Positions 1-35,619 of a stretch of 35,619 nt of DNA are shown here, one piece after another. The DNA is taken from contig JACMNL010000028.1 of assembly GCA_014378525.1 (NCBI GenBank), forward strand, positions 1-35,619, in the 5' to 3' direction. Origin of the DNA: Bacteriovorax sp. GTDB lineage: Bacteria > Bdellovibrionota > Bacteriovoracia > Bacteriovoracales > Bacteriovoracaceae. Position numbers and translations under genes: made by a program. The notes beneath the pieces were generated by a model. It saw only the letters and a list, made by a program, of their open reading frames with translations, was not told the DNA's origin and did no database searches. How positions within the stretch are numbered: the stretch's first letter is position 1; each line of letters opens with the position of its first letter.

Positions 1-501
1 AATCAAAACCCGAATCAAAACCGCAGACCGCAGCATAATAACAATCGCCCGCGTCCTCAAGGACAAGGCGGCGGACACCAGCCGGTTAACACTAACAGCA
101 CTGGCTTTAGCGTTGAGCGCATTTATGAAAAATATTTAAATCTACTCGATCAGCATATTATCGCGCGCAGAAAATACCACGACCTGTTTTACAGAGCGGA
201 TCCTCCGCAGAAAAATAAATTAGAAAGAAATTTCTACAATACTTTGAATGATATTCGCGAATTTGAAAGCAAGCTTGCTCCAGAAATGAAAGCTTCATTT
301 GAAAAACGTAATAACGGATATCAGTATGATCGTACTTACACTTCTAACCACGCAATCCCGATTGAAGGCGATGCTGTACCCGCAGATTTACCGCCTGCAG
401 AACCACATTACTTACAGTCTCAGATAGCAGCAGATTATAGAGATGATGTTGAAGAGAGTGTAGGAACGGCCGAAGATTATTTAAAGTATAAAAACTTTTA
501 G
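1..501 (+). CDS. Partial protein with Asn/Gln/Arg-rich linker and charged helical C-terminus
   Basis: The frame is open from the first base of the window to a TAA at 499-501, so this is the 3' end of a longer gene, about 166 codons. The first ~30 visible residues are a low-complexity Asn/Gln/Arg/Pro/Gly stretch (reads NQNPNQNRRPQ at the edge). A predicted helical segment follows, with ERIYEKYLNLLDQH and then a run of Lys, Arg and Glu. The last ~45 residues are acidic and proline-containing. The layout (basic Q/N-rich linker, then an 'EKY' helix) recalls DUF4167-type RNA-associated proteins, but I cannot assign it to that family. The internal TTG at 244 is not a credible start, because coding sense continues upstream of it. 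Function unknown. Confidence 0.6.
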   Translation, partial: NQNPNQNRRPQHNNNRPRPQGQGGGHQPVNTNSTGFSVERIYEKYLNLLDQHIIARRKYHDLFYRADPPQKNKLERNFYNTLNDIREFESKLAPEMKASFEKRNNGYQYDRTYTSNHAIPIEGDAVPADLPPAEPHYLQSQIAADYRDDVEESVGTAEDYLKYKNF

Positions 502-537
502 TAGGTTTCCTCGACCGGATTTATTTAATAAATTAAA

Positions 538-849
538 TTACAGAACATCTACGTTTTCAAGTTCACGTGGTGCAACTTTCTTCGTAGTAGATTTATTGAA
601 GTAATTAGTTAACGTTTCTTCATGGTCTTTAAGAATAGCGTTTTTAATTTCTTCTGCAGAGATGTCTAAGACTTCAGAAATCTTTTTCATCATTTTTAAT
701 GGAACGTTACAAAGCCCTCTTTCAACGTTTGAGATGAACTGGCCGTTTTTGTAACCAAGTAATAGTGATAGATCTGATTGCGAATAACTTTTGGGGTGAT
801 TAATTCGTTTAGTTCTAATTAGGGCCGCGATATTTTTAAATGATCTCAT
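538..849 (-). CDS. Small Xre-family (HTH_3) transcriptional regulator
   Basis: A 103-residue protein with one helix-turn-helix domain in the first ~65 residues. It contains SYSQSDLSLLLGYKNGQFIS (recognition-helix region) followed by SNVERG, the usual Cro/C1 pattern. The Lys/Arg-poor C-terminal tail is unassigned. I start it at the ATG at 849, because a GGAGG lies seven bases before it; the frame extends upstream to a GTG at 879 that has no Shine-Dalgarno. It is divergent from xth. A near-perfect 22-bp palindrome at 918-939 lies 69 bp upstream and is a plausible operator, perhaps for autoregulation. The target genes are unknown. Confidence 0.75.
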   Translation of the reverse strand: MRSFKNIAALIRTKRINHPKSYSQSDLSLLLGYKNGQFISNVERGLCNVPLKMMKKISEVLDISAEEIKNAILKDHEETLTNYFNKSTTKKVAPRELENVDVL

Positions 850-917
850 AAAATATTCCTCCAGTAGGTCGTCACTCACATTGATATGTGGTACTGATTA
901 TATGTTTAGGTATTCCT

Positions 918-939
918 GATTGAATTAATTAATTTAATC
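918..939. promoter_or_regulatory. 22-bp near-perfect palindrome between xre and xth
   Basis: The two 11-base halves are reverse complements apart from one pair, which becomes a G.T wobble. The core is AATTAATTAATT flanked by GATT and AATC. It sits in the 186-bp divergent gap between the Xre-type regulator and exonuclease III, where an operator would be expected. Its AT-richness makes a chance origin possible. Confidence 0.35.
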
Positions 940-1035
940 CGTTGTCGTTTCAATCTTTAGACTACCTTAACAAACTTTAAGAAAAACTTAAACAAAAATT
1001 TCGATAAATAAGTAAAAACTATTCAGGTGGGACTA

Positions 1036-1809
1036 ATGACACATATTGTTACATGGAATATCAATGGGCTCCGCGCCGTATCTCAAAAAGGTTTTGCTCT
1101 TTGGTTTCAAAAACTGTCACCCGACATAATTGCTTTACAGGAAATTAAGGCCACTGAGGACAAGGTTCGCACTATTTTAGATGAATGGCAGGACTATTAT
1201 GACGTCTGGTTGAATCCGGCCATTCGTCCTGGTTATTCTGGTACAGCTTTGATGTTTAAAAAAGGGAGTCCTCCACCCATAAAGGTAAATATTGGAATTG
1301 GAATCGAAAAGTTTGATATTGAAGGAAGATTCATCTGGGCCGAATTTGAAAATTATTATATTTTAAATGGCTATTTTCCCAATGGAAAGGATGATCATTC
1401 GAGAGTGGATTATAAACTGGAATTCACGAGAGAAGTTTTAAAGCTGGCGATAAAACTTTCCAAAACAAAAGGTGTTTTGATCACTGGAGATTTGAATACT
1501 GCTCACCATGAAATAGATCTGGCCCGTCCGAAAACAAATTTAAATTCTACGGGATTTCTACCGCACGAGCGAGCTGTGCTGGATGAAATGGTAGCAGCTG
1601 GCTTTCACGATGCCCTTCGTATTCACTACCCTGATAAAAAAGATCTTTATACATGGTGGACTTACAGGGGTGGATGCCGCGAAAAAAATATCGGATGGAG
1701 ACTCGACTACTTTTTTATCGATGAAAAAATTAAATCAAAAATGACGAAGATAAATATTCTTCACGATGTTATGGGAAGTGATCACTGTCCCGTAGAAATT
1801 GAATTCTAG
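1036..1809 (+). CDS. xth: Exodeoxyribonuclease III (AP endonuclease, ExoIII family)
   Basis: A 257-residue member of the endonuclease/exonuclease/phosphatase fold. Family enzymes cleave DNA 5' to abasic sites and remove 3' blocking groups in base-excision repair. All catalytic motifs are visible: TWNINGLRA at the start, metal ligand E36 in LQEIKA, the NGYFPNG loop at 111-117, GDLNTAHHEIDLA with D152 and N154, WRLDYFF at 221-227, and the final GSDHCP with D249 and H250. The ATG at 1036 is preferred over the GTG at 1027 because AGGTGG lies seven bases before it. The stop shares the palindrome CTAG (1806-1809) with the stop of the convergent gene. Confidence 0.93.
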   Translation: MTHIVTWNINGLRAVSQKGFALWFQKLSPDIIALQEIKATEDKVRTILDEWQDYYDVWLNPAIRPGYSGTALMFKKGSPPPIKVNIGIGIEKFDIEGRFIWAEFENYYILNGYFPNGKDDHSRVDYKLEFTREVLKLAIKLSKTKGVLITGDLNTAHHEIDLARPKTNLNSTGFLPHERAVLDEMVAAGFHDALRIHYPDKKDLYTWWTYRGGCREKNIGWRLDYFFIDEKIKSKMTKINILHDVMGSDHCPVEIEF

Positions 1810-3200
1810 AATTTTGCTTTCAGCTGATACATAAAAGATGTGCGTTTGTTTTCATCGACACGTACATCGAGAACCATTGTCAGGTTATCTTTCACGGCCA
1901 ATCTGTGCTGGAGTGAAACGTATTTATTCTGCATTTCGTTTCTTCCGACTGCGACGGTGGCCATCTGGTCTTTGTCGATTGAAAAATCTTTAGCGACAAC
2001 GTATGAATTGGCGTTTGTGAGTTTATCTTTTTTAAACTCTGTACGCATGTATGAAGTTGAGCTGTCAGTTAGTGCAAAAGTCACTAATTGTTGTGTAGAT
2101 GAATCCAGCATTTTACCTGTTACTTTTACTGCATCCTTATCATCAGCGGCCCCGAGTTTAACTTCGTAGGGAACTGTTACAGTTCTGGTCGTCTCACCTT
2201 TTAAATTAGTGAGCACATCGACCTGAATATAAGATGTCCCTTTTTCATTCTGCAGATTCATATTGGCCTCGTTTCCTCGCAGAGAAAGATGCGATTTAGC
2301 GTTTACGCGAACACCATCTGCTCCACCAATGTTCTGACTAACTTCAGCTTCAGCGACGTGAATGTTTTTAGGAATCACTACCATTTTAGTTTCGAGAGTT
2401 GGATCAACACTCAATTTGAATTTATTTTTGCTATCTATTTTGTCTTCCGATGTCTGGATTATCTTGGGCAGATTTAATTCAGCTTTTTTAAGTGTTACAT
2501 CCGGTATTGCAGCACTGCCCATTGAAGGAATCCCGTAAGGATTCTTTTCTTCCTCTGTGGGCCGGTAATAATAATAGCGGAACTTTCCACCGTCTTTATT
2601 GAGAATGGCCTGGACGATAATATTTCTCTGGTCACCTTCACCGCGGTAATAATAAATGATCTCTTCAGTTTTAGGATCGAGAATCTGCACGGCCGTTGTT
2701 CCAGAAAATTTAAAAACATTTTCGGCCATCAGTTCTGCGGCCCCATCGAATTTTGTAGGCTTCAGGTCAGGTGTGATGTCTTTATAACGGTTACAAGTCA
2801 CTGCTCCATCATCCTGGCGTGTCTTCACACTGTAATATAAAAATTTAAGCCGATTGATGTTAACAGGAACTTCTTCTTCCTGGCCCACCTTTGGATCTTT
2901 TTTCATCTGGTCTAAAATTTTATTGATATCTCCAGCAAGCTGAACGTGCTTAGGACAGTGTGAGCAGTCGCTGTCTGATGTAGACTCCTGTCCGATGAGT
3001 TTTGGTTTTTCTACCGACTTCGCAGTTGCTTTTTCAATAAATGTTGTAAGCTCAGTTAATTTTTCAGTAGAGAGTCCTGAGTATTTAGTCGCAAAAGTGT
3101 TCTTAGCTTCATCAATTTTAGAAAATGTATCGAAGTCCATGGCCTTCGCATTGGTAATAAAAAAGACTGCGAAAAATATTATAAAAATACGGAATTTCAT
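1806..3200 (-). CDS. Secreted protein of unknown function, possibly outer-membrane associated
   Basis: A 464-residue protein with a clear Sec signal peptide, cut after the Ala-Lys-Ala at about residue 20. The segment after it is helical and ends in a CSHCPKH motif (C79, C82), which could bind metal or form a disulfide; another Cys lies in AVTCNRY. From about residue 140 the sequence alternates polar and hydrophobic residues in short strands, including FRYYYYR. The protein ends in YQLKAKF, and a terminal Phe after a beta-strand is typical of outer-membrane beta-barrels. I do not recognise the family, and barrel topology is inference. It converges on xth with overlapping stops and lies 69 bp from the divergent DOMON-like gene. 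Confidence 0.7.
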   Translation of the reverse strand: MKFRIFIIFFAVFFITNAKAMDFDTFSKIDEAKNTFATKYSGLSTEKLTELTTFIEKATAKSVEKPKLIGQESTSDSDCSHCPKHVQLAGDINKILDQMKKDPKVGQEEEVPVNINRLKFLYYSVKTRQDDGAVTCNRYKDITPDLKPTKFDGAAELMAENVFKFSGTTAVQILDPKTEEIIYYYRGEGDQRNIIVQAILNKDGGKFRYYYYRPTEEEKNPYGIPSMGSAAIPDVTLKKAELNLPKIIQTSEDKIDSKNKFKLSVDPTLETKMVVIPKNIHVAEAEVSQNIGGADGVRVNAKSHLSLRGNEANMNLQNEKGTSYIQVDVLTNLKGETTRTVTVPYEVKLGAADDKDAVKVTGKMLDSSTQQLVTFALTDSSTSYMRTEFKKDKLTNANSYVVAKDFSIDKDQMATVAVGRNEMQNKYVSLQHRLAVKDNLTMVLDVRVDENKRTSFMYQLKAKF

Positions 3201-3269
3201 AGTAATCTTTTCGGAGCGATACTATGAAAGTTTAGACTACCAAATGTATTATTTTAGTCAGGAATCCTT

Positions 3270-3803
3270 ATGGCAAAATTTGCTCTAACACCTTTTGATT
3301 TAACAACTGCTCCGGATATCAGAATTGATTCAGAACTCAATACGACGAGTGATGCAGTTTTTATCAGCTTTAAGCTTACTGGAGCGCTTTCTAGGGTTGA
3401 TTTAGGAAAAGGAATCCCTCAACACTCCCGCGTGATGAATCTTTGGGAAAAGACCTGTTTTGAGCTTTTCATTAAAAATTCTGAAGACCATTATCTGGAG
3501 TTTAATTTTTCGCCGGACTTTGAATGGAATTGTTTTCATTTTGAAAAAAAGAAAAGTCCTCCCGTTCCATATAAAAAAATGGAGATGGTTATTTTTGATA
3601 TTTTATTTTCCAATGAAGTCGTGCATGTGATTGTAGAATTGAAGAAAATAATGTTTCCTGAAAACTTTTTTGCTACATCAATGTCTGCGGGAATTACGAG
3701 TGTGATAAAAGAAAAAACGGGAGAGTTAAGTTATTGGGCCCTATCTCATAAAGATACGAAGCCCAACTTCCATCAGTTTGAATCGTTTAAATATAAGTTT
3801 TAA
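3270..3803 (+). CDS. DOMON-like domain protein
   Basis: A 177-residue protein matching the bacterial DOMON-like type 2 family. LWEKTCFELFI at about residue 59 is followed by YLEFNFSPDFEWNCFHFE, and YWALSHKDTKPNFHQFESF sits near the C-terminus. This order of Trp/Cys/Phe, 'NFSP..W' and 'ALSH..KP.FH' blocks is the family signature. The DOMON fold is a beta-sandwich that elsewhere binds haem or sugars; no ligand is established for this subfamily. There is no signal peptide, so it is probably cytoplasmic. An AGGA lies seven bases before the ATG. The 3' end overlaps the convergent gene by 17 bp. Confidence 0.75.
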   Translation: MAKFALTPFDLTTAPDIRIDSELNTTSDAVFISFKLTGALSRVDLGKGIPQHSRVMNLWEKTCFELFIKNSEDHYLEFNFSPDFEWNCFHFEKKKSPPVPYKKMEMVIFDILFSNEVVHVIVELKKIMFPENFFATSMSAGITSVIKEKTGELSYWALSHKDTKPNFHQFESFKYKF

Positions 3804-4185
3804 TCGAGATTGTGTATTCTTTCTCAGAAACTTTACTTACAAGACCTGTTACTAAAAGTTCCTGAAAACAAGAAGCAGTTAACTTCTTACCCATATCATC
3901 CATTACAACAGAATAAATTTTTTCATCTGTCTTGAAATCAAGGGTCATTACTTTCCCTTCCTTCGAGCGCTCTTTCGGTCTGATCGTTCCTGAAAGCTGA
4001 ACTAGTTTATCTTTATAAACGTAGTAGCTGTCTCGGTTGAATCCAGAACCTTCAGCTTTGCCTTTTTTACCTTTGCCGCCGCCTTCTTCATCGTCATCAA
4101 ACGCGAACTCATCGTCCCCGCCTTCATCACTTTCGGTGTCCAGCTCTTCGTCAATATCGTCTAGTTCGTCTTTAAATCCGGCCAT
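3787..4185 (-). CDS. Hypothetical protein: acidic N-terminal tail plus small beta-rich domain
   Basis: A 132-residue protein. Residues 6-38 are almost all Asp, Glu and Gly, followed by a short Gly/Lys stretch (GGGKGKKGK). Residues 50-132 look like five to six beta-strands (VQLSGTIRP, KVMTLDFKT, KIYSVVMDD, ELLVTGLVSKV, YTISIKTYI), compatible with an OB-like barrel. That fold guess rests only on the strand pattern. A polyacidic tail on a small beta-domain is seen in some nucleic-acid-mimicking or nucleic-acid-binding proteins. AAAGGA precedes the ATG. A perfect 7-1-7 palindrome (4225-4239) lies 40 bp upstream. Confidence 0.6.
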   Translation of the reverse strand: MAGFKDELDDIDEELDTESDEGGDDEFAFDDDEEGGGKGKKGKAEGSGFNRDSYYVYKDKLVQLSGTIRPKERSKEGKVMTLDFKTDEKIYSVVMDDMGKKLTASCFQELLVTGLVSKVSEKEYTISIKTYI

Positions 4186-4224
4186 AGTGGTCCTTTATCT
4201 TTTCGTTTAGTGGAATCTTTTAGT

Positions 4225-4239
4225 ATCTTAGTCTAAGAT
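4225..4239. promoter_or_regulatory. Perfect 15-bp palindrome, candidate operator
   Basis: ATCTTAG-T-CTAAGAT, seven-base perfect arms around one central base, lies 40 bp upstream of the acidic-tail gene on the reverse strand and 131 bp upstream of the small secreted gene on the forward strand. It could be an operator for either. No T-tract follows on either strand, so it does not look like a terminator. Confidence 0.3.
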
Positions 4240-4311
4240 TTTTAAGAATAAAGCAAAGAAAATCAACATATTTGTCATCGGTCGCCACAATTTTATTGCA
4301 CTATTTTCTAC

Positions 4312-4340
4312 TACCACCCGGTTAGGGACAGTGGTATACT
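4312..4340 (+). promoter_or_regulatory. Extended -10 promoter with overlapping inverted repeat
   Basis: TGGTATACT at 4332-4340 is an extended -10 element (TGn plus TATACT). It would start transcription near 4347, giving a ~24-nt leader that contains the GGAGG of the small secreted gene. No good -35 is seen, as is usual for extended -10 promoters. An inverted repeat, TACCAC (4312-4317) and GTGGTA (4331-4336), overlaps the -10, so a bound repressor could block it. Confidence 0.45.
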
Positions 4341-4370
4341 GAGGGCAAGCACTAATGGAGGCCTATTCCC

Positions 4371-4574
4371 ATGAAAACTAAATCACTTTTGTTATTATCG
4401 CTAGTTCTACTTCATACATATACAAATTACGCGCATGCTCAAGATGATGAGATGACTTTTCCCGATGCTGAAAGCAGCGTAATGCCAGCAGGAAATACTT
4501 CTAACACACCACCAGTTATCATTGACGATAGTGACTCAAATGATGTGTCTGATGTGAGTGAGTACGACGGCTAA
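4371..4574 (+). CDS. Small secreted acidic protein
   Basis: A 67-residue protein. Residues 1-23 are a textbook Sec signal peptide (Lys-rich start, poly-Leu core, cleavage after AHA). The mature peptide is only ~44 residues, Asp/Ser/Asn-rich, acidic, and without Cys. A GGAGG lies nine bases before the ATG, an extended -10 promoter lies upstream and an intrinsic terminator follows. It is therefore a self-contained monocistronic unit, which supports a real gene despite its size. No family is recognised and the function is unknown. Confidence 0.65.
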   Translation: MKTKSLLLLSLVLLHTYTNYAHAQDDEMTFPDAESSVMPAGNTSNTPPVIIDDSDSNDVSDVSEYDG

Positions 4575-4596
4575 TTTCTAGTTAAAATTTCTAAAT

Positions 4597-4630
4597 AAAA
4601 AAAGCACACCGCAGGGGGTGCTTTTTTTTT
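4597..4630 (+). terminator. Intrinsic terminator
   Basis: A run of seven A, then GCACACC, a GCAG tetraloop, GGGGTGC and nine T. The stem pairs GCAC with GTGC and CC with GG around one A.G mismatch, extended by the A/T tracts. It ends the small secreted gene 22 bp after its stop. The symmetric A/T tracts would allow it to work in both directions. It insulates the ole operon from upstream transcription. Confidence 0.85.
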
Positions 4631-4701
4631 GTCTAATCGCGACGCACTCCGCTCAACCACTCATACACTTCTTTTACTAAATTATTCTTGCCAAAAGTTC
4701 G

Positions 4702-4717
4702 AATAATCGCAATTATT
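4702..4717. promoter_or_regulatory. Candidate operator in the promoter of the ole operon
   Basis: AATAAT-CGCA-ATTATT, perfect six-base arms, lies 69 bp before the regulator gene that opens the operon. A -35-like TTGCCA (4688-4693) precedes it, and 17 bp on, AATTAT (4711-4716) could serve as a weak -10 inside the repeat. A MarR/GbsR dimer binding here would occlude RNA polymerase and autoregulate the operon. Function is inferred from position and symmetry only. Confidence 0.35.
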
Positions 4718-4785
4718 TTATATATTCTATTTTTGTAATAAATTAAAAATATCAATAGGATCTGCGCTTTATTAGGACGGTTAGT

Positions 4786-5436
4786 ATGAATCACAATGAT
4801 GCGATAGTGGAACCAGAGATTTTAAAAGAGCTCTCAAGCTTCGAAATTTTTTTCGGCCGCATGGGATTTAAAAGAATTGATGGAAGCGTTTTCGGATTAT
4901 TAATTCTCGCTAAAAAACCTCTGACTTCTGAAGAGATCGAACAGACATTAAATCTTTCTCAAAGTGCAGTTTCACTTTCATTAAAAACTCTCACACATTT
5001 TGGTGCTGTTGAAACAACCGGCGACCGCGATAACCGTGATACTAAAGCACGACTTCATTCTGCGAAAGAAGACTCGCTTTCAATCGTTGCCAGTGTTTTT
5101 AGAAAACGTGAAGAAGAAGTTGTGGCCGATTTTAAAAGAATGGCAATAAGAGTTCTGGAGAAATCTGAAAGTGCAGAGCACCTGGGACGCAAAAAAAGAA
5201 TGCAGTCGATTCTTACGACGTGTGAGATCGCTGAGTCTGTCATGAATTTTGTAATCACAATGGCCCACAGTAAATCGCGTTCTGATTACGATGCTCAATA
5301 TGAGGCAATGGTAAAACGTCTCCCAAAAGCACTCGACCTGCTTGCAACAACTGCGGGACCTCTCGCCGACTTCACTATGAATATCAAAGATAATTTAACC
5401 GAAAAATTTAAGAGTAATTTTAAAGGGATTCTTTAA
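4786..5436 (+). CDS. GbsR/MarR-family winged-helix transcriptional regulator
   Basis: A 216-residue protein. Residues ~25-95 form a winged helix of GbsR/MarR type: GSVFGLLILAKKPLTSEEIE, then LNLSQSAVSLSLKTLTHFGAVE (recognition helix) and a charged wing at GDRDNRDTKAR. A long helical C-terminal half would carry dimerisation and any ligand site. It is the first gene of the apparent regulator-KS-ACP-oxidoreductase-oleABCD operon and ends 12 bp before the ketosynthase. It is therefore probably the local regulator, acting at the inverted repeat 4702-4717. The effector is unknown; a fatty-acyl thioester or the olefin product is a guess from context. Confidence 0.8.
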   Translation: MNHNDAIVEPEILKELSSFEIFFGRMGFKRIDGSVFGLLILAKKPLTSEEIEQTLNLSQSAVSLSLKTLTHFGAVETTGDRDNRDTKARLHSAKEDSLSIVASVFRKREEEVVADFKRMAIRVLEKSESAEHLGRKKRMQSILTTCEIAESVMNFVITMAHSKSRSDYDAQYEAMVKRLPKALDLLATTAGPLADFTMNIKDNLTEKFKSNFKGIL

Positions 5437-5448
5437 GGAACAACTTTT

Positions 5449-6687
5449 ATGAAAAATGATAAACAGAGAATTGTTATAACTGGTATCGGGCTTACTTCTC
5501 CACTCGGAAATAACCTGTCTGAACTTCGCGAAGGTTTATTAAACGGTCGCAGTGGAATCGTTCACACAGAAATTCGTCATATGGGAAAAGTAGCTGCAGG
5601 ACTTTGTCGTTTTGATGAAACAAAACACCAGTCAAAAAAAATGAGGAAACGCGGGACACGTGCCGGTGCGATTTCAGTTTTTTGTACGAAAGAAGCATTG
5701 AATGATTCAGGTGTTGACTGGGATGCCACAGATAAAGCGCGCGTTGGTGTTTATCTGGGAATCACAGAGCACGGAAACGTTGAAACTGAAAATGAAATTC
5801 ACGATCTCTATAATTCGCATAATAAAGATGTATCGTTCTGGTCTCATCATCACAATCCAAGAACTGTGGCGAACAATCCAGCTGGAGAAGTCACTCTTAA
5901 TCTTGGGATTACCGGACCTCATTATACCATCGGTGCAGCTTGCGCTGCCGGAAATTTGGGAATTATTCAGGGTGCTCAACAGCTTCTTCTGGACGAAGTG
6001 GATCTAGCTTTTGCCGGCGGGATTTCAGAGTCGACAGAAACGTTCGGGATCTTTGCGGCCTTTAAAGCGCAGGGTGCTTTAGGGCATCACGATGATCCGT
6101 CACTTGCAACACGTCCGCTTGATGTAGATAGAAACGGTATTGTTGTTTCAGAAGGTGGAGCGGTTTACGTACTAGAGCGACTAAGTGATGCGAAAAAAAG
6201 AAATGCGAAAATTTACGGAGAAATTATCGGATACCATTCCAACAGTGATGCTTCGGATTTCGTTCTTCCCAATACAGAAAGACAAATTGAATGCATGAAG
6301 TACGCAATGAAAAAAGCAGGTATCGAGCCGGGTGAAGTTGATATCGTCAACATGCATGCGACGGGAACCAACCAGGGTGACATCCAGGAATGCCAGGCCG
6401 TTGCTGGTTTATTTTCGGGATGCCCTACTACATTTGTAAATGCGACGAAAGGATTTATCGGCCACGCGATGGGTGCTGCCGGTGCACTTGAGCTTGCAGG
6501 GAATATTCCTTCGTTCGTGGACGGGTATATTCACCCTTGTAAAAAAATTGAAAAACTTGACCCTGATTGTGCGATTCCGAATTTAGTTAACGGAGAGAAA
6601 ATCGCTCATGATGTAAAAATCATTCTGAATAACTCGTTTGGGATGCTCGGTATTAACTCAACACTTATAATTAAAAAGTACTCATAA
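5449..6687 (+). CDS. FabF-like beta-ketoacyl-ACP synthase (KAS II type)
   Basis: A 412-residue condensing enzyme of the thiolase fold. Family members extend acyl-ACP by two carbons using malonyl-ACP. The full catalytic set is present: nucleophile C165 in GAACAAG, H303 in NMHATGTNQGD, K334 and H339 in NATKGFIGHAMGAAG. Length matches FabF. The acyl-pocket loop at 190-212 (GGISESTETFGIFAAFKAQG) differs from the common FabF sequence, so chain specificity may be special. It lies between the regulator and an ACP gene with 12-bp gaps and has its own AAGGAA. The context suggests a dedicated elongating ketosynthase for the olefin pathway rather than the housekeeping FabF, since the usual fabD/fabH/plsX neighbours are absent. 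Confidence 0.9.
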   Translation: MKNDKQRIVITGIGLTSPLGNNLSELREGLLNGRSGIVHTEIRHMGKVAAGLCRFDETKHQSKKMRKRGTRAGAISVFCTKEALNDSGVDWDATDKARVGVYLGITEHGNVETENEIHDLYNSHNKDVSFWSHHHNPRTVANNPAGEVTLNLGITGPHYTIGAACAAGNLGIIQGAQQLLLDEVDLAFAGGISESTETFGIFAAFKAQGALGHHDDPSLATRPLDVDRNGIVVSEGGAVYVLERLSDAKKRNAKIYGEIIGYHSNSDASDFVLPNTERQIECMKYAMKKAGIEPGEVDIVNMHATGTNQGDIQECQAVAGLFSGCPTTFVNATKGFIGHAMGAAGALELAGNIPSFVDGYIHPCKKIEKLDPDCAIPNLVNGEKIAHDVKIILNNSFGMLGINSTLIIKKYS

Positions 6688-6699
6688 GGAGAAGACAAA

Positions 6700-6951
6700 A
6701 TGGTAACAAATGCAGAAGTACGTACAAAAGTTTTAGACATCATCGCTGACATCGCTCTTGATGACGACGTCACAGGAATTAAAGATGATGTAGCTCTAAG
6801 AGAGCAGCTGGACCTTGATTCAATGGATTTTTTAGACATCGTTATGGAGCTAAAAAAACGCCATAAGATTGAAGTTCCCCAGGAAGATTACCCGCGTTTA
6901 GCTTCAATGGCCTCGTGTGTGGAATATCTTGTTCCGAAGTTTAATCAGTAA
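6700..6951 (+). CDS. Acyl carrier protein
   Basis: An 83-residue four-helix carrier protein. S41 in LDLDSMDFLD is the phosphopantetheine attachment site; the Asp before it and the Met-Asp after it fit the DSL-type consensus with Met in place of Leu. The following helix, IVMELKKRHKIEVP, is the normal partner-recognition helix. AAGGAG precedes the ATG. It lies 12 bp after the ketosynthase and 2 bp before the CrtI-like oxidoreductase. This makes it the probable tether on which chains are built and modified before transfer to OleA. No phosphopantetheinyl transferase is encoded in the window, so a host enzyme must activate it. Confidence 0.9.
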   Translation: MVTNAEVRTKVLDIIADIALDDDVTGIKDDVALREQLDLDSMDFLDIVMELKKRHKIEVPQEDYPRLASMASCVEYLVPKFNQ

Positions 6952-6953
6952 TA

Positions 6954-8372
6954 ATGAGCAACCAGAAAGTTGATTGTATTATCATAGGTGCAGGGATGTC
7001 CGGTTTAGCGGCCGGCATTCGCCTGTCTATGTATAATAAAAAAGTTTTGATTCTGGAAAAACATTCAATCAGCGGTGGTTTGAATTCTTATTATGCCCGT
7101 GGAAAAAGAAAATTTGATGTAGGCCTTCATGCGCTGACAAATTTCGTGAGTCCATCGGATCGTGGAAAACCATTTAACAAACTGATGAAGCAGCTTCGTA
7201 TTCCGTATGAAGAATTTAAACTCTCTCAGCAGAATTATTCATTGATTCAGTTCCCTGAAAAAACGCTGAAATTTACCAATGAGATTAACGTTCTGACGGA
7301 AGAGATTTCGCGCAACTTTCCTCATGAAGTAGATGGGTTTATTCGTTTACTTGAGCACATCAGGAATTTTGATGAAGTGAATCTGAATAATGAAACAGTC
7401 ATGGCGAAAGTTGTGGTTGGGAATTTTATTAAAGAGAAGTCGCTGGTGGAAATGATCTTTTGCCCGCTTCTGATTTATGGAAGTGCGTGGGAAAACGATA
7501 TGGATTTTTCCCAGTTCGTGATTATGTTTAAGAGTATTTTTCTGGAAGGTTTTTCGAGACCTGAAGGTGGAGTGCGGACTATTCTGGATTTGCTTCTAAA
7601 GCGTCTGAAAGTTAATGGCGGAGAGTTGAAATACCGTGCGGAAGTGACAAGAATCATCAGTCACAATGGAAAAATATTCGGCGTGGAAATTAATCACAAT
7701 GAAATTATCGAATGTGATCAGGTACTCTCTTCGATGGGGCTTCCTGAAACCTATGGTGTGGTAAGTGAGTTTGAAGAACTAAAAAAACCACAGACTGGAA
7801 ATCTTTCGTTTTGTGAAAGTATTCTGGTCACTGACAAAAAACCGCGTGACCTCGGTATTGATGCCACAATTATATTTTACAACAACCGCCCTGAATATTT
7901 ATACCAGAAACCGAAAACACTTTTTGATACAGAAAGTGCAGTTGTTTGTTTTCCCAATAATTTTAAATATGACTCTTTTGAAGATGATTATTCTGAAGGT
8001 GTCCTTCGCGTGACGAACATTGCAAACTTTGAACTTTGGAATGAATTAAAATCTTCTGAAGATTCATATTTGTACCGTGAGCAGAAAGAAAATGTTTTTT
8101 TGAATGCTCAGAAAATTTTAAAAAGTTGCGGTCTTAAATCAGAATATAACGTTAACTTTAAGGATATTTTTACACCGACAACAATCAAACGCTACACTCA
8201 GCATTTTGATGGAACGGTCTATGGCTCTACTGATAAAAGCCGCAATGGAACAACTCCCATTCACGGACTTTATATCTGCGGGACTGACCAGGGATTTTTG
8301 GGAATTGTGGGCTCGATGTTGTCAGGAATATCAATGGCCAATCTTCACGTGCTTCAAGGTGATTTAAAATGA
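6954..8372 (+). CDS. CrtI/phytoene-desaturase-like FAD-dependent oxidoreductase
   Basis: A 472-residue flavoprotein. The N-terminal Rossmann fold is clear: IIIGAGMSGLAAG (G12, G14, G17), with E35 closing the ADP site in VLILEKH. The C-terminal FAD-contact block GLYICGTDQGFLGIVGSML is typical of the phytoene desaturase/CrtISO/retinol saturase superfamily. These enzymes desaturate, saturate or isomerise long hydrophobic chains. No carotenoid genes (crtB, crtE, crtY) are in the window. The gene starts 2 bp after the ACP and its stop overlaps the oleA start (ATGA). I infer that it acts on an acyl chain, perhaps ACP-bound, as a desaturase or isomerase. CrtI-like enzymes also occur in the candidate ladderane clusters of anammox bacteria. 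Direction of the reaction cannot be read from sequence. Confidence 0.85.
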   Translation: MSNQKVDCIIIGAGMSGLAAGIRLSMYNKKVLILEKHSISGGLNSYYARGKRKFDVGLHALTNFVSPSDRGKPFNKLMKQLRIPYEEFKLSQQNYSLIQFPEKTLKFTNEINVLTEEISRNFPHEVDGFIRLLEHIRNFDEVNLNNETVMAKVVVGNFIKEKSLVEMIFCPLLIYGSAWENDMDFSQFVIMFKSIFLEGFSRPEGGVRTILDLLLKRLKVNGGELKYRAEVTRIISHNGKIFGVEINHNEIIECDQVLSSMGLPETYGVVSEFEELKKPQTGNLSFCESILVTDKKPRDLGIDATIIFYNNRPEYLYQKPKTLFDTESAVVCFPNNFKYDSFEDDYSEGVLRVTNIANFELWNELKSSEDSYLYREQKENVFLNAQKILKSCGLKSEYNVNFKDIFTPTTIKRYTQHFDGTVYGSTDKSRNGTTPIHGLYICGTDQGFLGIVGSMLSGISMANLHVLQGDLK

Positions 8373-9400
8373 AATTCAATAATGTTGTGATTGAAAGTTT
8401 TGGATACGATTTATCAGACACTGTTGTGAAGTCTTCTGAAATTGAAACACGACTTGGAGTTTTGTACGAAAAGTTAAAACTTCCGGAAGGACGTCTGGAA
8501 CTCATGACGGGAATAGCTGAGCGAAGAATGTGGGCGCCGGGAACCAAACCGAGTGACCTGTCGACGAAAGCAGCACTTTCTTGTTTATCAAAATCAAAAA
8601 TTAAGAAAGAAAATATTGATCTGCTCATTCATGCCTCAGTTTGCCGCGATTTTTTAGAGCCGGCCACGGCCTCTGTGGTTCATGCCAATCTTGGTCTATC
8701 AAGAAAAGCGATGATCTTCGATTTATCAAATGCGTGTCTTGGTGTGGTGAATGCAATTGTTGTTGCTGGAAACATGATTGAAAGCGGCCAGATAAAAACG
8801 GCGCTGATTGTTTCCGGTGAAAATGGCGGGCCATTGCTTGAGAGCACACTTGAAGTGCTTTTAACCAATCCATCTATTGATAGAAAAAATATCAAAAAGT
8901 ATATTGCGAACCTTACGATCGGCTCTGCAGCGACTGCGATATTGATTACACATAAAAGTTTATCACCTGACTCGCCAGAAGTTTTGGGTGGAGCCGTTGA
9001 AACAGACTCAAGTGCAAATCATTTATGTCGAGGTGATGGAAATACTCACTCACTTGTTATGGAAACTGATTCGGAAGAATTGTTGAAGTACGGAGTGGCA
9101 CTTGGGCAATCAACGTGGCAAGAGGCCCGCAAGAATCTTGGCTGGACCAATAGTGATGTGGATTTTGTTATTACACATCAGGTGGGAACAGCTCATGAAA
9201 AATTATCTTTAGAATCGTTAGAATTAAATAAAACAAGAACTTTTAAAACTTACCCATTTTTAGGTAACACCGGATCCTCTGCGCTTCCGGTAACTTTAAT
9301 GATGGCCAGTGAGAAGGGCGAAATCAAAAAAGGCGACAAAATCGCGCTTCTTGGAATCGGCTCAGGACTTAGTTCAATAATGTTAGGGGTGAAGTGGTGA
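8369..9400 (+). CDS. oleA: OleA: acyl-CoA head-to-head condensing thiolase
   Basis: A 343-residue KAS III/thiolase-fold enzyme that joins two acyl thioesters to a 2-alkyl-3-ketoacid in long-chain olefin synthesis. Catalytic residues are visible: C123 in SNACLG, H270 in FVITHQVG and N300 in LGNTGSSALP. CRDFLEPATAS carries a Glu (E97) at the position where OleA donates a glutamate into the partner subunit's site; that feature separates OleA from FabH. The identity is secured by the downstream oleB, oleC and oleD. The start overlaps the preceding stop (ATGA). Known OleA enzymes use acyl-CoA; the adjacent ACP raises the question of acyl-ACP use here. Confidence 0.92.
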   Translation: MKFNNVVIESFGYDLSDTVVKSSEIETRLGVLYEKLKLPEGRLELMTGIAERRMWAPGTKPSDLSTKAALSCLSKSKIKKENIDLLIHASVCRDFLEPATASVVHANLGLSRKAMIFDLSNACLGVVNAIVVAGNMIESGQIKTALIVSGENGGPLLESTLEVLLTNPSIDRKNIKKYIANLTIGSAATAILITHKSLSPDSPEVLGGAVETDSSANHLCRGDGNTHSLVMETDSEELLKYGVALGQSTWQEARKNLGWTNSDVDFVITHQVGTAHEKLSLESLELNKTRTFKTYPFLGNTGSSALPVTLMMASEKGEIKKGDKIALLGIGSGLSSIMLGVKW

Positions 9401-10257
9401 TAGTTCCTCAAAATTTAAAAAATGAATATCCTTTTAATCCGCACTTCAATCAGGTGGGAAAAGATAAATTACACTATATTGATGAAGGGACCGGCGAAGT
9501 CATTTTTATGCTTCACGGTAATCCTACGTGGTCTTTCTTTTACAGAAATCTTGCGAAACATTTCAGTAAAACGAATCGTGTAGTAGTTCCCGATCATATC
9601 GGCTGCGGGTTGTCTGATAAACCTCAGGATTATGAGTACACCCTGGAAAATCATATTGAGAACACAGTTTCTCTAATTAAAAAACTTGGTTTGAAAGATA
9701 TCACTTTAATCGTTCACGATTGGGGTGGAGCGATCGGTATGGGTGTGGCCACCCGTCATCCTGAGCTTATTAAAAAAATGGTTATTATGAATACGGCAGC
9801 GTTTCGCTCTATGGAAATCCCTATGAGGATTAACATTCTTAGAAATCCGGTTGGCGAATGGTTTATCAGAACTTTCAATGGATTTGCAGGGCCTGCAACA
9901 ACAATGGCCGTGACAAAAAAATTATCTCCGCTGGTTAAGCAGGGATTTATTTTACCTTACGATAATTTTGAATCGAGAATAGCAACGGCGAAATTTGTCC
10001 GCGATATTCCAATGGACACAAGTCATCCGACTTACAAAACGCTATCAAACATTGAAGATAAGCTGAAAAATTTAAAAGTCCCTACTCTGCTTTTATGGGG
10101 AGAGCAGGATTTTTGTTTCACGATGAATTTCCAGAAAAGATGGCTGGAGTTTTTTCCTGATTCTAAAGTTAAGACTTTTCCGGATGCCGGCCACTACCTG
10201 GTGGAAGATAAAACGAAAGAAGTCATTGCAGAAATTGAAACATTTTTAAAAGCGTAA
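9397..10257 (+). CDS. oleB: OleB: beta-lactone decarboxylase (haloalkane-dehalogenase fold)
   Basis: A 286-residue alpha/beta hydrolase. OleB turns the cis-beta-lactone made by OleC into a cis-olefin and CO2. The haloalkane-dehalogenase-type triad is visible: nucleophile D108 in VHDWGG, acid D238 in WGEQDF and base H266 in DAGHY. The HGNPTW oxyanion loop is near residue 40. The nucleophile is Asp, not Ser, as expected for OleB. Two GTG codons (9394, 9397) can start it. I choose 9397 because GTGA then overlaps the oleA stop and AGGGG sits at better spacing. The gene is separate from oleC, unlike the oleBC fusions of some bacteria. Confidence 0.9.
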   Translation: MIVPQNLKNEYPFNPHFNQVGKDKLHYIDEGTGEVIFMLHGNPTWSFFYRNLAKHFSKTNRVVVPDHIGCGLSDKPQDYEYTLENHIENTVSLIKKLGLKDITLIVHDWGGAIGMGVATRHPELIKKMVIMNTAAFRSMEIPMRINILRNPVGEWFIRTFNGFAGPATTMAVTKKLSPLVKQGFILPYDNFESRIATAKFVRDIPMDTSHPTYKTLSNIEDKLKNLKVPTLLLWGEQDFCFTMNFQKRWLEFFPDSKVKTFPDAGHYLVEDKTKEVIAEIETFLKA

Positions 10258-10264
10258 AACTGAA

Positions 10265-11908
10265 ATGAATATAGCTGCAAGACTGTCTGCCAATGCGAAA
10301 ACCTTCCCCGATAAAAAAGCGGTCGTGTTTCCTGTATTCAATAAAAAAACTAAAGTCTATGACTACCAGTCGCTGACATTTCGCGAGCTGGAAATACGTT
10401 CAAATAAGTTTGCCACTCAACTGGAGAAACTGGGATTAAAAAAAGGAGACAAGACTCTTCTTTTTTTACGACCGAGTCTGGATTTTTCGGCCATGACATT
10501 CGCTCTTTTTAAACTGGGAGTCGTTCCTGTTTTTATCGATCCGGGAATGGGCAGGGCCAATCTTTTGAAATGTATTAAAGAAGCAAAACCTGTGGGACTC
10601 ATCGCTGAAAAAGAAGTTCATATCGCCCGTCTGCTATTCCGTGGAACTTTTAAATCAATTAAATTCAGCGTCACTAACGGCAGTCGTTCATGGGGACGCA
10701 TGCTGAAGATCTCGTCGATGAAGATGGAAAAAACGCAGACATTTAAGAGTGCCACATTTGAGGCGGATGATACAGCGGCCATTCTTTTTACTTCAGGTGG
10801 AACGGGTGCACCTAAAGGTGTGGTTTACTCGCATTCTATTTTTGACCAGCAGACAACAATTCTGCGCGACCTGTATAATCTTTCAATGCACGATGTGGAC
10901 CTTCCAGGGTTCCCGCTTTTTTCTCTTTTCACCATTGCAATGGGGATGACGAGTTGTATTCCCGATATGGATCCCAGTAAACCGGGTTCATGTGATCCAA
11001 AAAAACTTTATCAAAATATCATTGATCAGAAACCTACTTTCGTTGCGGGATCTCCTGCAATCTGGGAACGTGTGGCAGATTACTGCATTGAAAATAATTT
11101 AACTCTTCCTGGTGTTAAATATGTCGTGATGTTTGGTGCGCCTGTTTCTGTGTTAATTCATAGAAAATTTAAAGCGCTTTTACCTAATGGAACAACTTAT
11201 ACACCTTATGGTGCAACTGAAGCTCTTCCGGTGAGTAACATCAGTGGCGACTTTATTTTAAAGAATACTGCTCAGGCGACTGAAAACGGGAAAGGAACCT
11301 GTATCGGAACTCCTGCTCCGGGCACAACAGTAAAAATAATTAAAATTACTGATGATGTGATTGAAAAATTATCTGACGCTAAGATTTTATCGCCGAATGA
11401 AATCGGTGAAATAATTGTCAGTGGTCCGACTGTGACGAAAGAGTATCTTGATTTGCCTTCGATCACCCGTGAAGCAAAAATTTATGATGGTGAAACCATC
11501 TGGCACCGTATGGGTGACATGGGATTTGTAGATCCGGATGGATTATTATGGTTTTTAGGAAGAAAAGGACACCGCGTGGAAACAACGGAAGGACTCATGA
11601 CTCCAATTTCAGTTGAAGCAATTTTTAACAGACATCCTTCTGTCAGAAGATCTGCACTGATTGGTCTTGGGAAATTAGGAAGGCAAACTCCGGCCATCGT
11701 CATTGAGCGAAGTGACGGGCAATTTTTATCAGGAAAAGAAAGATCCATATTTGAAAGTGAGCTTTTATCACTCGCTAAAAAATCTCCTCATACGGCCATG
11801 ATTCAGAAAATATTTTTAAGTAAACATTTTCCAGTCGATGTTCGTCACAATATAAAAATCGACCGGACTAAATTAAAAGAAGAAATAGAAAGTCATGACG
11901 AAAATTAA
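10265..11908 (+). CDS. oleC: OleC: beta-lactone synthetase (AMP-ligase superfamily)
   Basis: A 547-residue acyl-adenylate-forming enzyme. OleC uses ATP to close 2-alkyl-3-hydroxy acids to beta-lactones. The phosphate loop is LFTSGGTGAPKG (~174-185), with Gly where Ser is usual in SGSTG. YTPYGATEA (312-320) is the aromatic/Glu motif, WHRMGDMG carries D418, and LGRKGHRVET follows. IDPGMGRANLLKCI (91-104) and PVDVRHNIKIDR near the C-terminus are characteristic of OleC rather than ordinary acyl-CoA ligases. It starts 7 bp after oleB with a weak ribosome site, so coupling is likely, and overlaps oleD by 14 bp. Confidence 0.92.
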   Translation: MNIAARLSANAKTFPDKKAVVFPVFNKKTKVYDYQSLTFRELEIRSNKFATQLEKLGLKKGDKTLLFLRPSLDFSAMTFALFKLGVVPVFIDPGMGRANLLKCIKEAKPVGLIAEKEVHIARLLFRGTFKSIKFSVTNGSRSWGRMLKISSMKMEKTQTFKSATFEADDTAAILFTSGGTGAPKGVVYSHSIFDQQTTILRDLYNLSMHDVDLPGFPLFSLFTIAMGMTSCIPDMDPSKPGSCDPKKLYQNIIDQKPTFVAGSPAIWERVADYCIENNLTLPGVKYVVMFGAPVSVLIHRKFKALLPNGTTYTPYGATEALPVSNISGDFILKNTAQATENGKGTCIGTPAPGTTVKIIKITDDVIEKLSDAKILSPNEIGEIIVSGPTVTKEYLDLPSITREAKIYDGETIWHRMGDMGFVDPDGLLWFLGRKGHRVETTEGLMTPISVEAIFNRHPSVRRSALIGLGKLGRQTPAIVIERSDGQFLSGKERSIFESELLSLAKKSPHTAMIQKIFLSKHFPVDVRHNIKIDRTKLKEEIESHDEN

Positions 11909-12887
11909 AGTCCTCGTTACAGGTGCAGGCGGATTTTTAGGCGGGTATATTGTCCGTGATCTGATGGCGTCTGGTTTGTATGAAGTTTTTTCTTTTTCAC
12001 GAAGTCTTTATCCTAAGCTTGATACTCTTGGGGTGGTTCAACGTCAGGGGGATTTAGGGAATTATGAAGATGTTGAAGCTGCACTCACTGGAATGGATGC
12101 AGTTATTCATACCGCTTCACAGGTTGGGATGTGGGGGCATTATAAAGATTTTTATCGCACCAATGTAACTGGCACAGAAAATATAATTCATGCCTGTCAT
12201 AAGTTAAATATTTCTAAACTGGTTTATACCAGTACACCGAGTGTGGCGTTTGGTGATCAGAGTCTATGCGGCGTGAATGAATCGACACCTTATCCTGAAA
12301 GATATTTTAGTATGTATGCAGAGACAAAAGCGATTGCGGAGAAGATTGTTCTTCTTGCAAATAACGGTGTGTTGTCGACTGTGGCCCTAAGACCGCATTT
12401 AATTTTCGGGCCTGGAGATTTGAATCTGGTTCCCCGTGTGGTTGAAGCAGCGAGAGCGGGTAAATTAAAAATTATTGGTGACGGTGAAAATTTAGTTGAT
12501 GTGACTTATGTGGAGAATGCTTCACTCGCGCACGTAATGGCGCTGGAAAAATTAAATTCTAAATCTTCTATTGCCGGCAAGGCGTATTTTTTAGGCCAGG
12601 GGCCGGTAAAGTTATGGGATTTTACCAATGAGCTTTTAAAGCGCTCTGGTGAGGCGCCTGTGACTCAGAAAATTCCGTTTGGTGTAGCGTACTTCGTAGG
12701 GTTTCTGATTGAAGTGATGCTGAAGCTTGCGGGGAAATTTGATACTCATCCTGCGATGACGAGGTTTGTGGCCTTGCAGTTGGGCAAGTCACATTATTAT
12801 AGTCATAAAAATTTAGAAAATGATTTAGGTTTTGTGCCTAAATATTCTATTGAAGAAGGACTGGATAAACTTTTTCAAACCTATTGA
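11895..12887 (+). CDS. oleD: OleD: NAD(P)H-dependent 2-alkyl-3-ketoacid reductase
   Basis: A 330-residue extended short-chain dehydrogenase. OleD reduces the OleA product to the 2-alkyl-3-hydroxy acid used by OleC. It shows the nucleotide motif VTGAGGFLGG (TGxxGxxG) at residues 8-17, S113 in YTSTPSV, and the catalytic pair Y141/K145 in SMYAETKAIAEK. The RPHLIFGPGD block is typical of the 3-beta-HSD-like branch to which OleD belongs. It overlaps the end of oleC by 14 bp and is the last gene of the operon; the stop overlaps the convergent secreted-protein gene by 7 bp. No terminator is visible. Confidence 0.92.
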   Translation: MTKIKVLVTGAGGFLGGYIVRDLMASGLYEVFSFSRSLYPKLDTLGVVQRQGDLGNYEDVEAALTGMDAVIHTASQVGMWGHYKDFYRTNVTGTENIIHACHKLNISKLVYTSTPSVAFGDQSLCGVNESTPYPERYFSMYAETKAIAEKIVLLANNGVLSTVALRPHLIFGPGDLNLVPRVVEAARAGKLKIIGDGENLVDVTYVENASLAHVMALEKLNSKSSIAGKAYFLGQGPVKLWDFTNELLKRSGEAPVTQKIPFGVAYFVGFLIEVMLKLAGKFDTHPAMTRFVALQLGKSHYYSHKNLENDLGFVPKYSIEEGLDKLFQTY

Positions 12888-14980
12888 TCCACCACCACCG
12901 ACGAAGGCGCACGCAAGTTCTCTACGCGCATATAATTATCAACAGCTCCCAGCCCTTTAAAGGCCCCTTCATGAAAGCTCGTCGAGAACGTGCTACCCTC
13001 CGCTGTGACTGCATCGAACGATCCGAAGAAAAATACGTTTTGAACTCCGAACAAGTTGTAGAAATGAACTTTACTGTAAGAATTGTTCACGATGTTGCTC
13101 GAAAGATTTTTTAAAGGCCATAGTGGAACATTAACCCACTCTGACTCTTGAAGTGCTGTCATATCTGCAAGGCAGTTTTTAATATACGCACGTTTTTTGG
13201 CCGGAAAGAAAAAGAACTTCATAGCTTTTTTCTCACAGCTATTGATCGCATCGCTTGAAACTTTATCGTGAGTTAAATCTTTTAAGTAATCTACATAATC
13301 GTTTTGAAGTGAGTTTCTGCAGCCATCAAAAAGATTTCTCAGGTTGAAAAAACTTGATTTAGGATATTCATTGCAAAGACCATCAAGATAATCAAAGACT
13401 GTTCCGATTTGCTGATGATTTAAATATCTAATCCCGTCAATATTGACCTGGTAACTTCCCTGCACGTGGAAAGGTGCTTTTAACTGCTCATTATCAATCA
13501 TTGTAACGGCAATCGGGTCTACACCTGAAAAGCGCTCAAGAATAAACTTTGCACGGTCGCGGTATTTTTTACCGGACATACCAGTAGTTTTTTGTGTCGT
13601 GAAATCTGAAACGAAGGTCATCGATAATTTTTGCTCGTTATTTGAAGAGACTCCAACATCAAGGTACTCGCGTGCTTCAAGCAGGTTTCTTGTACTGTCG
13701 TATTCTAGAGTAACTTTTTTTGTATCACTTGCAAGATTCGTTGCCGAGACATCTGAATTTGTAAGTGCAAAAATGAAGCTTGCAAATAATCTTGAGATGA
13801 AACTTTCTGTGTATTTCATTTTTTCGTAATAGTGACGGAAGAAAGTTTTTACAACTCCTTTAGTTGTAATTTCAATTTGCTGAGTTTTGGAATTTTTTTG
13901 TCCACCCAATAAAAGGAAATTGTATTTGTGTGAGATTGTCTGAGAAACTTTCTTTTCTTCAGAGATGATATAAGGAGCAAGGATATCTAAATCCCCTTCG
14001 CGGTTTTTTAAAATCTGCTGAATTTCCATTGAGACCGGGCTTTGAACATCAAGTTCTTTCAAGTCCATTTGGGCCATGTTCAGGTACACTTTATAACTTG
14101 AATCCATTTCATAACTAAAGTCGTAGGAAAGAAGAGTCATCTTCAGGATGTGAAGGAAGTCGGCCTGAAGAGCTAAACTTACACCAGCAGTAGCGATTTT
14201 TGATTTTTCTGAAGTGATTTGAAGATGTGAATCTCCAAGTGAAACAACTTCTACTCTCGTAAGTTTTTCAAACTTTGCCAGAACACCGGCCATTCCTGTT
14301 ACACCTGTATAAATAGGTGCTGATACAATTCCACCTGCTTTAACTGAAATTGAGTCTTCCTTGAAAACCATTTCGTTCGGGTCAAGGTTTGCTACATTTG
14401 AAATACTAAGAGCTGTAAAAGGCATGAAAAGTTTTTCGAAGTGGCCCATCAATCCATCGTTATATGAATTGGCGTAGTGAACCCATGTGAATTTTCTTTT
14501 GAAAACAATCCCTGCGAAGGCCGCGAGATTTTCTTGTGACATATCGATGACCTGCTGGTCGCGAAGGCTTCCGAAAACTTTGGAAGCGTCGATATCAACT
14601 GTAAATGTGTCTGTAACAATCCAGCGCTTGTCATCGAAAAGATCGGGTGCCAGGTTTCTGTCTAAACTCACGCCGAAATTTATAAATGGTTTTCTATAAG
14701 AGAACCCGATGCTGTTAAGGCCACCGGTAATTGAAAGAGCATTGTTGGCAAGAACACGTTCTGCTTCTCTTTTTCCAATCGCTGCATATGTTAAATTGAA
14801 TTCATCTGCAATCTGCTGATAAAGACTTGCGTCTCCACCAACTGTCGTATCAACACCAGTGCCAGTGGCCGAGATGCTTTTTAATTGAGTGAGTGTATTA
14901 AAACTGTCTTGAGCATGAGCGAATGTCATCGTCACAAGTGACAGCGTAGTCAAAACTAAGACTTTTAATTTGGTTTTCAT
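12881..14980 (-). CDS. Large secreted protein of unknown function
   Basis: A 699-residue protein with a signal peptide (KTKLKVLVLTTLSLV, cleavage after AHA near residue 23). The body mixes long beta-rich stretches with polar linkers. Cysteines cluster only in the last third (LCNEYP, DGCRNS, NSCEKK, KNCLAD), compatible with disulfides outside the cytoplasm. The start is placed at the ATG at 14980, because GGGG lies six to seven bases upstream and the hydrophobic core then follows directly; an ATG four codons earlier (14992) has no ribosome site. I recognise no domain. It lies between the ole operon and the divergent DAHL-like gene, with no evidence that it takes part in lipid synthesis. Confidence 0.65.
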   Translation of the reverse strand: MKTKLKVLVLTTLSLVTMTFAHAQDSFNTLTQLKSISATGTGVDTTVGGDASLYQQIADEFNLTYAAIGKREAERVLANNALSITGGLNSIGFSYRKPFINFGVSLDRNLAPDLFDDKRWIVTDTFTVDIDASKVFGSLRDQQVIDMSQENLAAFAGIVFKRKFTWVHYANSYNDGLMGHFEKLFMPFTALSISNVANLDPNEMVFKEDSISVKAGGIVSAPIYTGVTGMAGVLAKFEKLTRVEVVSLGDSHLQITSEKSKIATAGVSLALQADFLHILKMTLLSYDFSYEMDSSYKVYLNMAQMDLKELDVQSPVSMEIQQILKNREGDLDILAPYIISEEKKVSQTISHKYNFLLLGGQKNSKTQQIEITTKGVVKTFFRHYYEKMKYTESFISRLFASFIFALTNSDVSATNLASDTKKVTLEYDSTRNLLEAREYLDVGVSSNNEQKLSMTFVSDFTTQKTTGMSGKKYRDRAKFILERFSGVDPIAVTMIDNEQLKAPFHVQGSYQVNIDGIRYLNHQQIGTVFDYLDGLCNEYPKSSFFNLRNLFDGCRNSLQNDYVDYLKDLTHDKVSSDAINSCEKKAMKFFFFPAKKRAYIKNCLADMTALQESEWVNVPLWPLKNLSSNIVNNSYSKVHFYNLFGVQNVFFFGSFDAVTAEGSTFSTSFHEGAFKGLGAVDNYMRVENLRAPSSVVVDQ

Positions 14981-15134
14981 CGAAGACCCCATCTGATACG
15001 TGACATTCTATAGAGGCTCTTCGGTGATCCCTAGTCAAAGCTTGATCGTTTTAGTTTCCTATGTTTAACGATTACTGATAATTCGAAAAAGTGCCAAGAT
15101 TTTGTAGCAGTTCGCTATGTAAGGCAGCATCATT

Positions 15135-15176
15135 AAAGTTTTTTGATCAAGTATCCGATAGTGATCGCAAAACTTT
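15135..15176. repeat. Nested inverted repeat flanked by direct repeats
   Basis: Outer arms AAAGTTTT (15135-15142) and AAAACTTT (15169-15176) enclose inner arms GATCA (15145-15149) and TGATC (15162-15166), with a two-base internal bulge on each side and a 12-nt loop. A 9-bp direct repeat, GCATCATTA, lies on both sides (15127-15135 and 15187-15195). It occupies the divergent promoter gap, 25 bp before the DAHL-like start. It could be a cruciform operator or a leader hairpin. There is no T-tract for a terminator. Confidence 0.5.
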
Positions 15177-15200
15177 TCCTTTTCAGGCATCATTACCGGA

Positions 15201-16007
15201 ATGAGACTCAAGATATTTATTCTGTCCACCATGCTCATCACTTTAATAAGTGGCGTGCTTTTTTATAAAAATCTCACACAGATAAAATCGCCTTCCAGCG
15301 GTCTTTTAAAAATCGATTTTGATGAAGTTCGTACACTGGATTTACAGGTTTACAGCACGACTCTCTTGTTGAGACAAAATCTTGGTGCGGATGTTAATGA
15401 ACTTAAAGATGAAAACACTCGTATAAAAGAGTTGCTTGATATTTTAAACGACATAAATAAAAATACGCCTGAACTTAAAGACTCGATTTCTAAAATCAGA
15501 AATCATTTTTTATTGAAGCAAAAACATATTGAGGCCTTTCAAGTCGCAGTGAAAGACCTGCGCACAAATATCAATGCACTGATGCCAGCTTACAATGAGC
15601 TGGAAAGGAAAAATATAAAATTTGTCCTTGATAAAAGAGATTTCTATCGTGAGTGTATCCTCGACTCTTATATGTTTGTTTCTTTTTCTCACAAAGATAA
15701 TGAAACCAGACTGACTGATGACCAGAAAGTTCTTGGGCAAATCGTAAGTTATGCCACAACACCAAATCCTGAACTGCAGAAATTTTCCGGATACCTGGAT
15801 ACCATTCACAAGCGTGTGAAAGAGCTCGATACATATACAAAAGAATTTAAAGAAGTGACGATAGCACCTGAAATGAAAGTTATTGCAAAATACTATCAGG
15901 AAAGTCTACAGGCACAGAGTGACCAGAATGAAAACCTGCTGACATTCATGTTTGCGGCCATCGGAATTTATTTGTTGTTCATGATTTTTATTTTGAGAAA
16001 ATCTTAG
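15201..16007 (+). CDS. Membrane-anchored periplasmic helical protein, DAHL-domain-like
   Basis: A 268-residue protein with a transmembrane helix at 4-22 and another at about 245-264, leaving a ~220-residue, mostly alpha-helical periplasmic domain. The pattern LDLQVYSTTLLLRQNL, then KELLDIL, then KQKHIEAFQVAVKDLRTNINAL resembles the DAHL sensory domain (LDA..+.V..LR, KE..VE.FK..NA.LRN). DAHL domains normally sit in front of histidine kinases or diguanylate cyclases. Here the protein ends four residues after the second helix (RKS), so no output domain is present. It may act with a partner protein or be a degenerate sensor. The family assignment is by motif memory and uncertain. Its stop overlaps that of fabI. 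Confidence 0.6.
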   Translation: MRLKIFILSTMLITLISGVLFYKNLTQIKSPSSGLLKIDFDEVRTLDLQVYSTTLLLRQNLGADVNELKDENTRIKELLDILNDINKNTPELKDSISKIRNHFLLKQKHIEAFQVAVKDLRTNINALMPAYNELERKNIKFVLDKRDFYRECILDSYMFVSFSHKDNETRLTDDQKVLGQIVSYATTPNPELQKFSGYLDTIHKRVKELDTYTKEFKEVTIAPEMKVIAKYYQESLQAQSDQNENLLTFMFAAIGIYLLFMIFILRKS

Positions 16008-16801
16008 TCGCGTTTAGCGAAGGCCTGCACGACACTCTCATCAAAATAATTTGAACTCATTCCCGCGTCCACCACCATTCCACTGGCATTCACTCCACTT
16101 GAGGCAGGGCTTAATAAAAAGACTACAGAGTTTGCAACTTCCTGTGTATCTAAGGCCTGGTGTCTCATCGTCAGTTGTTCAGCGTAGAGATAGTTGTCGA
16201 TATAGCCTGGAATTCCTGCTGAAGCAGAAGTTTTTAAGGGGCCGGCACAAACAGCATTGAAGCGGATTTTTGTATCTTTAGAAAAAGATTTTGCGAGAAA
16301 TAAAACTGCGGCATCGAGAGATGCTTTTATCGGTCCCATGTAACCGTAGTTTGTGGCCTTTGTGCTTGAAATTGAAATTGTCACAACAGAGGCATCAGAT
16401 ACAAGAACATTTTTAATGGCGTTTGAAAGTGAGACAAGAGAGAAACATGAAATGTTTGAGGCCTGAAGATAATCCTGCAGGTTTGTTTCATGAAAAGGTT
16501 TGATTCCTTCCGAATAATTGGCGAAAGCAATTGAATGAAGAAAGCCGTTTAATTTGATTTTTTCTTCTTCGAGTTTTTTTCCGAATGCTTCTACTTCATT
16601 CGTATTTTCAACATCCAGAATATAGATTTTTTTATTCGGGAATAGTTTTGAAACTTTTTCTTTAATGTCATCGTTCTGGACAGTGAAAATTAAATCAGCA
16701 CCGTTTTCTTCCAGCGTTTTTGCCGAAAAATAGGCCACCGATTTTTTATTGGCCACACCAGTGATCAGAAATGTTTTATCTTCTAGTTTTAAAAAACTCA
16801 T
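16004..16801 (-). CDS. fabI: FabI-like enoyl-ACP reductase (divergent)
   Basis: A 265-residue SDR of the FabI class, which reduces trans-2-enoyl-ACP with NAD(P)H in the last step of elongation. Visible are the FabI nucleotide motif ITGVANKKSVAY (13-24) and HSIAFA (89-94). The FabI-type catalytic spacing Y152-x6-K159 is seen in NYGYMGPIKASLD, and the C-terminal NSVVFLLSPASSGVNASGMVVDAG block is also present. The stretch between the catalytic strand and Y152 reads ISISSTKA where E. coli FabI has the longer LSYLGAERA. It is therefore two residues shorter and lacks the Tyr146 position. This suggests altered substrate or inhibitor behaviour. Last gene of fabG-fabZ-fabI, 12 bp after fabZ. Confidence 0.85.
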   Translation of the reverse strand: MSFLKLEDKTFLITGVANKKSVAYFSAKTLEENGADLIFTVQNDDIKEKVSKLFPNKKIYILDVENTNEVEAFGKKLEEEKIKLNGFLHSIAFANYSEGIKPFHETNLQDYLQASNISCFSLVSLSNAIKNVLVSDASVVTISISSTKATNYGYMGPIKASLDAAVLFLAKSFSKDTKIRFNAVCAGPLKTSASAGIPGYIDNYLYAEQLTMRHQALDTQEVANSVVFLLSPASSGVNASGMVVDAGMSSNYFDESVVQAFAKRD

Positions 16802-16813
16802 CTTTATACTCTC

Positions 16814-17221
16814 TTATACACTCGCTACGGCAAATTCAATGACGAGAACTGTCTTGCCTGCAACTTTTGTTGTCCCCTTCATATAGTGAGCGTTGGAGAT
16901 GGATTCAGTTAATTCAACTTCCATTTCCAGCAGATCACCGGGGCGAACCATGTTTTTAAATTTTGCGTTTTGAACTCTTGTCACCACACCGAGACCACCG
17001 CCTGCCATTCCGGCCATGAGTGCAGCTCCTGTCTGAAAAAGTGCTTCCTGAAGTAAAACTCCCGGCATGATCGGGTTGCCAGGAAAGTGACCTTTAAAAA
17101 AATCTTCTTCGCCCGTCACCTGAAATGAAGTCTTGATTGTTTTTTCCAATCTCTCGACTATTTTATCGACGAATAAAAATGGCGGACGTTGAGGAATTAA
17201 ATCAGTGACGGAAGGATACAT
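16814..17221 (-). CDS. fabZ: FabZ-like 3-hydroxyacyl-ACP dehydratase
   Basis: A 135-residue single hot-dog domain that dehydrates 3-hydroxyacyl-ACP to trans-2-enoyl-ACP. The central helix motif GHFPGNPIMPGVLLQEALFQ contains catalytic H45 and E59. The leading QRPPFLFVDKI matches the FabZ strand, and FKNMVRPGDLLEMEVEL is the second family block. Slightly shorter than usual FabZ (about 140-150). Its ATG shares one base with the fabG stop (TAATG), and a strong GGAGG lies six bases before it, within the end of fabG. Whether it can also isomerise to the cis-3 isomer like FabA cannot be told from sequence. Confidence 0.9.
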   Translation of the reverse strand: MYPSVTDLIPQRPPFLFVDKIVERLEKTIKTSFQVTGEEDFFKGHFPGNPIMPGVLLQEALFQTGAALMAGMAGGGLGVVTRVQNAKFKNMVRPGDLLEMEVELTESISNAHYMKGTTKVAGKTVLVIEFAVASV

Positions 17222-17958
17222 TAAAGACCTCCGGAAATTTCTAAGCTCGCCCCTGTAATATAACTCGCCTCTTTGCTGGCGAGAAATAAAACGGCACTCG
17301 CCACTTCTTCAACTTTTCCAAAACGCTTCATCGGAACATCTTTCATATATTCTTTTCTCTGTTCTTCAGGAAGATCAGCGAGAAGTTCAGTGTCGATGAA
17401 TCCCGGGCACACATTGTTTACTGTGATCCCGCGTTTTGCGACTTCTTTTGATAATGATTTTGAAATGGCGATTTGTCCTGCTTTTGAAGCGGCGTAGTTT
17501 GCCTGCCCCGGTAATCCCAAGCTTCCACCGATTGAAGACATGTTCACGATTCTTCCGTAACGATTTTTCATGAACTGAAGGACAGCATGTTTGCTCATCA
17601 GGAAAGTTCCAGTGAGATTCGTGCTGATGACATCATTCCATTCAGCAAGAGTCATCATTGCCGTCACCTGATCTTTTCTGATGCCGGAGTTGTTGATCAG
17701 CACTTCAACTTTCGGAAAAGTTTCTTCTATAAATTTATAAAATTCGATGACAGCATTTTCATCTCTCACGTCGCATTTTTTTACATGCAATTTATCGCTG
17801 AACTTTGCATTGTCTTCTTTCATTTTACTGGCGGCCTGGTCGTTACCAGCATAAGTGGCAATAACAGTAGCGCCCTTGTTTAAAAAAGACTCGACGATTC
17901 CTCTACCTATGCCGCGAGTTCCACCTGTAACGATGACTGTTTGATTTGTAAAATCCAT
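17221..17958 (-). CDS. fabG: FabG-like 3-oxoacyl-ACP reductase
   Basis: A 245-residue classical SDR that reduces 3-oxoacyl-ACP with NADPH. It has TGGTRGIGRG (11-20) for the cofactor, NNSGIRKD (89-96), and the triad S142/Y155/K159 in SSIGGSLGLPGQANYAASKA with the same 13-residue Ser-Tyr spacing as FabG. VCPGFIDTEL and a terminal SGGL complete the family pattern. AAGAGG lies eight bases before the ATG, and a -10-like TAAAAT is at 17990-17985 on this strand. First gene of fabG-fabZ-fabI. The usual fabD/fabH/acpP neighbours are missing, and the ketosynthase and ACP of the ole operon lie about 10 kb away. It is thus a candidate part of that dedicated pathway. Confidence 0.9.
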   Translation of the reverse strand: MDFTNQTVIVTGGTRGIGRGIVESFLNKGATVIATYAGNDQAASKMKEDNAKFSDKLHVKKCDVRDENAVIEFYKFIEETFPKVEVLINNSGIRKDQVTAMMTLAEWNDVISTNLTGTFLMSKHAVLQFMKNRYGRIVNMSSIGGSLGLPGQANYAASKAGQIAISKSLSKEVAKRGITVNNVCPGFIDTELLADLPEEQRKEYMKDVPMKRFGKVEEVASAVLFLASKEASYITGASLEISGGL

Positions 17959-18164
17959 GATTATTCCCTCTTAAAACTGCCAGAATTTTAGCTGAGAAGT
18001 GGGTATTTGAGAAGAGAATCGTTGTTTTTGGAAAGTTTGCTCTGTGTTAAATGGGTTTTGGGGAAGAGTTTTTGCTTTATTTTTCCGTCTCACATTTTGT
18101 CATGCGGAGGATTGGTTTTTTCAGTCAATGTGCAAGTTTAAAATATCTTATTTATTAAAAAAAT

Positions 18165-18170
18165 TATAAT
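18165..18170 (+). promoter_or_regulatory. Consensus -10 element before the transposase-like gene
   Basis: A perfect TATAAT sits 51 bp before the ATG of the Y1-type gene, within a very A/T-rich stretch of the 263-bp divergent gap to fabG. No matching -35 is visible at 16-18 bp, so the promoter call rests on the -10 alone. Confidence 0.3.
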
Positions 18171-18221
18171 ATCTGCCCAATTTAAATTGCCGGAATGATT
18201 ATTTATTGGTAAAAAATATTT

Positions 18222-18884
18222 ATGAAAAAGACTCTACGTAAAAATTCTCAGCTGACATTTCTAAATCCAAAAGGTGCTGGAAGAAAAGCTATTCATGATA
18301 AAGGGATTCGTCATATTGAGCGAGAAGCAATCAAGAAAGATACTGTGCTTCACCTGACGCTGAAAATTACGCGAGAAAAAGCAGCACTGAAAAATAAAAT
18401 GATTCTTAAATGTCTTCACCATTCGATTAAAAAGGCACGTGGATTAGGGTTGAAAGTTATACAGTACACGCTTGAGTATGATCATATTCATTTACTGGTG
18501 GAAGCTTCTGACAAAGTTCAGCTGGGAATTGGTATGCAGTCCCTGGGGATTAGTCTTTCGAAAGGAATTAATAAAATAAAAGCACAGAAAGGAAAAGTTT
18601 TTAAAAACCGTTATCATTTCAGGAAACTTTCAACACCTAAAGAAATTAAAAATGTTCTCAATTATATACTTGGGAATGGTATCAAGCACAAAGAAACAAC
18701 ATCCATCGTAAATCCTTATAATTCATTATGCGGAATTAAATTTTTAAAAAATCTTTATCCGGGATTTGAATTAATGATTGAAGAAACCATTCAAAAAAGT
18801 CATCATTTATCAAAATTAAGAGAGGAATTAAAATCGGTACTCACCTCTCCACGAAATTATCATCTAAGGCAGATTGTTGGTTAA
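18222..18884 (+). CDS. Y1-type (IS200-like/RAYT) transposase-family protein, probably domesticated
   Basis: A 220-residue HUH endonuclease-like protein. The HUH motif is H88-I-H90 in LEYDHIHLLVEA, and the single catalytic Tyr is Y148 in NVLNYILGNGIKH. This is the order and spacing of Y1_Tnp/REP-associated tyrosine transposases, which nick single-stranded DNA at hairpins. Both active-site elements are intact. No subterminal IS200-type hairpins, target duplications or REP-like palindromes are visible around it, so it does not look like a mobile copy. A RAYT-like housekeeping role on dispersed hairpins elsewhere in the genome is possible. It is followed one base later by a GNAT gene. Confidence 0.8.
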   Translation: MKKTLRKNSQLTFLNPKGAGRKAIHDKGIRHIEREAIKKDTVLHLTLKITREKAALKNKMILKCLHHSIKKARGLGLKVIQYTLEYDHIHLLVEASDKVQLGIGMQSLGISLSKGINKIKAQKGKVFKNRYHFRKLSTPKEIKNVLNYILGNGIKHKETTSIVNPYNSLCGIKFLKNLYPGFELMIEETIQKSHHLSKLREELKSVLTSPRNYHLRQIVG

Positions 18885-18885
18885 C

Positions 18886-19326
18886 ATGAAATTTATTTTT
18901 TATTTTGAACTCACGCCAAAATTAAAAAAAGAAATTGAAGAAATTTATCCGCAAGTGTTCGGGACATTTGATAAAGAAAAATTTTTTGACAGGTTCGAGT
19001 ATCATAAAAAATTTATGATGATCATGGCCTATAAAAAAGATGAACCGGTGGCCTTTAAGTTTGGATACGCCCAGGACCGCGATACATTTTATTCGTGGAC
19101 TGGTGGAGTGATTCCTTCAGAGCGCAGACAAGGGATTGCTGAAGAGCTGATGCGCAGACAACATGACTGGTGCATTGAAAATAAATACAAATTTGTTGAA
19201 ACAAGAAGCAGAAATAAATTTCCTGAAATGCTGGCGTTAAATATCAAGCATGGCTTTAAGATCACGGGAACATTCACTGAAACCGATGGTGCACCGAAAA
19301 TTATCTTCAAAAAAGAACTTGTCTAA
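18886..19326 (+). CDS. GNAT-family N-acetyltransferase
   Basis: A 146-residue single-domain acetyltransferase. Motif A, the acetyl-CoA pyrophosphate loop, is GVIPSERRQGIAEELM (R/Q-x-x-G-x-A), preceded by the strand FYSWTGG and followed by a helix with WCIENKYKFVETRSRN. The C-terminal ALNIKHGFKITGTF is the usual motif B region. The substrate is unknown. The ATG one base after the transposase stop is chosen; upstream TTG codons in frame lack support. No clear Shine-Dalgarno is present, so translation probably depends on coupling to the upstream gene. The two are therefore likely co-transcribed. Confidence 0.8.
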   Translation: MKFIFYFELTPKLKKEIEEIYPQVFGTFDKEKFFDRFEYHKKFMMIMAYKKDEPVAFKFGYAQDRDTFYSWTGGVIPSERRQGIAEELMRRQHDWCIENKYKFVETRSRNKFPEMLALNIKHGFKITGTFTETDGAPKIIFKKELV

Positions 19327-19419
19327 CGCATGAAGCATCAACTGTAATAAATCTTTAGTTTCCATCCTACCACTTCACTCCTAGATTTATAGAGCATATC
19401 TAATAATCAGGAGGCAACT

Positions 19420-19833
19420 ATGAAAACTTTAATCGCTCTATTTTCTGTATTAACTTTAAATGTCGCTCATGCAGAAATGGGTACTATTGAATCATTTTTT
19501 ACACCGTCTAATGATAAACATGAGCATGATCAAATTGTTCACCTCTATCTACAAAACAATTGTAACCAGGAAGTCTACATTGCAACCAGAAGTCAGAACC
19601 CGAATGAGGTTTGGGAAACTAAAGGTTATATGAGAGTTTTTCCCGGGCAAGTAATTCCTGCGGGCGATATGATTAACAATATTTATTATCTAAATGCTTT
19701 TACAGGTGACCATAGAGTGAATTGGGAAGGAGAACATTCTTTTGAAATTCGCGGAAGAAATGTTAGAGCACTTCTTGTTGAGCTTCCAAAAGATTACGGT
19801 GGAAACTGGACGACAGTTTTATACTGTTACTAA
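19420..19833 (+). CDS. Small secreted protein of unknown function
   Basis: A 137-residue protein with a Sec signal peptide (cleavage after AHA near residue 18). The mature part is ~119 residues, beta-rich, with two cysteines (NNCNQEV in the first half and LYCY at the very end) that could form one disulfide. It shows [17 protein letters not shown] and [16 protein letters not shown], suggesting a small beta-sandwich. A strong AGGAGG precedes the ATG. The 3' end overlaps the convergent CrtI-like gene by 15 bp. No family is recognised. Confidence 0.7.
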
Positions 19834-21255
19834 CTTTTCAAGTTTCGTAAGGTAGTTGTCAACTTCGTGGGCCTGAATGACTCCGTAGTTGGCAGCTCCT
19901 AACCAACCCGACATAATAATTCCCACAGAGCCTGCGTGGAAAACACCAGACAGTTCCTTGTGCATATTCATTGAGACATCGAGGCCTTCAAATTTTGTTC
20001 CGAACGAAGCACCCTGCTCGTGAAGTGTGTAGCGTTCAACTGTTAATGGCGTGGCCGCATCGACAAAATCAATTTTCTCGCGGATGCCTGGAACTATTTT
20101 TTCAAGACCGCTTAGAGCGCGCTCGATGAGATATTCTTTTTGTTTTTCATATTCATCTTCAGATAATTTTTTCCAGTCTTCATAACGGGCGTTTGATGAA
20201 GAGACGATGGCGTATTTTGGTTCGAGATGCGGGCGCATTTCCGGATAGTATAAAGAGAAAGTCTGGCTTCCTACTTTGGGAGATAAAATGAGGTCTGTTG
20301 AAAAATCTTTATCTTCAGAAGTAAAAATTAAATCGCCGATGAAAGGAATGCTCTCACCTGCTTTTAGTCCCATGTATACCTGACACGAAGATGTATTTAA
20401 GCGGACATCATTTGCTTTTTTTACAAACTCAGTTGAGAAGTGTTCGGCTCCTACCATTTTATTGACTGTAGTTTTTAAATTAGAATTTGATACCACAGCT
20501 TTAGAAAATATTTTGTGCCCTTTGACTTCAACGCCTGCTGCTTTTTTATTTTCAATTAAGATGCGATCTACTTTCGCCTGTAATTGAATATCAACGCCAT
20601 TTTTTAAAAGCTCTTCTTTCATCAGGCCGATCATCAGATCAGTTCCGCCCTGGAAAATATAAACACCTTTACTCATGAAGTTTGAAAAAACAATTCCGTA
20701 ACTGATGGCCGGGTCTTCAAGATTTGATCCGTTGGCGTAAACAATCGGCTCCAGTAAAAAGCGGGTAATGTCCGAGCGGCCGGGAAAATACTTTTCGAAC
20801 AACTCTCCGTTAGTCATTTTAGAGTTGTCGTAAAAGTTCATTGTGGCAAGGTCGTTAAAAAAACCTGAAACAGTTTCTTCACTTACGCCGAATTTTGAAA
20901 TGAGTACTTTAATGAAATCTTCTTTGGTGAAATCTGTTTCGACATCAAATTGTGGATTGATGTAACGGACAGACTTGAGCTGGTGAATGCGGTCGGCGAT
21001 ATCCTTGTTCCAGTATTTTCTGCAGGTTTTGATCATCCCGACCGGAAATCCGTGAAGAGAGACATCGAAAATATGAGAGCCGTCTTTTCTTTTAAACCAC
21101 GTCGCAAATCCACCGAGCTTGTTGTGGGACTCAAGCAGAAGCACAGAGCGCCCGTCTCTCGCCATTTTATTTGCGAGAGTCATACCGGCAAGGCCTGAGC
21201 CAATCACGATGACGTCGTAAGATTTATCGATTTTATCTTTCGAGGAAAATTGCAT
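19819..21255 (-). CDS. Second CrtI/CrtISO-like FAD-dependent oxidoreductase
   Basis: A 478-residue flavoprotein of the phytoene desaturase/carotenoid isomerase/retinol saturase superfamily. It has [14 protein letters not shown] (G19, G21, G24), E42 in [11 protein letters not shown], and a C-terminal FAD block [22 protein letters not shown]. The middle segment, [23 protein letters not shown], is a family landmark. It is a distant relative of the enzyme at 6954-8372, with similar length and layout. Third gene of a reverse operon after a COG2509-type flavoprotein and an NxxGxxF-repeat secreted protein, with a 3-bp gap and no evident ribosome site. No carotenoid genes are nearby. A role in acyl-chain or isoprenoid redox chemistry is inferred from family only. 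Confidence 0.82.
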
Positions 21256-21258
21256 AAA

Positions 21259-22464
21259 TTATTTTTGCGGCGTAATTTTAAAAACGGCCGATCCCCACTC
21301 TTCATTATTTTTTGCGCCCATTACCAGGCAGTAAAAAACAATCTCTCCGTGATCGTTCATGTCCACATCGCCGCCGAAACCAGGAAAGTTCGGGTTGGAT
21401 AAAATTTTAGCAAGCCCCAAATCAGTCATGATCTCGTCGCCTTCACCAATTAGTTTTTTTGTCCCTTCAGCACCCGTGATGTAAATTCCGCGTTTGCCTT
21501 CCATATCTTTTGCTCTAAAAACAACCAGACCCTGGTCGTTGACTTTCGGAGCGAATAATTCAATTTCAGAAATGTTATCTGCTTTTTCAATCGCAAGATT
21601 TTTTAGTTTCCCATCCTGAGACAGGATGATTGCTTTTGATGTGTCTTCAAGAATTGCAGTGAAAGCGATCAGCCCGCTTTTTGAAAGACTTGTCGAGTTT
21701 GTAAATCCTAAAAATTTTGAATCGTGGTCGCCGTCTTTATCTTTAGCGATGACAACTGACTCGTATGAATTTCCTTTTGGTTTTAAAAGCAGAATTTCAT
21801 CAGGGTTTCTTTCATCCCACTCTCCCGCTTCACCGATGCGTCTCTTGAAAGTCATCGCTCCAGAGTCATTTAGATAAGGTTTAAAGAGGTAAGAAGATTT
21901 CTGTCCGTAAGAAGAGACACCTTCCGAAATAATTTGTTTTAAAGAGCCGTCGTACTGATAGTAAGAGCGAACACTGTCCTGGTTGGTTGCTCTGAAATAA
22001 ACTTTTCCGTTCGTAAGAACCTGCGGGTAAGTGTAATAAGCGATGTCGTCGCTCACAGGTTTTAAAACCTGTTGAACATTATTCGTGTCACCGTCGATTG
22101 TAAAAATTCCGTCAGTGATTCCTTCGTCGTACTGATTGAAAGCAACCTGGCCTTTATCGTTTAAGCTGGGTTCAGTTAAGAGTCTCATGTCGGGAGCTGT
22201 GTATACGATTTTTCCGTTTTCTTCTGATCCGAGTTTAAGCCATAGTCCCTGGTTATTTTCTCCACCGAAGGCCATCAGCTTAAAAGAAACATCACCGCGG
22301 TTGTTGATGACCGGACAAGTGTTGCTGATGAAACTCATTTCTGGAAGATTGAATCCAGCTCCGATATTTGCGCGTGCTAAAATTTCAGGTGCTGAATAAC
22401 TGGGAAGAGCTGCGAACGCTGGAAGAGATACGGCCAGAAGTAACAGGCCTAAAGTTTTTTTCAT
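21259..22464 (-). CDS. Secreted NxxGxxF-repeat protein, probable beta-propeller
   Basis: A 401-residue protein with a signal peptide (cleavage after AFA near residue 18). Seven units carry the pattern Asn-x-x-Gly-x-x-x-Phe: residues 54-61, 102-109, 151-157 (variant), 199-206, 261-268 (Ser for Asn), 309-316 and 370-377. This matches the 'NxxGxxAF' tandem-repeat family, whose regular ~50-residue units suggest a propeller. Its role is unknown. AAGGAT lies before the ATG, and the start overlaps the previous stop as ATGA. It lies between two cytoplasmic-type flavoproteins although it is itself exported. Confidence 0.75.
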   Translation of the reverse strand: MKKTLGLLLLAVSLPAFAALPSYSAPEILARANIGAGFNLPEMSFISNTCPVINNRGDVSFKLMAFGGENNQGLWLKLGSEENGKIVYTAPDMRLLTEPSLNDKGQVAFNQYDEGITDGIFTIDGDTNNVQQVLKPVSDDIAYYTYPQVLTNGKVYFRATNQDSVRSYYQYDGSLKQIISEGVSSYGQKSSYLFKPYLNDSGAMTFKRRIGEAGEWDERNPDEILLLKPKGNSYESVVIAKDKDGDHDSKFLGFTNSTSLSKSGLIAFTAILEDTSKAIILSQDGKLKNLAIEKADNISEIELFAPKVNDQGLVVFRAKDMEGKRGIYITGAEGTKKLIGEGDEIMTDLGLAKILSNPNFPGFGGDVDMNDHGEIVFYCLVMGAKNNEEWGSAVFKITPQK

Positions 22465-24020
22465 GGTTCAAATCCTTTTTCAGTTTTTAAAAGAGACATC
22501 GCGATTTTTACACCGTCAACAGCTGCGGAAGTAATTCCTCCAGCGTGACCGGCGCCTTCTCCACACGGGTATAAACCTTTGTGGCTCGTCGACTCCATCG
22601 TCTCTTTGTTACGAACTATCGTCACAGGGGCCGACGTTCGGGTTTCGGGAGCGATCAGTAATGCTTTATCAGAAATAAAGCCTTTGAGATTTTCTTCAAA
22701 TTTTACCAGAGCATTTTCTAAGTGCTTAGTGACAAAGTCTGGTAAGACATCGCGCATTTCTGTTTTTACAATTCCAGAGGGCGTCGATGTTTTTATTCCG
22801 GTTGCATCAGGATTCAGAGAATGATCCATAAACTCTTTCAGAGTTTGGGCCGGAAGTTCGCGTCCGGAAGCTTTTGCCATAGAAGCATTATACGCACGTT
22901 GTTCAATTTTGTGTTGAAAATCTAATCCCGCAAGTAACTTTTCACTCGAGAAATCAATTCCTGCGCGCACACTTACAACGAGAGCAGCATTCGACCAGCG
23001 TGAATTACGTGCATAGTTACTCATGCCGTTTACGACAATTCCATTTGCTTCTGTTCCACTTGAGAGAACATATCCGCCGGGGCACATACAAAAACTATAA
23101 GTTCCTTTTTTACTTTTAGGATCTTCGTAACTAAGTCTGTAGCGTGCAGCTCCGAGCTCCAATCCCGCAAATTTTCCATACTGGATTGAATCGATGACTT
23201 CACGGGGATGTTCAATACGAACACCAATAGCGAAATCTTTTTGTTTCATTTCAACGTTTAAATCCTGCAGGTGTTTGTACATTTCACTCGCAGAATGGCC
23301 TGTAGCAAGTACGACGTGGTCAGAATAAAGTTTCTCACCATTGTTTAATTCAACTCCGATGACTTGATTATCTTTTACAAGCAAGCGATCCACTCGGGTA
23401 TTGTATTTTACGACACATCCCTTCTCGACCAGGTACTCTGTCATTTTGTTAATGAGGCCTCTGATCTTATTTGAACCCAGGTGTGGGTTAGAAATATACG
23501 CTGTTTCTTTCGGCGCACCGAAATCGACAAAGCGGTTCATGACGTATTGAACGAACGGAGATTTTATTCGCGTGATCAGTTTCCCATCGGAAAAAAGACC
23601 TGCTCCACCTTCGCCGTAACAAACATTATTTTCAGTATTAAATTCTCCGTAGCGCCAGTGTCTCGCAATATGAAGCATACGATTATGTGCACGATCACCA
23701 CGCTCAATCACGATTGATGGCACTCCGTAGTCTGCCAAACGAAGGGCACAAAATAATCCGCCAGGCCCTCCCCCTATGATAATCGGTGGAGTTTTAAATT
23801 TTTCGAGTTGTTTAAATGATTCTCTCGCGGCTTCAAATTGCTCTCCCGCCTGGAGAATCTCAATATTGAAGGTGTAGCGTGGGACTTTTCCGCGCTGAGC
23901 TCCGCGGGCATCGAGGGCCTGATTCAAAATACGGTAGTCCTGCATTTCCGGATGATGAGTCTCCAGATATGTTTCTACGTCCTCATTGAAGTCGAGGGTG
24001 AATTGAATCTTTTTTGTCAT
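22461..24020 (-). CDS. COG2509-type NAD(P)/FAD-dependent dehydrogenase
   Basis: A 519-residue flavoprotein. An ~75-residue N-terminal ferredoxin-like segment (with VPRYTFNIEI) precedes the Rossmann motif PIIIGGGPGGLFCALRLA (G83-G88). Next come WRYGEFNTENNVCYGEGGAG, DGKLITRI and FCMCPGGYVLSSGTE. The end is GEGAGHAGGITSAAVDGVKIA. This order is that of the uncharacterised COG2509 dehydrogenases, whose substrate is not established. It is first in a reverse operon with the NxxGxxF-repeat and CrtI-like genes. The 86-bp gap to divergent cinA must hold both promoters. No strong ribosome site is visible before the ATG. Confidence 0.85.
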   Translation of the reverse strand: MTKKIQFTLDFNEDVETYLETHHPEMQDYRILNQALDARGAQRGKVPRYTFNIEILQAGEQFEAARESFKQLEKFKTPPIIIGGGPGGLFCALRLADYGVPSIVIERGDRAHNRMLHIARHWRYGEFNTENNVCYGEGGAGLFSDGKLITRIKSPFVQYVMNRFVDFGAPKETAYISNPHLGSNKIRGLINKMTEYLVEKGCVVKYNTRVDRLLVKDNQVIGVELNNGEKLYSDHVVLATGHSASEMYKHLQDLNVEMKQKDFAIGVRIEHPREVIDSIQYGKFAGLELGAARYRLSYEDPKSKKGTYSFCMCPGGYVLSSGTEANGIVVNGMSNYARNSRWSNAALVVSVRAGIDFSSEKLLAGLDFQHKIEQRAYNASMAKASGRELPAQTLKEFMDHSLNPDATGIKTSTPSGIVKTEMRDVLPDFVTKHLENALVKFEENLKGFISDKALLIAPETRTSAPVTIVRNKETMESTSHKGLYPCGEGAGHAGGITSAAVDGVKIAMSLLKTEKGFEP

Positions 24021-24106
24021 GCTGTTGTCTCTATAATCTTAGTTGTAAAGTTTAACCAATTTATGCCAGAATTCATAGTCACAAAGCGTTCTTTTAAGGA
24101 AGTCAT

Positions 24107-25378
24107 ATGAGCACATCAACTGAAAATATTTTATCGGTATCAATGATTGTTATCGGGGATGAAATCTTGAATGGAAGAACGACCGATTTAAACGGTTCGT
24201 GGCTCTCAAAATTTCTTTTCAAAAAAGGACTGGAATTAAAATCTCTGAGATTTATCCGGGACAATATTGAAGAAATAAACAACGCCTTAACGGCGGCAAT
24301 GGATGAGAGCGATGTGATTATTACCAGCGGAGGAATTGGACCGACTGTAGATGATAAAACAAAAATTACGCTCGCTAATTTTTTCGGAAAAAAATTAATT
24401 GAACGAAATGATATTGCTGATATTGTCACAGAAAACTATCTCCGCTTCGGTAGAATTTGGGCACGCGAAAGTAATTTTTATCATTTTTTCCCGGAAGATT
24501 TTATCGGCATAAAAAATCCCAAAGGACTTGCTCCTGGAATTGGATATTACTCTCCCGATAGAAAACTAGTTATGTCCGCTCCAGGAGTTCCGCGAGAATT
24601 TATGGCGATGGTCGATGAAGAATTTTATCCACTCATAAAAAAATATTTTGGTGGACGACTGAAAGAAAATTTCCAGACTGTGATCAGAACCCAGGGAGTT
24701 CCGGAAGAAAAAATCTTTTTCGAACTCTGTCCTAACCTCTGGAGTCAGCTGGAAATTTTTGGAAAAGTTAGCTCACTACCCCACACTATCGGCATCGACA
24801 TTGTCGTGAGCTACCAGGGTAACAGCGAAATCCATAAAGAAAAAAATGAACAGATAAAAAAACTTATCATGAGCACTCCGATTGCTGAAAATGTCTGGCA
24901 ATGGGGAAATACTCCTGTGAACGAACTCGTTCTGCAAAAAGCAAAAAATAAAAAAGTCACTTTCGGATTTGCTGAATCATGTTCAGGTGGACTTACTTCT
25001 TCAAAGATCACAGATCTTTCCGGATCGAGTGAAGTATTTTTTGGAAGCATTATCAGTTACGACAATTCTATCAAGGTAAAAGTTCTGGGAGTTAATCCAG
25101 AGACAATAAAAAATTTTGGCGCTGTCAGTATAGAAACTGCAAAAGAAATGGCCGAAGGTGCACTGAAAGTTTTGAAAACTGATTATGCAGTTTCTACAAC
25201 TGGAATTGCCGGGCCTACCGGTGGAACAGCAGAAAAACCTGTCGGTATGGTCGCTATTGGATATGCTTCCAAAAATAAAAGTGGAGCATTTTTATTCCAG
25301 TTTCCCGGAGACAGAATCAGATTAAAGGAGCGCTTTTCAGATAAAGCACTTTTAACATTACTTGAATTGATGGAATAA
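24107..25378 (+). CDS. cinA: CinA: NMN deamidase / ADP-ribose pyrophosphatase family protein
   Basis: A 423-residue two-domain protein. Residues ~8-180 are the MoaB-like (COG1058) domain, with VIGDEILNGRTTDLN and TSGGIGPTVDD. Residues ~265-420 are the CinA C-terminal nicotinamide-nucleotide amidase domain, with GFAESCSGGLTSSKI, GSIISYDNSIK and STTGIAGPTGGTAEKPVG. Family members recycle pyridine nucleotides by converting NMN to NaMN, and CinA is linked to competence in some bacteria. Full length. AAGGAAG precedes the ATG. One base separates its stop from the convergent small secreted gene. Confidence 0.92.
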   Translation: MSTSTENILSVSMIVIGDEILNGRTTDLNGSWLSKFLFKKGLELKSLRFIRDNIEEINNALTAAMDESDVIITSGGIGPTVDDKTKITLANFFGKKLIERNDIADIVTENYLRFGRIWARESNFYHFFPEDFIGIKNPKGLAPGIGYYSPDRKLVMSAPGVPREFMAMVDEEFYPLIKKYFGGRLKENFQTVIRTQGVPEEKIFFELCPNLWSQLEIFGKVSSLPHTIGIDIVVSYQGNSEIHKEKNEQIKKLIMSTPIAENVWQWGNTPVNELVLQKAKNKKVTFGFAESCSGGLTSSKITDLSGSSEVFFGSIISYDNSIKVKVLGVNPETIKNFGAVSIETAKEMAEGALKVLKTDYAVSTTGIAGPTGGTAEKPVGMVAIGYASKNKSGAFLFQFPGDRIRLKERFSDKALLTLLELME

Positions 25379-25379
25379 A

Positions 25380-25667
25380 TTATTTTGTCGCGAAAGAATT
25401 TTTTGAGTCGAAATTTTCAAGAGCTTCTGCTTTTATCACTTCAACATCCTGTTCTTTAACACTGGCAATTTCTCTTTTAATTCGTGCAGCTTCACCGTCA
25501 TTAATATGTCCTCTTCTCACCATCGTCGCCACCATTGCTTCGGCCTGCATTTTTTCCAGTTTTAATGAACCAAGCTTTTGATCAATCGTTTTTTCACCAC
25601 TATCTGCAAGTAGTGTTGATGAAAAACAAAGTGTAGTGATCATTGAAAGCATTTTTAATTTGTTCAT
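25380..25667 (-). CDS. Small secreted helical protein
   Basis: A 95-residue protein. The chosen ATG (25667) has GAGG eight bases upstream and starts a signal peptide, MNKLKMLSMITTLCFSSTLLA, with cleavage near ADS; the frame extends seven codons further without support. The mature part, ~70 residues, is highly charged and helical (QKLGSLKLEKMQAEAMVATM, then EAARIKREIASVKEQD) and has no Cys. It may be a small periplasmic coiled-coil or helical-hairpin protein. No family is recognised. It converges on cinA. Confidence 0.6.
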   Translation of the reverse strand: MNKLKMLSMITTLCFSSTLLADSGEKTIDQKLGSLKLEKMQAEAMVATMVRRGHINDGEAARIKREIASVKEQDVEVIKAEALENFDSKNSFATK

Positions 25668-26009
25668 TATGACCGGCCTCAAAAGCAAGGTTTATGTGCT
25701 TCAAACATTATCGGTGGAAAATTGATAATTCTTGAGTACTTTAGTCGGAGACATTTTTTAGAATGTGATCTCAATGAGTTTCTTTCATCAGCTTAATTTG
25801 ATTAAGTTTTGTTTAAAGACTTAATTGCCTTCATTAATGGGCATAAACCTCCACCTCATCGCCTCTTGCATAACACTCAAACCTTTGAAGTTACTACATC
25901 ATCAAAAATTAAGACTGAGTCTTCTTATACAGAATTAAAATTAACAAAAGAAATGCAAATGAAAACCGAATAGATTTAAGAACTTTAGTCAGATGGGGCC
26001 CGGGAAATA
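25668..26009. other. 342-bp intergenic region with two palindromes
   Basis: I see no ORF with coding character here. It lies between the divergent small secreted gene and the giant lipoprotein gene. It holds CTTAAT-TTG-ATTAAG (25792-25806) and AAGACT-G-AGTCTT (25911-25923), both perfect inverted repeats. A TTATAC just after the second (25924-25929) could be a -10 for the lipoprotein gene, with an ~80-nt leader. The last bases before the ATG are unusually G/C-rich (GGGGCCCGGG) for this genome and contain no standard AGGAGG. Confidence 0.4.
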
Positions 26010-29000
26010 ATGTCGAATTTAAAAACACATTTTAAGAAGTCAGGAGAAATTGCATTTCTTGTAATTTCATTCGCACTTTTTCTTCAGGGATGTGTTGCTT
26101 CTCCTACATCAAAACGCACGTCCGTAAAAAGTGCGAATACAACATCAACAAATCAAGCAACCAAACTTCCCACCTTCACTGACGGAAATAACTTCATTCA
26201 AAACGGCGTGACAGTTTCAACTTCTATCGTCAATTTAAACATGAGTTTCTCTGACACACTTCAGTTGCGCGGAAAAGATGTCGACGGATATATCAGAAAT
26301 AACGGTACAGGAAATGTTGCATGTCTGACTTCACGTTTTACGAGTGCCAGTAAAATTATCCTTATCGCTGCAATCCCAAGATCTGTATATAACTTCACGA
26401 CAAATACACTGGAATATTATTATAGTCTTGCTCCTGGAGACGCGGCAACAAACCAGAGTTTTTGCCAGAAGACTGGTTTGATCAATCAGCTTTATACTTA
26501 TTACCCAACATTCACTCCCAAATATAATCTGGGAGAAGTTTGTCCGTCTGGATCATGTACTGCAAGTTCATACGCAGGACTTGGAATGGAGCTTTATAAC
26601 ATCAGCGGTGTTGCTCTTACTCAAATCGCAACAAAACAATTATTATTCAACCTGACGGTGACTTCAAATACAACGACTCCTGTCGGAGCGACATGTACTG
26701 ATACTTCTCAATGTAAAACTCAAGGATATGACTGCTGCAGTTTGGGCCAGTGTGTAAAAGACTTAGCTTTAAAACCTGGTGTGAATACTGCCTCGACAGA
26801 TTACCAGCAGGCACTTCAGGATATTTTAAATAATCCTTCGAACATTTATCTTTATTCACAATACTATTTTATCTGTTCGACTCCGGTAACGACTCCAACA
26901 ACACCAGCGACTCCATCTAATCCTGAAAGTGATGCAACAGCTCGTTTGAAAAAAATGACTGATCTTTATAACTGTACAACAAAGACTGAAGGTGAATACG
27001 GAGTTTGTACAAAGACTTATTCTAGCGCAGCTCTCAATACATTTTACAGTGCAGGAAAAGACGATAGAAGTTTTGCAGATACTTTTACCAACATCAATGT
27101 TGATAAACAAACACTGGTTGGTGTTGAACAGATTCTTTACGGTGAGGTTGTCGTTTACGATTACACTCTAAAAGATGACTCTCAACTTTTCTCAAATGTT
27201 TATGAAGATACATCGGTAAGAATTGAAGGGTCGCATAATGATGACCTTGCCAGCGGTACGTCTATTAAAGTAAAAGTAAAACCTGCTGCTGCTGTATCAA
27301 ATGACCTGGTCATCAGGTACAAAGTTGATGTCAGCTGTACTCAAGTAAACTCTTCACTGGCAAAATGTGAAAAATATTATATTCAAGGACAGGAAAACAG
27401 CGGAGACACGACTGCTCTTCACCGTCGCGGACGTGTGACAGACCACTACCCTGATTCAAATGTTTTTAAGCTTCCTTATTATGCGAATACATCAAAGGCC
27501 ATTACAGTTGAAGTCGATGGTATTTTACAAAAACAGGATACTGACTGGCAATTGAACGTAGCTGCGATCAGTTCTGTACAATTTTTACCGACAACAACAC
27601 TTAAAGTTTTTAAAGACCAGAAAGTTAAGATCTCCTACTTCGTTGACCTGACAGTCAACAATGTTATGGAGTCAAAACTGGCAGCACAGTCAGCGATCAA
27701 AACAATCTGTTCGTGCAGCGATTTATCTTGTACTTTAAATCCAGTGAAAAATACGGCCGGAGTTGTTACAGACTACGCCTGCGTTTATCCTGACCCGGCA
27801 CCAGTTGATCCACCTGTATCGCAAAAAATATTCCTGAGCTCAAAATCTGTTCCGGTAAGATTCTTTGACAGCAACGGTGTTTCTCAATCTGCAGTGACAG
27901 CAAACACTCTTCCACAGGAAGGAAAAGCTTTCAAATACAGAGCTGATAATCTTCTTAACCCGAGCAACATAACTGACATAACAAATTTAGCTGACACAAC
28001 TGATACATATACAGGCTTCAACGAAATTTATGGAAGTCTTTCATATGCAAACAATTCAGCGAAACCAGCTTATGAAGTACCGGTGAAAAAAGGTTCTACT
28101 TACGATATCTACGTTGACCGGGGAGCATTCTCAAACTGTATCCAGTGCGGTAACGATTATTACTCTCAATTAAGTAAACTATTCCCTCTTGCTCAGTTTG
28201 GCGGCGGTGTTGTTCCAATGCTTGGACAGACAAACCGTACAATGACTAACGGGGTTCGTTCAGATGATTTAAATTTTGGCCGCGCATGTTTAGTTCCGGC
28301 GACAATGCTTCCATGGTCACACAATCCTGAATCATCAGGTCAATCGCAAAGACTAGATCGTATGCGTGCCCAGCACTTTCTTTTTGCCAATGGATACCAG
28401 AAAGACTGGTATGGATTTGATTATGGATCAGTCATCGGATCTTTTGATGGTGTAAAATGGTTCTCGATCGGATCGAGCAGAAGAATTAAAGCTGAAACTT
28501 CAAAAATGTTTATTGCAGTTAACGGACTGTTTGGTGATTTAACTCTTGAATCAACTTATGAAGTAACAATCAACGACGGGATATTAAATCCGGTTGGCGC
28601 TAACATGAACACACTTGACTACACTTCTGACGGTGCTGAATGTCAGCAGTTCCATGCGTGTACTACAGATAATGACTGCGGAACAACTTTGGGTTGGGAT
28701 TATGCCTGTGCGCCTGTAAGTGAATTACAAACGTCATGGCCGAAGTTTGATGACAACGCCAAAGAAATTCCTGAGAGCTCACGTGACAATACTATGCTGA
28801 CAAGTATTCTTGGAGTATCAACATCAGCAAAACGCTGCGTGTACCGCGGGCGTGGTGCTCTTTGTACTCCTTCATACACATCAGTAAATGAAACAACAAC
28901 TTTTAACAAAACAAAAACTCCTGCTTTCCACGCCTGTTCGGCAAATACTTACTGCCAGACAATTTCTACCAATGGAACTGCAGCTGCGCAATTCAACAAT

Positions 29001-31055
29001 AGAATTGTACGTTACGGTAAAGTCCGCACAGACAATACAGTTGATACTTTCGGACTTGCAGCTTTAATTCCAGGCCGTCCATACGCATGGAATCCGGTTG
29101 AATCAGCAAGAGCTGAAACGCTGAAAAATTTAAATGCTAATAAAGCACAAGCTCTTTGTTTACCAGGACGTGACCTGGACCAGGCCACTTTCCTTTCTCA
29201 AAATTCGGCAATGCCTCCAGCGGCGGCCGAGTATAATGGTGATAAGGTTCTTGGTATGGGGATGAGTTTAAGAAAAAATACTCCGACGGGATCTTTAAAA
29301 TATCTGGCAGCGTGTTCGATTGAAGATTCTACAAAAAATTATTATCACAATCTTGCAACGAGTGCATCAGCAGATCTTAACAACATTGCAGTAAGCATTC
29401 CGATGCTTCGTTATGATTCCGGATCTCAGGCCATTTCAACAAATGCTCTGGCCGTGTTCGATGGTATCTTCACGACGAAAGGAATTAGTTTTGGATTATA
29501 CAAACCCAACTCTACCCTTTTAACGACAACAACATATACAGAAAATAGATGTATGAGAGCACCAGGAGCTTCTTGTTATACAGACTTTGACTGTGCACCT
29601 TCGAAAACATTATCAGATAAAATAAAATCATTAAGTACATCTGATACAGCTGTAACGGCAGTGCTGAATGCTTATGAAGTAAAATTCTGGCAGGAAGAAC
29701 TGGTTTGTTCTCAGGCCCTAGATAAGACCAGCAATCTTTACGATCCAAAAAATAACCGTTGTTGTAGAGTTGCAGGAAGCACGATCTCACTTCCTTCGGC
29801 CGACAATACGAATGGACTTGATTTAACAAAAGTGCCCGGCATCGATTATAAAATGACGACAGTTTCACGATACTCCCGTGCGGCCACAATGTATAAAGAA
29901 GTAAATACTGACAGTACAGTTTATCCAACTCTGAGAGTTGCAATAAAAGATCAGTGTACTTCAGTTAAAGGCTGCGAGCCTACTAGTGTACTTCCAAATC
30001 AGTTTAAAACTTTTTCAACATATGCAGAAAAAACTAGCTGCTCAGGAGACTGGGTTCGAAATTTCTATACAGGAACTAATAATCATAAATGGGCAGCATC
30101 GATCTTCCAGGCCTTCAGCCCTACAATCTTCAGATGTATGAACTGGTACCCTGCTGCAACTACAGCTACAGATACAGGTTATGCTTGTACAGGTGCAGCT
30201 GATGATCCAAATTGTGGTATTGCACAGACTTCTCCAAACACTCCAAAGGCCCGTGATGTATTCAACTACCTTGGAAAAATGGAGTTAATGGGTATTCCTC
30301 AGATTGCACTTGAATCAGAATCGTTTTTCAGCGGATCAACTGAAGAGGCAATGTCTTGTAAGTCACATCCCGGTGGAAGAACTCTTCCTTATCCGGATCA
30401 TCCGACTACACCGACATTAAGTTATATGACGCCGACGAATTTATACCCGGGAACTTTATCAGCAAAAGAATATAATGATGCAACAAAAGGTCAGATGTAC
30501 TCTGCGATTGATAATACTAACTTCTTAAGTATGAAACAAATTTTCAAGGCCGATGAAGTTGTAAGTTGTTTACCTGCAGGAACGCAAATGAAGGCCGGAG
30601 ATGACCCTTCACTTTGCTGTACAGGTTTGATCAACTCTGCAAATTTAAAATGCCAGCTTTCAGACTATGTCGACTTAAGTATTTATACAAATCGTTATGT
30701 TTCATCTGAAGCTAAAAAATTAAGCGAAACTCTTTTTGACTCTAGCGGATACATCAGAGATCCAGCTTACGCTGCCAACCTGGCCTGTGAAAGACAAATG
30801 TGTGCTTCCGGTGTTGTGGCCTACGGTATTTTAATTTCAAGATTAAGAACTCCAGGACAAACGTCCAGCGATGCAAAAGGCTACCGCTTCCTTGAAGGAA
30901 GTACGACCACTGACAATGAAAATGGTCTTCTTGATTTATACAATAAAGGTCTGAAGATCAATACACACGCTTACTGTATTCCGGCGGCATTAGGTTCGAA
31001 TAGTGCTGCTGGCAACGATTTGACTATCATTACATGTGGAAGTTCAACCAACTAA
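26010..31055 (+). CDS. Giant cysteine-rich lipoprotein of unknown function
   Basis: A 1681-residue protein. The N-terminus has a lipoprotein signal with lipobox LQGC (C28), so it should be lipid-anchored and cell-surface or periplasmic. It is rich in Thr, Ser, Asn, Tyr and Cys. Several short cysteine modules recur: GATCTDTSQC..CC..GQC (~227-249), QQFHACTTDNDC (~880), GALCTPSY (~955), HACSANTYC, CMRAPGASCYTDFDC (~1183) and SLCCTGL near the C-terminus. The 'C..D.DC' pattern resembles small disulfide-knot modules of secreted eukaryote-like proteins. I find no enzyme signature. Placement 65 bp before uppP may mean co-transcription. A surface or adhesion role is inference from composition only. 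Confidence 0.7.
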   Translation: MSNLKTHFKKSGEIAFLVISFALFLQGCVASPTSKRTSVKSANTTSTNQATKLPTFTDGNNFIQNGVTVSTSIVNLNMSFSDTLQLRGKDVDGYIRNNGTGNVACLTSRFTSASKIILIAAIPRSVYNFTTNTLEYYYSLAPGDAATNQSFCQKTGLINQLYTYYPTFTPKYNLGEVCPSGSCTASSYAGLGMELYNISGVALTQIATKQLLFNLTVTSNTTTPVGATCTDTSQCKTQGYDCCSLGQCVKDLALKPGVNTASTDYQQALQDILNNPSNIYLYSQYYFICSTPVTTPTTPATPSNPESDATARLKKMTDLYNCTTKTEGEYGVCTKTYSSAALNTFYSAGKDDRSFADTFTNINVDKQTLVGVEQILYGEVVVYDYTLKDDSQLFSNVYEDTSVRIEGSHNDDLASGTSIKVKVKPAAAVSNDLVIRYKVDVSCTQVNSSLAKCEKYYIQGQENSGDTTALHRRGRVTDHYPDSNVFKLPYYANTSKAITVEVDGILQKQDTDWQLNVAAISSVQFLPTTTLKVFKDQKVKISYFVDLTVNNVMESKLAAQSAIKTICSCSDLSCTLNPVKNTAGVVTDYACVYPDPAPVDPPVSQKIFLSSKSVPVRFFDSNGVSQSAVTANTLPQEGKAFKYRADNLLNPSNITDITNLADTTDTYTGFNEIYGSLSYANNSAKPAYEVPVKKGSTYDIYVDRGAFSNCIQCGNDYYSQLSKLFPLAQFGGGVVPMLGQTNRTMTNGVRSDDLNFGRACLVPATMLPWSHNPESSGQSQRLDRMRAQHFLFANGYQKDWYGFDYGSVIGSFDGVKWFSIGSSRRIKAETSKMFIAVNGLFGDLTLESTYEVTINDGILNPVGANMNTLDYTSDGAECQQFHACTTDNDCGTTLGWDYACAPVSELQTSWPKFDDNAKEIPESSRDNTMLTSILGVSTSAKRCVYRGRGALCTPSYTSVNETTTFNKTKTPAFHACSANTYCQTISTNGTAAAQFNNRIVRYGKVRTDNTVDTFGLAALIPGRPYAWNPVESARAETLKNLNANKAQALCLPGRDLDQATFLSQNSAMPPAAAEYNGDKVLGMGMSLRKNTPTGSLKYLAACSIEDSTKNYYHNLATSASADLNNIAVSIPMLRYDSGSQAISTNALAVFDGIFTTKGISFGLYKPNSTLLTTTTYTENRCMRAPGASCYTDFDCAPSKTLSDKIKSLSTSDTAVTAVLNAYEVKFWQEELVCSQALDKTSNLYDPKNNRCCRVAGSTISLPSADNTNGLDLTKVPGIDYKMTTVSRYSRAATMYKEVNTDSTVYPTLRVAIKDQCTSVKGCEPTSVLPNQFKTFSTYAEKTSCSGDWVRNFYTGTNNHKWAASIFQAFSPTIFRCMNWYPAATTATDTGYACTGAADDPNCGIAQTSPNTPKARDVFNYLGKMELMGIPQIALESESFFSGSTEEAMSCKSHPGGRTLPYPDHPTTPTLSYMTPTNLYPGTLSAKEYNDATKGQMYSAIDNTNFLSMKQIFKADEVVSCLPAGTQMKAGDDPSLCCTGLINSANLKCQLSDYVDLSIYTNRYVSSEAKKLSETLFDSSGYIRDPAYAANLACERQMCASGVVAYGILISRLRTPGQTSSDAKGYRFLEGSTTTDNENGLLDLYNKGLKINTHAYCIPAALGSNSAAGNDLTIITCGSSTN

Positions 31056-31091
31056 TTAATTGTCAAAATTATATTCTGCTTTCATAATAAG

Positions 31092-31110
31092 ATTCAAACA
31101 ACTTTTGAAT
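31092..31110. repeat. Inverted repeat directly before uppP
   Basis: ATTCAAA-CAACT-TTTGAAT has perfect seven-base arms and a five-base loop. It ends 10 bases before the uppP ATG, next to its GAGAGA ribosome site. No T-tract follows. It could be a leader hairpin or operator, but the AT-rich arms make chance plausible. Confidence 0.3.
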
Positions 31111-31120
31111 TGAGAGAATT

Positions 31121-31939
31121 ATGGAAGCATTAATTATCGCTGCAGTCTTAGGAATCGTTGAAGGTCTGACAGAATTTATTCCCGTATCGAGCACCGGCCA
31201 CCTTATTATTGCCAGTGAACTACTTCACCTCGATCACTTAAAAAGCGATTCATTCAATATCATCATTCAGCTGGGAGCTATTCTCGCTGTCGTATTCCTT
31301 TATAGAGAACGATTTAAAGAATTTTTTAATCTGGAAAAAATAAAAGAATTAAAAGGATTAATTTCGGTTAAAAAGACCAACCGCCTGAACCTGATTCACA
31401 TTGCAGTCGCAATTATGCCGGTTTTAGCTATAGGTTTCGTTACGAGAAAATTCATCAAGGCCCATCTTTATAATTCACATGTCGTAGTTTTTTCTCTAAT
31501 TGTCGTTGGTATTCTGATGATCGTAATTGAAAAATTCAAACCGAAACCGGTGGTTCATAGTGTGGATGACATAAGTTATATGGATGCTTTTATCATTGGT
31601 ATCGGCCAGTGTGTTGCGCTTATTCCAGGTGTATCACGCTCAGGTGCTACAATGCTTACCGCGATGATGAGAAAAATTGATGTTCAGGCCTCAGCGGATT
31701 TTTCATTCCTTATTTCTGTTCCTGTTATGTGTGCAGCTACAATCTATGAAATGCTTAAAGTTTATTCAACATTTTCGAGTGAAGACTTCCTGGGACTGGC
31801 CGTTGGATTTACCGTCGCATTCCTGATTGCTATTGTCGGAATAAAGGGCTTCCTGATCGTTTTAAAACGACTATCACTGACTCCCTTCGGGATTTACCGT
31901 ATTGTCTTCGGTATCGTTTATTACCTGTTTATGCGCTAA
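31121..31939 (+). CDS. uppP: Undecaprenyl-diphosphatase UppP (BacA)
   Basis: A 272-residue polytopic membrane protein that removes a phosphate from undecaprenyl diphosphate, recycling the lipid carrier for peptidoglycan and surface polysaccharide. Both catalytic blocks are intact: GIVEGLTEFIPVSSTGH (E14, E18, S24, H27) near the N-terminus and IPGVSRSGAT (R173) in the second half, in an inverted-repeat fold. Length matches the family (~270). GAGAGA precedes the ATG. It lies between two giant secreted-protein genes of unknown function and may share the upstream promoter. A hairpin 38 bp after its stop may end transcription. Confidence 0.95.
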   Translation: MEALIIAAVLGIVEGLTEFIPVSSTGHLIIASELLHLDHLKSDSFNIIIQLGAILAVVFLYRERFKEFFNLEKIKELKGLISVKKTNRLNLIHIAVAIMPVLAIGFVTRKFIKAHLYNSHVVVFSLIVVGILMIVIEKFKPKPVVHSVDDISYMDAFIIGIGQCVALIPGVSRSGATMLTAMMRKIDVQASADFSFLISVPVMCAATIYEMLKVYSTFSSEDFLGLAVGFTVAFLIAIVGIKGFLIVLKRLSLTPFGIYRIVFGIVYYLFMR

Positions 31940-31977
31940 AAAACTGCCTCAAATTTTCGCCACTTCAGCATATTCAA

Positions 31978-32004
31978 TGACCACTTAAACTTATTGAGTG
32001 GTCA
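31978..32004 (+). terminator. Strong hairpin downstream of uppP, possible terminator
   Basis: TGACCACTTAA pairs with TTGAGTGGTCA to give an 11-bp stem (one T.G wobble) closed by a five-base loop, ACTTA. It starts 39 bases after the uppP stop. Only GCATTTAACTC follows, so a canonical U-tract is missing. It could be a weak terminator, an mRNA 3'-end stabiliser or a protein site. Confidence 0.45.
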
Positions 32005-32107
32005 GCATTTAACTCTTCATAATCAAAAGAACTCTCCTCAAACTTCCCAAATCTTTCCTCTCTGGCAGGTAAAAAGAGGATGATTAAAATGTTCAGGCAT
32101 TAAAATA

Positions 32108-32169
32108 GGCTTAAGTATCACAGTTTTTTGGGAAACTGTCCGAAAAGACTAAAGAATGAACCTTAGGCC
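32108..32169 (+). promoter_or_regulatory. Structured leader RNA before the coiled-coil secreted protein
   Basis: GGCTTAAG (32108-32115) pairs fully with CTTAGGCC (32162-32169), eight pairs including one U.G. Inside lies a second hairpin, ACAGTTT (32120-32126) with AAACTGT (32133-32139) and a six-base loop. The outer stem ends four bases before the AGGA (32173-32176) that serves the ATG at 32186. Folding could therefore control ribosome access. It matches no riboswitch class I know, including c-di-GMP and fluoride types. Confidence 0.4.
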
Positions 32170-32185
32170 ATTAGGAATGAATGCT

Positions 32186-35100
32186 ATGAAAAACTTTTTT
32201 AAATTAACAAAAGCATTTGCTGTTCATGCATTAATTTTTTCGTTGATGCAGACGACTTTTATTTTTGGAGTTCAAGCAGCTTCGATTGATAAAACAGAAG
32301 CAACTGGAAAAGAAATTTTAAGTGTTGCAAACATTGCTGTTCAAACATACGGACAATTTCTTGGTGCCAAACAACAAATGATATCTCAGCAGATTGCTGC
32401 GACAAAAAATCAGGCGATGATGCAACAGTTAAGTCCAGGTTGTAGAAAACCAGACGGTACAGCATGCTACACTGTGGCCGGAAAATTTTTTCCTGAATGT
32501 CCAATCCCGGCATCGATGTCATCAATGCCACAAAACGTGTGTTCTGCTGCTTCACCGGACCCTGCTGCCATCTCAAGCATGATTACTTACGAATCAATTT
32601 CAAAAAGCTGGGTTAACTATTTCGAACAAATGCAAAACCCTGCTTCAAACAGCACCACTCCATTTGGTATGAAATGTCTTGAAGACAAAAAGAAAGCTCT
32701 GGACTCTCAGTTAACAGAAATGCAAAACAATTTAACTCGTCTTCAGGATCAGTTAAATAAAGACAAAGAAACTTTCAAGGCCAACAATAAAAAACTTATT
32801 GATGACATGACTGCGACTAACGATGAACTTAACGGATCAGCAAATGGTTCAGGAAAAAATAACCTGAAAGCAAAGACAACTGACTTCGCAAAATATTTTT
32901 CACAAAGCTGTCAGTCTGTTATTGGTGACGAAGCTCTTGCGGCCGGAGCACAATCGCTGGGCTTCATCGGGATCATGCAATCGATGTCAGCAACAAATAA
33001 AAAAGCTGCTGATTACAATTCAAACAGAACACTTATTGAAGCTGACGTACGCCGTGACATTGAAAAAAACAAGAAGCTTATTGTTGACGGTGGAATTGAT
33101 GACTATTTAAGTGCAACTGTTAAGGGTGGCGGTCTTCAAAGTACTACAAAATACGGTTCGGTAGCAGCGGCAATCGTAAAACAGGCCGATGAATTCAGCA
33201 CAGCTAAAGCAAGAATCGCAAAAGAACTTTCTAAAATTGGATATACATTACCACCAATCGATAAAAATTTTTCTGCGGACTTTGATGGTTTCCTGGCAGG
33301 ATCTCAGGAGTTTTTCAAAAAACAATATGTAAATGACTGTGTGACTGGAGCGGATAAATCAGGAACGGCCATTTCAACTGACCAGATTTTATCTTCATTG
33401 AAACAAAAAAGTACAAATAGTGAAGGTACTGCCCGTGATAAATATAAGGCCGCTCTAAAAACTATTTTAGACAGCGATGCTTTTATCGAGGACAAACTAT
33501 CTCAGATCAAGGCACTTGAAACAAACTATAAAGACATCACAATCACATACCAGAATTCGAATGCACAAAGAGTAACAATAACTCCTTACGATCTTTATAT
33601 GAAGACATTGACTGCATGTCAGTCCCGTTATGGCCAGGACCAGACATTTTCGACAAGTGCATCCGGTGTATCACAAAAAACAAAAGTTGCGCGCGGACAA
33701 GCTTTGTTAAGAGAATTAAAAAGCTTAAGTGATAACTACACTTCACAATTGGGAAGTCGTGTTCTAGAGCAGGCACTTAACTGTAATGGCGAAACTAAAA
33801 AATCAGGTTCTGGATGCAGTGTAAAAGACGGCGGAACCGCTTTTGATACAGCAAACGTAAACTTTTGTATGTCTCAAGCTTCTCAGTGTGCCAACGAAAT
33901 CGCTGGTTGTTTTTCTGAAGCTGACAAGCAAGTACAAACAAGAAAAGCAAAACTAGAAGCTCAGGCAAAAACTTTCAATGCCAACACTGCAGCTCTGGTT
34001 GCTAGATCAAATGCGCTTTATACAGCACAAAAAAATGCGGTCATGGATATGGTAAAAGTTGTTCAGGCGCGTTTCCCTGGTACAAACTTCCCTATCCCAG
34101 CTGATATGTTCATTACAATGCCTGAAATGAAAAAAGATACATTCGGTGTGGACATGGCCAACGATGGAAATCTTGCTTTCATGGACGAACTTCCAAAGAA
34201 GATCGATCTTCTGAAAAAAGTTTTCAAAGACCAGCAGGTTGCTGTTGATAAAGAAATCGACGACTACGTAGGTAAACAAAGCGATGCCATGAGCAGAGAA
34301 AAAGATAAATGGGAAAAACTTGCTGGCGAATGTAAAAACATGATCGATACTTCATCACGCGAGATCGCAAAGATGAACAATGAAAATATGAAGAAGCAGT
34401 CTGACATGGACAACAAAGTAAAAAATTTTTGTAGAAAATATGCTTCTCTTGCAAACCACCCTGTTGGAGGATGTGACAATGCAAAAAGTCTTTCATCTAC
34501 TATGGATGAAGTTGCTTCACGTATCGTTCCAACAGTAGCAACGAACATTGCTGAGTTTAACGGGACTTGTAATGAGTATAACAATGAGTCTTCATCGGCT
34601 TCGCAAGACTGTGATTCAGTTGATGACAAAGATATGGGTAAAGGTCAATTAGCGAAGTGTAATGCTATCAGAAAAGCCGAAGCTGCTAAAATTGAAGCTG
34701 CAACTGCTGCTGCTAATAAAGACGGTAAAAAAACTGCAGCGGCTCCAAAGAAAAGCAAAAAAGGAATGATCACTCCTAAAGCAATCTGTAGTGACAAAGA
34801 TGGAAAAGCTCTGAAAGATGCTGATTTTATCGAAAAAGCAATTGCAAAACTTCCGGAAAAAGAAAGAAATAAAATGGATACTGCAGATAGAAAGAAGGCC
34901 TTAGCAAAAGCAGTATTAAAAAATGATTTTTCTGATTTTGATTACAACATCAAAGATGGTGATTTTTTTGGTGACATAGCTGCAATCTCAGAGGCCGGTA
35001 AATCTGGTAACAGTATCTGCCAGTCAGTTTTAGATGCAGAAAAATACACTCCGAAAAGTGCAGATAAGGAAAAAACAGATTTGTACAATGCTGCAGTTAA

Positions 35101-35584
35101 AGATCGTGACAAATTTAACACAGACAACAAAGCAGTGACTGAAAGATCTGCAGAACAAGTTGGAAAAGACTCAAAGGAACTGGAAGATCTTAAAAAAGTT
35201 CTACCGGATAAAATTACAGCAGAACAATCAGCAAGAATTTTAGAACTTAAAAAAATTAATGATACTGCCGATGCCTTCAAGGGCTTGAACGATAAAGTTG
35301 CAGCTACACAAAAAGCAATGGATGAGTCTGCAAAAGAGACGGATCCAAAAGGTGCAGACAACAAGGCATCTCTACTTTTAGCTCTTGATAATTTAAAAGA
35401 AGCCGGGAGTGCAACTCCTTCAGTTACTGAAGTTAAGAGTGATGCTTTCAGAAAAATTGGTGAACAAGTTGAAGAGAACACAACATGTGACTCTCAAGCG
35501 ACAAATACAAATGTAGCAAAAGCGTTCCAAAATTCATTACTCCCTGCCGGGTTTGATGAAAAAGTGCTGGGGATCGCAAAGTAG
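32186..35584 (+). CDS. Giant secreted coiled-coil protein of unknown function
   Basis: A 1132-residue protein from the chosen ATG (AGGA nine bases upstream); two earlier in-frame ATGs (32156, 32177) lack support. A signal peptide follows, with cleavage near the VQAA (~residue 33). The body is strongly helical and rich in Lys, Ala, Asp and Gln. Long coiled-coil stretches include QLTEMQNNLTRLQDQLNKDK (~180-200) and many Lys/Asp-rich helices after ~800. Cysteines are spread in small groups (GCRKPDGTACY, FPECPIP, NCNGETKKSGSGC, SQCANEIAGC), so disulfides are likely. No catalytic motif is recognised. Like the giant lipoprotein upstream of uppP, it is exported, Cys-containing and unassigned; the two could belong to one envelope structure, which is inference. 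Confidence 0.7.
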   Translation: MKNFFKLTKAFAVHALIFSLMQTTFIFGVQAASIDKTEATGKEILSVANIAVQTYGQFLGAKQQMISQQIAATKNQAMMQQLSPGCRKPDGTACYTVAGKFFPECPIPASMSSMPQNVCSAASPDPAAISSMITYESISKSWVNYFEQMQNPASNSTTPFGMKCLEDKKKALDSQLTEMQNNLTRLQDQLNKDKETFKANNKKLIDDMTATNDELNGSANGSGKNNLKAKTTDFAKYFSQSCQSVIGDEALAAGAQSLGFIGIMQSMSATNKKAADYNSNRTLIEADVRRDIEKNKKLIVDGGIDDYLSATVKGGGLQSTTKYGSVAAAIVKQADEFSTAKARIAKELSKIGYTLPPIDKNFSADFDGFLAGSQEFFKKQYVNDCVTGADKSGTAISTDQILSSLKQKSTNSEGTARDKYKAALKTILDSDAFIEDKLSQIKALETNYKDITITYQNSNAQRVTITPYDLYMKTLTACQSRYGQDQTFSTSASGVSQKTKVARGQALLRELKSLSDNYTSQLGSRVLEQALNCNGETKKSGSGCSVKDGGTAFDTANVNFCMSQASQCANEIAGCFSEADKQVQTRKAKLEAQAKTFNANTAALVARSNALYTAQKNAVMDMVKVVQARFPGTNFPIPADMFITMPEMKKDTFGVDMANDGNLAFMDELPKKIDLLKKVFKDQQVAVDKEIDDYVGKQSDAMSREKDKWEKLAGECKNMIDTSSREIAKMNNENMKKQSDMDNKVKNFCRKYASLANHPVGGCDNAKSLSSTMDEVASRIVPTVATNIAEFNGTCNEYNNESSSASQDCDSVDDKDMGKGQLAKCNAIRKAEAAKIEAATAAANKDGKKTAAAPKKSKKGMITPKAICSDKDGKALKDADFIEKAIAKLPEKERNKMDTADRKKALAKAVLKNDFSDFDYNIKDGDFFGDIAAISEAGKSGNSICQSVLDAEKYTPKSADKEKTDLYNAAVKDRDKFNTDNKAVTERSAEQVGKDSKELEDLKKVLPDKITAEQSARILELKKINDTADAFKGLNDKVAATQKAMDESAKETDPKGADNKASLLLALDNLKEAGSATPSVTEVKSDAFRKIGEQVEENTTCDSQATNTNVAKAFQNSLLPAGFDEKVLGIAK

Positions 35585-35619
35585 TACGTAGCAGGATATT
35601 TCGATGGGGAAATTCGGGG

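Follow-up and report, generated by a model that had tools for sequence, protein, structure and literature searches.

A candidate type II synthase supplying polyunsaturated acyl chains to head-to-head olefin synthesis in Bacteriovorax sp.

A C31:9 hydrocarbon has been described from bacteria in which a Pfa synthase delivers polyunsaturated chains to OleA (PMC6463001, PMC4882568). As far as these accounts go, the Pfa and OleABCD systems of Shewanella and Geobacter bemidjiensis resemble the locus reported here in having a dedicated synthase that feeds OleA, but the latter encodes discrete small proteins with two CrtI-like flavoproteins and no PfaA, and its FabZ comes without an evident FabA-like isomerase. 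The closest published idea was put forward by Rattray 2009 for Desulfotalea and anammox bacteria. According to the main text of that study, Desulfotalea psychrophila produces C31:8 and C31:9 hydrocarbons and has no Pfa, and its FASII clusters contain phytoene-dehydrogenase-like genes (PMC2649909); as these hydrocarbons are made without a Pfa-type synthase, another route must exist. Likened by description, the FASII clusters of D. psychrophila and Kuenenia share FabF, ACP and phytoene-dehydrogenase-like genes with our locus, but they contain radical SAM genes and their FabI is encoded elsewhere (PMC2649909), whereas none of the 29 ORFs scanned with Pfam in the window (the whole stretch of 35,619 nucleotides analysed here) matched a radical SAM family. 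No term starting with 'ole' occurs in the main text of Rattray 2009 (PMC2649909), and our search, thin on subscription literature, found no published description of KS-ACP-CrtI with ole genes.

The locus possesses the same four genes in the same order as the OleABCD pathway, here forming part of an operon that brings a KS and an ACP of its own. Its two CrtI-like enzymes, designated CRT1 and CRT2, share the FAD-dependent fold and the sequence superfamily with CrtI and CrtISO, but score far below the curated cut-offs and have KS, ACP and FabGZI as partners. The locus probably encodes a dedicated type II synthase for polyunsaturated acyl chains that is tied to head-to-head olefin synthesis, and offers a concrete eleven-gene candidate for a non-Pfa route.

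Gene content and active sites

The window originates from Bacteriovorax sp., which is kin to predatory bacteria (GCA_014378525.1, contig JACMNL010000028.1, positions 1–35,619, forward strand), and, by ORF coordinates, contains one packed operon on the plus strand, REG-KS-ACP-CRT1-oleABCD. The opening gene, left unnamed in the first-pass annotation, encodes a winged-helix regulator (REG, 4786–5436; Pfam HTH_5/HTH_27 just above the cut-off) and is followed by a FabF-like beta-ketoacyl-ACP synthase (KS, 5449–6687; PF00109/PF02801), an ACP with the phosphopantetheine site DSMD (6700–6951; PF00550) and the CrtI/CrtISO-like FAD enzyme CRT1 (6954–8372; Pfam Amino_oxidase/NAD_binding_8). Further downstream are the head-to-head condensing thiolase OleA (8369–9400; NF006720, 420.7 bits, cut-off 285), the haloalkane-dehalogenase-like beta-lactone decarboxylase OleB (9394–10257; Pfam Abhydrolase_1), the beta-lactone synthetase OleC (10265–11908; NF006754, 622.5 bits, cut-off 478) and the 2-alkyl-3-oxoalkanoate reductase OleD (11895–12887; best match NF042422, 362.5 bits, below the cut-off of 580). 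The spacers measure 12 bp (REG-KS and KS-ACP), 2 bp (ACP-CRT1) and 7 bp (OleB-OleC), and overlaps amount to 4 bp (CRT1/OleA), 7 bp (OleA/OleB) and 14 bp (OleC/OleD).

On the minus strand, with 3.1 kb between the end of oleD and the near end of fabI, the module continues with a FabI-like enoyl-ACP reductase (16004–16801; PF13561), a FabZ dehydratase of the Glu type (16814–17221; NF000582, 113.1 bits, right at the cut-off of 113) and a FabG ketoreductase (17221–17958; NF009466, 252.5 bits, cut-off 222). The first-pass annotation had recognised this fabG-fabZ-fabI operon about 3 kb away as well as the tight KS-ACP-CrtI-oleA-D operon with gaps of up to 12 bp and overlaps, in which the ORFs lie where it had placed them and the families match. 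The module extends, however, beyond the segment 4786–17958 singled out there: a second CrtI/CrtISO-like FAD enzyme, CRT2 (19819–21255, minus strand; carotenoid isomerase as top NCBIfam match, below the cut-off), goes with fabGZI. Of 25 relatives in which it was found together with FabG, 24 have the two genes side by side, and in relatives CRT2 heads the fabGZI operon. In the window, CRT2 and fabG are split by a stretch of Y1 transposase, GNAT and weakly DUF1036-like ORFs (18222–19833, plus strand; Pfam), which lies outside the system. The small dedicated type II synthase coupled to OleABCD, as initially proposed, is upheld, whereas the single CrtI-like enzyme has given way to two. Two outcomes that had been named as refuting it, KS, ACP and fabGZI as sole copies in the genome and a gene order not conserved in relatives, did not occur. 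Promoter-like sites were no commoner in a promoter scan than in shuffles, and four unknown ORFs had no match in PHROGs.

Cys165, His303, Lys334 and His339 of the KS are invariant in all near-full-length aligned rows, in agreement with the intact Cys-His-His noted earlier. The same applies to OleA Cys123, OleB Asp109/His267, OleD Tyr141/Lys145, FabG Tyr155/Lys159, FabZ His45/Glu59 and FabI Tyr152/Lys159, while Ser41 of the ACP is conserved without exception in the alignment (49 class-side rows, 26 others); we take these conserved residues to be those of the catalytic motifs. The genes oleA, B, C and D stand together and in order, with OleA and OleC (NF006754) above and OleB and OleD below the cut-offs. 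The top NCBIfam match of OleB was haloalkane dehalogenase (182.5 bits, below the cut-off of 241), a family that is kin to OleB. Against the olefin beta-lactone synthetase models, OleC scored 493 and 489 bits, below the cut-offs of 850 and 900. The module FabI had FabI models as top NCBIfam matches (170.7 bits, below 370), and the module FabG scored 281.8 against TIGR01830, below 297.75.

Separate housekeeping genes and the search for Pfa

A second, housekeeping fab set had been proposed as a check, and the genome does encode, apart from the module, FabD, FabG, FabZ, FabI, FabF and ACP, found elsewhere as FabD/FabG, FabF/ACP, FabI, and FabZ with an lpxA-like neighbour. With these found, fabGZI was rejected as the housekeeping set; the module FabI is the second FabI-like gene of the genome. 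FabD and a PPTase, reported as missing from the window and ascribed to primary metabolism, are indeed absent from the former and are located in the genome at L090 and L042, respectively. The KS shares 32% identity with the genome's own FabF versus 59–69% with CRT1-adjacent KSs of other phyla; the corresponding values are 39% versus 56–63% for FabG and 31% versus 52–67% for FabI, each compared with CRT2-adjacent counterparts. For KS, ACP, FabG, FabZ and FabI alike, the counterparts in other phyla were nearer than the genome's own copies, and the top KS and ACP values, from L132, were left out of the comparison because the position and length of L132 coincide with those of class genome G108, so that it was not counted as another phylum. 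In the KS tree, which gave long-branch warnings, the KS of the module formed a separate clade (support 96/92).

If ordinary membrane chains were enough, keeping such a dedicated set would come at a high cost. This argues against an alternative in which the module makes special chains that are not polyunsaturated (of a set length, or with one double bond), OleABCD turns them into simple olefins and the CrtI-like enzymes have a subsidiary role, for instance in one desaturation or isomerisation step. That FabI retains its Tyr and Lys would suit it, as would the saturated, monounsaturated or branched chains that, as described, enter the Ole pathways of other bacteria (PMC6463001), but two flavoenzymes are conserved in this otherwise minimal synthase in several phyla, and we regard the alternative as unlikely.

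Pfa was likewise rejected as the chain source in the own genome (93% complete), as none of the four KS matches that emerged when all 10 candidates were scored is a PfaA; its 2156-aa KS protein has the architecture A-ACP-KS-AT-ACP-aminotransferase. TIGR02813 gave no match at 1e-80 there, with two of six candidates scored. In the wider search, with two candidates scored per genome in the class and up to eight in the 28 other genomes bearing CRT1, PfaA was matched at 1e-80 in 12 of 129 class genomes, 1 of 28 others and 3 of 14 controls, and above the cut-off in 1 of 129 (G058), 0 of 28 and 0 of 14; none of the controls is known to carry PfaA, and G058 is the sole positive of the test.

CRT1, CRT2 and the proposed route

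The top NCBIfam match of both CRT1 and CRT2 (the latter at 3.2e-34) was carotenoid isomerase, with scores of 92.4 and 118.6 against a cut-off of 586.9, and for crtI_fam the scores were 51.7 and 75.4 against 238.1; neither protein reaches the curated NCBIfam cut-offs for carotenoid CrtI/CrtISO. Their AF2 models (pLDDT 92.5 for CRT1, 86.1 for CRT2) have carotenoid desaturases as best fold matches, the closest PDB fold of CRT1 being 4rep (TM 0.72), and both proteins carry the fold and FAD motif of the CrtI/CrtISO superfamily. This superfamily includes reductases, and the CrtI-like retinol saturase removes double bonds. An analogous role for CRT1 and CRT2, as saturases or reductases that remove double bonds, would be compatible with these relatives and with a top sequence model that is an isomerase and not a desaturase, but enoyl reduction is already given by the module's FabI-like gene, and we consider such a role highly improbable. 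For phytoene-desaturase-like proteins of anammox bacteria, CrtI activity was described as absent (PMC4790861).

In the reading we prefer, that of a polyunsaturated-acyl synthase, chains would be elongated by KS and ACP, with reduction, dehydration and enoyl reduction by FabG, FabZ and FabI; the genome's FabD would provide malonyl-ACP and its PPTase would activate the ACP. We infer that CRT1 and CRT2 would introduce or position double bonds while the chain is bound to ACP, in an oxygen-independent manner, a job that falls to FabA-like dehydratase/isomerase domains in the Pfa PUFA synthase. OleA would join two such chains head to head, after which reduction by OleD, lactonisation by OleC and decarboxylation by OleB would lead to a long polyunsaturated hydrocarbon similar to C31:9. 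A more far-reaching idea, to which we give not quite an even chance, is that of an unrecognised class of oxygen-independent PUFA-lipid synthases, in which two CrtISO-type flavoproteins isomerise (trans/cis, positional) or dehydrogenate acyl-ACP and so feed OleA. The gene set, recurring in several phyla, may represent a second route to such hydrocarbons. It may also show how anaerobes place several double bonds in acyl chains, as has long been postulated for the precursors of ladderanes. If the reading is right, two flavoenzyme activities would be new, and the PUFA-like synthase, made of discrete proteins, would be easy to re-engineer.

In favour of the polyunsaturated-acyl synthase we counted the conserved order, the dedicated enzymes, the OleA link, the lack of PfaA in the own genome, the active OleA described from Halobacteriovorax marinus of the same class (PMC7064751) and the hydrocarbons of D. 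psychrophila made without Pfa. Counted against it were the module FabI, which would saturate chains, the single KS without a chain-length factor, the missed OleC- and OleD-specific NCBIfam cut-offs, ole genes that often do not lie beside the module and five loci without CRT2 or FabGZI beside CRT1. To our knowledge, no homologue of CRT1 or CRT2 has an assayed function, which was weighed on the same side. So were pfa-like clusters, proposed, as described, as a source of olefin precursors in some deltaproteobacteria and planctomycetes (PMC3098273).

Distribution and gene order in relatives

A contig scan matched 587 stretches by pattern, of which 541 code for a relative (tblastn, 1e-3); the best 80 of the 541 were used, and the spread is therefore a lower bound, biased to close kin. 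With phylum labels taken from MAG titles, for which misbinning is possible, the module reaches at least Bdellovibrionota, Thermodesulfobacteriota, Chloroflexota, Nitrospinota and Planctomycetota, and Verrucomicrobiota have a shorter KS-ACP-CRT1 form. Adjacency was counted in 51 loci, all selected for CRT1, the divergent L104 and L106 having been dropped from 53. Where both genes were found in these loci, KS and ACP were contiguous in 49 of 49 relatives and ACP and CRT1 in 48 of 49, so the KS-ACP-CRT1 order expected at first pass is conserved; REG lies immediately 5' of KS in 28 of 28, OleC and OleD are adjacent in 40 of 44, and OleD and CRT2 in 2 of 24. Eleven consecutive genes (KS, ACP, CRT1, OleA-D, CRT2, FabG, FabZ and FabI) occur in L129, L130, L135 and L136, and Smithella-type loci have the eleven as a single operon. 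As the same gene order returns across phyla, a chance neighbourhood was rejected.

Outside the class, CRT2 comes next after either CRT1 or OleD in 31 of 41 loci, OleA stands beside the module in 17 of 41, and many loci are without an adjacent ole gene; in L168, L185, L187, L191 and L194 no CRT2 or FabGZI was found near CRT1 in the 3 to 10 kb following. Chloroflexota and several Nitrospina records possess KS, ACP, CRT1, CRT2, FabG, FabZ and FabI, and this core reaches wider than oleABCD and is often apart from them. Six Nitrospina loci (L170, L174, L176, L183, L189 and L193) have the whole core and no adjacent ole gene, with a KS-ACP distance of 0.4–1.8 kb in L174, L176, L183 and L189, and three others (L177, L179 and L180) have no KS next to ACP/CRT1.

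These arrangements bear on another alternative, namely that OleABCD first completes a C30-range hydrocarbon and the CrtI-like enzymes then work on it, like CrtI on phytoene, to yield a polyene pigment-like hydrocarbon. The substrates of carotenoid desaturases, the best fold matches, are hydrocarbons, and CRT1 and oleA overlap in the operon. However, CRT1 is located directly 3' of ACP in all but one of the relatives counted, L104 has a divergent ACP-CRT1-like pair without adjacent KS or ole, and the six Nitrospina loci combine both CRTs with the synthase genes away from any ole gene, which renders this alternative quite improbable.

Of the 129 class genomes, 104 have CRT1 together with OleA, 4 have only one of the two and 21 have neither. 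Elsewhere, OleA above the cut-off was found in 25 of 28 genomes with CRT1 (not in those of L165, L193 and L195) versus 0 of 14 controls. In L070 CRT1 is not followed by any ole gene, and the L076 cluster is without OleA; in each of these two genomes OleA lies on a different contig. A first threshold of 1e-20 gave CRT1 in 109 of 129 class genomes; as three of them (G078, G099 and G121) had a partial match or CRT2-level matches only, 1e-40 was used, which gave 106 of 129 and, phylum-wide, 107 of 368, one of them outside the class. CRT2 was also found in 106 of 129. The co-occurrence of CRT1 and CRT2 (both in 99, CRT1 only in 7, CRT2 only in 7, neither in 16) is weaker than that of CRT1 and OleA; three of the negatives for OleA and for CRT2 were taken to be G126–G128, which appear among no positives. 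Many mismatches fell in fragmented genomes, yet G012 (99% complete) is without CRT2 and G010 (90%) has CRT2 only. Among individual loci, L122, from a named H. marinus isolate, has the operon, and L164 and L173, both labelled Chloroflexota, carry PPTase and malonyl-transferase genes 3' of FabI.

Gene layout and conservation within Bacteriovoracia

Eight plus-strand genes, packed into positions 4786-12887 with gaps of no more than 12 bp or short overlaps, encode a winged-helix regulator, a FabF-like ketosynthase (KS), an acyl carrier protein (ACP), a CrtI-like flavoprotein (CRT1, 6954-8372), OleA, OleB, OleC and OleD. FabI, FabZ and FabG were recognised by family matches on the minus strand (16004-17958), and a second CrtI-like flavoprotein, CRT2, is encoded on the same strand at 19819-21255. 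ORF and family checks thus bear out the packed KS, ACP, CrtI-like and oleABCD genes and the fabGZI set described in the first-pass annotation; the system is, however, larger than was noted there, as CRT2 lay outside its range, and more widespread. The window is the whole of contig C94 of a 3.6 Mb draft genome (93% complete), whose class is most likely Bacteriovoracia, as its closest named records are Bacteriovorax, Halobacteriovorax and Bacteriovoracaceae.

Among 129 Bacteriovoracia genomes, CRT1 (E <= 1e-40), OleA (1e-40; above its cut-off in 102) and CRT2 (1e-60) were each detected in 106. CRT1 and OleA occurred together in 104, CRT1 only in 2, OleA only in 2 and neither in 21 (Fisher p about 1e-19, a value that ignores kinship, linkage and incomplete assemblies). 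All three were missing from seven genomes with completeness of at least 91%, so the whole system is truly absent from some lineages. PfaA scored above cut-off in a single class genome of the 129 (G058, contig C140; two candidates scored per genome), where CRT1 and OleA are also present.

For gene order, 53 stretches were fetched, selected for carrying CRT1 and for spread over genera; with two divergent copies excluded, adjacency was counted in 51 loci (50 of the class and one of another class). The order proved to be conserved: where both genes were found, KS-ACP were adjacent in 49/49 loci, ACP-CRT1 in 48/49, CRT1-OleA in 47/47, OleC-OleD in 40/44, CRT2-FabG in 24/25, FabG-FabZ in 26/26 and FabZ-FabI in 27/27. 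In L061 and L062 (2 of the 24 loci having both), OleD is followed directly by CRT2-FabG-FabZ-FabI on the same strand, and the locus from another class of the phylum (L107) reads KS-ACP-CRT1-CRT2-FabG-FabZ, after which the contig stops. The best interpretation is therefore that the window's two operons form the halves of a single system.

Since CRT2 and fabG adjoin in all but one of the 25 relatives where both were found, the plus-strand ORFs between them in the window (18222-19833; a Y1 (IS200-like) transposase, a GNAT protein and weakly DUF1036-like ORFs) look like an insertion that split the operon. Between oleD and fabI lie a 703-aa protein (12881-14992, minus strand; no Pfam match), found in the same place in many class relatives, and a DAHL-like protein (15201-16007, plus strand), which recurs in a few relatives of the same genus. 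DUF7453-like and FAD-dependent (PF21688) genes (21259-24020, minus strand) are packed directly upstream of CRT2, and one or both stand beside CRT2 in some class relatives (e.g. L050, L075, L079, L082). Two very large plus-strand ORFs (26010-31055, 1681 aa; 32156-35584, 1142 aa) gave no Pfam or PHROGs match.

Separate fatty-acid genes and the two CrtI-like enzymes

The window KS, ACP and fabGZI are not the only copies in the genome, as the idea of dedicated genes predicted: FabF, ACP, FabD, FabG, FabI and FabZ are encoded elsewhere. Four KS-family matches were found, namely a hybrid megasynthase, the window KS, a weak match on C106 (39 positions, 30.9 bits) and, on C54, a FabF above the FabF cut-off, adjoining an ACP truncated where the contig stops. 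FabD and FabG lie side by side on C123, a FabI-like gene is located on C92, and FabZ-like genes on C51 and C33, the latter adjoining what we take to be an lpxA-like gene. Identities of the window proteins to these copies are low (KS 32%, FabI 31%, FabG 39%, FabZ 30% and 26%, ACP 29% across 58 residues). The megasynthase (A-ACP-KS-AT-ACP-aminotransferase; L042, 1-7361, minus strand) adjoins a PPTase gene, and the genome also encodes an NRPS with a thioesterase (L045, 4994-10639, minus strand).

Every catalytic residue tested was invariant in the aligned near-full-length rows, of which the class-side ones may include L107: KS Cys/His/Lys/His (48 class-side and 36 other rows), ACP Ser (49 and 26), FabZ His/Glu (26 and 19) and FabI Tyr/Lys (27 and 23). 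The Glu of the module FabZ is of the FabZ type and not that of the isomerising FabA, which leaves the module without an evident FabA-like isomerase.

CRT1 and CRT2 are paralogues that are only distantly related: window CRT1 shares 22-25% identity with CRT2s from other phyla, and the weak second CRT1 matches listed for relatives (24-31% identity) mostly fall on CRT2 genes. Both were modelled confidently (pLDDT 92.5 and 86.1), with the gamma-carotenoid desaturase 4rep as nearest PDB fold (TM 0.72 and 0.73); the best NCBIfam model for both was carotenoid isomerase, with scores far under the cut-off. Divergent ACP-CRT1-like pairs without an adjoining KS in L104 and L106, the latter with a partial OleA-like ORF on the opposite strand at the contig end, point to an ACP-bound substrate. 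These pairs (L104, 1-2890; L106, 3509-6480) adjoin another flavoprotein, weakly FAD_binding_3/Trp-halogenase-like, and perhaps represent a separate pathway on ACP-bound substrates.

Spread outside the class and relationships of the module KS

When the CRT1 alignment was scanned against 84,980 species genomes, at least 541 stretches were found to encode a relative. Among the best 80 of these 541, 41 loci were taken as non-class by title, identity and cluster type; several stop at contig ends. KS was found in 34 of the 41, ACP in 36, CRT2 in 31, OleA in 17, and CRT2 together with FabG, FabZ and FabI in 23. The best 80 included none from Gammaproteobacteria or Actinobacteria.

Four Smithella/Syntrophaceae-type loci (L129, L130, L135, L136) carry KS-ACP-CRT1-OleA-OleB-OleC-OleD-CRT2-FabG-FabZ-FabI unbroken. 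Chloroflexota records (L164, L166, L167, L178, L196) read OleA-KS-ACP-CRT1-CRT2-FabG-FabZ-FabI; in both loci tested for further genes, L164 and L173, genes for a 4'-phosphopantetheinyl transferase (PF01648) and for an acyl transferase (PF00698) come next, the latter of L164, the only one scored against TIGR00128, being above this FabD cut-off. In a record labelled as a planctomycete (L182), oleABCD and KS-ACP-CRT1-CRT2-FabZ-FabI are arranged divergently. Six Nitrospina loci (L170, L174, L176, L183, L189, L193) contain KS, ACP, CRT1, CRT2, FabG, FabZ and FabI with no ole genes beside them, the KS lying 0.4-1.8 kb from the ACP in four; in three others (L177, L179, L180) KS is missing from the module locus. 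Neither CRT2 nor FabGZI adjoins CRT1 in L168, L185, L187, L191 and L194. The cluster front is doubled in L171, L173 and L175 (Chloroflexota-/Planctomycetota-labelled), with KS-ACP, with or without OleA, preceding OleA-KS-CRT1-CRT2.

With the KSs of L130, L135, L166, L174, L186 and L194 the window KS shares 59-69% identity. In a tree of 29 KS rows, for which the program flagged long branches, the 25 module KSs formed a single clade (support 96/92) that excluded the genome's own FabF and megasynthase KS and two other Smithella KSs. Smithella module KSs are nested among those of Bacteriovoracia, which suggests transfer. Together with the separate fatty-acid genes and the conserved order, this clade lends good support to the earlier proposal of a dedicated synthase.

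Candidate pathway and published systems

Beyond the gene content and linkage observed here, we infer all activities of CRT1 and CRT2 and the product. KS and ACP would extend the chain with FabG and FabZ, and FabI would act where a double bond is to be lost. CRT1 and CRT2 may place double bonds, through either a dehydrogenation that needs no O2 or a flavin-dependent isomerisation of enoyl-ACP; OleA would take two chains, and OleD, OleC and OleB would complete the olefin. Our best guess is that the chains are polyunsaturated. O2-dependent desaturases would be excluded in Smithella, Dehalococcoidia and Desulfotalea, all of them strict anaerobes.

In Shewanella, OleA is reported to be fed by the Pfa synthase, yielding a 31:9 hydrocarbon (PMC6463001). 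Geobacter bemidjiensis is described as producing C31:9 and as having its pfa and ole genes in tandem (PMC4882568), and for some deltaproteobacteria and planctomycetes pfa-like clusters have been proposed as the source of olefin precursors (PMC3098273), so that Pfa remains a rival source in these groups. Among the 28 non-class CRT1 genomes, OleA was above cut-off in 25 (versus none of the 14 controls, two of which had a match at 1e-30) and PfaA in none (at most eight candidates scored per genome).

Among the published proposals cited here, the closest to the module is the anaerobic PUFA route of Rattray 2009, who reported C31:8 and C31:9 and no Pfa for D. psychrophila and described phytoene-dehydrogenase-like genes alongside those for FASII and radical SAM proteins (PMC2649909). 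Two anammox phytoene-dehydrogenase-like proteins reportedly had no CrtI activity (PMC4790861). The OleA of Halobacteriovorax marinus is reported to be active (PMC7064751), and the operon is present in a named isolate of this species (L122).
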